The notes under the pieces are model-generated. The model saw only the letters and a list, made by a program, of their open reading frames with translations, was not told the origin of the DNA and searched no databases. From contig JACMKX010000033.1 of the NCBI GenBank assembly GCA_014379905.1, positions 1-54,376 of the forward strand: 54,376 bases of DNA, given 5' to 3'. Source of the stretch: Ferruginibacter sp. (GTDB lineage Bacteria; Bacteroidota; Bacteroidia; Chitinophagales; Chitinophagaceae). The position numbers and the translations under genes were made by a program. Each line of letters begins with the position of its first letter. Position 1 is the stretch's first letter. Shown here piece after piece: positions 1 through 54,376 of this stretch.

Positions 1-118
1 ATAAGCAATTGAATTAATAAAACGTAAGAGGTTTTATACATTTTTTTACACAACATTGACACACCCGGTTGAAGGGGTATTTAATACAGTATTTTTACCC
101 TGTAAAGTTACCATAACA

Positions 119-1270
119 ATGCGCTTAAGTAAATACAAATATCTGAATCTCTTGTTGTTAGGTGCAACAATGGGAATTACCACTTTTGCACAAACCAGCT
201 TTAATTTAAAATTTAAACGCTCGGCTGTTTATGCCGGTATTGAGGTAGGCTCCAAAGGCGTTAAATTGAGCGTGATAGAAATAGAGAAAAAAACAGCTGA
301 AGCGGGTAATTTCAACAGCCTTAAAGACAGTGCTGTTAACACAGATTTTATCAGCTTTAATGAACCCACATTTGCGGCAACTTTAAATGCTTTAACGGGT
401 TTGTATCAACAGGCGTTAACGGTTTATAAAATTCCTCCCAATAATATTTTTACGGTCATGAGCAGTGGCGTAAAAGTGTTATCAGAAAAAGAAAACAATA
501 AAGCCTGGGTACAAAAATTAACTGATTCTTTCCGTTTTCGTATAAGCGAACCCCAACGTTCTTTTAAACTGGTGAGTGTTCAGGATGAAGCAAGGTTATC
601 CCATTTAGGCATAGTGCCGGAGGCAAAAAGATTTTCTACTTTTTTAATTGATATAGGAAGCGGCAACACAAAAGGCGGATATTTTCCCAATATTGATATA
701 AGCAATATCCGCTTGTTTGAATTGACCTGGGGAACAAAAAGTGTAAGCAATGCTACAGAAAAAAGAATGGAAAATGACCAAAGTCTTGCCAACTACCGCA
801 AACAATTGTTTCGGGTGCTGGAAGGAAGTGCCAACCAGGAAATTGTATATGCCATTAATGTAAGCGGTGCTTACAACATGAGTGATAATATTGCCTTCAG
901 CGGGGGGATTGCCTGGGCACTGGCCAATTTAATTCACCCGGAATTGAACGCAGATGATGTGGTGCCTGTTACCTACAATGAAGTAGAACAATTTTATAAC
1001 CGCCTGTACGAAGATTTTTCAGCTTACAGCCCGGATGTATTGGTGAATAAAATTCAAACAACAGAAACGGAAAAGAAAACGATAGCTGCCGTGCTGAAAA
1101 ATGTTCAAAAAGTGTTTGATCAAAAAGCGTTGATGGCCGGAACCGGTTTGTTGCTCCGCATCATGCGCCAGTTTGAAGGTGTGTACGAACAAAAACAATT
1201 TTATATGGTCAAAAACGGGCAGGTAGGATGGATATCAGCTTATGTGGATCAACAAATTGTTTCCCAATAA
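119..1270 (+). CDS. Secreted Ppx/GppA-like (actin-fold) protein
   Basis: The protein has about 383 residues. The start at 119 is chosen because it gives a clean Sec signal peptide (hydrophobic LNLLLLGATMG, then TTFAQ); an upstream in-frame ATG at 56 adds 21 residues with no signal character. After the signal, YAGIEVGSKGVKLSV resembles the phosphate-1 loop of the exopolyphosphatase/guanosine pentaphosphatase (Ppx/GppA) group, FLIDIGSGNTKGG resembles phosphate-2, and a C-terminal GTGLLLRIM could be the adenosine-side glycine motif. The usual catalytic glutamate is not obvious. Export is odd for a family that normally works on polyphosphate or ppGpp in the cytoplasm, so enzymatic activity is uncertain. 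The next gene starts 7 bp downstream, suggesting one operon through 2518. The fold assignment is fairly secure; the function is not known. Confidence 0.6.
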   Translation: MRLSKYKYLNLLLLGATMGITTFAQTSFNLKFKRSAVYAGIEVGSKGVKLSVIEIEKKTAEAGNFNSLKDSAVNTDFISFNEPTFAATLNALTGLYQQALTVYKIPPNNIFTVMSSGVKVLSEKENNKAWVQKLTDSFRFRISEPQRSFKLVSVQDEARLSHLGIVPEAKRFSTFLIDIGSGNTKGGYFPNIDISNIRLFELTWGTKSVSNATEKRMENDQSLANYRKQLFRVLEGSANQEIVYAINVSGAYNMSDNIAFSGGIAWALANLIHPELNADDVVPVTYNEVEQFYNRLYEDFSAYSPDVLVNKIQTTETEKKTIAAVLKNVQKVFDQKALMAGTGLLLRIMRQFEGVYEQKQFYMVKNGQVGWISAYVDQQIVSQ

Positions 1271-1277
1271 ATTTTAA

Positions 1278-2198
1278 ATGAACCTAAAGGAGTCCCGCAT
1301 ATCTTTTTTATTGCTTTTTTCATTGTGCCTGCTACTGCTGGCATTCATTATTCTTTTTGCGTGGGGCTTCATTTATTACCGAAATGCGGCGGAAACAGCA
1401 AAAGCGCAACCAACCATTGTTATTAAAGATTCTTCATTCATTGCCGCAGCGGTGAGGGACTCCTTACAAAAAATGTACAGCAATACCTGGGGCCAGCTAA
1501 ATCAGCAGCTGGATGCGGCAAAGAGCAATGCAGATTCTATACAAGGAAATTTAGAGGTGAAGTACGAGGAATTTTCGCAGATAAGAATTGAAATAGCCCG
1601 CATTTTAGAAGCCAATAAAACACCTACTCAAATGGAGACTGCCCGCATAAAGCTGGTAGAGCTGCAACTCCGCCTGGATGACTGGCGAAAAAAATACAAC
1701 GATGTTGCGGCAGAAAATGCAAGGCTTAGCGCATTACTCAGGCAACTCGCTTCTTCTGCAACAGTTGGCCGGGCAACATTGCCATCCTTGCCTGTAGCCA
1801 ACGTTGTTACTGCCGGCAACCGAAACACGGAAACAAATGTACCGGCCATGCAGGTACAGGCCTGGCAGCTAAAAGCAGAGGAAGATAATGACAGGATAAG
1901 ATTAAGAGGCAGCCTGGATGTAACCAATAATGATAACAATTCTGCTGTTGAAATGTTTGTGGTGATATTACAACCTGACGGGAAATTATTGAAACAATCA
2001 GGTTGGGATAGCGGTAGTTTTGAAACAAGAGAAGGTACAAAGATATACAGCTGTAAACTTCGGTTCGATTGCGCCAAAGGCGAAAATAAATCATTGAATT
2101 TTTCTGTGCCTTCCAACAATTTTCAAAAAGGTATGTACAGCATACAGGTGTATCATAAGGGCGTGATGGTAGCCCGTGGAAACAAAAGTATTTCCTGA
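1278..2198 (+). CDS. Membrane-anchored coiled-coil protein, paralogue of the gene at 48971
   Basis: The protein has 306 residues. An N-terminal transmembrane segment (about residues 9-32) is followed by a charged, heptad-like helical region (about 60-165), a low-complexity linker, and a C-terminal beta-rich domain (about 200-306) containing LQPDGKLLKQSGWDSGSFETREG and ending in a GMYSIQVYHKGVMVARG strand pair. The same order, with a matching C-terminal domain (APDGTPV..GSGTFSTRDGQ..GNYKIEVFNNGFKVGE), occurs in the protein at 48971-49966, so the two are paralogues. I do not recognise a named family. The design suggests an inner-membrane anchor with a periplasmic spacer and a small beta domain (inference). 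The stop codon overlaps the next start by one base, so translation is probably coupled. Confidence 0.7.
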   Translation: MNLKESRISFLLLFSLCLLLLAFIILFAWGFIYYRNAAETAKAQPTIVIKDSSFIAAAVRDSLQKMYSNTWGQLNQQLDAAKSNADSIQGNLEVKYEEFSQIRIEIARILEANKTPTQMETARIKLVELQLRLDDWRKKYNDVAAENARLSALLRQLASSATVGRATLPSLPVANVVTAGNRNTETNVPAMQVQAWQLKAEEDNDRIRLRGSLDVTNNDNNSAVEMFVVILQPDGKLLKQSGWDSGSFETREGTKIYSCKLRFDCAKGENKSLNFSVPSNNFQKGMYSIQVYHKGVMVARGNKSIS

Positions 2199-2518
2199 TG
2201 CTGCAACCTGTACTTCATTATTTCCTTCACCTGGTTTTCCCAATACTGGTAGCCTTTATTTTTTTTAGAAAAAATTTATGGAAAACTTACCTTGTTTTTT
2301 TATTGACGATGTTGGCAGACCTTGATCATTTACTGGCCACCCCTGTATTTGATGCGGGTCGATGCAGTATTGGCTTTCATCCCCTTCATAGTTATTGGGC
2401 CATTGCGATATATGTTTTATTGTTATTTCCCAAACAAACAAGGATCATTGCCATTGGCTTGTTAATGCACATGATGGCCGATGGTATTGATTGCTGGTGG
2501 ATGAATTGTTGCCCTTAA
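2198..2518 (+). CDS. DUF6122-like small polytopic membrane protein
   Basis: The protein has 106 residues and three or four hydrophobic segments. The pattern HYFLHLVFP, then MLADLDHLLATPVFD, CSIGFHPLHSYW and a terminal HMMADGIDCWWM is what I recall of the DUF6122 family of Bacteroidetes, with conserved His and Asp residues placed near the membrane surface as in membrane-bound hydrolase-like proteins. No function is established. Its ATG overlaps the preceding TGA by one base. It converges on the metallophosphoesterase gene, whose stop lies only 2 bp away, leaving no room for a separate terminator. Confidence 0.6.
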   Translation: MLQPVLHYFLHLVFPILVAFIFFRKNLWKTYLVFLLTMLADLDHLLATPVFDAGRCSIGFHPLHSYWAIAIYVLLLFPKQTRIIAIGLLMHMMADGIDCWWMNCCP

Positions 2519-2520
2519 AT

Positions 2521-4368
2521 TTATCGTTGCAGCATTACCAGCTTTCCATCCATGGTAGCCGCAAGCAGCCTGTTGTTGGGTAGGAGTGTAATAGTATTCA
2601 CCATTGAATGATCAATTTTATAGGTCCACTTTTTTTGCTGCGTGGTAAGATCGAGACAATAAACCACTCCATTTTTAGTTCCAAAATAAAGAAGGTTGTT
2701 TTCTTCTTTTAGCATAGAGGGAGCATGCTCATAACCAAAACCTGCATTTATTTTTTTAGCCGCTATTTGCGGCTCAGCAGATGCATTGTATAATACAACA
2801 GTATCCTGCATGCTTTTCCCGAAAATGGTTTTGCCATCTGTAGCTATACCAATTGATTCGCGCAGGCCGCCATCTTTGCTTCTCCATTGTGCTTTGCCAC
2901 TTTCAACATTCAATGCTGTGATGAACCTGTCAGGCGCTACAATGTAAACAATTCCATCAGCCGCAACAGGGATGCAGGCGGCAGGGGAGAAGTGGCGCAC
3001 AGAAGAACCGTTGTTCCATTTCCATAACAACTTTCCCGTGCTGCTGTTAATGGCGTAAAGATTTCTATCCCAGGCGCCAAAAATAAGTTTGCCCTCATAC
3101 AGCAAAGGTTTGCTCATTACGGGTCCCTGCAAACTATCAAACTTCCAGATATTTTTGCCGCTTGATAAATGAATTGCCTCGTAACTGCCGCCGCTTCCAC
3201 CAATAAAAACAGTATCGCCATTGATCAACGGCGAACCCATTACTGCAGCATTCATATTGTATTTCCAGGCCAGTTTGCCATTTTTTACAACAAGGCAATA
3301 AAGGTTTCCATCGGCAGAACCAACTACCACCAGTTTACCATCAGCCGCAGGAGACGAAAATATGGCCCCTTTGGAATGGTATTGCCATTGCGGTTTGCCG
3401 TTAACAGCATCCAGTGCAAAGATGTGCCCGTCCTGGTTGCCGGCAATAACCAAACCGGCGGCTTCGCAGGGGCTGCTAATAATATTGGCAGTAGATGAAT
3501 AAGTCCAGGAGGATTTTACGAGGCCTGCATAGGTTGCATTCATGGAATAATCAGGGCGCGTAAACTTTTTATTGCCATCATATTTTTTTGTGCTGGTAGA
3601 AAAGCTATTCCATTTTTTCAAACCTTCTATTCCTGGTCTTTTTATAAAAAAGAAAACGGAGTCTTTTTCCACCTGCACAATATTGTACCCGCCCAAACTG
3701 TCTTTTGCTCTCAGGTTAGATCGGCCCATCACTCCAGTGATGTCTTCAAAATTCATCGATTTGTTGGAATGACCGTGACCACAAAGTACAGCCCAGGTAT
3801 TGTGCTGTTTTAACCTCCCGGTTATTTCGTACCAGTTATCCATGCCATCATCCATAGGGTAATGATTAAAGAAGATCAATGGCTGGTCTTTGCGTACTTT
3901 TTTTAATTCCTTATCCAGCCAGTTTAGATGGCTCCTGGGGATATGCCCGTCACTCATACGTACATAGGGGCCGGAGGCACAACCCATAAACCGGATACCC
4001 TTGTGTTCGAAACTAAATTTATCATGTCCAAATACATTGCCGAATTGCTGGCCGCCGCTTTCGCTCCAGCCTGTATCGTGGTTGCCGGGAATGATATAAT
4101 ATTTTATTTGCAAACTATCGAATATTTGTTTGGCCAATGCCAGTTCCTTGTTGCTGCCCAATTCTGTTATGTCGCCTGTGATCACCACAAAATCAATATC
4201 CTTCATGGCATTAATATCACTGATAGTACGGCGAAGGTCTTCTTCGGCACTGCCATTGGGTGAGCCGATATGTGTATCGCTTAAGAAAGCAAATTTAAAA
4301 TTTTTATGTTGCGCAAATGCTGAAAAGGAAACAAGCAGCAATACAACAGGCAATATTTTTTTTATCAT
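2521..4368 (-). CDS. Secreted metallophosphoesterase with C-terminal PQQ-type beta-propeller
   Basis: The protein has 615 residues with a signal peptide ending AFAQ near residue 20. The calcineurin-like metallophosphoesterase motifs are all present: SDTHIG (D31, H33), TGD (about 65), GNHD (95-98), FNHYP and CGHGH, so a dinuclear metal site is intact. From about residue 275 to the end come repeated blades of the type GKLVVVGSADGNLYCLVVKNGKLAWKY, typical of PQQ-like/WD-type propellers; six or seven can be read. The N-terminal domain would hydrolyse a phosphoester or pyrophosphate outside the cytoplasm, while the propeller probably binds a partner or substrate (inference). The substrate is unknown. 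It stands next to another minus-strand exported hydrolase, 37 bp upstream. Confidence 0.85.
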   Translation of the reverse strand: MIKKILPVVLLLVSFSAFAQHKNFKFAFLSDTHIGSPNGSAEEDLRRTISDINAMKDIDFVVITGDITELGSNKELALAKQIFDSLQIKYYIIPGNHDTGWSESGGQQFGNVFGHDKFSFEHKGIRFMGCASGPYVRMSDGHIPRSHLNWLDKELKKVRKDQPLIFFNHYPMDDGMDNWYEITGRLKQHNTWAVLCGHGHSNKSMNFEDITGVMGRSNLRAKDSLGGYNIVQVEKDSVFFFIKRPGIEGLKKWNSFSTSTKKYDGNKKFTRPDYSMNATYAGLVKSSWTYSSTANIISSPCEAAGLVIAGNQDGHIFALDAVNGKPQWQYHSKGAIFSSPAADGKLVVVGSADGNLYCLVVKNGKLAWKYNMNAAVMGSPLINGDTVFIGGSGGSYEAIHLSSGKNIWKFDSLQGPVMSKPLLYEGKLIFGAWDRNLYAINSSTGKLLWKWNNGSSVRHFSPAACIPVAADGIVYIVAPDRFITALNVESGKAQWRSKDGGLRESIGIATDGKTIFGKSMQDTVVLYNASAEPQIAAKKINAGFGYEHAPSMLKEENNLLYFGTKNGVVYCLDLTTQQKKWTYKIDHSMVNTITLLPNNRLLAATMDGKLVMLQR

Positions 4369-4405
4369 GGCAATAAATTGATCGACTTTTTATATTAATA
4401 ATTTA

Positions 4406-5839
4406 TTATTGATGCTCCAGGTCTTTTATTTTACTCCTTGCTTCTTCATATGCCGGGTTCAGTTTTAATGCTTTCCTATACCAATCCAATGCGGCTTTTT
4501 TTTTGCCCAGCGCTTCATATGCTTTTCCAACACTATACAAAGGAAGCTCTCTTGTTGGAAAAGCTGCCGAATTGTTTTCATAAATGATCCTGGCATCATC
4601 ATATCTTTTGAGGTTATACAATTCATCGCCCAGCTGGTTCATGGCCAGCCAGTCAATATAATACCTGGCCGTGTCTGCTTTCATTTTATTGTGAGCTATT
4701 AAGGCTTTGGTGGCGTTATCTTTTGTAAGCAGTGTTGCCATTGCCTTGTGTACAGGCTGTTTAAGGGAAACAGGTTTATCGTACAATACTTTGATGAGAT
4801 TGCCGGCTATTCCAAAAAAATGTGTGGGAGAGCTGTTGCATAAAAAAACCACCAGGCTGTTGGAAGAAGGAATGCGTATCATAAACGATAAAAAGCCTTC
4901 GGTCATACCAAGATGATAGTTGGCAAAAACGCTATCGCCTGAACTATACTTAAAATTTTGATTGAACCATCCAAAACCGTAGCGCCAGGGCCGTATACCG
5001 GGTGTGAACATTTCATCCGTCAATTTTTTATTGAGTAAAGTACCATGGCTGATAGCAGTATGTAGTTTAAAAAGATCTTCTACAGTGGAGTACAAATCAC
5101 CGGTTCCCATGGTATTTGACTGGTCCCGGAAATCGGAACTGGTAAAGTTTCCCAGGCTGTAATCATAGCCTGTTGCTCTCTTAGGTACTATTTGTGTGTG
5201 AAAATAAGAGCCGGAACTGTTCATCCCTGTTTTATCAAAAATATCTTCTTTCATCAATTGCGAATAGGTTTTGCCTGTTACTTTTTCCATGATGTATCCC
5301 AGCGTAAAGTACCCCCAACTGCTGTAATAATAACTGCTGCCGGGTTCAAAAACAAGAGCGGAGTCCATGTAAAGCTTTATGTAATCTTCCCTGGAAAAAT
5401 TTTGCCTGCTGATGATTGGAAAAAAATCTTTGATAATATCGTAGTTAGGTAATCCCGAACTATGGCTTAACAACTGGCGGATGGTAATGCGGCTGCCATT
5501 TTTTTTGGAGAAAGAAGGAATATAATCGGAAATAGTTTTATCGAGGCTTATTAATCCTTTTTGTACCTGTATCAGCATCAGTATAGCCGTGATGGGTTTT
5601 GATACAGAGCCTATCATAAATTTAGTATCGGTAGTGTTGGAGATATTCCATTCCCGGTTGGCCATTCCAAATGCGCCTTTATAAATTACTTTGCCATTTT
5701 GGGAAACTAATACCGATCCGTCAAACATGTTGAAATCATGATAGGTTTTCATGATCTGCTCCAGTTGTTTTTGTTTATCCTGGGCATGAATCTTTAACGT
5801 GCAACAAGAAATAACGGTTACAACTATCAACTTTTTCAT
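4406..5839 (-). CDS. Secreted serine hydrolase (beta-lactamase/class C fold) with C-terminal TPRs
   Basis: The protein has 477 residues and a signal peptide ending KIHAQ. The penicillin-binding/class C beta-lactamase fold is indicated by the SxxK nucleophile motif S78-V-S-K81, a YSS motif (about 170, the YxN/YxS position) and HLG in place of KTG (about 305). The last about 90 residues form tetratricopeptide-like helices (ALDWYRKALKLNPAYEEA). Members of this group are esterases, D-aminopeptidases or peptidoglycan-related hydrolases as well as beta-lactamases, so no substrate is claimed. Transcription probably continues into the metallophosphoesterase gene 37 bp downstream. Confidence 0.85.
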   Translation of the reverse strand: MKKLIVVTVISCCTLKIHAQDKQKQLEQIMKTYHDFNMFDGSVLVSQNGKVIYKGAFGMANREWNISNTTDTKFMIGSVSKPITAILMLIQVQKGLISLDKTISDYIPSFSKKNGSRITIRQLLSHSSGLPNYDIIKDFFPIISRQNFSREDYIKLYMDSALVFEPGSSYYYSSWGYFTLGYIMEKVTGKTYSQLMKEDIFDKTGMNSSGSYFHTQIVPKRATGYDYSLGNFTSSDFRDQSNTMGTGDLYSTVEDLFKLHTAISHGTLLNKKLTDEMFTPGIRPWRYGFGWFNQNFKYSSGDSVFANYHLGMTEGFLSFMIRIPSSNSLVVFLCNSSPTHFFGIAGNLIKVLYDKPVSLKQPVHKAMATLLTKDNATKALIAHNKMKADTARYYIDWLAMNQLGDELYNLKRYDDARIIYENNSAAFPTRELPLYSVGKAYEALGKKKAALDWYRKALKLNPAYEEARSKIKDLEHQ

Positions 5840-5953
5840 AATGCTATATTTAGCGATTGATCGCAGCGGCGAACAGCAACGTTGTTTAAAGTTGATGTTT
5901 TTTATTGTGAAAACAAAACCGGGATAGTCGTAGTGTCTCAGTTTGAAAAAGCT

Positions 5954-6024
5954 GTCAGCCTGAGCCTGGCGAAGGCGAAGTTGAAAAGTGGGTGTATTCC
6001 GGTTTCGACAGGCTCAACCTGACA
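5954..6024. repeat. REP-like hairpin element, copy 1
   Basis: Imperfect inverted arms (GTCAGCCTGAGCCTGGCGAAG and TTTCGACAGGCTCAACCTGAC) surround a short centre. The core at about 5973-6007 recurs in the same orientation at 9723-9757 with one mismatch. A third, diverged member with arms related to GCTGAGCTTGTCGAAG is at 22444-22520. These are typical of dispersed intergenic REP palindromes. Confidence 0.65.
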
Positions 6025-6028
6025 ACTA

Positions 6029-6240
6029 TTCGAGGTACTAAGCAATCTCAATGACCACTATCATCATCCGGTGCAGTTCTCCCGGCTTATTTGCCGCAGG
6101 CGTAAAGTGTATACAACTGAGGTATCAACAGAGGAATACCTGGCTTATACAACAGAGGAAAGAGAAAGTGAAAGTGCAGGCGGCAGGTCTTAAATTTGGA
6201 AGTATCGAAAAAGGAATTGCATCACTAACAATTAAAATAA
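6029..6240 (+). pseudogene. Relic of the C-terminal end of a conjugation ATPase (TraG-like)
   Basis: From 6029 one frame reads FEVLSNLNDHYHHPVQ and then KVYTTEVSTEEYLAYTTEE, before a TAA at 6191. A different frame then continues with AAGLKFGSIEKGIASLT. Both pieces resemble the tail of Bacteroidetes conjugative-transposon TraG, whose C-terminus carries an EVSxEEYLAYTTEE motif followed by an EKGIA helix. There is no start, and the frame is broken near 6180. In intact elements traG lies just upstream of traI and traJ; here traI and the front of traJ are gone. The assignment rests on remembered family motifs and is moderately secure. Confidence 0.5.
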
Positions 6241-6262
6241 TAGTTATGCAGTACACTATTTT

Positions 6263-7095
6263 TTGTTTTTTGTTGCTGACACCGGCATGTCAGCAATGGT
6301 GGAAGATTCTAACAAAGCCATCGCAATACTGCTGGAAAAGAAAGAAGAAGCCATTAAAAAAACAGATGTATGGAAAATGTATGTTGGTGAAACCGGCAGC
6401 GGCGACAAGGATAAATGGTACAAATACACTCACCCCGATGATTATCCAAATGATGATGGCTTTTTTGCAAGTGTAGGTAATGACATAAAGTTTGCCTTTG
6501 CAAAAGCCTCCTTTAATTTCGTAATTCTATCAAGCAATGGATGAGTGAAGTGTAGAGGGTATTGTTTGAAGCTACATCACTTTGCATCAATACCATCCGA
6601 ACGTTTTACTTGATTGTCCTCGCTATTTTAGGGCCGCTTGTTTTTGGCATTGCTGTATTTGATGGATTTCAGCATACATTAACTGTATGGATAGCCCGAC
6701 ACATAAATATTTTTCTTTGGCTACAGGTTTCTAATATTTTCGGCAGCATCATTGGCAAAATTCAGGAAAATATGCAGAAGGTTGACATTACCCAGGTACA
6801 AGATTACGGCGATACATTTTTTTCTCCAACAGACACAGCTTATTTAATCTTCATGATTATTGGTATTGTGGGCTACTTCACAGTACCAAGTGTGGCCAAT
6901 TATATTGTTCATGCCGGTGGCGGAAATACACTGCTCTACAAGGTTGCCAGTCTTACTTCCGGCAGTTCCCGGAGTGTTGTTAGGTCAGTTTCATCTGGTG
7001 CCGGTATGTTGACAGATTCATTTGGCACTACAAGGTCAACTGTTGCTGGTAATATGGCATCAAATGGGGTTAGTGGTGGATATTTTAAAGAGTAA
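6263..7095 (+). pseudogene. traJ: Degenerate conjugative transposon protein TraJ
   Basis: The first piece (6263-6544) reads SAMVEDSNKAIAILLEKKEE and then WKMYVGETGSGDKDKWYKYTHPDD. The second (6562-7095) reads ASLCINTIRTFYLIVLAILG, then PTDTAYLIFMIIGIVGYFTVP and NYIVHAGGGNTLLYKV. Together they follow the known Bacteroidetes TraJ, a multi-pass inner-membrane component of the mating-pair apparatus. The N-terminal membrane part is missing, one base has been lost near 6518 (the correct frame resumes as RNSIKQWMSEV), and a TAG interrupts at 6553-6555. A frame resembling the usual end (MRDKVSG) follows near 7110-7130 out of frame. The gene is clearly dead and marks an old conjugative element. Confidence 0.85.
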
Positions 7096-7196
7096 AGACA
7101 ATGGAGGGTATATGAGAGATAAGGTGAGTGGGACGACGTGGGGTAATTTCTTTTACACAGTTCATGTTGTGCATTTGTGTCTATACCCGGAATTTG

Positions 7197-8597
7197 TCAT
7201 TTTTTGTTGAATGCTGGTAGTATGTACTTTTTGATTAAGTCGTCACTTGGCGATTGAGTGTTATAGTTTCCACCTGTAATAACTGTCACCATATTCTGCT
7301 CTTCCCAAATGTAAATCTTCTGTCCACCGTTACCTTGGGCAGCCTTACCATAATACCTAACTCCGTCAGTATCTAAATATTTAATCCACCACAAATAACC
7401 ATAATTAACACCTTGCACAACTGAATGTTTTTCCAAAGATTGTTGTACCCAATCTTCTGAAATTATTTGTTTCCCGTTCCAATTGCCTTTGTCAAGATAA
7501 AGTAACCCAAATTTTGCCATATCCCTTGGTCGTAAATAAACCTGGCAAAAGGTTTCAGAACTTGATTTGTCTGGTTTAAAATTCCATTTGAATTTGGAGA
7601 TATTCAAAGGTGAAAACAGATGTACGTTTGCAAAATCTGGCAATAACTTGTTGGTTGATTTTTCAATAATACGTCCAAGTGTGATAGGATTTCCTGAACA
7701 ATACATTCCTTTTCCACCTGGTGTGTCAACCATTGGTAAGTCTAAGGTGAATTTTATCCAATCATCGGAATTACTCATTTCGGTTTCGTTGCCTTCTGAT
7801 TTTGGATTACTTACATCACAATCAAGTCCACTTTGATTTGTAAGTAGGTTTTCAATAGTAATTCTTTTTTTTGCTTCGGAATTATTCTCAAAATTATATT
7901 CGGGGAAATAGGAAAGCACCGTTTCGTTCTTACTTTTAATAAGTCCCTTTACTATTGCGATTCCTGTTAGTGCTGAAACAATGCTCTTTGATGCAGAACG
8001 CAATTCTTGTAAACTATCTTTGTTGTATTCATAAAAGTATTCTTCAAATACAAGTTTGCCATCTTTAATTATTAAAACACTATGAACGTTTGGATAAGTA
8101 CCGTCAATAATTTTTCTCATCATTTGAGATAATAATGCTGTATCTAACCCCGACTTTTGAATATTCCCTATTTTTAAGCCGTCTTTATATTCTTTTGGTT
8201 CTTGGTATTTATAATTGAAGTTTTTAGCAGTTGTTAATCTCGGATACCAGATTGTCTTGGGGAAGAAAACGTTTTTGCTCAACAATTTAAAAGTGTCTTT
8301 ACCTGAAATGTAACCTGCAATGGCTTTGGCCCTATTTCTAAAAAACCGAACATTTTCATTTGACATATTTAAAAACAAGTCTTTGCCGGAAGGGGTCAGC
8401 TTGTATTTACTTCCATTGATGACAGCATATAGCAAAGTGTCTTTTGGTGAAGCCGCTATTTTGAGTGTGGTATTATTAGCATATTCATACAAACCTTCAA
8501 ATTCTCTTAGCTGTTGATAAGTTACTTTAAATGTCTGCTGTGAGAAACAGAAAAAAGTCGTAAGCGATAGTATTAAAAGCAAATATATCTTCTGCAT
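7197..8597 (-). CDS. Secreted serine hydrolase, beta-lactamase (class C) family
   Basis: The start is set at 8597 because the residues from there (MQKIYLLLILSLTTFFCFSQ) form a signal peptide; an in-frame upstream ATG at 8666 adds 23 residues with no such character. The mature 467-residue protein has an N-terminal region of about 80 residues like the small beta domain found in some serine hydrolases (GLYEYANNTTLKIAAS..KYKLTPSG), then a catalytic domain with S201-A-S-K204 and YCSGNP (Y-x-S/N position) and a WW-rich C-terminus with GNGGQKIYI. The substrate is unknown. It lies between a conjugative-element relic and a VOC pseudogene, and is the only intact gene of that segment. Confidence 0.82.
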   Translation of the reverse strand: MQKIYLLLILSLTTFFCFSQQTFKVTYQQLREFEGLYEYANNTTLKIAASPKDTLLYAVINGSKYKLTPSGKDLFLNMSNENVRFFRNRAKAIAGYISGKDTFKLLSKNVFFPKTIWYPRLTTAKNFNYKYQEPKEYKDGLKIGNIQKSGLDTALLSQMMRKIIDGTYPNVHSVLIIKDGKLVFEEYFYEYNKDSLQELRSASKSIVSALTGIAIVKGLIKSKNETVLSYFPEYNFENNSEAKKRITIENLLTNQSGLDCDVSNPKSEGNETEMSNSDDWIKFTLDLPMVDTPGGKGMYCSGNPITLGRIIEKSTNKLLPDFANVHLFSPLNISKFKWNFKPDKSSSETFCQVYLRPRDMAKFGLLYLDKGNWNGKQIISEDWVQQSLEKHSVVQGVNYGYLWWIKYLDTDGVRYYGKAAQGNGGQKIYIWEEQNMVTVITGGNYNTQSPSDDLIKKYILPAFNKK

Positions 8598-8930
8598 CTT
8601 TAAATTATTAGTGTGTTGCATTGGCATTACGAAAAACAGATCAAGTATTGCCGAAGTTGCGGTCAAAGTTAAGGAGTCTTTAAAGTATTTAGCTATAGCA
8701 ATTTTGGGAATACCGTGTTGTGCGAAGTTGAGGCTACTCGGACATTCATTCGCCGGCTTTTTTTGAATGGAGGGTATTGCGTCAGTGGCCGCAATGTCAG
8801 TTTAATTATTTGCGCTAATCTTATTCGGAGATGATCAGGATACCTTACATCCGGCGCCGGGTATCTATTTTTTTGCACAGAGCGAAACTAAATTCCTTAA
8901 ATCTGTAGTTTATATTATATATAAAATTAC
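8598..8930. other. Intergenic stretch without a supported gene
   Basis: Short open frames exist (for example minus strand 8693-8878), but none has a credible leader or recognisable domain. It joins the serine hydrolase gene to the VOC pseudogene inside the degraded segment. Confidence 0.5.
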
Positions 8931-9716
8931 TTACTCATTAATTTGCCTAAATTCCAACCAAAAACCTAACATTGGTTCAGGTGCTACAAATATACTTTTA
9001 TAATTTTTACAATCATTACTCTTAGTATAATTGATATTTTCTTTTTTAAGATAGCAATTAATTTTTCAATTTCATGAACTTGAACAACAATACCTACTAT
9101 GGGGTGATTTTTGATTTGTTGAACATTTTCAGGAAAAAAACTATTTCTCCTTGTTGCATAGTTGCTGACTCATTTGATTGAAAAAATGGACAGCAAAATT
9201 CTTTTTTTCAAGCTTATATTTAAGCTTGACAAGAAATTTATCCATTTATTTTTGTTTTTTGATGCTATCCATACAGCAATTAGTGAAAAGGCTGTGTTTT
9301 TGTGACTGAAATGTCCAGGTTTATCAGTTGGAGAAGAATTTCTATTACCACAAAATAACGCATGCAATTCACTGTTAAACGGAAAAGGCATTATTTTGCC
9401 TTCCAAGTTATATTTGATATTATTTTTTTGCAGTTGGTTATTTAATGCTTCAAAATTATCTGTAAAAAGTCCAACAAATGCAGGACCTGCTCCTTCCGAA
9501 ATAAATTTTTTTATTCAGTGCTTAATATATCATTTCTATTAGTTGAGGTAAGAAGTTCCAATTCGGCGCCGTTATAAAATTTAATATGCTGGTTCCTGAT
9601 TCCATGAAAATGAAATCTTCCTGGTTTTAAAGTAAAACCAAGCTTTTTAAATAAATCTGCTGGTCTTTCCAGATTTTCAACAGCAATAGGAATGTGGTCG
9701 AATCCTTTTAAAAAAG
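8931..9716 (-). pseudogene. Frameshifted VOC/glyoxalase-like domain protein
   Basis: Reading the minus strand, FDHIPIAVENLERPADLFKKLG and GRFHFHGIRNQHIKFYNG (from about 9712) begin a glyoxalase-3-type VOC domain. A frameshift in an A-run near 9512 breaks the frame. It resumes as FISEGAGPAFVGLFTDNFEA, continues to KPGHFSHKNTAFSLIAVWIASKN, shifts again near 9230 (KNFAVHFFNQMSQQL) and 9130 (FFPENVQQIKNHPIVGIVVQ), and closes as VAPEPMLGFWLEFRQINE with a TAA at 8931-8933. At least four disruptions make it a pseudogene. The first about 29 codons of the longest open frame come from the repeat at 9722-9789, not from the gene. Confidence 0.8.
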
Positions 9717-9721
9717 TTGGT

Positions 9722-9789
9722 GAAGGCGAAGTTGAAAAGTGGGTGTATTCTGGTTTCGTCCCGATCGCTATCGGGACAACCTGCCAACT
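9722..9789. repeat. REP-like element, copy 2, carrying a 20-bp palindrome
   Basis: It shares with copy 1 (5954-6024) a 35-base core beginning GGCGAAGTTGAAAAG and, further on, AACCTGnCAACTATT. Between these two shared blocks, copy 1 has its short arm sequence while copy 2 has GTCCCGATCGCTATCGGGAC, a near-perfect palindrome. The element abuts the 5' end of the VOC pseudogene. Confidence 0.6.
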
Positions 9790-9970
9790 ATTTGTATTAT
9801 TCATTTCAAACTGAGACAGTACCGTAGTAGTACTCCTCCAGCATGTGGCATCCGACCTTCATATACCACCCTAATTCAATTTCTTCCCCTGTCGCAGAAA
9901 TGTCTGTGTTCTGGCGTGTAAAAGCCGTGACGTAAAATGGAATATCTTCGCCTGTAATAATATTTTTGCA

Positions 9971-10396
9971 ATGAAATCAAATCATCAACAAATGGTCGCT
10001 TCTATCATAAAAGAAGCAAGAATTGTAAAAGGGTACACGCAGAAAGAGTTGGCTGAATTATCCAGTATCAGCATCCGGTCGGTACAGCGCATTGAAAATG
10101 CACAGATACAGCCCAGGAGTTACACTTTAAAACTATTATCTGCGGTTTTAAGTATACCCATGGAAGATATGGTTCAAACACCGGTTGCAGAAGAACCGAT
10201 AATTGTTCCAGGCACAAGTCCGAAAATTATTTTGTCAGTGGGCTTAAGCATCGTTGCTGTGTTGCTTTACTGGGCATTTATAGAACAATCAGCCTTCCCG
10301 GAAACAGCTTTTGAATTCCTTTCCGGTACCGCGGTGTTTAGTGCCTGCCTCACCTTCCTGCTTTATTCTATGTGGAGACCAAAGAGCGACCGCTAA
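9971..10396 (+). CDS. XRE-family HTH regulator with two C-terminal membrane segments
   Basis: The protein has 141 residues. Residues 10-65 form a Cro/CI-type helix-turn-helix (KEARIVKGYTQKELAELSS, then SIRSVQRIENAQIQPRS). Two hydrophobic segments follow (about 85-102 and 112-130), so the protein is probably membrane-tethered. The CPBP protease gene begins 9 bp downstream, and pairing of a membrane-bound regulator with an intramembrane protease suggests a regulatory pair (inference). A TAnnTTTG-like string sits at 9961-9968, too close to the ATG to be its promoter. Confidence 0.8.
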   Translation: MKSNHQQMVASIIKEARIVKGYTQKELAELSSISIRSVQRIENAQIQPRSYTLKLLSAVLSIPMEDMVQTPVAEEPIIVPGTSPKIILSVGLSIVAVLLYWAFIEQSAFPETAFEFLSGTAVFSACLTFLLYSMWRPKSDR

Positions 10397-10405
10397 ATTT
10401 TACTT

Positions 10406-11113
10406 ATGCCTGGTATTATTGTACAACTCATTATTTCCTGGATCATCATCCGGCTGGTTGAAAAAAAAGATCTTTCTATCCTGAGATTATGGCCTTCCGG
10501 AAAAAAATTAGCCTGGTTTGTTTTGTTTTTCCTCGTTACTTCTTTTTTTGCTTCCAGTGGCTTCCTGTTAAGAATATATTATGGCGAACGATGGGTACTA
10601 AATCCTGTCTTCTCATTTTCACTATTAATGGATGGGCTTTGGTATAATATTAAATCTGTGCTGTATGAAGAACTGATCTTTAGGGGTGTATTGTTATACA
10701 TCCTGGTCAAAAGACTGGGCATAAACACCGGGATAATAATTTCGGCTGTCGGTTTTGGTATCTACCATTGGTTTACGTATGAAATATTGGGTGATATAAA
10801 AATGATGCTGTTTATCTTTTTTATAACGGGTATTGCAGGATTGCTCTATGCATATGGATATGCTAAAAGCAATACTCTGTGGATTCCCATTGCTATACAT
10901 CTGGGTTGGAATTTTACCAGGAATTTTATTTTTTCAGATGGAAATATCGGGAATGGGGTGCTCATTTATTCCAAACCAGCTTTTACAAGTACGGTGTCGC
11001 ATTTTATCTATTACCTTATTGCTTATTTTCCAATGATGGGTGCATTGGGGATTAATTGGCTGATAATAAAGAAGAAATACAATGGCCCGGAAAAACAAAA
11101 TACATCCTGGTAA
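10406..11113 (+). CDS. CPBP-family intramembrane metalloprotease
   Basis: The protein has 235 residues and six or seven hydrophobic segments. The CPBP (CAAX protease/Abi) signature is complete: E88-E89-x3-R93 (YEELIFRG), a histidine in FGIYHW (H121) and HLGWNF (about 165-170). The family cleaves or processes membrane-associated substrates; in bacteria its members are often linked to bacteriocin immunity or regulated proteolysis, but no substrate can be named here. It is co-oriented with the HTH gene and followed at once by a bidirectional terminator. Confidence 0.88.
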   Translation: MPGIIVQLIISWIIIRLVEKKDLSILRLWPSGKKLAWFVLFFLVTSFFASSGFLLRIYYGERWVLNPVFSFSLLMDGLWYNIKSVLYEELIFRGVLLYILVKRLGINTGIIISAVGFGIYHWFTYEILGDIKMMLFIFFITGIAGLLYAYGYAKSNTLWIPIAIHLGWNFTRNFIFSDGNIGNGVLIYSKPAFTSTVSHFIYYLIAYFPMMGALGINWLIIKKKYNGPEKQNTSW

Positions 11114-11116
11114 AAT

Positions 11117-11146
11117 AAAAAAACTTCGCATTAGCGAAGTTTTTTG
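11117..11146. terminator. Bidirectional intrinsic terminator
   Basis: Stem ACTTCGC/GCGAAGT around an ATTA loop, flanked by A-runs on the left and T-runs on the right. It can end transcription of the CPBP gene on the plus strand and of tRNA-Leu on the minus strand. Confidence 0.85.
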
Positions 11147-11230
11147 TGCCCACGAAAGGAATCGAACCTTCACACCCTTGCGAATGGCAGATTTTGAGTC
11201 TGCTGCGTCTACCAATTCCGCCACATGGGC
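11147..11230 (-). tRNA. tRNA-Leu (anticodon CAA)
   Basis: On the minus strand an 84-nt cloverleaf with long variable arm can be folded: acceptor GCCCATG paired with CGTGGGC, anticodon stem GCAGA/TCTGC with loop CTCAAAA (anticodon at plus-strand 11194-11196), T arm with GGTTCGATTCC. The discriminator base is A and the 3' CCA is not encoded (ACA follows). The class II variable arm and anticodon CAA identify leucine. Confidence 0.95.
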
Positions 11231-11256
11231 TTACTTAAACGGGTTGCAATATTACG

Positions 11257-11745
11257 TTAATCCCCTAATCTTGCCAAAATCCTTTGAATATATTTTTTCT
11301 TATAATAATACAGTTTCAATTGTTGTAGGGAGTCGGCATCATGGTGGAGCGCAGGGTTTTGTATAATGGGTGCAATGGCTGCATACATTTCCTTTTCAAT
11401 TGCGGATAACTCTCCCGTAACCGTTACACCATCTTTTTCGTCCAGTGTTTCATTAATGTCCATCATTTCCATTAAAAAATCATTGGGTAAGGGATACTTT
11501 TCGTCTGTTTCCACGATGCCTTTTACCTGCAGGAAATATTCAATTGTTTTGTCCTCATTTTGGAAAGTAGTAAAAGCTTTGTTGATACTGGCAGACTGCT
11601 GCAGGGCTTCTTCCTGGTCTGCTTCGTTGGATTGCGTAAAAAAGTCTGGATGATTTTGTCTTTGCAAGGCAAAATATTTTTCAGCCAATAATTTTTTATC
11701 AATAATGGGCGCTTCTGTAAAACCAAAGAGTTCAAAATAATTCAT
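11257..11745 (-). CDS. hscB: HscB, Fe-S cluster assembly J-domain co-chaperone
   Basis: The protein has 162 residues. An N-terminal J domain (MNYFELFGF, then H32-P33-D34 in QNHPDFF) is followed by a three-helix C-terminal domain (EEALQQSASINKAFTTF, LQVKGI, FLMEMMDINETLDE) typical of HscB/Jac1. It hands Fe-S clusters from the IscU scaffold to the HscA Hsp70 chaperone by stimulating HscA ATPase activity. Its usual isc partners are not next to it here. It is divergent from the dehydrogenase gene at 11809. Confidence 0.9.
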   Translation of the reverse strand: MNYFELFGFTEAPIIDKKLLAEKYFALQRQNHPDFFTQSNEADQEEALQQSASINKAFTTFQNEDKTIEYFLQVKGIVETDEKYPLPNDFLMEMMDINETLDEKDGVTVTGELSAIEKEMYAAIAPIIQNPALHHDADSLQQLKLYYYKKKYIQRILARLGD

Positions 11746-11808
11746 GGCTTAAAGGTAGTAACCTGTTTCGAATGATTAGCCTAAATTTGCCACACTAAAT
11801 TTCGACCG

Positions 11809-13014
11809 ATGCTTGTAATAGGATTAATACGCGAGGGAAAAGTTCCGGCAGACAACAGGGTAGCCCTTACACCGGCGCAATGCAGGTGGTTGCACATGAA
11901 CAGGCCGGATATTAAAGTGATTGTTCAAACCAGCACAGGCCGCTGTTTCAGCGATGCAGAATATAGAGTTGCTGGGGTAGAAGTAGTGGAAGATATGAAG
12001 GGTGCCGATATTTTACTCGGCATTAAAGAGGTGCCGGTGGAAATGCTGATAGAGAATAAAACTTATCTCTTCTTTTCGCACACTAAAAAACTGCAAGCTT
12101 CCAATCAAAAATTATTGCAGGCTATTATCGAAAAAAATAGTACGCTCATTGACTACGAATGCCTGGAACATGAGGACGGCACCCGCATCATCGGTTTTGG
12201 ATTTTTTGCCGGTATCGTGGGCGCACACAATGGGATGATGGCTTATGGCAATAAAACCGGCGCTTATAAATTAGAGAGGGTAGGTGCCGCCAGTACTTTC
12301 CAGCGCCTTATCCATACTTATTTCGGACTTAAAATTCCTAATATAAAAATTGCCGTTACCGGTAGTGGGCGGGTAGCGCATGGCCTGCTGGAGATCATGA
12401 ACCTGATGGGTATACACGAAGTGGAACCGGAAGATTATGTAAAAAGGGAATTCACTTACCCGGTGTATGTACATTTAAAAGGAGCCAATTTATACCAACC
12501 AAAAGATGGCAGCGTGTACAGCCGGGAACATTTTCACAACCACCCTTCTTTATATAACAATCTTTTCAAAAATTATTTATCACAAACAGATATTTTAATG
12601 AACGGCGTTTACTGGGAACAAAATATTCCCCGGCTGTTTGAAATGGAAGATGTCAGCAGGGCTGATTTCCGCATAAAAACCATTGCAGATGTAACCGATG
12701 ACAGGTTTGGATCTGTGCCTTGCAACCTGGGAGATAGTACTATTGAGGATCCCGTATATGGAGTTGATAAAAAAACATTTGAAAAAACCAGTGCTTATTT
12801 GCCTGATACTATTGATGTAATGGCCGTTGGTAATTTACCCAATGAACTACCAAAAGATGCCAGCCGTTATTTTGGAGAGCAGCTGATAAAACATGTATTG
12901 GCAGATTTGATAGAAGGCAATGCAGCGATCATTGATAAAGCAACAATTGTTAAAGAAGGCGTGCTCACAAGTGAATATGCTTATATGAAGGATTATGCGG
13001 AAGGGAAAATCTGA
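11809..13014 (+). CDS. AlaDH/PNT-family dehydrogenase, saccharopine (lysine-forming)-dehydrogenase-like
   Basis: The protein has 401 residues. It starts with an alanine dehydrogenase/transhydrogenase N-terminal domain (LIREGKVPADNRVALTP; GADILLGIKEVP) and continues with a Rossmann domain containing IKIAVTGSGRVAHGLLEIM (about 179-197). The FFAGIVGAHNGMMAYG segment is shared with lysine-forming saccharopine dehydrogenases of the Lys1 type. The likely reaction is NAD-dependent oxidative deamination or cleavage of an amino-acid-derived secondary amine; which substrate is used cannot be decided from sequence. A -7-like TAAATTTG box at 11782-11789 lies 19 bp before the ATG and supports this start. 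Confidence 0.7.
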   Translation: MLVIGLIREGKVPADNRVALTPAQCRWLHMNRPDIKVIVQTSTGRCFSDAEYRVAGVEVVEDMKGADILLGIKEVPVEMLIENKTYLFFSHTKKLQASNQKLLQAIIEKNSTLIDYECLEHEDGTRIIGFGFFAGIVGAHNGMMAYGNKTGAYKLERVGAASTFQRLIHTYFGLKIPNIKIAVTGSGRVAHGLLEIMNLMGIHEVEPEDYVKREFTYPVYVHLKGANLYQPKDGSVYSREHFHNHPSLYNNLFKNYLSQTDILMNGVYWEQNIPRLFEMEDVSRADFRIKTIADVTDDRFGSVPCNLGDSTIEDPVYGVDKKTFEKTSAYLPDTIDVMAVGNLPNELPKDASRYFGEQLIKHVLADLIEGNAAIIDKATIVKEGVLTSEYAYMKDYAEGKI

Positions 13015-13107
13015 TTACAAGAGTTTTTAACGAACCTGCCTGCCGGCAGAAAGGGTACACGAATTTTTTCCTGGATTTCTCTATGTCTTTGCGTCTTTGT
13101 GGCCCAA

Positions 13108-13827
13108 TTATAATTTCAAATAATAATCTTTTAGTAAAGTAATAAAACCTTCACTGTACTGCCTTTGATCATCATGAATGTATAATTCCTCCGAAATGAT
13201 TGCTGCAGGTTTTCCTGAAAATATTATCATGGTTCTGAAATATCCATGATCCACAGATTGTTTCACAAGCATTTTATCATTGATAAAAAAACCATTATCT
13301 TTTATTAGATCTTCGAGATACGAGGTTCGGTGAAAAGGAATCAACACGCATCCCACTCCATCTTCTTTTAATAATCTTTTTATTTGCAGCATTAACTCCC
13401 CTAATGTCAGTGTAGTATCATGTTTTGCTGCGTTTTTAGACTGGTTGTCGCTTTTAAGATCCGCCTCAAAAAAAGGTGGATTGCTAATAATACAATCGTA
13501 TTTTTTATCGGATTCAAAATCGAGGATATTACTTTGAACAACATTTAACCGAACATTCCAGGGAGTGTTATTAAAATTATCCGTTGCTTGTTTTGCAGCA
13601 TTTGAATTCATTTCTACAGCAGTAATCGTTGCGTCATGTTTCTGTGCCAGCATAAGACTCAGCAGGCCAGTACCAGTTCCAATATCCAAAACATTTTTTA
13701 TCGATTCATTGCCTTTAATCTTATCCGCTACCCATGCCCCAAACAGGCAGGCATCTGTGCAAACCTTCATGGCGCATTGATCCTGGTGAACGGTAAATTG
13801 TTTAAGTTGGAAAAAAGAATTAGACAT
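13108..13827 (-). CDS. trmN6: tRNA1(Val) adenine-N6-methyltransferase
   Basis: The protein has 239 residues. The class I SAM-methyltransferase core carries VLDIGTGTGLLSLMLAQ (motif I) and the amino-methyltransferase motif NPPF, preceded by IIS. The N-terminal FFQLKQFTVHQDQCAMKVCTDACLFGAW is characteristic of TrmN6/YfiC, which methylates N6 of A37 in tRNA1(Val). The neighbouring tsaD (80 bp upstream on the same strand) also modifies position 37 of tRNA, on the other hand for ANN-decoding tRNAs, so the two share a translation-fidelity theme. Confidence 0.88.
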   Translation of the reverse strand: MSNSFFQLKQFTVHQDQCAMKVCTDACLFGAWVADKIKGNESIKNVLDIGTGTGLLSLMLAQKHDATITAVEMNSNAAKQATDNFNNTPWNVRLNVVQSNILDFESDKKYDCIISNPPFFEADLKSDNQSKNAAKHDTTLTLGELMLQIKRLLKEDGVGCVLIPFHRTSYLEDLIKDNGFFINDKMLVKQSVDHGYFRTMIIFSGKPAAIISEELYIHDDQRQYSEGFITLLKDYYLKL

Positions 13828-13907
13828 TGCTGGTTCCTGAAAAGCTTTACATTATTGACGGGTTAATTCGTGCAATTCGAGTTATTAGAAAAATTCGTGA
13901 AATTTAC

Positions 13908-14948
13908 TTACCACTCGGCCCTGGCGCTTGGTATCACATCCAGTTCTGCAAAATCTCCGGCTAAATATTTATAATAAGCAGTAATGGCAATCATAGCGGC
14001 ATTGTCTGTACAATATTCAAAAGCCGGAATAAAAGTTTGCCAGCCCATTTTTTTACCAAGTTCTTCAATGCCTGCCCGCAGGCCGCTGTTGGCGCTTACG
14101 CCACCTGCAATGCAAATATTATTTACACCTGTTTGTTGGGCCGCTTTTTTAAGTTTGTTCAGCAGTATGCTTACAATTCTATATTGAATGGAAGCGCATA
14201 TATCTGCCAGGTTATTTTCTATGAATGATTTTTTTTCTTCTTCCGTTGCTTTAAATTCTTCTTTATAAACATTAGATGCGCCGGCGTTCTGCAAAAAATA
14301 AAGGATGGAAGTTTTTAATCCGGAAAAACTAAAATTCAATCCCGCTATCTGCGGCTCAGGAAATTGATAGGCCAGGGGATTTCCTTCTTTTGCGTATTTG
14401 TCAATTAAGGGTCCGCCGGGGTAAGGCAATCCTAATAATTTTGCAGATTTATCAAAAGCCTCGCCGGCGGCATCATCAATAGTTTCGCCGATCACTTCCA
14501 TTTGAGAAGGACTTTTGCATACAACAATTTGTGTATGACCGCCACTTACGGTTAAGCATAAAAATGGGAAAGCTGGTTTTGGATGGCTTATCAGGTTGGC
14601 CAACACATGCGCCTGCATATGGTGTACAGTTATTAAAGGCTTATCCAGGGCCAGCGCCATCGATTTGGCAAACTGACCGCCCACCAATAAAGCGCCGATC
14701 AAACCCGGTGCCTGCGTAAAAGCAACTGCATCAATATCTGACAGGAGGATGTTTGCTTTCTGCACCGCAGCATCTACCACGGGTACAATATGCTGCATAT
14801 GTGCCCTGCTGGCCAGTTCCGGTACTACACCGCCATATTGCTCATGAATGGTTTGAGTGGCGATGATGTTGGATAAAATGATACCATCCCTGCAAATTGC
14901 AGCGGCCGTTTCATCGCAGGAAGATTCTATGGAGAGGATGGTGGGCAT
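13908..14948 (-). CDS. tsaD: TsaD, tRNA threonylcarbamoyladenosine biosynthesis ATPase
   Basis: The start at 14948 gives a 346-residue protein beginning MPTILSIESSCDETA, the standard TsaD N-terminus; an in-frame ATG at 14984 adds 12 residues unlike the family. The metal-binding HHMQAH (H110 and H114), LTVSGGHTQIV, DDAAGEAFDKSAKLLGL and the C-terminal CTDNAAMIA are present. With TsaB, TsaC and TsaE it makes N6-threonylcarbamoyl-A37 in ANN-decoding tRNAs. The start codon lies about 30 bp from a long heptamer array (14979-15082). Confidence 0.96.
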   Translation of the reverse strand: MPTILSIESSCDETAAAICRDGIILSNIIATQTIHEQYGGVVPELASRAHMQHIVPVVDAAVQKANILLSDIDAVAFTQAPGLIGALLVGGQFAKSMALALDKPLITVHHMQAHVLANLISHPKPAFPFLCLTVSGGHTQIVVCKSPSQMEVIGETIDDAAGEAFDKSAKLLGLPYPGGPLIDKYAKEGNPLAYQFPEPQIAGLNFSFSGLKTSILYFLQNAGASNVYKEEFKATEEEKKSFIENNLADICASIQYRIVSILLNKLKKAAQQTGVNNICIAGGVSANSGLRAGIEELGKKMGWQTFIPAFEYCTDNAAMIAITAYYKYLAGDFAELDVIPSARAEW

Positions 14949-14978
14949 ATGGGAGTAGAATGATTTTAGAGGGCGATA

Positions 14979-15082
14979 GGTCACTGGTCACTGGTCACTG
15001 GTCACTGGTCACTGGTCACTGGTCACTGGTCACTGGTCACTGGTCACTGGTCACTGGTCACTGGTCACTGGTCACTGGTCAC
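14979..15082. repeat. Perfect heptamer tandem repeat, (GGTCACT) x about 14.9
   Basis: A 104-bp uninterrupted array of a 7-bp unit with no sequence variation between copies. It lies between the 5' end of tsaD and the 3' end of the ABC permease gene, so it sits in the upstream region of tsaD. Perfect identity implies recent expansion by slippage, so the copy number is expected to vary between strains. Confidence 0.98.
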
Positions 15083-15132
15083 AAGATTTTAGATGCTGCA
15101 ATTTATTAAATGATATGACAAGTTTAAAAACT

Positions 15133-15160
15133 AGTATCCAGTATCAAGTATCCAGTCCCC
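15133..15160. repeat. Short heptamer repeat, AGTATCC-type, 4 units
   Basis: Units AGTATCC, AGTATCA, AGTATCC, AGTCCCC in register, ending 20 bp from the stop codon of the ABC permease gene. It is a second, different 7-bp repeat in the same intergenic region. Confidence 0.8.
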
Positions 15161-15179
15161 CGCCCTCGTCCTCCGGCCG

Positions 15180-16421
15180 CTAACTCCTTATCGCCACCAC
15201 CGGGTCCATTTTAGCTGCACGCCGGGCAGGAATAATTCCAGCCAGTATACCTACAACAAGACAAATAACCACGGTCATTCCCAATAACGGAAGCGAAATA
15301 TAAACAGGAAATTCAAGTGGCCCTGAAAGTATCATAGTGAGTATCCATACAAAAAATATCCCAACAGCTCCTCCCATCAGGCACAACAAGGCGGCCTCTG
15401 CCAAAAATTCAAAGAGTACGGTAGAACTCTTGGCGCCAATTGCTTTTTTAAGTCCTATAACCGGGGTACGTTCCTTTACGGTAACGAACATGATATTGGC
15501 AATACCAAACATACCTACCACCAGGCTTATGCCACCAATGATGGAACCTACGATATTTAATATCACAAAAAAGCCAGATACAGCTTTACTGATAGCTTCT
15601 ACACTGTTGAGCGCAAAATTGTCTTCCTGCATAGGACTCAGCCTGCGTATCTGCCTCATGATGCCCCTTAACTCATCTGATAATGCTTCCGTAGGTATAT
15701 CTTTTTTACCCTTTACAATAATGAGCGGGTTTGTATTTTTTTCTTCATACAATTGTTTGCAGAATTTGTAGGGAAGCATTAAACATTCATCAAATTCAAA
15801 CGCGCCTCCCTTGCCTGCTTTGGCTATCACTCCCACAATATTTACCATCCTGCCTTTTATCTCTACCATCTTCCCCAGGGCTCTTTCCGCCGAGCCATAT
15901 AATTTCTCTGCATTATTGTAACCAATGATGGCCACAGATGTTGCGTTGTTGAAATCGGCAGCAGAAAAATACCTGCCTTCCAGGAACTCCATTGGTTGTA
16001 TGTCTATCTGCGCAGGATTAATGCCATAGATGTTCACACCGGTGAGTTCATCATTTTTATAGGATATACTGCCGGAGGTTGACATGAAGTAAGCTACCGA
16101 TTCTGTCAGATCAGATCGGTCTTTGATCATTTGCGCTTCCTCAAATTTCATAAGGGGCCTTGATCTTATCTTCCAGAAAGGAATATCGCCGCCGCCATTC
16201 CAACTCCATTTATCAACATAAATAGTATTGGTACCCAGGCTGGCAATTTCATTCTGTATATTTCTTTCAAGGCTGGTAACAAATGCCAACACACCTATGA
16301 TACAAAAAATGCCGAAAGCAATACCTGTTAAACTCAGGCTGGTACGTAGTTTATTATTCTTTAATTCCTGGAGGGTAAGCCTTAAAGAACTGGCTAATAT
16401 GTTAAGCGTTTTACGCATCAT
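15180..16421 (-). CDS. ABC transporter permease, MacB/FtsX type
   Basis: The protein has 413 residues. An N-terminal transmembrane segment (about 23-45) precedes a large extracytoplasmic MacB-PCD-like domain (about 50-265). Three more membrane segments follow (about 285-310, 335-360 and 375-400), with the FtsX-type sequence VVGMFGIANIMFVTVKERTPVIGLKKAIGAK and a closing IPARRAAKMDPVVAIR. Such permeases work with a LolD/MacB-type ATPase to move lipoproteins, peptides or drugs by a mechanotransmission mechanism. No ATPase gene is adjacent, so its partner lies elsewhere. Confidence 0.88.
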   Translation of the reverse strand: MMRKTLNILASSLRLTLQELKNNKLRTSLSLTGIAFGIFCIIGVLAFVTSLERNIQNEIASLGTNTIYVDKWSWNGGGDIPFWKIRSRPLMKFEEAQMIKDRSDLTESVAYFMSTSGSISYKNDELTGVNIYGINPAQIDIQPMEFLEGRYFSAADFNNATSVAIIGYNNAEKLYGSAERALGKMVEIKGRMVNIVGVIAKAGKGGAFEFDECLMLPYKFCKQLYEEKNTNPLIIVKGKKDIPTEALSDELRGIMRQIRRLSPMQEDNFALNSVEAISKAVSGFFVILNIVGSIIGGISLVVGMFGIANIMFVTVKERTPVIGLKKAIGAKSSTVLFEFLAEAALLCLMGGAVGIFFVWILTMILSGPLEFPVYISLPLLGMTVVICLVVGILAGIIPARRAAKMDPVVAIRS

Positions 16422-16479
16422 TCAAAGTTAGGGCAGCGGAGGGAATGTGGCGGAAGAATTTTATGAGTGGGGAAAGGTA

Positions 16480-16528
16480 CCAGTTACTGGCTACTGGTTG
16501 CTGGTTGCTGGTTGCTGGTTGCTGGTTG
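16480..16528. repeat. Heptamer tandem repeat, CTGGTTG-type, 7 units
   Basis: CCAGTTA, CTGGCTA, then five perfect CTGGTTG units (16494-16528), all in one register. It lies between the ABC permease start and prfC. Confidence 0.9.
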
Positions 16529-16556
16529 ACTGTATTTGGCTTCGCAAAGTAGTAGA

Positions 16557-16619
16557 AACCATCAACCATCAACCTTCAACCTTCAACTTTTGAACCTTTG
16601 AACTTTTGAACTATTAACC
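16557..16619. repeat. Degenerate heptamer/octamer repeat upstream of prfC
   Basis: Units AACCATC x2, AACCTTC x2, AACTTTT, then octamers GAACCTTT, GAACTTTT, GAACTATT. The repeat runs into the prfC promoter and supplies its -33 TTTG box. Confidence 0.8.
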
Positions 16620-16636
16620 CCGTTGGGCTATCTTTG
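16605..16636 (+). promoter_or_regulatory. Predicted Bacteroidota-type promoter of prfC
   Basis: TTTG at 16605-16608, a 20-bp spacer and TATCTTTG at 16629-16636 fit the -33 TTTG / -7 TAnnTTTG consensus. The ATG at 16645 is only 8 bp beyond the -7 box, so the transcript would have almost no leader. Confidence 0.7.
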
Positions 16637-16644
16637 CGCCCTTT

Positions 16645-18231
16645 ATGAAATATATTAAAGAAATAAACAGGCGTAAAACTTTTGCCATTATCTCTCACCC
16701 GGATGCCGGTAAAACCACACTAACGGAGAAATTCCTTTTGTTTGGTGGTGCCATTCAAACTGCGGGTGCAGTAAAAAGCAATAAAATTAAAAAGGGTGCC
16801 ACCAGCGATTTTATGGAAATTGAAAGGCAGCGTGGTATAAGTGTGGCTACGAGTGTAATGACATTTGAATACGACGGACATCTTATTAACCTGTTGGATA
16901 CACCGGGACATAAAGATTTTGCTGAAGATACCTACCGCACATTAACGGCGGTGGATAGCGTTGTACTGGTAATTGATAGTGTGAATGGGGTAGAAGACCA
17001 GACCCGCAGGCTAATGGAAGTAATTGCCATGCGCAAAACACCGGTAATTGTTTTTATTAACAAAATGGACAGGGATGGTAAAAACCGTTTTGACCTGCTG
17101 GAAGAGATCGAGAACGAATTACATATCCAGTTGCATCCTATGACCGTTCCTATTAACAGTGGAAAGGATTTTAAAGGTGTATACGATCTTCATAAAAAAA
17201 GTTTGGTGCTATTTACCGCAGGTACAAAAGCAAACGATGAAGATGTGCTGACCATTACTAATTTGAATGATGCAGTGCTTGATAAAAAAATCGGGGAGGC
17301 CGATGCCAATACATTAAGGGAAGATGTGGAACTGATTGATGGCGTATACGGAGAATTAAATGAACAGGATTACCTGGCTGGAAATACAGCGCCCGTTTTT
17401 TTTGGAAGTGCCGTAAATAATTTTGGTGTAAAAGAAATGCTGGACACTTTTATCCGTATTGCACCCACACCAAGACCGCGGCATACAACGGTAAGAGATG
17501 TAAAACCCGAAGAAGATAAGTTCAGCGGTTTTATTTTTAAGATCCATGCCAATTTGGATCCGAAGCATAGAGACAGGATTGCCTTTTTAAGGGTGTGCAG
17601 CGGTAAGTTCAGCCGCAATACTTATTACGAACATGTGCGCCTTGATAAAGATGTTCGCTTTAGCAATCCCTACAGTTTTATGGCGCGGCAAAAGGAAGTA
17701 ATTGAAGATGCCTACCCGGGTGATGTGGTAGGTTTATTTGATACCGGTAATTTTAAGATCGGCGATACGCTGACAGAAGGCGAAAAATTCTTTTTCACGG
17801 GCATTCCCAGTTTTTCTCCCGAGATATTTAAAGAGGTAATCAATAAGGATCCTTTAAAAACCAAGCAACTGGAAAAAGGTCTGTTGCAATTAACAGACGA
17901 AGGTGTGGCGCAGTTGTTTACGCAGTTTGGAGGCAATAAAAAGATCATAGGTTGCGTAGGCGACCTGCAATTTGAAGTAATTCAATATCGTTTATTGCAG
18001 GAATATGGTGCTTCGGTGCAAATGAACAGTCTGCCTTTTTACAAGGCATGCTGGCTAACCAGTGCCGATCCGAAAAAATTAGACGATTTTGTAAAATACA
18101 AACAGGCCAATATTGCAGAAGATAAAGATGGCCACCAGGTTTATTTAGCACAGAGTGAATGGTTTTTAAATACAGAGCGAACGAACAATCCCGATATTGA
18201 GTTTCATTTTACGAGTGAGATACATAAGTAA
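16645..18231 (+). CDS. prfC: Peptide chain release factor 3
   Basis: The protein has 528 residues, the usual RF3 length. The GTPase motifs are SHPDAGKTT (17-25), DTPGH (85-89) and NKMD (139-142). RF3-specific features include [13 protein letters not shown] and the C-terminal [13 protein letters not shown] and [19 protein letters not shown]3 is a GTPase that recycles RF1/RF2 from the ribosome after peptide release. It stands alone, with a canonical promoter and almost no leader. Confidence 0.97.
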
Positions 18232-18280
18232 TGAGATAGTTAGCTAATATGCTAATGTGATAATATGCTAACTTTGAGGA

Positions 18281-18484
18281 GTGAAAGAATTTAGGTTAGA
18301 TAAAACAGTTTTTAAAGCCCGGAGCTTTGAAGATGCTGAAAAAGATAAGCTTTTTTCGCCTGATACTCCCATTGCTGACAGGTTAAAAATGGCGTTCCAT
18401 CTTTCCTTCGAAATTTTCGGGTTAAAAGATGGGGATTCTTTAAAGATCGACAGAAAAATATTTTCCGCCAGAAAATTTTCATAG
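18281..18484 (+). CDS. Small protein upstream of DUF6036 nucleotidyltransferase, antitoxin-like
   Basis: The protein has 67 residues with a GTG start at 18281. It reads MKEFRLDKTVFKARSFEDA, then LKMAFHLSFEIFGL and a terminal DRKIFSARKFS. Small proteins of this shape (DKTxFKxxSFEEA at the front, xDRxxFSxRKH-like end) are commonly encoded just before AbiEii/DUF6036-type nucleotidyltransferases in Bacteroidetes, to my recollection, and probably act as their partner. The next coding start (18487) is 2 bp after this stop. Its function as an antitoxin is inferred from position only. Confidence 0.55.
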   Translation: MKEFRLDKTVFKARSFEDAEKDKLFSPDTPIADRLKMAFHLSFEIFGLKDGDSLKIDRKIFSARKFS

Positions 18485-18486
18485 TC

Positions 18487-18938
18487 ATGAATATTTTTGA
18501 ATCTGATTTCAGGGATTTCATCTCCTCACTTAATATGGCCATGCAGAATATATTACAGTTGGAGGTTATGCCGTAATTATGCATGGTTACTACAGAACCA
18601 CGCAGGATTTAGATATTTGGGTTAACAAAACGCCTGACAATTATACCAAACTAAAAAAAGCTTTTGCAATATTCGGGATGCGCATGTTTGACCTGACCGA
18701 AAATAATTTTATGGGGGAAGATTTTGATGTCTTTACTATCGGTAGAAAGCCGCTACAAATCGACATCTTAACTAAACTGAAAGGGGTTGAATTCGAAGAT
18801 GCATTTAAAAATACAAACTACAGGAACATAGAAGGACTCGATGTTAGATACCTCCATATTAGCGATTTAATAAAAGCTAAAACTGCAGCAGGTCGTCACA
18901 AAGACCTGGATGATATTGAAAAATTATCCCAGATTTAA
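18487..18938 (+). pseudogene. DUF6036-type nucleotidyltransferase with a frameshift near its 5' end
   Basis: The gene starts at 18487 as MNIFESDFRDFISSLNMAM and runs to a TAA at about 18576 in that frame. A second frame, from about 18543, supplies the expected continuation AEYITVGGYAVIMHGYYRTTQDLDIWV and runs to 18938. The GGYAV...HG...TxDxD pattern is the nucleotidyltransferase GG/DxD site of the DUF6036/AbiEii group, which are toxins of type IV-like toxin-antitoxin or abortive-infection systems. A single-base deletion near 18541 separates the two pieces. Starting at the internal ATG at 18579 would drop the GG motif, so the gene is probably inactive, unless the shift is a sequencing error. 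Confidence 0.65.
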
Positions 18939-19033
18939 TGATCGTTTTAGGTTTACTTTAACTTCTATCCGGCCCAAATATTTCCTACTAATAATATTTA
19001 TGTATAATTTGAGCCATACCTAAAACTATTGAT

Positions 19034-19471
19034 ATGAAAAGGCTCCTTCGTACAACTTGTATCGCCATAGCTGCTATGGCTTTTTTTTCGTCGTGCAAAA
19101 AAGAGGGTGACGAGAGCAGAACCTCATTACTTATGTCAGGTTCATGGAAAGTTGTGAAAGCCCAGGCACAGATTAATGGAGGAGCGTGGGAGGACGTTAC
19201 AAGTGATAATTTCGAACCCTGTTATATTGACAACAGGTACAGCTTCGCCACATCTGGTGTTGTAACGCAGGACGAAGGGCCGACGCTATGCAATCCCGGA
19301 GATCAGCAAATCAGAACAGATAACTGGAATTTTATCAATGGCGGACAGGGTATAAATTTCGCCGGGGTATTATGGAATATAGATGAGCTAAGTGATAGTA
19401 AATTTATCATAAGTATAACCGAAACTGCCGGCGGGGATACGAGTAAATATCAAGTCATTCTGAACCACTAA
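19034..19471 (+). CDS. Lipocalin-like lipoprotein, first of a tandem pair
   Basis: The protein has 145 residues. A lipoprotein signal peptide ends in the lipobox FSSC with cysteine near residue 21 followed by KKEGDE. The rest resembles lipocalin-like domains of Bacteroidetes lipoproteins, with GSWKVVKAQAQINGGAWEDV and a conserved Cys pair (CYIDNRYSF and TLCNPGDQ). It shares the same layout with the gene at 19795, about a third identical by eye, indicating tandem duplication. It is likely an outer-membrane or periplasmic lipoprotein; no ligand is known. Confidence 0.75.
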   Translation: MKRLLRTTCIAIAAMAFFSSCKKEGDESRTSLLMSGSWKVVKAQAQINGGAWEDVTSDNFEPCYIDNRYSFATSGVVTQDEGPTLCNPGDQQIRTDNWNFINGGQGINFAGVLWNIDELSDSKFIISITETAGGDTSKYQVILNH

Positions 19472-19794
19472 TATGTTTAAAGATAAAAACTGATTAAAAT
19501 AGGGCTTGTCCATTTTCCGCTTCAATGGGGGTAAAATTGCAGGGGCCGCTTTAAAGACCCGATAATAGAAAAAAGTTAGCTTGATTTAATTCCTGCAGCT
19601 GGTTCCGCATATCTCTTTGATAATTTTTTTTCGTTTGAATTGTGGAGGGGCAATTAGTTACGAACCTGCTGAAAAGAAGATAATCATCCACCCGGTACTG
19701 TATTAAGTTTTTGTAATGAAATATATAAAGTGAATAATTTTCCTGCTATATAAGATTAAAATAGTAGGTTTAATTAACCATCAAAAAAAATTAT
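19472..19794. other. Intergenic gap of 323 bp between the tandem lipoprotein genes
   Basis: No supported gene, terminator or repeat was seen. It is A+T-rich near its right end, where promoter sequence for the second lipoprotein gene would be expected. Confidence 0.5.
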
Positions 19795-20232
19795 ATGAAA
19801 ATGATCGTTCGTACAACCTGTATTGCCATTGCTTCAATGTCTATTTTTTCGTCGTGTAAAAAAGATGATGATAACGGTAACAGGCTCGAATTGCTTACCA
19901 CCGGTAGCTGGAAATTGGTTTCTACGCAGGAGAAAGTCAATAATGGCGCCTGGGTAGAGTATATTGATGATTATGAGGATTGCTCATTGGATGACTATCT
20001 AAAATTTAATACCAATAGCCTGGTCGAGTTCAATGCAGGCCCTACCCTGTGTGATCCTTCCGAGGACCAGTCTTATACTGTTCCCTGGTCATTCGAGGAC
20101 GGACAGTCGAAAATAAATATTGAGGGCGACTTAGCAAACATAGAGACATTAAACAGTAACACTTTAACCGTTACTTTTATTGAGGTAGATGGAGGAGTAA
20201 CATACTATTACAAAGATGTTTTTAATCATTAA
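19795..20232 (+). CDS. Lipocalin-like lipoprotein, second of a tandem pair
   Basis: The protein has 145 residues, the same length as its neighbour. The signal peptide ends in FSSC and is followed by KKDDDN. GSWKLVSTQEKVNNGAWVEY, CSLDDYLKFNTN and TLCDPSEDQ match the corresponding parts of the first copy, including the two cysteines of the mature protein. It ends 13 bp before a strong terminator shared with convergent purB. Confidence 0.75.
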   Translation: MKMIVRTTCIAIASMSIFSSCKKDDDNGNRLELLTTGSWKLVSTQEKVNNGAWVEYIDDYEDCSLDDYLKFNTNSLVEFNAGPTLCDPSEDQSYTVPWSFEDGQSKINIEGDLANIETLNSNTLTVTFIEVDGGVTYYYKDVFNH

Positions 20233-20245
20233 AACTTGCTAAAAA

Positions 20246-20273
20246 ACCGCTTCATTTTTGAAGCGGTTTTTTT
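20246..20273. terminator. Intrinsic terminator between the lipoprotein gene and purB
   Basis: Nine-bp stem ACCGCTTCA/TGAAGCGGT with TTTT loop, an A-run before and a T-run after. The right end overlaps the purB stop codon (20272), so it can serve both converging genes. Confidence 0.9.
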
Positions 20274-21606
20274 ACAATCCTGTGTAATTGGAAGGTGTTA
20301 TCGCTTTCAATTCTTTTTTTATAACAGCGCTTACTTTTAATTTACCAATAAAACTATGGATCGTTTTTTTATCGATCACATTTTTCCCCCTGGTAAGATC
20401 TTTCAATGCCTCGTAAGGTTTGGGATAATTTTCTCTCCGTAAAATGGTTTGAATGGCTTCTGCCACCACGGCCCAGTTATTTTCGAGGTCAGCTTTTAAT
20501 TTTGCTTCGTTCAGTATCAGTTTTCCTAATCCTTTTTCAATTGATTTTACCGCGATGGAAACATGCGCCATGGGTACACCAATGTTGCGCAATACGGTAC
20601 TATCAGTAAGATCCCGTTGCAAACGGCTGATGGGCAATTTGGCTGAAAGGTGCTCCAGTATGGCATTGGCAATGCCCAGGTTGCCTTCTGCATTTTCAAA
20701 ATCAATAGGATTTACTTTATGAGGCATGGCACTGCTGCCTACTTCGCCCTTCTTTGTTTTCTGTTTAAAATAATCAGTGCTGATATAACTCCAAATATCC
20801 CTGCAAAGATCTGTCAGTATATTATCGATCCTTTTTATTGCATCAAAATGCGCAGCCAATGTATCGTAATGTTCAATCTGCGTGGTGTATTGCTGGCGTT
20901 GTAAACCGAGTTTGGTTTCAACAAATTCATCTGCAAATTTTATCCAGTTGTGTTTTGGATAAGCTACATGGTGTGCATTAAAATTGCCGGTAGCGCCGCC
21001 AAATTTTGCAGTAAAAGGAATGTAGCTTAATAACTGGATCTGGTTTTCCAGTCTTTCCACAAACACCATCAGCTCCTTACCCAGGCGGGTAGGGGAAGCG
21101 GCCTGCCCATGCGTACGTGCCAGCATGGGAATATCTTTCCATTGTGCTGCCAACCGGTATAAGTGATGTTGAAGATTGATAACCGACGGAAGGTATTCCA
21201 TTTCCATGGCATCTTTCCAAAGCATGGGAACAGCTGTATTATTGATGTCCTGTGAAGTGAGGCCGAAATGAACCCATTCCTTCAGCGCACCTGCTCCCAA
21301 TTCTTCCAGTTTGGTCTTTAAAAAATATTCCACCGCTTTTACATCATGGTTGGTGATGGTCTCGGTACTTTTAATTACTTCTGCATCTTCCAGTGAAAAA
21401 TCACTTACAATCTGTTGCAATTGCTCATTTAAGCGGGCATTGGCTTTAAAAAATTTTTTCTCTCCCAGCATAATAAAATATTCCACTTCTACCTTAAGCC
21501 TGTATTTTATGAGGGCATATTCACTAAAAAAAGCTGCCAGCTGGTTGGTAGCCTTGTTGTAACGGCCGTCAACCGGCGAAATAGCAGTAAGCGGAGATAA
21601 TTGCAT
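20272..21606 (-). CDS. purB: Adenylosuccinate lyase
   Basis: The protein has 444 residues. The N-terminus SPLTAISPVDGRY is typical of long PurB. The catalytic loop signature GSSAMPHKVNP (290-300) and the ARTHGQAASPTR segment (about 163-174) mark the fumarase/aspartase superfamily. PurB cleaves succinyl-AICAR and adenylosuccinate, releasing fumarate, at two steps of purine synthesis. It is divergent from mqnA with overlapping promoters in a 44-bp gap. A second purine gene, purM, lies at 51387. Confidence 0.96.
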   Translation of the reverse strand: MQLSPLTAISPVDGRYNKATNQLAAFFSEYALIKYRLKVEVEYFIMLGEKKFFKANARLNEQLQQIVSDFSLEDAEVIKSTETITNHDVKAVEYFLKTKLEELGAGALKEWVHFGLTSQDINNTAVPMLWKDAMEMEYLPSVINLQHHLYRLAAQWKDIPMLARTHGQAASPTRLGKELMVFVERLENQIQLLSYIPFTAKFGGATGNFNAHHVAYPKHNWIKFADEFVETKLGLQRQQYTTQIEHYDTLAAHFDAIKRIDNILTDLCRDIWSYISTDYFKQKTKKGEVGSSAMPHKVNPIDFENAEGNLGIANAILEHLSAKLPISRLQRDLTDSTVLRNIGVPMAHVSIAVKSIEKGLGKLILNEAKLKADLENNWAVVAEAIQTILRRENYPKPYEALKDLTRGKNVIDKKTIHSFIGKLKVSAVIKKELKAITPSNYTGL

Positions 21607-21622
21607 TGTAAGTGAGATTGAT

Positions 21623-21640
21623 TAATTTTGCGCAAATTTA
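21623..21640. promoter_or_regulatory. Face-to-face -7 boxes of divergent purB and mqnA promoters
   Basis: TAATTTTG (21623-21630, plus strand, for mqnA) and CAAATTTA (21633-21640, i.e. TAAATTTG on the minus strand, for purB) are separated by 2 bp and make an almost perfect palindrome. Both fit the -7 TAnnTTTG consensus and lie about 20-26 bp from their start codons. A TTG at 21601-21603, 19 bp upstream, could be the -33 box for mqnA. Confidence 0.6.
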
Positions 21641-21650
21641 ACTGAAAGGA

Positions 21651-22388
21651 TTGGAACAAAAAATAAGGGTAGGAGCGGTAAGTTATCTTAATACAAAACC
21701 GCTGGTATATGGATTCGAAAAGGGGTTGATGAAGGATGAAATAGAACTGATCTTTGATTACCCGGCAAGGATTGCAGCCATGTTGCTGAATAATGAAATT
21801 GATGTAGGACTGATACCGGTGGCAGTAATGCCTAAATTAGCTGAACCTCATATTATATCTGATTATTGTATCGGTGCCAGCCAGGCAGTGGCCAGTGTTT
21901 GTTTATTCAGCGATGTGCCGCTTGCAGAAATAAAAGAAATACTGGTAGATTATCAAAGCCGTACCTCTGCTGCTTTATTAAAAATGCTACTTAAAAAATA
22001 TTGGAAGATCGATCCCGTTCTCACGGATAGCAGCGATGGATACCAGCAAAACATTAAGGGAACAACGGCTGGTCTCGTTATTGGCGACAGGGCTTTGGAG
22101 CAACGCCATCACTCCGCCTATATTTTTGACCTGGCCGAAGCATGGCAACAAATGACCAATCTTCCGTTTGTATTTGCAGCCTGGGTTGCCAATAAAAAAT
22201 TACCGGACGATTTTAAAATAGCATTCAACTCCGCTACCGGCCTCGGTTTACAACACATTGAAGAAATTGTAAGCAGGGTAAATTTTGAGGCTTACGATAT
22301 GAAAGCATACTACACAAAAAATATTGACTACCGGTTAGATGAAAAAAAGAAAGAGGGGTTGGGCCTTTTCCTTTCTTATTTAAGATAA
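21651..22388 (+). CDS. mqnA: Chorismate dehydratase, futalosine menaquinone pathway
   Basis: The protein has 245 residues. The N-terminal IRVGAVSYLNTKPLVYG and the NNEIDVGLIPVAVMP segment are diagnostic for MqnA, a periplasmic-binding-protein-fold enzyme that dehydrates chorismate to 3-enolpyruvylbenzoate as the first step of menaquinone synthesis by the futalosine route. The only in-frame start is TTG at 21651; a TAA lies four codons upstream, so the non-ATG start is forced. It uses the plus-strand half of a bidirectional promoter shared with purB. Confidence 0.93.
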   Translation: MEQKIRVGAVSYLNTKPLVYGFEKGLMKDEIELIFDYPARIAAMLLNNEIDVGLIPVAVMPKLAEPHIISDYCIGASQAVASVCLFSDVPLAEIKEILVDYQSRTSAALLKMLLKKYWKIDPVLTDSSDGYQQNIKGTTAGLVIGDRALEQRHHSAYIFDLAEAWQQMTNLPFVFAAWVANKKLPDDFKIAFNSATGLGLQHIEEIVSRVNFEAYDMKAYYTKNIDYRLDEKKKEGLGLFLSYLR

Positions 22389-22443
22389 GGAGGTTCTCCG
22401 CAGATTTTCGCTTTGCAAACGTAATGATCAAACTCAATGGAGC

Positions 22444-22520
22444 TGTAAGGCTGAGCTTGTCGAAGTTGGTATTATAGCGGTATTTCTACTTTTTATACAT
22501 TCGACAAACTCAGTATGACA
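22444..22520. repeat. REP-like inverted repeat, diverged third copy
   Basis: Arms GTAAGGCTGAGCTTGTCGAAG and TTCGACAAACTCAGTATGACA surround an A+T-rich loop. The GAGCTTGTCGAAG core relates it to the elements at 5954 and 9722. It lies between the convergent mqnA and the giant surface-protein gene, where it could also act as a terminator structure. A CCGCAGATTTTCGC string, seen also near 45050, lies just before it (about 22393). Confidence 0.65.
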
Positions 22521-22600
22521 AAAAATAATTTTGCTACCAGGTGAAATGGAAAATTAAAAATCCTTCCAGCATTTTTCTGCAAATATTGGGCGCATGGCTT

Positions 22601-25600
22601 TCATCGTATCAATACCACACTTCCCTTCTTTATCATTTCGCCACAAAGGTTGCGTGATTTAATGTAATAAACATACCCGCCAATATCGGCAGGCTGGCCT
22701 TTGTAACGCCCGTCCCAGCATTGGTTCACATTATTTGTTTCAAACACTTTTTCACCCCAGCGGTTAAAGATCATAAATTGGAAGCTGGTAGCATCACCCC
22801 AGTGTTTCACACTAAAGCAATCGTTTTTACCATCGCCATTTGGTGTAAATGAATTAGGAATATCAAACCTTCCGTTGGTTCCTTTCACCAATACAATTAC
22901 ACTGTCTTTATTTTTACAGCCATTGACATCAGTACCCGTTACAATATATTTAGTATCGGCTGTTGGACTTGCTATGGGGTTAGCCCCCGTGCTGTTGCTG
23001 AGTGTTGTTACCGGTGTCCATGTATATTGTGCAGCACCTGTTGCGGTGAGGTTAGAAGTTCGTACGGTACAATCCAGGTCGTTGGAGCGGCTTGCGTTTA
23101 CATTGGGTAAAGCATTCACTGTTACATTTACATTAAAACTACGGCTGCTGTTGCAAACGGTTTCCGAAATGAGCACAGCATAAGTAGCGGTGCCTGTAGC
23201 TGTAGGTGTGGTAACAGGATTGATAACAGATGGGTTGCTTACTGTAGCAGCAGGGCTCCATAAATAAGTTACGCCGGTTCCGTTATTGCCATTCAATGTA
23301 ACCGCACTATTGATACAAACAGCGGCGTCAGGCGGCGTGTTGAATACGCCGGGAACTCTCGTTGTTATAACCACCACAGCTGTATTACTGCAACCATTGG
23401 CGGCAGTACCTGTTACCGTGTAGGTATTTCCCGCGGCACCGCTAAAAACCGGGTTGGCAATATTGGGATCGCTTAAATTATTGGGCGGCGACCATGAATA
23501 GGTTTGTGCACCGGCGGTAGTTAATGTGATGGATTGTGTATTACAAATGGTGCTATCCGGTATGGTGCTGATTACTGGCAAAGGTTTAATAGTAACATCA
23601 AAACTACTGCTGGCAGAACATCCCTGTGTATTGGTTCCTGTAACAGTTAATGTTTGATCGGTTGTTCCAATAAAAGTTGGATTGGCAACAGATGGATTGC
23701 TTACGGATGTAGCCGGCGACCAGGAGTAGGTGGCAGCACCTGCGGCATTTAATGTTAAGCCGGTATTGGCACAGAAGGCAGTATCAGCAAAACTTGTAAC
23801 GATTGGAACAGGGTTTACAGTAATAACAACGGAGTCGATAGCGTTACAACCCAAAGGATCAGTTTTTGTTAAGTAAAATTTAGTAGTTGCTGTAATGCTT
23901 GCTGTAGGACTTGCAATGGCGTTATTATCGAGCAATGCGGCAGGCTGCCAGTTAAAGGTGTTGCCGCCACCACTTCCGGTCAATGTATGTGTAACTGTTC
24001 CGTTGGAACAATAGCTGGCATCATTACCGGCAAAAACATTGATGGCATTGATATTTACTGGTCTCGTGATACTGTCTTTACAACCATTGATATCTGTGAT
24101 AACCAGTTTTACATCAAAAGTTCCTGCGGTTGCATAGGTATGTGAAGCGTTTTGAGTATTGGCAGTGCCGCCATCACCAAAATACCATTGCCATGTTGCA
24201 ACTGGATGGGTGTTGGTATAACCAAAACCATCAAAATCAAATGCACGGCAGGCGGTAGGATCGGGAGAGAAACGAACGGAATCGATGTTGGCTTTGAAGG
24301 GTATTGTAGTTATTGGTAGTACAAGGTTATTTAAGCTACTCCCCGGAGTGCCTGGCGCAGCGCCCCATGCATTATTACCCAGGTTTATATTTACCCCATT
24401 TACACCGCCGGTTAATGTTCTGCCCAAGTTTGTTTCAAACGTAGGTTTATTGATCCATACAATTCCGCCACCACCACCGCCCCCCGGCCCATGAACACTT
24501 GTAGCCGGCATGGAAGCAGTTGTAAAATCACCATTTCCTCCTTGCACTTCTACCTGTAATGGAGTGGATAATGCAGCGGTATAATTAATTAATACAGTTC
24601 CGCCGCCACCACCGCCGCTGCGACCGTCTTCCTGCGTTCCTGGCGTTACATTTACTGGTGTGCCGCCATTTGAAATGATCTTATTTGAATTGGGAACAAT
24701 GCTGTTTGCGGAAATTATTGCAATGCCGCCTCCATTACCCGCAGGAGCAGTCTGCAATTCATTATCGTGACCAGCGCCACCGCCGCCACCTAAAAAAATC
24801 TTATTGGCCACATTATTATATTGCAAACCAATACCACCAATTCCGCCATTAATATAATTGGTATTACAAACGGGCACCACATGAACAAATTGTTTTCCTC
24901 CTGCACCACCGATACCTGCATTACCGCCGCCGGCTCCGCCTGAATTTGTGGAGTTGCCGCCACCGCCGCCATTGGCCATTTTACCTCTCGCATATAAGCG
25001 GTTGGAATTTACGATCCCTTCTCCTTTTGCAGCCGCATAGGCACCATTATTATTTACTACAAAGAAGCTATCTACATTACACACATAATTTGAATTTTGA
25101 ACAGGTTGGCCACCTTTGAATCCTTTCCGGCTTATATCAATATTGGCATTTAGTGTAAGTGTATTGGCAACATTTATAGCGAGTACACCGCCTTTTCTTC
25201 CATCCCACGGGGCACAGGTTAGCACTTCGTTGAAAACCGCATTGGTATAATAAGGAACTCTCACCAGTTGAACCTTTCCATCCGGAAGATCGTATTGCCG
25301 GATGAGTTTATTTCTCAATTCAATAACGTTACCTGTTTTACTTTTTACATAATTGTATTCGTAGTTACCGGCATTTTTATAATTGGTAATATTGCCAAAG
25401 GCAGCAGTGTTGGTAGAATCAATTACTGCACCTTTCATCTGTATCATTAAAACAGTATCACCTACATTGAACTCCGCAGCACTTTCTACTGTGATATTGT
25501 TTTTACAAATATCAAGGGAAAGCACAGGTGTATAATCATTAACAATAACGCTATCTACCGGAATTACCTGGCAGGAATCAACAATAAATGTACAGTTTGG

Positions 25601-27799
25601 ATTCACCTGGTTGATAACAGCACTGCCAACCAGTGAACCATTAAAAGCAGTATTTCCCTGCTTGTTCAAAAGATTATCAAAAATGTAATTTGCAACCAGC
25701 CCGGTTTGTGCCGCAGGGTTTGGTAAGGTAGAATTCATATTACCCCGTATGTCCTGCTGGCTGCGTGCAACATTCCATATACGAACATTGTTTATAAAAC
25801 CGATAAAATTCTCCGGGTTTACAAACGTTGATAGAAATCCAATGCCGGTAGGAACATTATTTTGAATCATATTACCTGTTACAGGTAACTGGCTAAAAAG
25901 AAATCCATTGCGGTAATATTTTAACGTTGAGCCATTATACACCATTGCCACATGGTAGGTCTTATTCATCTCAAGGTCGCAGGATTCAGGCGTACTAAAA
26001 AATCCTGAAGTGGTGGTTATTTCCGCGTGGGTTGACCTTAAAAGATAATTTGCATCTGTAAAAGTCGAATGTTTTGACACAACATCCTGGCCTTCTATAA
26101 CTCCGCCTGGCGCCAAACCTTTTATATTTATGAGGGCTTCTACCGTTAGCTGGTTACCTGCTACATCAATATCTCCAACATTTACCCAGGAAGGTTGGCT
26201 GGGGGTATGCAGCCAGTCACTGCAGTCAATGGGTGCTGCATCACAATTGTTTACCAGCACTTTTACAAAGGCAGAATCAATACACCCTTCGGCAGTGGTA
26301 ATAATTACTTTATAATCTGTAGTAACAGCAGGAGATGCTTTAGGATTGGCGATCACAGTACTGCTTAAGCCTGTAGCCGGCGACCATTGGTAACTAATAC
26401 CTCCAAAAGCATTGAGCTGGGTAGAATCCAGCCTGCATATTTCTCTTTGCGAACTGGTAACTGAACTGGATTTAAAATCAGAAAAATAACCATACCTGCA
26501 ACCGCTGTATTGAGTAGGGGTGGCGCCATTTAAAAACCCAAGACTGAATTTCCCGGCAGCGTTAATAAAACGTGTAGCATTACCTGTTGACATTAAGCCG
26601 TTCATGTTCTTTTTACAATATACATAACTACCGGCCGAACCTGCTACCGGCAGGAAGTCTGCAGCTGTAATAACAGCGTTACTTCCGTTAACAGTAAATG
26701 CTGATTGATTGCCCTGCCTGGTTACTATAAAAATCACCGCATCTTCATCAATACTTCTTGTAATGGCCACATCCTGTGAACCGGTGCAATTTATTTTAGG
26801 TATAACTGCAGAGCCTATTTCGCAATTGATACCTGTATAATGATACACAGAAACTTTGTTGTTTGTTTTGATATAAGCCGTTGGACTGATAAAATTAAAT
26901 TCATAGGATTGTCCCCTGTTGATAGTCGCTGCCGGAGTTGCATTTCCGTCCAGGAAAATAGTTGTTCCATTTGCCATAGCAGTTATTACAGCCTTATCTT
27001 TATTGGTTAGTGCCCCACGGATGACTACAAATTCATTGCCCCAGATAGCTGTTGGGATAAGCTGATCGCCTGCAAGATCTGCGCATGGGCCGTCAGCCAT
27101 TAACAGATCTTCTGATGCTGTAACAGATATAGGTTTATCCGCCGTTATAATACTTCCATTTAATAATGAAGGCCCGTTACGATAAAGGCCCTGGTTTGAA
27201 AAACTTTGTCCCTTGTTTAATATGATACTAAATGGTAATCCTGCAGGTCTGCTTATCAGGGGCTGGCTGGGATTAATGGTAACGGTTGTATTATTTTCCG
27301 TTGCAACAATATTAAATGCGCTTCGTGCTGTGGGAAAACGCACTGTATCAATTGGCCATTCTTTTTGTGAAGAGATAATAAATTCATTACCCAATGCACT
27401 TCTTCCTTTTAAAGCAAATAATTCAGGATTACAATTACAGGTGCTTACTACTTCATAATACGCAGTGATATCTGCGGAGGAACGAATAAGCACGCCCTTG
27501 TTGGCAATGATATTGGCAGCTGAATTTTCTACCAGTCCTGCCCAGTTACTTAAATCAACAGTAATAGTTGAATTAGCTGATATAGTGGTGTTTATAGGAG
27601 TAAAAGAGGGATTGGCTGGAATTGAGATAATTACATTTGCCGCAGTACCAAAAGAAGTTAATCTTAGAAGAATTGGCTTGTCATGCGGTGTTCCGGTTAA
27701 AAACTCCACAATATCGGGTGCTGCAAACCAAAAGGAAGTATCCTTTTGTGCAAAAGCAGAGAGGGGCAAAAAAATCAATGCCAGTAGAAATTTTCTCAT
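22601..27799 (-). CDS. Giant surface protein with IgGFc-binding-like N-terminus and gliding-type C-terminal domain
   Basis: The protein has 1732 residues with a signal peptide ending SAFAQ. In order: an IgGFc-binding-like domain (about 20-420), an Ig/PKD-like segment with YQWSPATGLSS (about 450-515), a LamG/concanavalin-like domain (about 530-720), a glycine-rich beta-helix-like region with GGGGG and GGAGGGNAGIGGAGG (about 860-1180), a PKD domain (FGDGGTANTQNASHTY), five or so Ig-like repeats of the type TYSWSPATSVSNPSVANP, and a C-terminal CHU_C domain (IPNSFTPNGDGKNDCF to the end). The last domain is the type B sorting signal of the type IX secretion system, so the protein should be exported across the outer membrane and displayed. 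It probably serves adhesion. The target is unknown. Confidence 0.9.
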   Translation of the reverse strand: MRKFLLALIFLPLSAFAQKDTSFWFAAPDIVEFLTGTPHDKPILLRLTSFGTAANVIISIPANPSFTPINTTISANSTITVDLSNWAGLVENSAANIIANKGVLIRSSADITAYYEVVSTCNCNPELFALKGRSALGNEFIISSQKEWPIDTVRFPTARSAFNIVATENNTTVTINPSQPLISRPAGLPFSIILNKGQSFSNQGLYRNGPSLLNGSIITADKPISVTASEDLLMADGPCADLAGDQLIPTAIWGNEFVVIRGALTNKDKAVITAMANGTTIFLDGNATPAATINRGQSYEFNFISPTAYIKTNNKVSVYHYTGINCEIGSAVIPKINCTGSQDVAITRSIDEDAVIFIVTRQGNQSAFTVNGSNAVITAADFLPVAGSAGSYVYCKKNMNGLMSTGNATRFINAAGKFSLGFLNGATPTQYSGCRYGYFSDFKSSSVTSSQREICRLDSTQLNAFGGISYQWSPATGLSSTVIANPKASPAVTTDYKVIITTAEGCIDSAFVKVLVNNCDAAPIDCSDWLHTPSQPSWVNVGDIDVAGNQLTVEALINIKGLAPGGVIEGQDVVSKHSTFTDANYLLRSTHAEITTTSGFFSTPESCDLEMNKTYHVAMVYNGSTLKYYRNGFLFSQLPVTGNMIQNNVPTGIGFLSTFVNPENFIGFINNVRIWNVARSQQDIRGNMNSTLPNPAAQTGLVANYIFDNLLNKQGNTAFNGSLVGSAVINQVNPNCTFIVDSCQVIPVDSVIVNDYTPVLSLDICKNNITVESAAEFNVGDTVLMIQMKGAVIDSTNTAAFGNITNYKNAGNYEYNYVKSKTGNVIELRNKLIRQYDLPDGKVQLVRVPYYTNAVFNEVLTCAPWDGRKGGVLAINVANTLTLNANIDISRKGFKGGQPVQNSNYVCNVDSFFVVNNNGAYAAAKGEGIVNSNRLYARGKMANGGGGGNSTNSGGAGGGNAGIGGAGGKQFVHVVPVCNTNYINGGIGGIGLQYNNVANKIFLGGGGGAGHDNELQTAPAGNGGGIAIISANSIVPNSNKIISNGGTPVNVTPGTQEDGRSGGGGGGTVLINYTAALSTPLQVEVQGGNGDFTTASMPATSVHGPGGGGGGGIVWINKPTFETNLGRTLTGGVNGVNINLGNNAWGAAPGTPGSSLNNLVLPITTIPFKANIDSVRFSPDPTACRAFDFDGFGYTNTHPVATWQWYFGDGGTANTQNASHTYATAGTFDVKLVITDINGCKDSITRPVNINAINVFAGNDASYCSNGTVTHTLTGSGGGNTFNWQPAALLDNNAIASPTASITATTKFYLTKTDPLGCNAIDSVVITVNPVPIVTSFADTAFCANTGLTLNAAGAATYSWSPATSVSNPSVANPTFIGTTDQTLTVTGTNTQGCSASSSFDVTIKPLPVISTIPDSTICNTQSITLTTAGAQTYSWSPPNNLSDPNIANPVFSGAAGNTYTVTGTAANGCSNTAVVVITTRVPGVFNTPPDAAVCINSAVTLNGNNGTGVTYLWSPAATVSNPSVINPVTTPTATGTATYAVLISETVCNSSRSFNVNVTVNALPNVNASRSNDLDCTVRTSNLTATGAAQYTWTPVTTLSNSTGANPIASPTADTKYIVTGTDVNGCKNKDSVIVLVKGTNGRFDIPNSFTPNGDGKNDCFSVKHWGDATSFQFMIFNRWGEKVFETNNVNQCWDGRYKGQPADIGGYVYYIKSRNLCGEMIKKGSVVLIR

Positions 27800-27848
27800 A
27801 AAAGGTCAGGTAGTGCTGGTAAAACGGTAACAGTCAAAGATATATTAT

Positions 27849-29357
27849 CTACCTAGATAAAGATACGATACCCTTTATTCTTTTTGTCACAGCTTTTACT
27901 ACCGGCTTAAGGTCAGGAGAAATATTTCTTACATATAAAGCTGTTATAAACAAGGAACTGAACACAGCTGTTCGTAAAATTAAGCCTGCGAGCCCATCAA
28001 CATTATTTAATGAGAAATAAGTCAGGGTATAAATTGCGAGAGAGATAAAAATAATTTCTACTGTTTTATAGGAAAAGGGCTGCAATGCAAATTTTTTCCA
28101 TAAAAACCAGAACCTTACAAAATTGTAAACAGAGAAGGAGATAAGGTTGGCTGCTGCAGGCCCTATCAGTCCATATTTAATTGTAAGAAGATAACTCAGT
28201 GGAATTATCAGTACGGTAAGCAGTAAACTGGTCCATAATTCAAAACGCCAGTAGGAAGAAGTGCCAATGATCTGTCCATTTACTCCTGTACCCATTTCTA
28301 TAATGGTCATAGCACCTAATAAAAAGAATACCCATCTTGCCTGGTGATATTCCGGATTGATGCCGAAAAAATCAATTGCCTGCGGATAGTTGAGCCAGAT
28401 GCAGAAGAAAAGCATCAGGGAAAAACTTAATAAATTTATTGAAGAACGTTTGTATATCCTGCTGATTTCTTTGTGATCTTTTTGTTTCCAGGCACGTGAA
28501 AGTATGGGTATGGTAATGGCAACGATACTCCTGAGCGGAGCCTGTAAAAGTGCTACCATATAAGTAGCAAATCCAAAAATACCCACTGCCCTAAGATCTA
28601 TTCTTGATGCCAGTACCAGCGCATCTATGCTGCCCCGCAAAGTAGTTACTATCACTACCATATAAGTGAGTAACATAATGGTGATGATCTTTTTCCTGAA
28701 TCGCCGGGTGACCTTACTTACTTTAAAATTCAGCCAAAGTTTTCCTTCTTTGTATAAATAGGCAGCAAGTATCAGGGTGATAACGGCATATTGAAGGCAG
28801 AATAATAGAATGAATGTATGAAAATTGATATATCCAAAGATCTTTAAAAGAATGACCACAAGTGTGAAGCTGCGGAGAATGGTTTCCTTGAGCAAACTGG
28901 CTACAACACCCTTATGAAAACCATAAGAATAAGCTTCCAGTATAGTATACAAAAGAATAAAAAACCCAAAAGGTATGGCAAGGTAAAAGTAGCTTACAAG
29001 TAAAGGCGAGTTGGTATTCAGTTTTTGAATAACTAATGGCTTTAAAAAATAAATGCCGCCACTCGTTAATATAAAACCTGCTATCGAAACAACCAGGGCA
29101 AGGCTTAAGATATCGTTTTTGTTCGCTTCTACATTGTCTTCGTAGTAAGGGAAAAATTTATATAGATAAGACGTAACGCCCAGCGATGATAAGGCGAAGA
29201 CCAGCAATGCAATTTGTACCAGGCCCTGCGAAAGCCCGTATTCATCAGGTTGAAACCAGTTCTTATGCGTAAGAAAATAGGTATTCAATGCCCCAATAAG
29301 AAAGCCGACGTAGATCCATGTGGCAGCCTTTAAACTTCTTTTTCTTATTTGACTCAT
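27849..29357 (-). CDS. Polysaccharide/O-antigen flippase-like membrane protein (MOP superfamily)
   Basis: The protein has 502 residues and about 12-14 membrane segments. The positive N-terminus (MSQIRKRSLKAATWIYVGFLIGALNTYFL) and the repeated pairs of hydrophobic segments, with TLRGSIDALVLASRI (about 243-257), fit the polysaccharide-biosynthesis (Wzx-like) branch of the MOP superfamily. It would flip lipid-linked glycans across the inner membrane. It is divergent from a glycosyltransferase/methyltransferase operon, which supports a role in surface-glycan synthesis. The start codons of the two divergent units overlap, if the long reading of the glycosyltransferase were used. Confidence 0.82.
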   Translation of the reverse strand: MSQIRKRSLKAATWIYVGFLIGALNTYFLTHKNWFQPDEYGLSQGLVQIALLVFALSSLGVTSYLYKFFPYYEDNVEANKNDILSLALVVSIAGFILTSGGIYFLKPLVIQKLNTNSPLLVSYFYLAIPFGFFILLYTILEAYSYGFHKGVVASLLKETILRSFTLVVILLKIFGYINFHTFILLFCLQYAVITLILAAYLYKEGKLWLNFKVSKVTRRFRKKIITIMLLTYMVVIVTTLRGSIDALVLASRIDLRAVGIFGFATYMVALLQAPLRSIVAITIPILSRAWKQKDHKEISRIYKRSSINLLSFSLMLFFCIWLNYPQAIDFFGINPEYHQARWVFFLLGAMTIIEMGTGVNGQIIGTSSYWRFELWTSLLLTVLIIPLSYLLTIKYGLIGPAAANLISFSVYNFVRFWFLWKKFALQPFSYKTVEIIFISLAIYTLTYFSLNNVDGLAGLILRTAVFSSLFITALYVRNISPDLKPVVKAVTKRIKGIVSLSR

Positions 29358-29380
29358 TGGACCTGGTAGTTATCAATTTG

Positions 29381-30331
29381 ATGTGTGCAAACATATTATT
29401 TAATATGTTAAGCACCTTAATTAATTGCCTTTTGACGGGTAATAATCAAAAGTTGGCAACAACTAAAATATCAGATATTTTTGTTCAACTAAACAACATA
29501 CTATTGCCCAAAGTTTCTATAATTATTCCCTGTTATAACCAGGGTCATTATTTACAAGATGCGCTCTCGGGGTTTGTTCCCGAAAATGATGAATATGAAA
29601 TAATAATAATTAATGACGGGTCTACGCATTCTATAGATGAATTAAATCATTTCAGGTCAAAGGGTTTTACCATCATTGACCAGGCAAATGCAGGACTTGC
29701 ATCGGCAAGAAATACAGGTATATCTCATTCCCGTGGACAATTTATTATGTTGCTGGACGCTGACAACAGGGTTGAACCTGTTTTTATACAGGCTGCTTCA
29801 AAAATCCTGGAAAGCAACACCCATATTGCAGTAGTATACAGTGATGCTGAATATTTTGGTTCCAAATCGGGCCGTTGGAAAGTAGGTGAATTCAATCTTC
29901 AAAAGCTCATGATTGAAAATTATATAGATGCATGTGCGATGGTCCGCAAATCTGTCTTTAAAGAACTGGGTGGTTATGATACAGAAATGAAAAACATCCG
30001 GTCAGGCTGGGAAGATTGGGAGATGTGGCTTCGTATTTCTTTTGCAGGGAAAGCTTTCAGTTATTGGCCGCGGGTGGGTTTTCATTACAGGGTCAACGAA
30101 AGTTCTATGATTAGTGATATAAATAACAGCTATGAAGTAAGAAATAATCTAACCACTTATCTTCATAACAAATACCCGGCTAAGCTGGGCCACCAGTTTA
30201 TTACGGAGTTTGTTGTAAGAAGATTCAAACCTCATCCATTTAAATTTATAATCAAGCTTGGCATGATAAGCTGGTTCAATAAAAAGTACCTACAACTGTT
30301 GAACAAAAACAAAATAATGAAGGGAATATGA
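29381..30331 (+). CDS. Glycosyltransferase family 2
   Basis: The GT-A fold begins at PKVSIIIPCYNQGHYLQDAL and continues with IIINDGSTHS, ANAGLASARNTGISHSRG and the DxD motif in LLDADNRVEP, then GWEDWEMWLRI as the acceptor-side motif. Family 2 inverting enzymes use nucleotide-diphospho sugars. The start is uncertain. ATG at 29381 avoids overlap with the divergent flippase gene, but about 40 residues then precede the domain; ATG at 29405 or TTG at 29504 (one residue before PKVS) are alternatives. The next gene overlaps its stop by the ATGA arrangement, so the three plus-strand genes form an operon. Confidence 0.85.
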   Translation: MCANILFNMLSTLINCLLTGNNQKLATTKISDIFVQLNNILLPKVSIIIPCYNQGHYLQDALSGFVPENDEYEIIIINDGSTHSIDELNHFRSKGFTIIDQANAGLASARNTGISHSRGQFIMLLDADNRVEPVFIQAASKILESNTHIAVVYSDAEYFGSKSGRWKVGEFNLQKLMIENYIDACAMVRKSVFKELGGYDTEMKNIRSGWEDWEMWLRISFAGKAFSYWPRVGFHYRVNESSMISDINNSYEVRNNLTTYLHNKYPAKLGHQFITEFVVRRFKPHPFKFIIKLGMISWFNKKYLQLLNKNKIMKGI

Positions 30332-31095
30332 GTATGCAAGAAACTAAATATTATGACGATGCTTTTTATGCTGAGTTAAACGACGGCTCTTATTTATCTG
30401 CAAAAAAAATATTGCCTGTCATCAATGAACTTTTCAAACCGGCTTCTGTAGTCGATATAGGTTGTGGAGTAGGGTATTGGGTAAAAGTATGGAAAGATGA
30501 TCTGCAAGTGAATGATGTACTCGGTATTGAAGGAACTTACATGACACAGGATCTGTACGAGCTGGATAAACAATATTTGATGACAGCCGATCTGAAGATG
30601 CCGCTAACGCTGCCTAAAAAATATGATCTCGTAATGTCTATGGAAGTAGCAGAACATATACCCGAAGATCATGCTGATATCTTTATAAAAAACCTGGTTG
30701 ATGCAGGTGATATTATTTTATTTTCTGCTGCCATTAAAGGACAATTAGGCACTTATCATATAAATGAGCAAATGCCGGAATATTGGGCAGAAAAGTTCAA
30801 AAAACATAATTATAAGGTGGTGGATTTTATTCGTCCTGCAATATGGAATGATACCTCCATAGCATACTGGTACCGCCAAAACACTTTATTATTTATTAAA
30901 GAAGAAAGGGTCAATGAATTTCCACAGTTAAAGAAAGCAGCTGAGATAACGGATGCAGCTTATCTCACCAGGATCCATCCGGAAAAATATTTTGCTTATG
31001 TGGAGGAAAACAACCAGTTGCGGTCAATAGGTGGGTTTATTAAATACAAGCTGTATTTATTGAAAAAACGATTAAAAGGGGATAAAACACCATGA
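30328..31095 (+). CDS. Class I SAM-dependent methyltransferase
   Basis: The protein has 255 residues. Motif I is VVDIGCGVGYWVKVW; motif II-III follows with LGIEGTYM and DLVMSMEVAEHIPE, a DxVxxxEVxEH pattern of small-molecule/glycan methyltransferases. It starts within the stop of the glycosyltransferase gene (ATGA at 30328) and itself ends in an ATGA with the next gene. The probable role is methylating a sugar, or the end of a glycan chain, in the surface-polysaccharide pathway (inference from the operon). Confidence 0.83.
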   Translation: MSMQETKYYDDAFYAELNDGSYLSAKKILPVINELFKPASVVDIGCGVGYWVKVWKDDLQVNDVLGIEGTYMTQDLYELDKQYLMTADLKMPLTLPKKYDLVMSMEVAEHIPEDHADIFIKNLVDAGDIILFSAAIKGQLGTYHINEQMPEYWAEKFKKHNYKVVDFIRPAIWNDTSIAYWYRQNTLLFIKEERVNEFPQLKKAAEITDAAYLTRIHPEKYFAYVEENNQLRSIGGFIKYKLYLLKKRLKGDKTP

Positions 31096-31811
31096 GAGAA
31101 GAGAACATCAGGCGACTGAGTAATACCACCATCCCAAAGAATGCGGTTGATTATATTGTTTTATATTTTTTAATCAGGGATATAAAATACAGCACATCAA
31201 CTTATGCCCGGGGGAGAATACTGGATGTTGGCTGCGGCAATAAACCTTACGAATCTTTATTCAATACAACTAAAGAAAATTATATTGGTTGTGATGTGGT
31301 GCAAAGCAGCGAGAATAAGGTAGATGTGCTGTGTAAAGCCACCGCTATTTCGCTGGAAAATGATTCCTTCGATACTGTCTTTAGTACCCAGGTTATGGAA
31401 CATGTAGACAACAGTGATGCAATGATGAAGGAATGCAACAGGGTTTTAAAGCCAGGGGGTACTTTTATTTTATCAGTACCACTTTGTTGGGAATTGCACG
31501 AAGAACCATATGATTTTTTTCGCTTTACCAAATATGGTTTAAAAGAACTGTGCGATAGGAATAATTTTGAGGTAGTAGAGATAATGCCCAACGGAGGTAA
31601 GTGGGCAGCCATATTTCAAATGAATATTAACATGATCTATTCCACCTTCGGTAAAAAAAACTTCTTTGTTAAAATACTCAAAGGATTATTCATCAACCTC
31701 AGGTTAACAGCTTTAATTAACAGGATTGCTATAAGGATGGATAAAAAATTTTATGATCCCGTGCTTACGTTGAATTATGTACTGGTGGCTAAAAAAAAGT
31801 CAGTAACATAA
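31092..31811 (+). CDS. Class I SAM-dependent methyltransferase
   Basis: The protein has 239 residues. Motif I is ILDVGCGNKPYESLF, followed by YIGCDVV, FDTVFSTQVMEHV and the RVLKPGGTFILSVP strand typical of the UbiE/COQ5-like class. The HEEPYDFFRFTKYGL segment is common in polysaccharide-locus methyltransferases. It is the last gene of the three-gene operon, overlaps its predecessor by 4 bp, and converges 3 bp from the TonB-receptor gene. Confidence 0.83.
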   Translation: MREENIRRLSNTTIPKNAVDYIVLYFLIRDIKYSTSTYARGRILDVGCGNKPYESLFNTTKENYIGCDVVQSSENKVDVLCKATAISLENDSFDTVFSTQVMEHVDNSDAMMKECNRVLKPGGTFILSVPLCWELHEEPYDFFRFTKYGLKELCDRNNFEVVEIMPNGGKWAAIFQMNINMIYSTFGKKNFFVKILKGLFINLRLTALINRIAIRMDKKFYDPVLTLNYVLVAKKKSVT

Positions 31812-31814
31812 ACG

Positions 31815-34427
31815 CTATTGCCCTCCTCCCTGCTGCATCTGCAAATTTTCCAAATCGCTCCTGGTGTTTTTGCGTTTGAACAATGCAGCATCAAATTTTC
31901 CAAAACGCCAGTTAAAGTTTAGCCGGAAAACCTGCGGATCTCTCAGGCGATAATTATTCTGTGTAAAGAAGCCGCTTTCTGCATGTGTTTCGTAAGTGCG
32001 GCTGCGCAAAATATCGTTCACCTGCAGGGTAACAGATGCAGTATTGTTTTTAAAGAATTCCCTGCGGAGTGCTATATCAATTCCATAGATCGGTTTAATG
32101 TAACCCTGCGACAGGTTCTGTGTAAATCCATACATGCCACCGCCAAAACCTCCCGTACTGTTTCTGCCACTTACAGCCGGTAAAATAGTTTTGGCCTGGT
32201 ATTCACCGGTTAATTGTAAGGTAAATTTACCGGGGATTTTAAAACTGTTATTAAGTTTTGCAAACCAGCTAAATAACTGCTGATCGCCGGCACCCTTTAT
32301 ATTAGCTGCTTTGAGCATCACGTTGAAAAAGTTCACATTGCTGGTAATATTCCACCAGCCGGCTACTTTATTTTTACCGGTAATTTCCACACCGTAGGTG
32401 TAACTCTCGCTGGCATTGGCAAAAGAATTATAAATGACAGAATCGGTTTTTGCAGGATCGGTATTGGGTGCTTTATACTGATACCGGGTTAACAGTTGCT
32501 CGCTGTATTTACCATAAGCAGTAACAAACACAGCATGTTGCTTATTAAAATTATTATTAAAAGATAATTCAGCCAGTTGTGTAAATTCAGGTTTTAAATC
32601 CGGGTTACCAATCGACAGGTTCAGCGAGTCAGAAAAATCAACAAAGGGAAGTAACTGAAAAAAGCCGGGCCTGTTTACTTTCCTGGAATAGTTGAACTGC
32701 AATTCCTGCCTGTCATTAATTGCCTGTGATAAATTAAGTGAAGGGAAAAAACTTATTGGGTATTCGTTGGAAAAACGTTCATTTTTACTAATGAGAAATC
32801 CTTTGTACTCCGAACGCTCCAGCCGAACACCCACCTGGTAGCTGAATTTTTTTATTTGTTGCGAGTAAGTGCCGTAGGCGGCGTACACTACATCACTGAA
32901 ATTAAATTGCACCGCAGTAGCCGGCAATGATATATAAGTTACAGAAGGTGGTGCCTGCCGGAAGTTATCATTCCAGCTTCCATATTCCCGGTATACAGCT
33001 CTTGCACCTGTTTCAAATTTTGTTTTTGCTGTAATGGGATTTACGAAATCTGTTTGTGCAATGTAAAATTTTGTGCTGCCTCCGCCCGTGGCTCTTTCGG
33101 CACCTGTATGTGGTTTCTCATTTCCCGCGGCATCAAACAAACGGCTGAAGTAATCAGAAGTATTGTGGTTGTGGTTCCTGTTGAAATTAACATCAGCCGT
33201 CCATTCTTTACCGGCCTCTGCAAAATTATGTTTCATGCCAATGCCGGCACCGGCATTATTAAAATCAATATCTGCGTTTAAAATTCTTACAGCAGATTCA
33301 CTTACCGTACCGGCAATATAAATACTGTCTTTATAAATATGCAATACATCTTTCACCTTAAAATTACCCTTCGTGTAATTTCCACTCACACTCAACGTGG
33401 TTCGGTTGGTTAGTAACAGATCAATACCTGCCCTGCCAAAACCAAAATAGCTGTTGCTCACAGGCCTGTTGTGTTGCGAAATAATTGCGGTAGCGTTTTG
33501 CGGGTAATCGGTACGGTTAGAAGTAACAGCTGCAATGCTTTTTCGCATATTGAACTGTGCCGCTGCAAAAAAATTGATCTTGTTTTGTTTTATATTGATG
33601 TCTCCCCCCAGGCCGGGTTTATAGCGGCTGTCAATGCCTGCACGCAGGTTACCATTGTAACCCGACCGCCTGTTTTTCTTTAATATAATATTGAGTATAC
33701 CGCCTGCTCCACCTGCATCATATTTGGCAGAGGGGTTGGTCATTAATTCAATACTGGCTATCTGGTCGGAGGGTATTTGATCCAATGACAGGGTGGTTGG
33801 CCTGCCGTCAATAAATATTTGCGGGCTGGCATTGCGGATGTTTACATTTCCATCCATATCTACCAATACACCGGGAATGTTTTTAAGTATATCAAGGGTG
33901 GTTCCGCCGGTAGCGGCAAGGTCCTTCTCCACATTGTACACTTTTTTATCAAGGTACATTTGCAGCAAAGGCTTGTTGGAATTAACGGTTATGGCTTCCA
34001 GTTGGGCAGCATCTGTAAAGAGTTTAAAATTACCCAGGTCTTTAATAGCTGTACTGGTTAAATCATTTGATTTGTTGCCATTTAAATCAAAAAATACTTT
34101 GGTATCAAAAGATTTATAACCAATAGAACTCACCCTTAGTCTGAAATTTCCCGCAACGGGTAAATTATCAATATTGAATTCTCCTTTTTTATCAGATAAC
34201 TGTGTTGCCAGGATGATCTCTCTTTTTTTGCCGGAAATTGAATCATGCCGGTTTTGTACCAGCTGAACAGTAGCGCCTTCTATACCTTTCTGGGTGCCGG
34301 CATCTATGATCTTTCCGTAAAAAACACCTATGTTTAAATTTTCCGGAGATGGTCCATTGACTGGCTGTCCCGCTACTCTAAATACAGCGGGAATTGCCAG
34401 CAGCAATGAAATAAGGGCTTTGGTCAT
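31815..34427 (-). CDS. TonB-dependent outer-membrane receptor-like protein
   Basis: The protein has 870 residues with a signal peptide near residues 1-20. A carboxypeptidase-regulatory-like domain comes first (IGVFYGKIIDAGTQKGIEGA), then a plug domain with LDILKNIPGVLVDMDGNV and QIPSDQIASIELMTNPSAKYDAGG. After that is a long beta-barrel ending in NYRLRDPQVFRLNFNWRFGKF, of the outer-membrane-barrel type 3 found in Bacteroidetes. The C-terminal FxxxNWRFGK strand is typical, with a short Q-rich tail after it. Substrate unknown; no SusD-like partner is adjacent, so this is not a classical polysaccharide-utilisation pair. Confidence 0.88.
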   Translation of the reverse strand: MTKALISLLLAIPAVFRVAGQPVNGPSPENLNIGVFYGKIIDAGTQKGIEGATVQLVQNRHDSISGKKREIILATQLSDKKGEFNIDNLPVAGNFRLRVSSIGYKSFDTKVFFDLNGNKSNDLTSTAIKDLGNFKLFTDAAQLEAITVNSNKPLLQMYLDKKVYNVEKDLAATGGTTLDILKNIPGVLVDMDGNVNIRNASPQIFIDGRPTTLSLDQIPSDQIASIELMTNPSAKYDAGGAGGILNIILKKNRRSGYNGNLRAGIDSRYKPGLGGDINIKQNKINFFAAAQFNMRKSIAAVTSNRTDYPQNATAIISQHNRPVSNSYFGFGRAGIDLLLTNRTTLSVSGNYTKGNFKVKDVLHIYKDSIYIAGTVSESAVRILNADIDFNNAGAGIGMKHNFAEAGKEWTADVNFNRNHNHNTSDYFSRLFDAAGNEKPHTGAERATGGGSTKFYIAQTDFVNPITAKTKFETGARAVYREYGSWNDNFRQAPPSVTYISLPATAVQFNFSDVVYAAYGTYSQQIKKFSYQVGVRLERSEYKGFLISKNERFSNEYPISFFPSLNLSQAINDRQELQFNYSRKVNRPGFFQLLPFVDFSDSLNLSIGNPDLKPEFTQLAELSFNNNFNKQHAVFVTAYGKYSEQLLTRYQYKAPNTDPAKTDSVIYNSFANASESYTYGVEITGKNKVAGWWNITSNVNFFNVMLKAANIKGAGDQQLFSWFAKLNNSFKIPGKFTLQLTGEYQAKTILPAVSGRNSTGGFGGGMYGFTQNLSQGYIKPIYGIDIALRREFFKNNTASVTLQVNDILRSRTYETHAESGFFTQNNYRLRDPQVFRLNFNWRFGKFDAALFKRKNTRSDLENLQMQQGGGQ

Positions 34428-34526
34428 ATTAAGGGCTTAAGGAAAAGGGCGCAATATATATAGTTTTAAATGGATGCGCACATTTGTGAATATCTATTCA
34501 ATTGTATTATTAATAAAAAAATATGT

Positions 34527-35132
34527 TTAGTATAGATAAATGATCAGCACCTGTATTGCTCCTACCAGGCCTCCCAACAATGCGCCGGCTAAGTAACAGC
34601 ACCTCACCTGTTTTGCCGCCTGTTGCTGAACCAATTGTTCCAGGGCTTTTATGTCTATACCCCTGATCTTTTCGGCCAGTAATTGATGAGGCTGCCATTG
34701 GTTCAATAACCTGCCGGAATAACGCTTTAGCAGGTCGGGCAATATGGTTTCCACTTCCGTTAAAAAGGCCGCTTTAAATTTCAACAATGTTTTTTCTCCC
34801 ATAAAATTTGACAAAAGCGGGAAAGCTTCTTTCAGTTTTGTTGCTAAAAATTCATCTATATGTGCTTCTATGTCAGGCTTTAATTGCTGCATTAAAGCCG
34901 GGTCATCCAGCTTTGCAGCAATTTTTTCTTCCGATAAAAATTCATCCTGTACCATACGGGATGCATATGCGGCAAGGCCGGGCAATAATGCCGGAACAAT
35001 ACCGTGTAAACGGAAACCTATGAATTTTTTGGGGGAGTGCGGCCTGAACAGGACCCTTATAAATAATACAGACAATAGCCAGCCGCCAATAGCTGCAACG
35101 ATAATTATAAGGGAGGACAGAATTACAGGCAT
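34527..35132 (-). CDS. DUF445-family membrane protein
   Basis: The protein has 201 residues. It has an N-terminal membrane segment with GGWLLSVLFIRVLFRPHSPKKFIGFRLHGIVPA, the DUF445/YheB hallmark, a helical middle, and a second membrane segment at the C-terminus (AGALLGGLVGAIQVLIIYLY). The family is widespread with no established biochemical function. It lies about 100 bp upstream of the divergent tRNA-His region. Confidence 0.75.
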   Translation of the reverse strand: MPVILSSLIIIVAAIGGWLLSVLFIRVLFRPHSPKKFIGFRLHGIVPALLPGLAAYASRMVQDEFLSEEKIAAKLDDPALMQQLKPDIEAHIDEFLATKLKEAFPLLSNFMGEKTLLKFKAAFLTEVETILPDLLKRYSGRLLNQWQPHQLLAEKIRGIDIKALEQLVQQQAAKQVRCCYLAGALLGGLVGAIQVLIIYLY

Positions 35133-35230
35133 TACAGTACTTCTGACAAAATAAAGAAAAAAATGCGGGATTTTGCGAATGTAATTTTGTGCAAGTGAAG
35201 ATTTTAGCTATTTTTGCCTCCCTTAAAAAC

Positions 35231-35300
35231 GGTAGTCGTAGCTCAGTTGGTTATCCCGTACGTACGGGACGCACATGCGGGATGATTGTGAGGGATCGAT
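35231..35300 (+). pseudogene. Broken tRNA-His copy with a palindromic insertion
   Basis: 35231-35253 repeats the first 23 bases of the intact tRNA-His exactly. The copy is then interrupted by TCCCGTACGTACGGGA (35254-35269), a perfect 16-bp palindrome, plus a related GCGGGAT stretch. GATTGTGA, as in the anticodon arm, and TCGATTTA, resembling the acceptor end, follow. The fragments keep the order of the gene, so this is a disrupted duplicate rather than chance similarity. Confidence 0.75.
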
Positions 35301-35311
35301 TTAGTAAAAAT

Positions 35312-35386
35312 GGTAGTCGTAGCTCAGTTGGTTAGAGCATCAGATTGTGATTCTGAGGGTCGGGGGTTCGAGCCCCCTCGATTACC
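35312..35386 (+). tRNA. tRNA-His (anticodon GTG)
   Basis: The cloverleaf folds with an extra G at position -1 (35312) opposite C73 (35386), the specific feature of tRNA-His. The anticodon stem TCAGA/TCTGA holds loop TTGTGAT with GTG at 35347-35349, and the T arm is GGGGGTTCGAGCCCCC. CCA is not fully encoded. Its 3' half serves as one arm of a 38-bp repeat found again at 38123, the pattern left by site-specific integration. Confidence 0.96.
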
Positions 35387-35387
35387 C
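35350..35387 (+). repeat. Attachment-site repeat, copy 1 (within tRNA-His)
   Basis: 38 bp from the anticodon stem to the end of tRNA-His. It matches 38123-38160 in the same orientation at 36 of 38 positions. The intact copy lies in the tRNA, as at the attL of tyrosine-recombinase elements. Confidence 0.8.
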
Positions 35388-35393
35388 ATCCAG

Positions 35394-35419
35394 AACCCCA
35401 CTTAATTGTGGGGTTTTTT
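35394..35419 (+). terminator. Terminator of tRNA-His
   Basis: Stem AACCCCAC/GTGGGGTT with loop TTAATT, followed by a run of six T. It lies 8 bp after the tRNA. Confidence 0.9.
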
Positions 35420-35506
35420 GTTGGAGGAAGTTAGCCGCTAAGGCGGAAAGACGCTAAACCGGCGGCGCCGTGGTTTGTGTCTTCACGAACCACTATACAA
35501 CGAACC

Positions 35507-35637
35507 TTATTTGCTCGAAACTAATAATTCCCTCACGTCTATATCCAGTAACAGGGCAACAGCAAACAGGTTCTCAATTGAGGATTGACTTTTATTCGTA
35601 CACCATTTGGAAACCGCTTTAGTGGAACGAGATGACA
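35507..35637 (-). pseudogene. C-terminal fragment of an XRE-family HTH regulator
   Basis: The minus strand reads SGLSSRSTKAVSKWCTNKSQ, then SIENLFAVALLLDIDVRELL and a stop at 35507. This is the second half of a Cro/CI-type helix-turn-helix of the kind KWCTNKSQPSIENLFxIAKxLxVDVRELL. Nothing matching the first helices precedes it. The 5' part is replaced by the sequence that encodes the neighbouring HEPN protein on the other strand, so a recombination junction lies near 35640. Confidence 0.7.
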
Positions 35638-36479
35638 ATCCACTGAAATATGAAACACAAGGTCTATTTTTTCAGATTGATGGCAAAGTTGAAAGGAGCG
35701 AAGAATTGTATTCTCGGTTTTTAAATAAATTTTTAATACTAAAAGCCCATCCTTTTATTGAAGATGAAACCCGCAAGAAGATTAACTCTGCAATCAGATA
35801 TTTCAGACTTGGAACAGAAGCTATTGAAATTGAACAAAAGTTTATAAATTATTGGATTGGAATAGAATATTTGTTTTCTTCAAAAATTGCAGGCGATAAC
35901 ACTTTTCAAAGATTTAAAGATTTTTTTAGCAAAGTACATGGACTCTCGTATGTTAAAAGAAATTTAATTGAATTTCACAAGCAAACATTAATTTCAGATG
36001 GTGCAACAGCGTTGTCCGATATTGACGATAGGTTAGATTATCTACTAGATGTAAATACATATAATAAGCTCTCTATGGAGTGTTTGTCAATTGACCCTTT
36101 TTTAGCATTCAAAGCAGAAGTATTCTCCGGTGTAATGGGGGATGATAAAACAATGAGATTGTATATAAAGAAACATGTGACAAACCTTGAACAGCACCTT
36201 GTTCGTATGTATAGAGTTAGAAACGAAATCATTCATGAAGCAGCTATCAAACCAAATATTGAAAGCCTGACTTCAAACCTTCGGTATTACTTAATATTCA
36301 CAATTAATACAATGGTTGATTTTTTTGAAAAGCCGATGACAGAAATTATCATCAATCGACAAATTTCTATACAAGATTTCTTTGTTTTTAAATCAATGGA
36401 ATTTGAAATTCTTTTGAAAGCTACGGACATAAAACATAGAGCGTTTAACAGTAGTTATAATGAAAACCTAGCTTCTTAA
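35607..36479 (+). CDS. HEPN-domain protein (ApeA-like), probably 5'-truncated
   Basis: The open frame begins with TTG at 35607 just after a TGA; there is no ATG, and its first dozen codons are antisense to the HTH fragment, so the true N-terminus is probably lost. The 290-residue product is helical, with EIEQKFINYWIGIEYLFSS and, near residue 205, the HEPN RNase motif Rx4H in YRVRNEIIHEA. This arrangement resembles the C-terminal HEPN domain of ApeA, an RNA-targeting abortive-infection protein. HEPN proteins cut RNA or tRNA on sensing phage. Whether this copy is active is doubtful without its front part. It converges on the holin-like fragment, overlapping it by 4 bp. Confidence 0.6.
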   Translation: METALVERDDNPLKYETQGLFFQIDGKVERSEELYSRFLNKFLILKAHPFIEDETRKKINSAIRYFRLGTEAIEIEQKFINYWIGIEYLFSSKIAGDNTFQRFKDFFSKVHGLSYVKRNLIEFHKQTLISDGATALSDIDDRLDYLLDVNTYNKLSMECLSIDPFLAFKAEVFSGVMGDDKTMRLYIKKHVTNLEQHLVRMYRVRNEIIHEAAIKPNIESLTSNLRYYLIFTINTMVDFFEKPMTEIIINRQISIQDFFVFKSMEFEILLKATDIKHRAFNSSYNENLAS

Positions 36480-36865
36480 TTCTTTTGTTCGTCAGGCCAC
36501 TCTATGGTCTTTTCATCACAAATAATATCAGCTTCGTCTAGCTTTCTATCTGCCATCTTTAAGGCTTTATCATTCATCTTTTTGCTTAAGACAATAAGAC
36601 TAGCCAAGAATCTAACCTTAGGATTAATAACCTGTAAGTTTTCAAAGATGCTTACCAGTTCATAGGATGCAATAAGGATTGACATAAAGAATACTACATA
36701 ATAGCTTTGCCATGGGAAAACTGTTTTCAATATGTAGTCAAGAAAAAAATTGGCAATCAGTAAAATCGAATACAGAGAAACTTTTTCGAATAAGCCTTTC
36801 CTTAATTTATGTGAAGTAACAGATATGCATTTAAGTGAAGAAGCAAATGGACCCCAATGTTCGCT
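36476..36865 (-). pseudogene. Phage-holin-like membrane protein lacking a start, copy 1
   Basis: The frame is open from just after a TAA at 36866-36868 down to 36476 (129 codons) but has no ATG; the only usual start, TTG at 36730, would make 84 residues. It reads SHKLRKGLFEKVSLYSILLI, then ANFFLDYIL and ASYELVSIFENLQVINPKVR. That is the pattern of the phage_holin_4 family (KGLxxKxxxYxxxxxANxxD..EGLSILEN). A nearly identical piece lies at 40289-40522. The 5' end seems lost at a junction near 36870. Confidence 0.55.
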
Positions 36866-36886
36866 TTATAGATTGCCCGTCTGGTC

Positions 36887-36929
36887 GTTGCAACCTTTAT
36901 TTCAATCATAGACACTACAAGGATGAAAC
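36887..36929. other. Solitary CRISPR-repeat-like sequence
   Basis: A 43-bp stretch beginning GTTGCAACC and ending GGATGAAAC has the length and end motif (GAAAC) of CRISPR repeats, with ATTTCAATCATAGACACTACA in between shortened here to its look. Only one copy exists and no spacers or cas genes are near, so it is not called an array. Confidence 0.2.
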
Positions 36930-37028
36930 AAGCCTTGAAAATAGGATAGTGATGGTTTGATTGAAAACACCTTAAAACATACCATGAAAAGCCTTGATAG
37001 ACGTATCAGGGCGTTTGTGCCTTCATAG

Positions 37029-37868
37029 TTGAATAAACTCAGTTATAGTACCTTTGCCAAAAGAATAGGTATGGGTGTAATTCCTAAAGATATATTGGAA
37101 CACATCGAAAAAGAGGCAAGAGTATCACTCCTGAATAATCCGGGGTTCTTGTCAAAGTTTTGCGGCAAATCACCAATCGATATATTTAGCATAACTCCTT
37201 ACAAAAAATTAATATTCATTTGGGGTAATCATGAAACTGGTTTGCAGCATATAAATATTCGACATAGGTTTTTTAGTAATGAATATACCCGCTGTAAGGG
37301 TGAATATATAATCACTAGTCGTTTTGGAATGGAGTCAGGTACCTTGATGGATTACAGAAGAATGGCGGATGAATTATATTTTGAACAAAATAGAGTGATT
37401 GAAGAACCTGGGCGTGGAAAGCATTATGATGTATTTATGGGAAGATTACCCTTTATGGATAATAAAGAATTTAAGCTTGTACTTCATAAGAATACTAAAA
37501 TTGTACACACCCTTTATCCAAACATTCCACCACACGAAAAGCCAAAAGGGAAACGATTCCTGAGATATGACTGTCAGGTAGAATATCAAGATGAAACTTA
37601 TGCACGAGTAGTGATTCCTTATTTGGACATTAAAGAAAGATTAGTATTCGGTATTGGAGTCCGTATTGACAAGACGGCGCACAAAGAGACATGGAGTGTA
37701 TTGATTTATAAAAATGATACGCTATTTAAAAAGGCTGATAATGTTGCTGATTCATCAATTTTCAATAGTGGTTATAGCATACCCTACAGGATAGACCAGA
37801 TTAATAAAATGGACTTAACATTCATTGAAGATTGGGTTCTGGAAGGGATTGATAAACATTCAATTTAG
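37029..37868 (+). CDS. Uncharacterised protein, possible BECR-fold nuclease
   Basis: The start is TTG at 37029, directly after a TAG; ATG at 37071 would be the first ATG. The 279-residue product is not one I recognise as a named family. Residues near 65-85 read ETGLQHINIRHRFFSNEY, and near 155-165 KLVLHKNTKIVHTLYPN. An HIxxRH motif followed by a strand ending in TxYP is what the Barnase-EndoU-ColicinE5/D-RelE (BECR) nuclease superfamily shows; a similar pair of motifs is in the protein at 53584. The C-terminal third (KERLVFGIGVRIDK..) is beta-rich and may be a separate domain. Its place between attachment sites suggests cargo. Function is unproven. Confidence 0.4.
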   Translation: MNKLSYSTFAKRIGMGVIPKDILEHIEKEARVSLLNNPGFLSKFCGKSPIDIFSITPYKKLIFIWGNHETGLQHINIRHRFFSNEYTRCKGEYIITSRFGMESGTLMDYRRMADELYFEQNRVIEEPGRGKHYDVFMGRLPFMDNKEFKLVLHKNTKIVHTLYPNIPPHEKPKGKRFLRYDCQVEYQDETYARVVIPYLDIKERLVFGIGVRIDKTAHKETWSVLIYKNDTLFKKADNVADSSIFNSGYSIPYRIDQINKMDLTFIEDWVLEGIDKHSI

Positions 37869-38122
37869 TGATAAGGTATCGGTTCCTGGAAAGGTATCAA
37901 TATATCCCCAACCCCTTCCCCTTCCCTACAGGCCCTTTTCATCCCTATTCATGTATGATTGAATCAAACAGGGGCTAGTAGGGCAGGAATCAAGGGTTAA
38001 CTATCAGCCGCACTACAATGACTTTCCACGTGAATAATTGCATTTATAATTACCTGCGACCTTTTAAGTCGCTATAACCCAATAGGAGAGTGGGTTGCAA
38101 CAAAGAAATCTGCCTGATGTTA
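37869..38122. other. Noncoding right flank of the tRNA-His element
   Basis: No gene is supported, and no integrase end is visible next to the attachment copy. A small hairpin GCGACCTTTTAAGTCGC is at about 38057-38073. Confidence 0.4.
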
Positions 38123-38160
38123 ATTCTGAGGGTCGGGGTTTTGAGCCCCCTCGATTACCC
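38123..38160 (+). repeat. Attachment-site repeat, copy 2
   Basis: It matches the 3' half of tRNA-His (35350-35387) at 36 of 38 bases; the two differences are in the T-arm loop region (GGGGTTTTGAGCC for GGGGGTTCGAGCC), which would spoil the T arm. It has no tRNA 5' half, so it is the displaced copy expected at the far end of an integrated element. Confidence 0.8.
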
Positions 38161-38179
38161 GCCCCGCACTTTGCGGGGC
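38161..38179. terminator. G+C-rich hairpin after the second attachment copy
   Basis: Stem GCCCCGCA/TGCGGGGC with CTT loop, followed by only a weak T-run. It occupies the place the tRNA terminator has in copy 1 and may be the original downstream terminator. Confidence 0.5.
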
Positions 38180-38617
38180 TTCGTTATAAACAGGATATGC
38201 CTCCAGCATGGCTGTCAGAGCGATAATATTTTGAGATTAGGCACAGCTTTTTCTGTCTCCGTAGGAGTATCCTGTCTTTAGCTCAAAAATATGGACGTAT
38301 ATAAGCCCCGTAGGGGCTACCTTTCCCTGCCACCCGCATATCAAATACCGCAATCTTCGCTTATCTGATCATAGCCTGGATGACGAAAGCACTCGTCATG
38401 ATATTCTTTTCTTTTATGAATTTACCTTAATGCTTTTAGATGCGGTATATGTATGGCACGGGAAGGAAAGTTTTGGAAAAATGGGATAGGGTTATAAGAA
38501 TTTATCAGATTTTTGTCGCCAGGAATTTGAAGAGGACGAGTTTACAGTTATTATCATTTGCATAGGGTGATTAGTAACCTTATTTAAGGAATCAGTTATG
38601 AATCCTTTTTTTATCTG
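38180..38617. other. Intergenic gap of about 440 bp
   Basis: No supported gene. A short palindrome AGCCCCGTAGGGGCT is at about 38304-38318. Small open frames show no domain. Confidence 0.45.
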
Positions 38618-39619
38618 CTACAAGTCGAAAATATAAATATTTTTCCTCTCGTAGGTAACATTGACATTAAACTCTTCTCGAAATCTTTCTCTTGTAAATT
38701 CAACTTCATATTCACAGGATACCAGTGGTGACGCTTTCCCGCCAAAAACTAGTCTAAATATGCAAGTAAACGCATCGGAACCTTCTTCATGAAATTTTAT
38801 ACTGATGTTGTCTTTCACAGGGCTGCCATAAAATAGAATTGGGGATAATGTTCGATTTTCATATATGGAATCTCTGTAGTATTTTTTTGGGTCTGGTGCA
38901 GTGTTAGCCTCATAAAACTCGCCTTTATTTATTATAATTCTACTGAAAATTTCATGTTCATTGTGCATTTTTGAGACATTGCTTATAACATAGTGGAGAT
39001 GAAAATTTGCAGTTTTAAATCTCATTTGTGTCGCTTCACCAATGTATATTTTTTCAGGAAAAATAATACTTCCCTCTAGTTTTGGAAATGATATTTTCTT
39101 AAATAGCGCTTCAATGTAATGATGTGGGGCAACTTTTGTTTGCCCATCAATCCGCATATAGTAGGTGTCTTTGAACTGATGTGGCGAATATTCACTTTTT
39201 TCAATTTCAACAACATAAACATAATTTCCACCACTATCTCCTAACTGTTTAAATCTTATCGCCCGTGGTGAAGGTGTTATTGAATCAGTAACCTTTCTTA
39301 GAAATGAATCCTTGTCGTAGTTTTCAGTGAAAGGTGTTAATGCCCCATGAAAAATAGTTTTTGTTGGCTCAGTTGAATCAGCTTGACCTTGAGGCGCACC
39401 CCAAATAAGTATACCACCTTCAGAATTTAGAAACCCACAAATTGATTTAATTATCCCTTTTTCTTTTTCTTTATGCCCACCTGTATCACTTGGATGTGTA
39501 ACATAAGATTTGTATTCAATCCTATCAGTTTCATCATTGGGTATTTTAAAATAATCAACCAAATCATTAAACTCCAAATTGAATATCTCCTTGCCAAAAT
39601 GGTCTTTTGAATAGCTCAT
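38618..39619 (-). CDS. AlbA_2 (Schlafen-type) DNA/ATP-binding domain protein
   Basis: The start is set at 39619 (MSYSKDHFGKEIFNLEFNDL), giving 333 residues; 18 further upstream codons would overlap the preceding gene's stop. The N-terminal 40-180 region has the AlbA_2/Schlafen AAA_4 hallmarks: EYKSY, then GIIKSICGFLNSEGGILIWGA and FKDTYYMRIDGQTKVA. The C-terminal half (about 190-333) is beta-rich and unassigned. Such domains bind nucleic acids and occur in regulators and in antiphage proteins. It is the last of a minus-strand operon behind the gene at 39633, with a 13-bp gap. Confidence 0.72.
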   Translation of the reverse strand: MSYSKDHFGKEIFNLEFNDLVDYFKIPNDETDRIEYKSYVTHPSDTGGHKEKEKGIIKSICGFLNSEGGILIWGAPQGQADSTEPTKTIFHGALTPFTENYDKDSFLRKVTDSITPSPRAIRFKQLGDSGGNYVYVVEIEKSEYSPHQFKDTYYMRIDGQTKVAPHHYIEALFKKISFPKLEGSIIFPEKIYIGEATQMRFKTANFHLHYVISNVSKMHNEHEIFSRIIINKGEFYEANTAPDPKKYYRDSIYENRTLSPILFYGSPVKDNISIKFHEEGSDAFTCIFRLVFGGKASPLVSCEYEVEFTRERFREEFNVNVTYERKNIYIFDL

Positions 39620-39632
39620 AAAAAATAAGTAG

Positions 39633-40247
39633 TTATCCTTTAAATGGTAAGATTGACGTAAAGAAAGAAGCAACTGATGCTAAATCTCCAAATTGGCTTA
39701 AAAGATTATTTAAAGCAATTTTTTGATTAACTCCTTTTTCAAGTGCATCCTGAATTTCTGTAATTGATTCAATCAGAATTTTTGACCTTTCTTCGTTGAT
39801 GCTTCTGTCTAATTCAACTTGACTTCTCAAATCATTTAACCCTTCAATAGTATCAGATGTTGATGTAATATTGAAATTAACATTAGAAGAATGAGTGACA
39901 AAATTTGCTTGTCCGTTGAAAGTGTATGAAAAATTATTACTTGAATCTACTTGTTCTTTTTTGAAATTTTCTTGAAATGCAATTGTTCCCCGCACAAAAA
40001 TTTCTTCTTCAAATTCTGAGTTGCTTCTGAAATGAAGATTTATATGGGAATCAGCCGATGCTATTTCAATCTCTCCTTTATCCCTCATATTTTGTAGAAT
40101 ATTGCTAATTCTTACTCTAAAAGTTGCATATTCATCTTCACTGAGGCCCTTTCGATAATTTTCAACGATTGGCATAATGTTTACGTTGTTGTATGGGTTG
40201 GCATACATAGCCTTCCTCAAATCATTAAGAAATCCTTCAATGTTCAT
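39633..40247 (-). CDS. Uncharacterised protein, partner of the AlbA_2 gene
   Basis: The protein has 204 residues; I do not recognise it. The first about 80 residues (MNIEGFLNDLRKAMY, then VRISNILQNMRDKGEIEI) look like a helical or winged-helix domain. A middle asparagine- and serine-rich segment (about 115-135) is followed by a helical, coiled-coil-like part (EERSKILIESITEIQDALEKG) and a hydrophobic tail (DLASVASFFTSILPFKG) that might touch a membrane. It is 13 bp upstream of the AlbA_2 gene, so the two are very likely co-transcribed and may act together. Confidence 0.65.
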   Translation of the reverse strand: MNIEGFLNDLRKAMYANPYNNVNIMPIVENYRKGLSEDEYATFRVRISNILQNMRDKGEIEIASADSHINLHFRSNSEFEEEIFVRGTIAFQENFKKEQVDSSNNFSYTFNGQANFVTHSSNVNFNITSTSDTIEGLNDLRSQVELDRSINEERSKILIESITEIQDALEKGVNQKIALNNLLSQFGDLASVASFFTSILPFKG

Positions 40248-40288
40248 ATTATTGTTTTCAGTAAATGTACTATTTGTTAATGGACTTT

Positions 40289-40522
40289 TTAACTGGTTGT
40301 ATTGACTGTGATAGTGGTTTGTGAATCTGAATTTATATCTGCTTCACCTAGCTTCCTATTAGCCATCCTTAAGGCTCTGTCATTCATCTTTTTGCTTAAC
40401 ACAATCAAACTAGCTAGGAATCTGACTTTCGGGTTGTTAACCTGTAAGTTTTCAAAGATGCTTACCAATTCATAAGATGCTATAAAGATTAACACAAAGA
40501 ATATTACATAAAACTTTCCCAT
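40289..40522 (-). pseudogene. Phage-holin-like membrane protein fragment, copy 2
   Basis: It reads IASYELVSIFENLQVNNPKV and RFLASLIVLSKKMNDRALRM, nearly identical to the fragment at 36476. Upstream, a different frame continues the homology (VDKAFFGWESF), indicating that one base was lost near 40515 and that a longer holin-like gene has decayed. The ATG at 40522 would give 77 residues with one membrane segment and may be accidental. It lies 41 bp upstream of the 204-residue gene on the same strand, so it could still be transcribed in that unit. Confidence 0.5.
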
Positions 40523-40751
40523 CCAAAAAATGCTTTATCAACTAGTCAATAATTAATCTTTCAATACAAAAGTTGAATTTCTTTTCAGGCGCACCAGGTA
40601 AGTTGATTCACTGTACAAAATAAAAATTGTCCGGTTCGTGGAGATACGAGCCGCGGCGACTGGCTATGTGCCTTATCCTAAAAATAAGTTTACACAAAGC
40701 CACTATACGGACTGATTTTTGCTGCGTATCAGCAGTTTAATCTAATTTCTT

Positions 40752-42902
40752 ATGCAACCAAAACTATTCAGCACCGCCACGGCAGTAATATTTTGTGCGT
40801 TACTATTTTTATTGATCAGTCCTTTCCGGCTTGCCGCACAGACCATCTCCCCCAATATTGTAACCGACCAGTTTGGCTATACAAGAACTGCCAATAAGGT
40901 AGCGGTGCTCCGGAGTCCGAAAACAGGCTATGATTCACCTTCGGCCTATACACCCGGAAATACCATTGTTTTAAAAAATTCGGACAATAATACAACCGTT
41001 TTCAGTGCAGCGCCTATCCTGTATAAATCCGGCATTACAGACCCTGCGTCCGGCGATAAAACCTGGTGGTTCGATTTTTCTTCTGTGCAAACCGAAGGAA
41101 CATATTATGTACTGGATGAAACAAACAATGCAAGATCTGCCAGCTTTACTATTACCGATACCGTTTACAAAAATGTATTAAAGGCAGCCGTAAAAACTTT
41201 TTATTACCAGCGGGCAGGGTTTGCAAAAACGGCAGCTTATGCAGGTGCAGGCTGGGCAGACGGCGCCAGTCATGTCGGCCCCTTACAGGATCGTAACTGC
41301 AGGATATACAATGACCAAAATAATGTAGCTACGGAGAAAGATCTTTCCGGTGGCTGGTACGATGCAGGGGATTATAATAAATACACGCCGTGGACCGCAA
41401 ACTATGTTATGGCGCTTCTAAATGCCTATAAAGAAAATCCAGCTGTGTGGACAGATGATTATAATATCCCGGAATCAGGCAATGGTATACCTGACCTGCT
41501 GGATGAAATAAAATGGGGAATGGATTGGCTCCTTAAAATGCAGCAGGCCAACGGATCCTCCCTTTGCGTGATGGGCCTGGCTCATGCAAGTCCGCCATCG
41601 GCGGCCAATGGGCAAAGTACCTACGGCCCGGCTACAACCAATGCCACCCTGAGGAGTGCCGCAGCATTTGCCCTTGGTGCAAAATACCTGCGGCAGGCAA
41701 ACCCGGTTTATTTTGGCGTTTACGCAGATACATTGCAGGCAAGGGCTACCAGGGCATACAACTGGGGAATAGCAAACCCCTCGGTTATATTTAACAACAA
41801 CAGCGCTTCCAATGGGTCTGTTGGGCTGGCTGCCGGCAACCAGGAAACAGATTCACTGGGCAGGTTTACGGCAAAAATGTCGGCCCTTTTATACCTGTAT
41901 GAACTTACCGGCACTGCAACGTACCGCACGCAATTTGAAGCGGGTATCCCCACTTTTCCCTTGCTGGCCTGGGGAAACTATGTGAGCCAATATTTCCAGG
42001 AATCTCAAAATTTATTACTTTATTATTTAAATCTTCCGGGCATTAATAATTCACTCGCTAACCAAATAAAAACCGCCACCCTTACGGCCGCAAAAAAAGC
42101 CGGCGACTTTGTTGGAGCGCTTAACAGCCAGGCAGATCCTTACCGGGCATTTATAAAAGATTACAACTGGGGTTCCAACCAGTACAAATCTGATTATGGA
42201 TTATTTCTATGGCAGCTGAAATCGCACAACATTGAACCGGTTAATAATGATTTCTATCTAAAGGCAGGCGAAGAGTACCTGCATTATGTGCATGGCGTTA
42301 ACCCGTTCCAGCTGGTTTATTTATCAAACATGAGCAGCTGCGGGGCGGAGAATAATATCAAAGAGTTTTATCATTCCTGGTTTACCAATGGCAGCGCTTT
42401 GTGGGATAGGGAGGGCGTCTCCCTATACGGTCCGGCGCCAGGTTTTTTATCGGGTGGTCCCAATTCGTCTTATACTATAGATGGCTGTTGTCCTTCCGGT
42501 TGCGGCTCTGCACAAAATAATGCAGCATGTTTCGCCGAGTCTACCAGTCCGCCAGCCGGCCAGCCGCCCATGAAATCGTACAAGGATTTTAATACCAGCT
42601 GGCCGCTCAATTCCTGGCAGGTTACAGAAAACAGCAATGGTTACCAGGTGGCGTATATTCGGCTTTTATCAAAATTCGTTTCCAATGCTGCGGATGATTC
42701 TACGATCGTATCCATAGCTGACGGCAACTGGAACAATCCTGCTACCTGGCAGGGAGGAGTGGTGCCATCCGCTTCAAGCAAAGCAGTGGTGAGGCATGCT
42801 GTATCCGTAACCGCCACTGCGAGTGTATGGGCGGTGAAAGTGGAACCTGCTGCAGGAAATTTGGTGGTGCAGGCGGGAGTGGTTTTGAATGTGTTGAATT
42901 AG
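40752..42902 (+). CDS. Secreted glycoside hydrolase family 9 (cellulase-type)
   Basis: The protein has 716 residues with a signal peptide ending LAAQ. An Ig-like CelD_N domain (about 35-135) precedes the GH9 (alpha/alpha)6 barrel. The nucleophile-side motif is GWYDAGDYNKY (D204, D207), the substrate-binding block is HYVHGVNPFQLVYLSNM, and the acid motif is SWQVTENSNGYQVAYIRLLSKF. The enzyme should cleave beta-1,4-glucans by inversion. The last about 65 residues (NWNNPATWQGGVVPSASSKAVVRHAVSV) begin a G8-like or beta-helix domain that stops abruptly with no type IX sorting domain, directly at a heptamer repeat. The domain may have been cut short. Confidence 0.9.
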   Translation: MQPKLFSTATAVIFCALLFLLISPFRLAAQTISPNIVTDQFGYTRTANKVAVLRSPKTGYDSPSAYTPGNTIVLKNSDNNTTVFSAAPILYKSGITDPASGDKTWWFDFSSVQTEGTYYVLDETNNARSASFTITDTVYKNVLKAAVKTFYYQRAGFAKTAAYAGAGWADGASHVGPLQDRNCRIYNDQNNVATEKDLSGGWYDAGDYNKYTPWTANYVMALLNAYKENPAVWTDDYNIPESGNGIPDLLDEIKWGMDWLLKMQQANGSSLCVMGLAHASPPSAANGQSTYGPATTNATLRSAAAFALGAKYLRQANPVYFGVYADTLQARATRAYNWGIANPSVIFNNNSASNGSVGLAAGNQETDSLGRFTAKMSALLYLYELTGTATYRTQFEAGIPTFPLLAWGNYVSQYFQESQNLLLYYLNLPGINNSLANQIKTATLTAAKKAGDFVGALNSQADPYRAFIKDYNWGSNQYKSDYGLFLWQLKSHNIEPVNNDFYLKAGEEYLHYVHGVNPFQLVYLSNMSSCGAENNIKEFYHSWFTNGSALWDREGVSLYGPAPGFLSGGPNSSYTIDGCCPSGCGSAQNNAACFAESTSPPAGQPPMKSYKDFNTSWPLNSWQVTENSNGYQVAYIRLLSKFVSNAADDSTIVSIADGNWNNPATWQGGVVPSASSKAVVRHAVSVTATASVWAVKVEPAAGNLVVQAGVVLNVLN

Positions 42903-42935
42903 TGGGGAGTGGGGAATGGCGAGTGGGGAGTGGCA
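42901..42935. repeat. Heptamer tandem repeat, AGTGGGG-type, 5 units
   Basis: AGTGGGG, AGTGGGG, AATGGCG, AGTGGGG, AGTGGCA in one register. The first unit overlaps the stop codon of the GH9 gene, so the repeat may have altered its 3' end. Confidence 0.85.
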
Positions 42936-42968
42936 TGCATTAAGATGTAATCACTGCAATACAATGTG

Positions 42969-43035
42969 CACCCCACGGTCGTGTCTTCCCGAACCGGAAA
43001 GAAAATGTGTTTCGTGAGACAAGAACCAGGGCGCC
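42969..43035 (+). repeat. Dispersed hairpin element, copy 1
   Basis: About 67 bp. It matches the reverse complement of 45085-45154 over its length, including ACCGGAAAG, AAAATGTGTTT and GTGAGAC. A 20-bp partial copy, GGTTTGTGTCTTCACGAACC, lies at 35472-35491. The element's own ends (GGTTTGTGTCTTCA and TGAGACGCAAACC in copy 2) are inverted repeats, so it can form a hairpin. Confidence 0.75.
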
Positions 43036-43129
43036 AAAGAATGTGGCCCTTATAATTCGTGTAATTCGTGCCTGAAATTCGTGTTATAAAAAATCTTTTC
43101 AATTTTAAATCTTCAAACCTCTCAACAAA

Positions 43130-43165
43130 TTTGTTTATCTCAAAACTCTATCGTAATATTGCGAT
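43130..43165 (+). promoter_or_regulatory. Predicted ars promoter with ArsR-type operator
   Basis: TTTG at 43130-43133, a 20-bp spacer and TAATATTG at 43154-43161 (close to TAnnTTTG) form the promoter. The -7 box lies inside ATCGTAATATTGCGAT (43150-43165), a 16-bp imperfect palindrome of the form expected for an ArsR/SmtB operator. Binding there would block the promoter until metalloid is sensed. Confidence 0.6.
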
Positions 43166-43180
43166 ATACAAATAAAGATC

Positions 43181-43507
43181 ATGGGTATTTCCAAAACGGA
43201 AGATTTTACAAAAAGGCAGAATGAGATCGCTACATTGATGAAAGCGCTTTCCCACCCGGCAAGAATTGCCATCATTGATTATTTGCTTTCAGTCGATACT
43301 TGTATTTGCGGTGATATCGTAAATGAATTGCCCCTGGCACAGGCTACTGTTTCGCAGCATTTAAAAGAATTAAAAAACGTAGGTCTGATTAAAGGCAGTA
43401 TTGAAGGCAATGCTATCTGCTACTGTATCAATGAAAAGACATTTGTAAAATTCCAGGATTATTTGTCAGGGATATTTAAAAAAATAAAAGTGCAGGCTTG
43501 TTGTTGA
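43181..43507 (+). CDS. arsR: ArsR/SmtB-family metalloregulator
   Basis: The protein has 108 residues. A winged helix (ALSHPARIAIIDYLLSV, then LPLAQATVSQHLKELKNVGL) carries a TCICGDIV motif at the alpha-3/4 region, the position of the ArsR CxC metalloid site, and further cysteines at ICYC and the C-terminus QACC. It should repress the cassette and release DNA on binding As(III) or a similar soft metal. It is the first gene of a compact plus-strand unit, 15 bp after the predicted operator. Confidence 0.9.
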   Translation: MGISKTEDFTKRQNEIATLMKALSHPARIAIIDYLLSVDTCICGDIVNELPLAQATVSQHLKELKNVGLIKGSIEGNAICYCINEKTFVKFQDYLSGIFKKIKVQACC

Positions 43508-43523
43508 TCTAAAAATATATAAA

Positions 43524-43964
43524 ATGACATTATCAGAAATTAAAGCCATTTTAAAGGATGCCGAAGCGGTAAATTTTCTCCTGGAAAATGGCCAATCCGT
43601 TCCTGAACATTTTCATGTAACGGAAATAGGCATAGTGACAAAAAATTTTATCGATTGTGGCGGTAAAGTGAGAAATGAAACCAAGGCTAATTTTCAGCTA
43701 TGGGATGCCAATGATTATGAACACAGGTTAAAGCCACAAAAATTATTGAACATCATTTCGCTCTGTGAAACAAAACTGCTTATGGGCAACTTTGAAATTG
43801 AAGTGGAGTACCAGGCCGAAACAATCGGCAAGTATGGGCTTGCTTTTAATGGAAAAGATTTTATACTCACCAACCAGCAAACCGCCTGCCTGGCAAATGA
43901 AGCCTGTGGTGTTCCGGTGGCTCAAAACAAAACCGCTGCCTGTTGCGCACCAGGTGCATGTTAA
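43524..43964 (+). CDS. DUF6428-family protein of arsenic cassettes
   Basis: The protein has 146 residues. The N-terminal MTLSEIKAILKDAEAVNFLL and FHVTEIGIVTKNFIDCGGKVR match the DUF6428 pattern, as I recall it. It ends in a cysteine-rich tail (ACLANEACGVP, TAACCAPGAC) that could bind metalloid. The family often accompanies arsR and arsC in Bacteroidetes. Function unknown. It is 16 bp downstream of arsR. Confidence 0.65.
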   Translation: MTLSEIKAILKDAEAVNFLLENGQSVPEHFHVTEIGIVTKNFIDCGGKVRNETKANFQLWDANDYEHRLKPQKLLNIISLCETKLLMGNFEIEVEYQAETIGKYGLAFNGKDFILTNQQTACLANEACGVPVAQNKTAACCAPGAC

Positions 43965-43973
43965 TTAATACCC

Positions 43974-44462
43974 ATGACAATAAAATCAATCAACGAACAG
44001 GATTACCCGGAAGTATCCCGCATTTATTTGAATGGGATTGCAACGGGCAATGCTACCTTTCAAACTACGGCACCCACCTGGAAAGAGTGGGATGATAGTC
44101 ATGTGGAGCATTGCAGGATAGGTATGGCTGAAGGCGGTAAAATGCTTGGATGGGCAGCATTGACAGCAGTTTCGGGCCGCTGTGTTTATGCCGGGGTAGC
44201 GGAGGTAAGTGTGTATGTTGACGAAGCGCAAAGAGGAAAGGGTATAGGTAAATTATTGCTGAATGAATTGATCCAACAAAGTGAGGCAGGAGGAATATGG
44301 ACACTGCAGGCAGGGATCTTCCCGGAAAATACCGGCAGCATTAAATTGCATCAAAATGGCGGGTTCCGGATAATTGGTTACAGGGAGCGCATTGGAAATA
44401 TGAATGGAGTTTGGCGCAACAATTTAATTCTTGAACGCAGGAGCAAAATAGTAGGATTATGA
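43974..44462 (+). CDS. GNAT acetyltransferase, ArsN/phosphinothricin-type
   Basis: The protein has 162 residues. The GNAT acetyl-CoA motif is VSVYVDEAQRGKGIGKLLLN (R/Q-x-x-G-x-G/A), followed by AGIFPENTGSIKLHQNGGFRIIGYRERIG, typical of the phosphinothricin/arsinothricin N-acetyltransferase group. In ars operons such enzymes (ArsN1) acetylate the arsenic antibiotic arsinothricin; whether this one does cannot be seen from sequence. It starts 9 bp after the DUF6428 gene and its stop overlaps the start of a 41-residue reading frame. Confidence 0.82.
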   Translation: MTIKSINEQDYPEVSRIYLNGIATGNATFQTTAPTWKEWDDSHVEHCRIGMAEGGKMLGWAALTAVSGRCVYAGVAEVSVYVDEAQRGKGIGKLLLNELIQQSEAGGIWTLQAGIFPENTGSIKLHQNGGFRIIGYRERIGNMNGVWRNNLILERRSKIVGL

Positions 44463-44584
44463 AAGCATTCTTCATCAAATACCGTAAGCCTGTAATCATT
44501 ATTTCATCTGTAATACTGTTGCAGGTATTTTTTGGTTTCGATATAAAGTTTTGTATTATTAACATCATTTGGTTATTCGTATAA
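44459..44584 (+). CDS. 41-residue membrane protein between the GNAT and arsC genes
   Basis: The ATG at 44459 overlaps the GNAT stop (ATGA) and the frame ends with TAA at 44582-44584, 3 bp before the arsC ATG. The peptide starts MKAFFIKYRKPVIIISSVIL and ends CIINIIWLFV, so it has one long or two short hydrophobic segments after a positive start. It has no recognisable homology. Its tight packing between two cassette genes on both sides argues that it is translated. Confidence 0.55.
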   Translation: MKAFFIKYRKPVIIISSVILLQVFFGFDIKFCIINIIWLFV

Positions 44585-44587
44585 ATT

Positions 44588-45004
44588 ATGAAAAAAGTAT
44601 TAGTCCTTTGTACAGGAAACAGTTGCCGTAGCCAGATAGCCCATGGTTATTTGCAAAAGTTTACAGCAGATGTTGCAAATATCTATAGCGCCGGTATTGA
44701 AACGCATGGCGTAAACCCAAAAGCTATTGAAACAATGAAAGAAGATGGCGTTGATATCTCACTCCATACTTCCAACAATGTAAACGAATACAAGGATATA
44801 GCCTTTGACTATGTAATAACGGTATGTGATAATGCAAATGAAAACTGCCCCGTATTTATATCAAAAGCAAAAAAATTCCACCATAATTTTCCCGATCCTG
44901 CAAAGGCTGTGGGTACAGAAGAGGAGATCAAAAAACAATTCAGCCTGGTTCGGGATGAGATCAAAGCGTACTGCAAAAAATTTGTGGAAGAAAATTTAAA
45001 CTGA
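44588..45004 (+). CDS. arsC: Arsenate reductase, low-molecular-weight phosphatase type
   Basis: The protein has 138 residues. The P-loop is LCTGNSCRSQ, with C8 in the place of the catalytic cysteine. C80 and C87 (VCDNANENC) keep the 72- and 7-residue spacing of the C10/C82/C89 triad of thioredoxin-coupled ArsC of the pI258 class. It reduces As(V) to As(III). The usual next step, export of As(III) by ArsB or Acr3, is not encoded nearby. Confidence 0.9.
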   Translation: MKKVLVLCTGNSCRSQIAHGYLQKFTADVANIYSAGIETHGVNPKAIETMKEDGVDISLHTSNNVNEYKDIAFDYVITVCDNANENCPVFISKAKKFHHNFPDPAKAVGTEEEIKKQFSLVRDEIKAYCKKFVEENLN

Positions 45005-45429
45005 TTTTGACACGATAGTTTCCCGCAGATGTTCGCAGCTGTAAGGCAGCGCAGATTTTAGCAGAAAGAAACCAGGAAAGCTGCGGGGACGCCATGGTTT
45101 GCGTCTCACAAAACACATTTTCCTTTCCGGTCCTTGAAGACACAAACCGGGGTGATGCAGCAATTTACGCATAAATAAAATCAGGAAAATCTGCGTGTTC
45201 TTCATCTGCGGGCATCTGGGTGAAACTCTTCTTCCAAATCTGTACTGGAACGTCTTATATGTAAATATTAAACCTTTTGTTTTTCAGTTAGTAAATAACA
45301 GCAGACTTCTTTGTTCCTCTTTTACCATCTATCACAATCATTTTCCACAAAGCCTGTTTAACAAAATATTAGCCGCATACCTGCGTTTTCCTTAAACGGA
45401 TAAGTCCTTTTTTCCGTTATTTTTACAAT
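45005..45429. other. Intergenic region of 425 bp with nested inverted repeats
   Basis: Outer arms CCCGCAGATG (45022-45031) and CATCTGCGGG (45203-45212), and CGCAGATTTT (45050-45059) with AAAATCTGCG (45186-45195), are perfect inverted pairs. They enclose the dispersed hairpin element at 45085-45154. No gene is supported. Confidence 0.7.
45085..45154 (-). repeat. Dispersed hairpin element, copy 2 (inverted)
   Basis: Reverse complement of the copy at 42969-43035, with terminal arms GGTTTGTGTCTT and GACGCAAACC on its own minus-strand reading. With copy 1 it brackets the ars cassette as an inverted pair. Confidence 0.75.
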
Positions 45430-47613
45430 ATGCAAAAAATTGCAGATTTTATTATGAGCAAAAAATTCATACCGGTGATACTGGTGCTTACCGCTGCCAG
45501 TTTTTTTGTCGCCTTTCAATCGCAGGGAAAAAATGATGATAATGATAACCCAAGGAGCAGGTATGCTAAAATTCTGAGGAATGTAGGTGTGCTGCTGGAA
45601 GAAGGTCATTATAGCCCAAAAAAAATAGATGATAACTTCAGTAAGGATGTATTTAAAAAATTCATCGAAGAATTGGATGGAGATAAAAACATCCTGTTAC
45701 AAAGTGATATAGACAAATTTAAAAAATTAGAAACAGTTATTGATGACGAGATTCATGGTGCGCCCCTCGAATCTTTTTATGCGGTGAATGAAATATACCT
45801 GAAAAGGCAGGCAGAAATTCCTGCTATTTATAAAGAGATACTAAGTAAACCTTTCAATTTTACTAACAATGAAACAGTAGACCTGGATAGTAAAAACCGG
45901 TCTTTTCCAAAAACAGAAGCGGAGCGTTTTGATTTTATCCGCAGGCAGGTAAAGTATATCGTACTGGAAAAATTTGTGTTTGCACAGGAGGACAGGGAGA
46001 AAAATAAAGGAAAAAAAGATTTTGTTGTAAAAGCAGACAGTACACTGGAAAGAGAAGCCAGGGAACAGGTTTCCAAACAAATGGAGCGTTATAATGCTAC
46101 CCGTAAAAACAGGGAAACAAATGATGAGAACTTCAGCACATTTGTAAATGCCATCACCGGAACAATGGACCCCCATACTACTTACTTCCCACCCATCGAT
46201 CTCAGAACTTTTAATGAATCTATGAAAGGAAGTTTCTTTGGTATCGGTGCACAGTTAAAAGATGAAGATGGTAAAATAAAAATTGCCAGTCTTGTTACCG
46301 GCGGACCAGCCTGGAAAGGTGGCGAGTTAAAAGAAAATGACGAGATCATTAAAGTGGGAGAAGGAAATGCAGTACCGGTAGATGTTACCGGTTATGCTGT
46401 AACGGATGCGGTAAAACTGATTCGTGGTGCAAAAAAAGGCTCTGAAGTAAAACTAACAGTAAAAAAAGTGGATGGTACCACCAGGGTGATTACCCTTTTA
46501 AGAGATGATATTAAACTGGATGATGTGTTTGCCAAATCTGCCATCATAAATGGGGAAAAGAAAATAGGCTACATCTACCTTCCTGAGTTTTATGCAGATT
46601 TTGATGACAGAACCGGTACCGGTTCCCGCTGTGCAGAGGATGTGGCAAAAGAGCTGGTAAAATTAAAAGCAGAGAATGTGGAAGGGATTGTTTTAGATCT
46701 GAGGGGCAATGGCGGTGGTTCGCTATGGGATGTGGTTCAAATGGTGGGCCTGTTTATAGAAAACGGACCGGTAGTGCAGGTGAAAGGCCGTGGCGATAAA
46801 GCCAGGGTATTGGATGATCCGGATAAAGGAACTGTTTTATACAATGGCCCGCTTACCGTGCTGGTAGATGAAACAAGTGCATCTGCGTCGGAAATATTTG
46901 CAGCAGCCATTCAGGATTATAAAAGAGGAATTGTAATAGGCAGCACTTCAACCTATGGTAAAGGAACTGTTCAGCGTAACATTCCATTAAACCCACAGGC
47001 AGAAAATACCTTGTTCAATGCCGGGAAAGAAGCCGCTGAAGACCTGGGTACCGTTAAATTAACCCTGCAGAAATTTTATCGTATCAATGGCGGTGCAACA
47101 CAATTGCGTGGGGTAGAACCAGATGTGGTATTGCCGGACAGGCTGGAATATTTAAAATTCAGGGAAAAAGATAATCCCGATGCGTTGGTTTGGGATGAAA
47201 TTAAAGATGCCACTTACAAACAGTGGAGCAGTACTTACAGCACAGATGCCGTTATCAGCAGCAGTATACAGGATGTAAATACCAGCACTACTTTTGGAAA
47301 AATAAAAACCAATGTGCAATGGCTGGAAAAAAACTATGACAGGGCGTATTCTTTAAACCTTGATCAATTTAAAAAAGATCAAAAGGCACTCAAGGATGTG
47401 GTAAAACAAATTGAAGAAGCATACAAATTGCCCAAAGCCATGGATATGAAAAACCTGGCAGTTGATAGTGCAGTGATTGCGTCTACCAAAGAAAAAACGG
47501 ATCGTAACAAGCAATGGATCAAAGTAAGAAGTGAAGATATTTATATTGATGAGTCAGTGAAAGTGCTTAATAAGATGATCACGCAGGCAAATTTGGCGAA
47601 GGTGGGGGGGTAG
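45430..47613 (+). CDS. prc: Prc/Tsp-type carboxy-terminal processing protease (S41)
   Basis: The protein has 727 residues. A membrane/signal segment lies near residues 12-30; ATG at 45454 is an alternative start. A tail-specific-protease N-terminal domain precedes a PDZ domain (GIGAQLKDEDGKIKIASLV, then GGPAWKGGELKENDEIIKVG) and the S41 catalytic core with VLDLRGNGGGSLWDVV, SASASE (483-488) and YGKGTVQ carrying the catalytic lysine (K511). A C-terminal helical domain follows (about 600-727). It degrades periplasmic proteins with nonpolar C-termini. A strong terminator follows. Confidence 0.92.
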   Translation: MQKIADFIMSKKFIPVILVLTAASFFVAFQSQGKNDDNDNPRSRYAKILRNVGVLLEEGHYSPKKIDDNFSKDVFKKFIEELDGDKNILLQSDIDKFKKLETVIDDEIHGAPLESFYAVNEIYLKRQAEIPAIYKEILSKPFNFTNNETVDLDSKNRSFPKTEAERFDFIRRQVKYIVLEKFVFAQEDREKNKGKKDFVVKADSTLEREAREQVSKQMERYNATRKNRETNDENFSTFVNAITGTMDPHTTYFPPIDLRTFNESMKGSFFGIGAQLKDEDGKIKIASLVTGGPAWKGGELKENDEIIKVGEGNAVPVDVTGYAVTDAVKLIRGAKKGSEVKLTVKKVDGTTRVITLLRDDIKLDDVFAKSAIINGEKKIGYIYLPEFYADFDDRTGTGSRCAEDVAKELVKLKAENVEGIVLDLRGNGGGSLWDVVQMVGLFIENGPVVQVKGRGDKARVLDDPDKGTVLYNGPLTVLVDETSASASEIFAAAIQDYKRGIVIGSTSTYGKGTVQRNIPLNPQAENTLFNAGKEAAEDLGTVKLTLQKFYRINGGATQLRGVEPDVVLPDRLEYLKFREKDNPDALVWDEIKDATYKQWSSTYSTDAVISSSIQDVNTSTTFGKIKTNVQWLEKNYDRAYSLNLDQFKKDQKALKDVVKQIEEAYKLPKAMDMKNLAVDSAVIASTKEKTDRNKQWIKVRSEDIYIDESVKVLNKMITQANLAKVGG

Positions 47614-47660
47614 ATTTTATTTCACGCAGCGAGTAAGTTAGTGGGAAGATAAAAAGTAGT

Positions 47661-47696
47661 AAGCCGCTGTTCGGATAAAGAACAGCGGCTTTTTTT
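47661..47696 (+). terminator. Intrinsic terminator downstream of prc
   Basis: Twelve-bp stem AAGCCGCTGTTC/GAACAGCGGCTT with loop GGATAAA, then a T-run. Nearby, CGCTGCGTACGCAGCG (47734-47749) is a perfect 16-bp palindrome, with related GCAGCGAG or CTGCGAG strings at about 47626 and 47776. Confidence 0.92.
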
Positions 47697-47791
47697 ATAT
47701 AGATTTTTCGCAGCATAAACGCTTTTAGTTTCTCGCTGCGTACGCAGCGGGAAATAAAACACAACGCTTTGTACGCTGCGAGAAATAAACC

Positions 47792-48790
47792 TCACAGCAT
47801 CATCTTTGCCACCATCTCCTTCATCAACATCGGACCACTACTACCGCTATCGCCGATGCCAATGCTGCGGAGATTATAATGATGGAGGAGCAACAGCAGT
47901 TTTTCCACACCGGTGTATCCGTAATTTTTCATCATTAGTTTTCCCTGCTGCAATGCCTGCACATTAAAATAAAATAAGGGTTTCAACCCGGTATCGCTTT
48001 GGTCGCTCATACCAAAGGCCGTATATACTTTGCTGATGAAAGTGTACAGTGCCGGCAAAGCCTGCTGTATGGGAACAGCCTTGGGATTGCTGTCAAAATA
48101 GTTAATGATCTTAATTGCCTTCACCAGGTCTTTACGCGTAATGGCTTCCTGTAACTCAAATACATTGTACTCCTTGCTGATTCCTATATATTTTTCAATA
48201 TCATCTTCTTCAATTGTTTTTTTTCCTGCCAGGTTCAAAGCCAGTTTATCTATCTCGTTGGAAATGCGGGTGAGGTCATTACCTATATGCTCTTCCAGCA
48301 TGGCAATGCATTTGGAAGTGATGCTATACCCCTTGGTTTTTACCAGTTCACCGATCCATTCCGCCATCTTATAATCTCTTATCTTTTCGGCATTAAAAAG
48401 TTCTGCATGGGTAACCAGCAGCTTACTCAGTTTGGTCCTTTTATCCAGGGTTTTACCCTTGTATGCCACTATGAATATGGTAGATTCGAGGGGAGCGGCA
48501 ACATAGGCTTCCAGCTTATCTATCTCCTTCATATGCTGCGCTTCCTTTAATAATACCACCTGTTTTTCTGCAAACATCGGGTAGCGTTTGCAGGCATTCA
48601 TAACAGAAGCCCAGTCGGCATCGCGTCCATAAAATACAGTCAGGTTAAAGGCAGCTTCAGATTCAGGGAGAATAGTATGCTCGGCATAGTTTACCAGCTG
48701 GTCTATATAATAATCTTCTTCTCCCTGCAGCCAGTACACGGGTTTAAATTTTTTTTGCTTCCAGCTTGTTAAAATCTTTTCGGCGCTCAT
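47792..48790 (-). CDS. holA: DNA polymerase III delta subunit
   Basis: The protein has 332 residues. It starts MSAEKILTSWKQKKFKPVYWLQGEEDYYID, the clamp-loader delta N-terminus, and contains FAEKQVVLLKEAQHM, a middle LEEHIGNDLTRISNEIDKLAL and a C-terminal collar domain (QQALPALYTFISKVY). Delta opens the sliding clamp within the clamp loader. It converges on the prc terminator and is divergent from the coiled-coil gene at 48971. Confidence 0.92.
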   Translation of the reverse strand: MSAEKILTSWKQKKFKPVYWLQGEEDYYIDQLVNYAEHTILPESEAAFNLTVFYGRDADWASVMNACKRYPMFAEKQVVLLKEAQHMKEIDKLEAYVAAPLESTIFIVAYKGKTLDKRTKLSKLLVTHAELFNAEKIRDYKMAEWIGELVKTKGYSITSKCIAMLEEHIGNDLTRISNEIDKLALNLAGKKTIEEDDIEKYIGISKEYNVFELQEAITRKDLVKAIKIINYFDSNPKAVPIQQALPALYTFISKVYTAFGMSDQSDTGLKPLFYFNVQALQQGKLMMKNYGYTGVEKLLLLLHHYNLRSIGIGDSGSSGPMLMKEMVAKMML

Positions 48791-48970
48791 GCTATGTAAC
48801 AGAGGGTTTTACACACCCTTTTAAATGTAAAATTATGCTAATTTCCAGTTTGGCACAGTTTTGGAAAATACCTACCCGAATCGGATAAGCAGCAAAAATA
48901 TTCACTAACTGAATCAATTTAATGCTTGTAACAAGAATTTAAAATTTTTTACTATAAAAATTCAATTATT

Positions 48971-49966
48971 ATGGCATTCGAAAATCTTCCCCAAGCAGAA
49001 AAAAACCAGACGGAAGTAACCACCAGCACTTCGTCTAACAAAAACTTACGTACCATTTTAACCGGTGCGCTGGTAGTAGCCCTTTTAGGTACATGGGGCT
49101 ATATCATTTACGATAAAAATAAAACAAAAGAAACGGTAACCCAACAGGAAAACCTGATCGCTTCAACCTCTTCTCAAAGAGATGAGTTGCAAAAAGAACT
49201 GGAAGATGCAGCTATGCGTTATGATATGCTGAAATCATCCAACTCAAAGTTAGATAGTACCATTACTTCTAAAGACAAGGAAATAGAAGAAAAAAGAGCC
49301 CGTATTCAAACCATCTTAAACAAGTCGAACGCAACAGAAGCCGAATTGCGTGAAGCAAGAACGATGATCGCCTCTTTGAACGGTGACCTGGAAAGTTATA
49401 AAAACCAGGTAGAAATATTACAGGGCGAAAAAATTCAGTTGGTACAGGAAAAATCTGTAGTAACCCGTGAGCGTGATAATGCCAGGAAAGAATATGACTC
49501 TGCTACTGTAGTAATCAAAGAAAAAGAAGACATGCTGAACGTGGGTTCTACCTTACAGGCGTCTAACTTCAACATTACCGGTATCAATGAAAAAGGCAGC
49601 AAAGAAAAAACAACCAGTACTGCAAAAAGAGTTGATAAATTAAGGATCACTTTTGATCTGAATGAAAACCTGATTGCACAAAGTGGTAATAAAGAAGTGT
49701 ACGTTTGCATCACTGCACCCGACGGAACGCCGGTGGCTGTTGAAGCCCTTGGTTCAGGTACTTTTAGTACAAGAGATGGTCAGCAAAAATTCTTTACACA
49801 AAAATTAGATGTTGACTATACTCAAAACAAAAGACAAAGTGTAAGCTTCGACTGGAAACAAAATACCAGCTTCACCGCAGGTAACTATAAAATCGAAGTG
49901 TTCAATAACGGATTTAAAGTAGGCGAAGCAGTTAGACCTCTCAAAAAAGGCGGACTTTTTAGCTAA
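48971..49966 (+). CDS. Membrane-anchored coiled-coil protein, paralogue of the gene at 1278
   Basis: The protein has 331 residues. A polar N-terminus of about 25 residues precedes one membrane segment (about 28-45), then a long charged coiled coil (about 58-180, e.g. DELQKELEDAAMRYDMLKSS). The C-terminal beta-rich domain (about 218-331) has CITAPDGTPVAVEALGSGTF, STRDGQQKFFTQKL and GNYKIEVFNNGFKVGE. The order and the C-terminal domain match the protein at 1278-2198, but the coil is longer here. It stands alone, with its own terminator. No family name is claimed. Confidence 0.75.
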   Translation: MAFENLPQAEKNQTEVTTSTSSNKNLRTILTGALVVALLGTWGYIIYDKNKTKETVTQQENLIASTSSQRDELQKELEDAAMRYDMLKSSNSKLDSTITSKDKEIEEKRARIQTILNKSNATEAELREARTMIASLNGDLESYKNQVEILQGEKIQLVQEKSVVTRERDNARKEYDSATVVIKEKEDMLNVGSTLQASNFNITGINEKGSKEKTTSTAKRVDKLRITFDLNENLIAQSGNKEVYVCITAPDGTPVAVEALGSGTFSTRDGQQKFFTQKLDVDYTQNKRQSVSFDWKQNTSFTAGNYKIEVFNNGFKVGEAVRPLKKGGLFS

Positions 49967-50031
49967 TTTAAAATCCAAATATCCTCTCCTAAAGACCTTT
50001 TATATTGATTAATATCCACGGAATAAAAAGA

Positions 50032-50060
50032 AACCGGCTTCGTATGAGGCCGGTTTTTTT
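50032..50060 (+). terminator. Intrinsic terminator downstream of the coiled-coil gene
   Basis: Stem AACCGGC/GCCGGTT with extended partial pairing around CTTCGTATGAG, followed by a T-run. It lies 65 bp after the stop. Confidence 0.85.
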
Positions 50061-50178
50061 GTTTCGTTGCTTCACCGCACAGGAGCAAAAGACGCTGAGC
50101 TATTACTTCTACTTTAGTACCCTTCACAAATACCCGTGCAATTATAATTCCTGCGTCGTGGCGCCTTAGCGGTTAATA

Positions 50179-51114
50179 CTATTTTTTAAACTCCGATGTA
50201 GCATTTTCCTTATCCCTGGCCAGCTGAGCTTTTAATTCATCCAGGCCATTAAACTTTACTTCTTGTCTTAATTGTTTGTGTAATGTGATGGTAAGGTCGG
50301 CACCATATATCATTTCATCAAAATCAAAAATATTTACTTCAATCACTCTTTTGGTTCCATCAACCGTTGGGCGTACACCAATGTTCATCATGCCTTTGTA
50401 TACATCTTTTCTTCCTTCAATAGCAATGGTTACTGCATATACCCCATTGGCCGGAACCAGTTTCTGTTCATTTTCAATTTGCAGGTTGGCAGTAGGATAG
50501 CCAATGGTGCGGCCAAGCTGGTTTCCCTGCACTACTTTACCGGTAAAAAAATATTTATAACCCAAATAACGTTCGGCCGTATCTATAGCCCCGCTTAACA
50601 ACGCCTCCCTTATTTTAGTACTGCTGATGGTGATATCCTGTAATACATGTTCGGGGATCTCCTTTACAACAAAACCATGTTTGCCTGCTTCGGCTTCCAG
50701 TAAATGATAGTCACCTTCCCGGTTATTGCCAAAACGATGATCGTACCCGATGATAATTGTGTGCGGACTAAATTTACCTGCCAGGAAATTTTCTATATAG
50801 GTTTTTGCTGTTTGTTCTGCAAATGCTTTGTCAAAGGGTACGACAACAATATGCTCAATACCTTTTTGTTGTAATAAAGCATATTTTTCTTCAGGGGTAT
50901 TGATGATGTACAAGGGTTTTTTGTTGGATGTTACCACCTGCTTTGGATGCGGAAAGAAAGTGATGAGCAGGGGAGTGCCTCCAATGGCTGCGGCTTCTTT
51001 CAACAATTGGCTTATGATCTGTTGGTGACCTTTATGAACACCGTCAAATGTGCCAATGGTGATGACGGCTTTATTAAATGCGGGTAAGCTGCTGATGTTG
51101 TTGTGAATGTGCAT
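50179..51114 (-). CDS. ribF: Bifunctional riboflavin kinase/FAD synthetase
   Basis: The protein has 311 residues. The nucleotidyltransferase domain begins with VITIGTFDGVHKGHQQI (GTFDGxHxGH at 21-30), followed by GYDHRFGNNREGDY and SSTKIREALLSG. The riboflavin kinase domain has GRTIGYPTANLQIENEQKLVPANGVYAV and IGVRPTVDGTKR. It converts riboflavin to FMN and then to FAD. It is divergent from purM, with heptamer repeats in the gap. Confidence 0.96.
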   Translation of the reverse strand: MHIHNNISSLPAFNKAVITIGTFDGVHKGHQQIISQLLKEAAAIGGTPLLITFFPHPKQVVTSNKKPLYIINTPEEKYALLQQKGIEHIVVVPFDKAFAEQTAKTYIENFLAGKFSPHTIIIGYDHRFGNNREGDYHLLEAEAGKHGFVVKEIPEHVLQDITISSTKIREALLSGAIDTAERYLGYKYFFTGKVVQGNQLGRTIGYPTANLQIENEQKLVPANGVYAVTIAIEGRKDVYKGMMNIGVRPTVDGTKRVIEVNIFDFDEMIYGADLTITLHKQLRQEVKFNGLDELKAQLARDKENATSEFKK

Positions 51115-51163
51115 GGTTGTGATGCAAAGCTAAGGGAAGGCGGGGAATAACAGTTAATAGCCG

Positions 51164-51184
51164 ATAGTCCATAGTCCATGGTCC
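51164..51184. repeat. Heptamer repeat, ATAGTCC-type, 3 units
   Basis: ATAGTCC, ATAGTCC, ATGGTCC in one register in the ribF upstream region. Its reverse complement resembles the repeat at 51280. Confidence 0.75.
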
Positions 51185-51279
51185 CTAGACCGGCGTTACA
51201 AAGAGAGAGCAATTATAATTCAGAAGCATTAAGGCATTTCTTCCAATTATAAATGTACTTATCAAATTCGTTGGATCGT

Positions 51280-51309
51280 CTATGGACTATCAGCCATGAG
51301 CTATGGACC
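51280..51309. repeat. Heptamer repeat, CTATGGA-type, 4 units
   Basis: CTATGGA, CTATCAG, CCATGAG, CTATGGA, then CCA. Parts such as GGACTAT are the reverse complement of the array at 51164, so the two could pair as a long hairpin between ribF and purM. Confidence 0.7.
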
Positions 51310-51349
51310 ACTTTCCTCATTTAAATTTCATAGTCCTTTTGCTAACCTG

Positions 51350-51357
51350 TAATTTTG
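51350..51357 (+). promoter_or_regulatory. -7 promoter box of purM
   Basis: TAATTTTG fits the TAnnTTTG consensus and lies 29 bp before the ATG at 51387. It would be inside the gene if the upstream ATG at 51303 were used, so it decides the start. A clear -33 TTTG at the right spacing was not found. Confidence 0.5.
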
Positions 51358-51386
51358 CGCCTCTACACACATCTAATATAAATTAC

Positions 51387-52559
51387 ATGTCATTATATTC
51401 CAAAAGAGGCGTTTCTGCACAAAAAGAAGAAGTGCATGAAGCGGTTAAAAAGCTGGACCAGGGATTATTTCCACATGCTTTTTGTAAAATATATCCTGAT
51501 TACCTGGGCGGCGATGATGCGTGGGTGAACGTGATGCATGCAGATGGTGCCGGTACCAAAAGCATCCTGGCTTACCTGTACTGGAAAGAAACAGGGGATA
51601 TTTCGGTATGGAAAGGCATAGCACAGGATGCCGTGGTTATGAACTTAGATGATCTTTTGTGCGTGGGCATTTACGACAACATCGTTTTCAATTCTACCAT
51701 CGACAGGAATAAAAACCTGATACCCGGCACCGTACTGGAACAGGTGATCAACGGCACACAGGAATTGTTTGATACATTGAAAACATTCGGGGTAAATATT
51801 CATTACCTGGGTGGGGAAACAGCAGATGTGGGTGATGTGGTGCGTACCGTAGCGGTAAACGGTACCATGACGGTTCGCTGGCCAAAAAGTAAGATTATTA
51901 GCAACGATAAAATAGCAGCAGGCGATGTAATCGTTGGCTTTGCCAGTTATGGGCAGTCCAGTTATGAAAGCAGCTACAACAGTGGCATTGGCAGCAACGG
52001 CCTCACCAGTGCCAGGCATGATGCGCTAAGCAAATATTATGCAGAGCACTTTAAAGAGAGTTATGATAATAACCTGCCGGAAGAAGTAGTATATATTGGT
52101 AAAGACAAACTTACAGATGATTATCCTTTGGGTGGAGAGGCTTATACAAGCGTAGGAAATTTAATACTCAGTCCCACCCGCACCTATGCACCCCTGTTGA
52201 AACAATTACTGGAAGATCATTTTGATAAAATTCACGGGCTCATTCATTGCAGTGGCGGCGGGCAAACCAAGTGCATGAAATATTTGCCCGGCAATTTTAA
52301 AATTATTAAAGACAACTTGTTTGATGCCCCTCCTGTATTTGAATTGCTGCAAAAAAACAGCGGTGCCTCTTTAAAAGAAATGTTTGAAGTATTTAATATG
52401 GGATGCAGGCTGGAGCTATATTGTCCGCCGGAAGCTGCGGCAACAATGATAGCCGCTGCCCGGCAATTGAATATAGATGCCCAGGTGATAGGCAGGGTAG
52501 AAGCCGCGGCTCAAAAAGAATTAGTGATACAATATAAAGGGGAGGAGATAAGGTACTAA
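51387..52559 (+). CDS. purM: Phosphoribosylformylglycinamidine cyclo-ligase (AIR synthase) family
   Basis: From 51387 the protein has 390 residues and begins MSLYSKRGVSAQKEEVHEAV. The PurM fold is shown by MHADGAGTKSILAYLYWKETG, AQDAVVMNLDDLLCVG, HYLGGETADVGDVV and VGFASYGQSSYES, followed by a second half with GGEAYTSVGNLILSP and HCSGGGQTKCMKYLP. The enzyme closes the imidazole ring of AIR using ATP. The YSKRGVS start matches the Bacteroidetes form, which is slightly longer than the E. coli enzyme. Confidence 0.9.
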   Translation: MSLYSKRGVSAQKEEVHEAVKKLDQGLFPHAFCKIYPDYLGGDDAWVNVMHADGAGTKSILAYLYWKETGDISVWKGIAQDAVVMNLDDLLCVGIYDNIVFNSTIDRNKNLIPGTVLEQVINGTQELFDTLKTFGVNIHYLGGETADVGDVVRTVAVNGTMTVRWPKSKIISNDKIAAGDVIVGFASYGQSSYESSYNSGIGSNGLTSARHDALSKYYAEHFKESYDNNLPEEVVYIGKDKLTDDYPLGGEAYTSVGNLILSPTRTYAPLLKQLLEDHFDKIHGLIHCSGGGQTKCMKYLPGNFKIIKDNLFDAPPVFELLQKNSGASLKEMFEVFNMGCRLELYCPPEAAATMIAAARQLNIDAQVIGRVEAAAQKELVIQYKGEEIRY

Positions 52560-52829
52560 GAAATTGTATGCTATTAACCTATAATTTTCTCAGTGCAGCG
52601 ACCTTTTGGGGAAAAGCTAAACCCAGCAGATCCCTCTTTCATCGGGAAGACATCAATCATTATACATTTCTAAAGCCAGGCATTTACAATGGCAACACTA
52701 TTCTATATAACTAACCTTTATAAATTTTGATAGTATAGCTGCTGTTGCATGGTTGGCTGTCTTGCCGCCTGCCCCGATGCAATTGTGGGAACCAACGGGA
52801 GGCACCTGTTGGGAAGCGCTAAAGGAAAA

Positions 52830-53246
52830 TCACTTCCTTTTGTTTTTTATTTCTGCCGTTAGCTTGCCAACATTAGTATTCAATATTTTTATTTGGTTGA
52901 GCACCTGCTCCAGTGTTGGTTCTTCCCATTCGTTTACCAGCTGTTCCGGTAAATTGCCGGTATCATATTCTACCAGGTTCTTTTTCAATTTACCCTTTTT
53001 AGAGAATTCCACTACGTGTTCGTCAGTGATCATTTTTGCTTTTTCCAGGTTTACCAGCACAAGTATGTCCAGCCTGATGTCAAAGTATTTTGAAAGGATG
53101 ATCAGTTCCTTAATATTGGGTTCACTGAGGCCACTTTCCCAGTTGCTGATGGTACCTTTTTGTTTATTTACCCGGGAGGCAATATCCTCTTGTGTGAGGC
53201 CAAATATTTTGTGGAGATATTTTAGATTGTATTTAAAATAATTCAC
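52830..53246 (-). CDS. XRE-family HTH regulator with C-terminal helical region
   Basis: The protein has 138 residues. Residues 8-65 form a Cro/CI helix-turn-helix (IFGLTQEDIASRVNKQKGTI, then SNWESGLSEPNIKELIILSK). The C-terminal half is charged and helical (EEPTLEQVLNQIKILNTNVGKLTAEI), probably a coiled-coil dimerisation part. The 270 bp between purM and its stop show no gene. It is divergent from the possible nuclease gene at 53584, with a 337-bp gap. Confidence 0.82.
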   Translation of the reverse strand: MNYFKYNLKYLHKIFGLTQEDIASRVNKQKGTISNWESGLSEPNIKELIILSKYFDIRLDILVLVNLEKAKMITDEHVVEFSKKGKLKKNLVEYDTGNLPEQLVNEWEEPTLEQVLNQIKILNTNVGKLTAEIKNKRK

Positions 53247-53583
53247 AGCGGGGTTTATTTTGGTAAATAAATATTGATCAAATTATTTGGCCGATCAACT
53301 ATGTTGATGTACTTTTGTTTCTTATTCAGGCGTGTTGTTCAAATATATTTTAAAAGCTACACAATACCAATACATCCCCAACACAGCCGTTTGAATAATG
53401 ATCCAGGTACATCGACTACACCCCCGCTGACAGATACATCGCTTCAACTATTTTCTATCGTTTTATTGACCGGTTAAGTCCTTAATTTTTTACCGGAATG
53501 GTAATATGTATTTATTCAACGGACGAGGCATTGTGAGGTGCTAACCCCCGCCCGGTTGAAACACTTCAATAAATAAGACCTGT
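53247..53583. other. Divergent intergenic region of 337 bp
   Basis: No gene supported. It must hold the promoters of the XRE gene (minus) and of the gene at 53584 (plus). It is A+T-rich near the XRE start. No clear operator palindrome was seen. Confidence 0.4.
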
Positions 53584-54003
53584 ATGTTATACAACGAAAA
53601 AGAATTGCTACGTATGCTGCTATTGCTTTCGGATACACAGTGCTGGCTAAATGAATTGGCCACCCAATGTGTTTACAATCTTCATCCGCCGGCTATTAAA
53701 CTGGTGCAGGCAAAAACATATCGCCTCGGTATCACAGCCCTGGCGCATATAGTGGAACGGCATTATCATAAAACGTTGCGCCATCCGGGTACCGGTAAAT
53801 TCAATATTCCGCTGGCTGCAATTATTGATTATATAAAAGAAGCCGGTACGCTGGAGGCTATTCCTGTAAAAGGCAACATAAATTTCAGGCGTTGCATGCA
53901 ATTGCCCGAAGCGGTGGGTACCGGTAAAAGTGGCGAACCGGCCTACCGGATTGTGGTGATAACAGATCCCGGGGGAAATATAATTACGGCTTACCCCGAA
54001 TAG
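53584..54003 (+). CDS. Small uncharacterised protein, possible BECR-fold nuclease
   Basis: The protein has 139 residues. A helical N-terminus (LLRMLLLLSDTQCWLNELAT) leads to LAHIVERHYHKTLRHPGTGK, then FNIPLAAIIDYIKEAG. The C-terminal strands are EPAYRIVVITDPGGNIITAYPE. The HIxxRH motif followed by a strand pair ending in ITAYP is the pattern of Barnase-EndoU-ColicinE5/D-RelE (BECR) nuclease domains, also seen at 37029. There is no signal peptide. A toxin role with the divergent XRE gene is only a guess. No immunity gene is evident. Confidence 0.5.
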   Translation: MLYNEKELLRMLLLLSDTQCWLNELATQCVYNLHPPAIKLVQAKTYRLGITALAHIVERHYHKTLRHPGTGKFNIPLAAIIDYIKEAGTLEAIPVKGNINFRRCMQLPEAVGTGKSGEPAYRIVVITDPGGNIITAYPE

Positions 54004-54075
54004 ACTATTAGACAGGGAACCTGTCGGAATTGTTATGGGTGGATTAATTCGTCGTAATATTTCCACAGGCTGTTG

Positions 54076-54115
54076 TAGAAAACCTATGGGCGTTTATTAG
54101 AAAACCTATGGTCGT
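54076..54115. repeat. Two direct copies of an 18-bp sequence
   Basis: TAGAAAACCTATGGGCGT (54076-54093) and TAGAAAACCTATGGTCGT (54098-54115), a 22-bp period, one mismatch. The second runs into the inverted repeat at 54113. Confidence 0.85.
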
Positions 54116-54372
54116 CCGCAGGACCCCAGAATGTTTAACCACTCGGAGCACTAAAGCCAAAAACACCAGGCCTGCCTCCGGTAGGGTTTTCCAAACCTGT
54201 ATGTCTTTCATATTCCAGGCCCGAAGTGTTTGAACCTCATCGCATTTAACCCAAAAACACCAGGCCTGCCTCCTGTAGGGTTTTCCAAACCTTTATGTCT
54301 TTCATATTCCAGGCCCGGAGTGTTTGACCCTCATCGCATTTAACCCTAAAACACGCTGGGGTCCTGCGGACG
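54113..54372. repeat. 94-bp tandem repeat array bracketed by 17-bp inverted repeats
   Basis: CGTCCGCAGGACCCCAG (54113-54129) has its perfect reverse complement at 54356-54372. Between them lie two full copies of a 94-bp unit (54157-54250 and 54251-54344), nearly identical, with a partial unit before and a short one after. Each unit has inverted strings (AACACCAGGCCTG and CAGGCCCGAAGTGTT) that can form a hairpin. No coding frame crosses it. The window ends 4 bp later. Confidence 0.9.
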
Positions 54373-54376
54373 CCCA

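Follow-up and report, generated by a model that had tools for sequence, protein, structure and literature searches.

A displaced 3' half of tRNA-His and the probable remains of two tandem prophages in a Ferruginibacter genome

How does the 3' half of a tRNA gene come to be repeated 2.8 kb behind the intact gene, with no integrase in between? The question is posed by a 54,376-nucleotide stretch of a Ferruginibacter genome (hereafter the window; contig JACMKX010000033.1), in which an earlier note had seen a single integrated element ending at 38160. Our analysis suggests that the repeat probably traces back to two related prophages whose remains lie in tandem at the 3' end of tRNA-His, devoid of a recognisable integrase, with 38123-38160 predicted to be their shared internal attachment site (att). 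The relevant features are:

35313-35387, plus: intact tRNA-His(GTG), called by ARAGORN
35350-35387, plus: putative att copy 1, the 3' 38 nt of the tRNA
35388-35420, plus: terminator (hairpin and T-run) behind copy 1
35507-35638, minus: C-terminal fragment of an HTH regulator without its 5' part (HTH_3 positions 24-55, E 0.0016, below the Pfam cut-off)
35607-36479, plus: 5'-truncated ApeA-like gene, C-terminal part (PADLOC ApeA 362-554 of 601, E 9e-6)
36476-36841, minus: holin fragment 1, about the C-terminal two thirds (model 62-165 of 176)
37071-37868, plus: orphan ORF, 265 aa from ATG
38123-38160, plus: putative att copy 2, matching copy 1 at 36 of 38 positions
38161-38185, plus: G+C hairpin GCCCCGCA/TGCGGGGC immediately after copy 2, without a T-run (by eye)
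38618-39673, minus: SLFN AlbA_2 protein (Pfam E 1.1e-13)
39633-40247, minus: 204-aa protein (ORF 39633) with a weak match to the defence candidate PDC-M14B (E 3e-5)
40289-40546, minus: holin fragment 2, about the C-terminal half
40547-45320, no strand assigned: further accessory DNA of unproven origin, including a GH9 cellulase (Pfam-type profile match)
45430-47613, plus: peptidase gene, the ancestral right neighbour of tRNA-His

The repeat and its possible origins

The repeat is confirmed: two matches at up to three mismatches arose in 0 of 100 dinucleotide shuffles, and a 27-nt core searched at the same tolerance finds just these two sites in the 5.12-Mb genome. Identity in copy 2 begins in the anticodon loop and stops exactly at the tRNA 3' end, both mismatches fall in the T arm by our reading, and ARAGORN calls no tRNA at 38123-38160. 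The copies are direct repeats on the same strand, as described in the earlier note, with a shared 3' end, and the tRNA-His 3' end is likely to be an integration site. A 34-nt core at up to three mismatches was matched in 38 of 93 genus genomes, the tRNA-His of the remaining 55 being too divergent for this test. It occurs at two places only in G000, G046 and G090; the second places in G046 and G090 are overlapping contig ends and were discarded as displaced copies. Among the 38 testable genomes no relative free of the insert was found to carry a genuine second copy, an observation that the earlier note had named as fatal to its reading.

A pseudo-tRNA-His lies immediately upstream of tRNA-His, at 35229-35302, and in the near relative G029 another lies behind it. 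These pseudogenes favour an explanation in which tRNA-His was duplicated in tandem and the duplicate, now copy 2, decayed and was moved by unrelated insertions without site-specific recombination. The terminator stem CCCCAC/GTGGGG points the same way: it is also found behind tRNA-His in the near relatives G011 and G029 (3 of 46 loci in total), and its position on the tRNA side counts against integration, because one simple integration would move the host terminator behind copy 2. However, copy 2 lacks the 5' half and begins in the anticodon loop, and in G158, G187 and G199 (described below) the displaced copy has much the same start, within or close to the anticodon arm; moreover, its 3' half is 36/38 intact, whereas both known pseudo-copies are decayed in theirs. 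On balance we consider a decayed duplicate improbable.

Extent and contents of the inserted DNA

The order TonB-DUF445-tRNA-His is found in most of the relatives fetched. We measured the distance from tRNA-His to the peptidase gene (presumably of the S41/CTP type) at 47 loci, covering 45 of the 92 genus relatives; 19 gave no gap, and at the remaining 28, namely 27 from genus relatives and the window, the two genes occur in order. The gap is 130-417 bp in 24 of these 28, an uninterrupted site of the kind expected for integration at a tRNA 3' end, and 10042 bp in the window. Since the peptidase gene sits so close behind tRNA-His in the relatives, about 10 kb rather than 2.8 kb was inserted. Host flank does not directly follow the distal copy: the peptidase gene, with a conserved upstream region at about 45330-45429 (by eye), lies 7.3 kb past copy 2, with a phage-like block between.

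Both copies are followed by the same block plan, in which cargo precedes a holin gene that lies on the minus strand and lacks its 5' part. These two holin remnants are 82% identical in DNA over 197 nt, while the cargo consists of the HTH and ApeA-like fragments in one block and of AlbA_2 and ORF 39633 in the other. Since the region past copy 2 is laid out like the region preceding it, copy 2 is more likely an internal attachment site than the outer end of a single element. The latter possibility, a single degenerate tyrosine-recombinase element with copy 1 as attL, copy 2 as attR and an unrelated later insertion past 38160, would account for the copy pair, has comparators in G416 and G199 (below), and fits the finding that no third copy occurs between 38161 and 45440. 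Against this, attR should border host DNA and not a second phage-like block that repeats the plan of the first. Hence, we regard a lone element as unlikely, and the 2.8-kb boundary at 38160 is given up in favour of two tandem elements, between which copy 2 is the likely, predicted junction.

In the first block, the HTH fragment and the ApeA-like gene abut head to head. The product of the latter has no Pfam match, and alignment with longer homologues reveals that about 200 N-terminal residues are absent, such that it falls short of a full-length ApeA defence protein. The orphan ORF is probably full length, and eight homologues of it were found; its suggested nuclease function is not borne out, with no Pfam nuclease family in any of the nine family members, a poor structural model (mean pLDDT 60.6) and no fold match at E 0.001. 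Relatives of this ORF were absent from viral contigs. In the second block the AlbA_2 protein has no PADLOC match. Further right, a close relative of the GH9 cellulase is absent from the 92 genus relatives, and the 40547-45320 region also holds what we take to be ArsR-, GNAT- and ArsC-like ORFs. No phage structural gene or transfer gene was recognised in either block and no replication gene among the ORFs scanned; 35388-40750 has no DNA similarity to phage or plasmid records.

Integrases, holin loci and a tandem array

All six PF00589 matches of the genome are on other contigs, tblastn of five family integrases against 35300-46000 gave nothing better than E 0.10, and the stretches of 120 bp and 457 bp in which an integrase relic would be expected contain none. 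With no integrase in the window, we therefore speak of a remnant and not of an element, in keeping with the degenerate state proposed earlier.

Two genomes of the same family favour the attachment-site interpretation of the repeat. In G416, an integrase (PF00589 and Arm-DNA-bind_2) lies 153 bp behind a tRNA-His that adjoins relatives of DUF445 and TonB, and a displaced copy follows on the same strand 12.6 kb on; in G199, tRNA-His is directly followed by an integrase, and another contig holds a displaced 3' half. Both share with the window the target tRNA and a copy ending at the tRNA 3' end, but carry the integrase that the window lacks, and the copy in G416 comprises nearly the whole tRNA, being longer than copy 2. 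Several other candidates were set aside. The integrase behind tRNA-His in G063 is a 299-aa protein that we take to be the chromosomal XerD, and the second copy in G267 is a complete tRNA-His with near-identical upstream sequence, indicating gene duplication. G016 and G030, with an apparent serine recombinase and transfer genes, as we read them, directly behind tRNA-His, showed no second tRNA 3' copy within the roughly 10.9 kb covered. The displaced copy in G283 (L136) is degenerate and the PF00589 matches of that genome are not on its contig; it was counted neither way. Three exact patterns retrieved no att-like copies from IMG/VR.

Full-length relatives of the holin fragments in G065 and G187 belong to Phage_holin_4_1, and that of G187 adjoins portal and tape-measure genes. 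All four strong holin loci display the same succession of a holin, 1.4-2.7 kb of other genes, a convergent tyrosine integrase and a tRNA-like 3' half, although three of the four are rows of the search alignment itself and G158 is the only new strong one. In G187 and G158 a full tRNA gene matching the half is present, for Leu and Lys respectively; in G065 and G161 the half is identified by reading only, with no whole-half match among the tRNA genes of the fetched loci, which include no tRNA-Ala or tRNA-Asn gene. A T-arm motif scan for such halves is no proof by itself, having produced a chance match at 36896 and missed the mutated copy 2. At nine weaker holin loci in eight genomes the five query integrases had no matches at E 1e-5; one of these loci, in G264, has a broken holin about 3 kb behind tRNA-Leu, and a second tRNA half was not found.

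A tandem array is found in G158, where three collinear 43-bp tRNA-Lys copies are spaced about 56 kb and 95 kb apart; the one at the outer end is an intact tRNA. The inner copy adjoins integrase, other genes and an opposite-strand holin, in the orientation of the window. The array differs from the window in its tRNA-Lys target, in its spacing, in having kept all three copies and in not being so eroded. Only G158 shares with the window a holin and att copies that lie on opposite strands; in G065, G187 and G161 holin and half copy are on one strand.

These loci also bear on the proposal of an active satellite or island that a helper integrase would mobilise in trans. Two near-identical att-like copies without an integrase speak in its favour. 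Nevertheless, four genes are broken (HTH, ApeA-like and both holins), the orphan ORF was located at one genome locus, which lacks the other genes of the window's interval, and the strong holin relatives adjoin an integrase of their own; furthermore, a phage satellite would have integrase and replication genes and no structural genes, and here no integrase was found and no replication gene was recognised among the ORFs scanned. We reject this proposal on account of the broken genes and deem it highly improbable.

Two successive prophages would explain the locus as follows. A tyrosine recombinase would join a phage site containing the tRNA 3' half to the part of tRNA-His from the anticodon loop to the 3' end, so that the tRNA is restored and an additional 3' half remains. 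Reuse of this site by another, related phage would yield tRNA, phage 1, half copy, phage 2 and outer copy in that order. The two integrases, the structural genes and the outer copy would have been lost later by deletion. We infer that the blocks are phage ends, and likewise the order of events and the deletions. Several observations speak against two prophages: the absence of a third copy, of an integrase relic and of any structural gene in the blocks, the orientation matched by G158 only, the longer displaced copy in G416, and the pseudo-tRNA-His copies at 35229 and in G029. The objection from the terminator is softened by G158, in which the flank of the intact tRNA resembles that of the outer copy in 52 of 61 columns.

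Known systems and a possible cargo slot

If two prophages did decay here, the locus would be a genomic fossil of an ordinary type. PMC5704250 describes the tandem accretion of integrated elements, as well as CIMEs, decayed ICEs or IMEs that have no integration and transfer genes and keep attL and attR. The window resembles both in its collinear, putative att copies, decayed modules and missing integrase, and differs from CIMEs in its phage-derived look, in having no recognised transfer gene and in its missing outer att (PMC5704250). In terms of accretion, two copies and two similar blocks are present and the third copy is absent; in terms of a CIME, there are two att-like copies, no integrase and an origin that is phage-like in look. 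The two-prophage reading offers a reason for a repeat without an integrase, and cautions that a pair of tRNA half-copies need not bound one single element. It also gives a probable history, first of assembly and then of erosion, for one tRNA-flanking region in an under-studied family of Bacteroidota.

Defence genes are reportedly carried as phage cargo at the P2/P4 hotspots, which involve other phages and other genome places than the window. The Tha HEPN system (PMC11087260) is likewise phage-borne defence cargo; it parallels the window in that phages carry defence genes, including one that encodes a HEPN domain, and pertains to other phages and other genome places. It is conceivable, though we hold it to be doubtful, that Chitinophagaceae-type prophages have a slot for exchangeable defence genes in the holin-integrase interval, beside att, and that prophages stacked at one tRNA decay under selection that preferentially leaves the att-proximal defence genes. 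If true, serial lysogeny can account for defence genes that flank a tRNA, as its residue. This interval is a testable candidate for such a slot: in G065, a homologue of the AlbA_2 protein, 43% identical, sits between holin and integrase.

Extent of the repeat and of the inserted DNA

The duplication of the tRNA-His 3' end described in the earlier note was confirmed, with both copies on the same strand:

35313-35387, + strand, tRNA-His(GTG)
38123-38160, + strand, copy of the tRNA-His 3' 38 nt (36 of 38 matches)
45430-47613, peptidase gene, which we take to be S41/CTP

Two matches at up to three mismatches arose in none of 100 dinucleotide shuffles, and a 27-nt core at the same tolerance finds only these two copies in the 5.12-Mb genome (194 contigs). 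The second copy starts in the anticodon loop and stops at the exact 3' end of the tRNA, with both of its changes in the T arm. Immediately upstream of the intact gene, at an 81-nt tandem spacing, lies a decayed tRNA-His copy (35229-35302) retaining the 5' 23 nt, next to which come the palindrome TCCCGTACGTACGGGA and further remnants.

We searched for the tRNA region in 93 genus genomes, counting that of the window, and measured tRNA-His loci in 45 of the 92 relatives; these gave 46 loci, or 47 with the window, and genome G046 was fetched outside this set. Most share the order TonB, DUF445, tRNA-His with the window. On the available stretch the peptidase gene follows tRNA-His in 28 of the 47 loci, while in the other 19 it was not found there, partly since contigs end. 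The gap is 130-417 bp in 24 of the 28; four loci have wider ones, of 1309, 1459, 4250 (G011, a genus relative) and, in the window itself, 10042 bp. Because the gap is mostly so short, about 10 kb, rather than the 2.8 kb originally proposed, was inserted in the window lineage. Inspection by eye showed conservation ahead of the peptidase gene at about 45330-45429, and the G011 interval holds ORFs other than those of the window. A 34-nt core at up to three mismatches matched in 38 of the 93 genomes, the remaining 55 having a different tRNA-His and falling outside this test; among the 38, only G000, G046 and G090 showed two places. The second places in G046 and G090 were rejected as true repeats, being overlapping contig ends.

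Gene content of the insertion

35507-35638, - strand, HTH fragment
35607-36479, + strand, ApeA-like HEPN ORF
36476-36841, - strand, first holin fragment
38618-39673, - strand, SLFN AlbA_2 protein
39633-40247, - strand, 204-aa protein
40289-40546, - strand, second holin fragment

The gene first described as a HEPN protein is ApeA-like and reduced to a C-terminal part, lacking about 200 N-terminal residues relative to 465-495-aa homologues. The HTH fragment has lost its 5' end, and the broken heads of the two meet near 35620-35640, as read in the 194-contig assembly. The holin-like fragment likewise retains only the C-terminal portion of a holin that is 172-180 aa long; a second such fragment shares 82% DNA identity with the first over 197 nt, on the same strand. 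The cargo is only partly defence-like, with AlbA_2 giving no PADLOC hit and the 204-aa protein a weak one. HEPN defence carried by prophages is among the subjects of PMC11087260, and defence hotspots of phages and satellites among those of PMC9122126.

The protein at 37071-37868 belongs to an orphan family: eight homologues were found among 5.8 billion proteins searched, and its one GTDB locus lies in DNA of accessory appearance. Within the inserted interval, 40752-45004 encodes a GH9 cellulase followed by further ORFs, presumably ArsR-, GNAT- and ArsC-like; no close relative of the GH9 gene (within 40547-45320) was found in the genus, the best matches being 26-39% identical. Far from the repeat, an ORF at 6562-7095 with a terminal CtnDOT_TraJ domain (E 1.3e-23) is a conjugation-gene remnant.

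Holin neighbourhoods and tRNA-His as a target in the family

Searched against 294 family genomes, the first holin fragment matched five, own included: G065, G187, G161 and, as a broken copy, G264. An alignment of the G065, G187 and G161 holins matched 13 of 394 family genomes, own included, these three by construction and G158 as the sole additional strong match. All four strong loci show the order holin, 1.4-2.7 kb of other genes, convergent tyrosine integrase and, 0.1-1.3 kb past the integrase, a tRNA-like 3' half. In G187 and G158 this half has a full-length tRNA gene as counterpart (Leu and Lys, respectively); by our reading of the sequence those in G065 and G161 would be Ala-like and Asn-like, no full Ala or Asn gene having been found for comparison. 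The integrases of G065, G187 and G161 lie above the Pfam cut-off; that of G158 was assigned by its similarity to the G199 integrase (32.7% identical over 404 aa). G187 additionally encodes portal and tape-measure proteins. None of five query integrases was found at nine weaker holin loci (eight genomes). At one of these, in G264 (locus L129), the broken holin (about 10382-10609) lies about 3 kb behind tRNA-Leu(CAA) (7172-7256), with no second tRNA half found there, and is perhaps another eroded prophage end.

A tRNA-His core, scanned against 394 family genomes, matched in 123. In G416, where tRNA-His adjoins DUF445 and TonB relatives, a tyrosine integrase of 405 aa with PF00589 (E 1.6e-20) and Arm-DNA-bind_2 domains lies 153 bp behind it, and nearly the whole tRNA, minus its first bases, is repeated 12.6 kb downstream. 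In G199 an integrase lies behind tRNA-His near a contig end; its PF00589 match (E 7e-5) scores 23.0 bits, short of the cut-off of 27.1 bits. A 3'-half copy, identical from around the anticodon arm, sits on a separate contig of G199 behind genes of phage-like look. Therefore, tRNA-His appears to be a tyrosine recombinase target in this family, with a footprint resembling that of the window. The displaced 3' copy in G283 is degenerate. The second copy in G267 was ruled out as a footprint, being a full gene: its locus (L132) has complete tRNA-His genes at 3963-4037 and 13498-13572, 9.5 kb apart, with near-identical upstream sequences. In G016 (L037) and G030 (L056) a 500-aa ORF directly behind tRNA-His, which we take to be a large serine recombinase, reads toward the tRNA with no stop ahead of it, and is followed by presumed conjugation genes. 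Among the matches listed for Chitinophaga prophages or integrases at tRNA-His, no title or abstract opening concerned this site.

Origin of the second copy

From the first copy run the HTH, ApeA-like and holin fragments, and from the second AlbA_2, the 204-aa protein and a holin fragment, both holins on the minus strand. The prophage-end order att, integrase, cargo, holin thus occurs twice, the integrase missing both times. From att copy to holin stop the window measures 1089 and 2129 bp; the corresponding span in G065, G187 and G158 is 3.7-4.3 kb. In G065, G187 and G161, unlike the window, holin and tRNA half share one strand; only G158 agrees with the window. G158 has three identical 43-bp tRNA-Lys 3' copies on a single strand (2125833, 2181670 and 2276616), only the last within an intact gene. 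Beside its inner copy come an integrase, further genes and a holin, oriented as in the window, and the opposite flank of that copy carries a second integrase-like ORF (30% to the integrase of G187), making this array a less eroded counterpart of the window. Given the doubled order and this array, the second copy is probably an internal att that would separate two tandem prophage remnants at tRNA-His.

Against tandem prophages counts that no integrase relic was found in 35300-46000, the originally noted absence being borne out (best tblastn E 0.10), and that no structural gene was recognised in the inserted blocks. Nor was a third tRNA-His copy found behind the second block. The strand arrangement, matched by G158 alone of the four strong loci, and the only partly defence-like cargo point the same way. 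The tRNA-side terminator stem CCCCAC/GTGGGG is common only to the window, G011 and another relative, G029 (3 of 46 loci with flank); in the peptidase tree G011 is the window's sister (100/100) and G029 joins weakly (82/75), neither being in the TonB tree. A single simple integration would shift the host terminator behind the second copy. In G158 the intact tRNA and the outer copy have similar flanks (52 of 61 columns), while the flank of the inner copy differs (38 of 76); the two window hairpins (35388-35420 and 38161-38185) would fit this pattern, provided that the window's outer copy was lost. Derivation of the second copy from a tandem tRNA, to which the pseudo-tRNA-His copies at 35229-35302 and in G029 lend some weight, strikes us as improbable.

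Tandem accretion and decay to att-only elements (CIMEs) is a topic of PMC5704250. We regard the repeat region as a real yet ordinary genomic fossil. In the G029 locus (L064) the pseudo-tRNA-His is near full-length and lies about 45 bp behind tRNA-His, before the peptidase gene, and palindromic inserts are also present.
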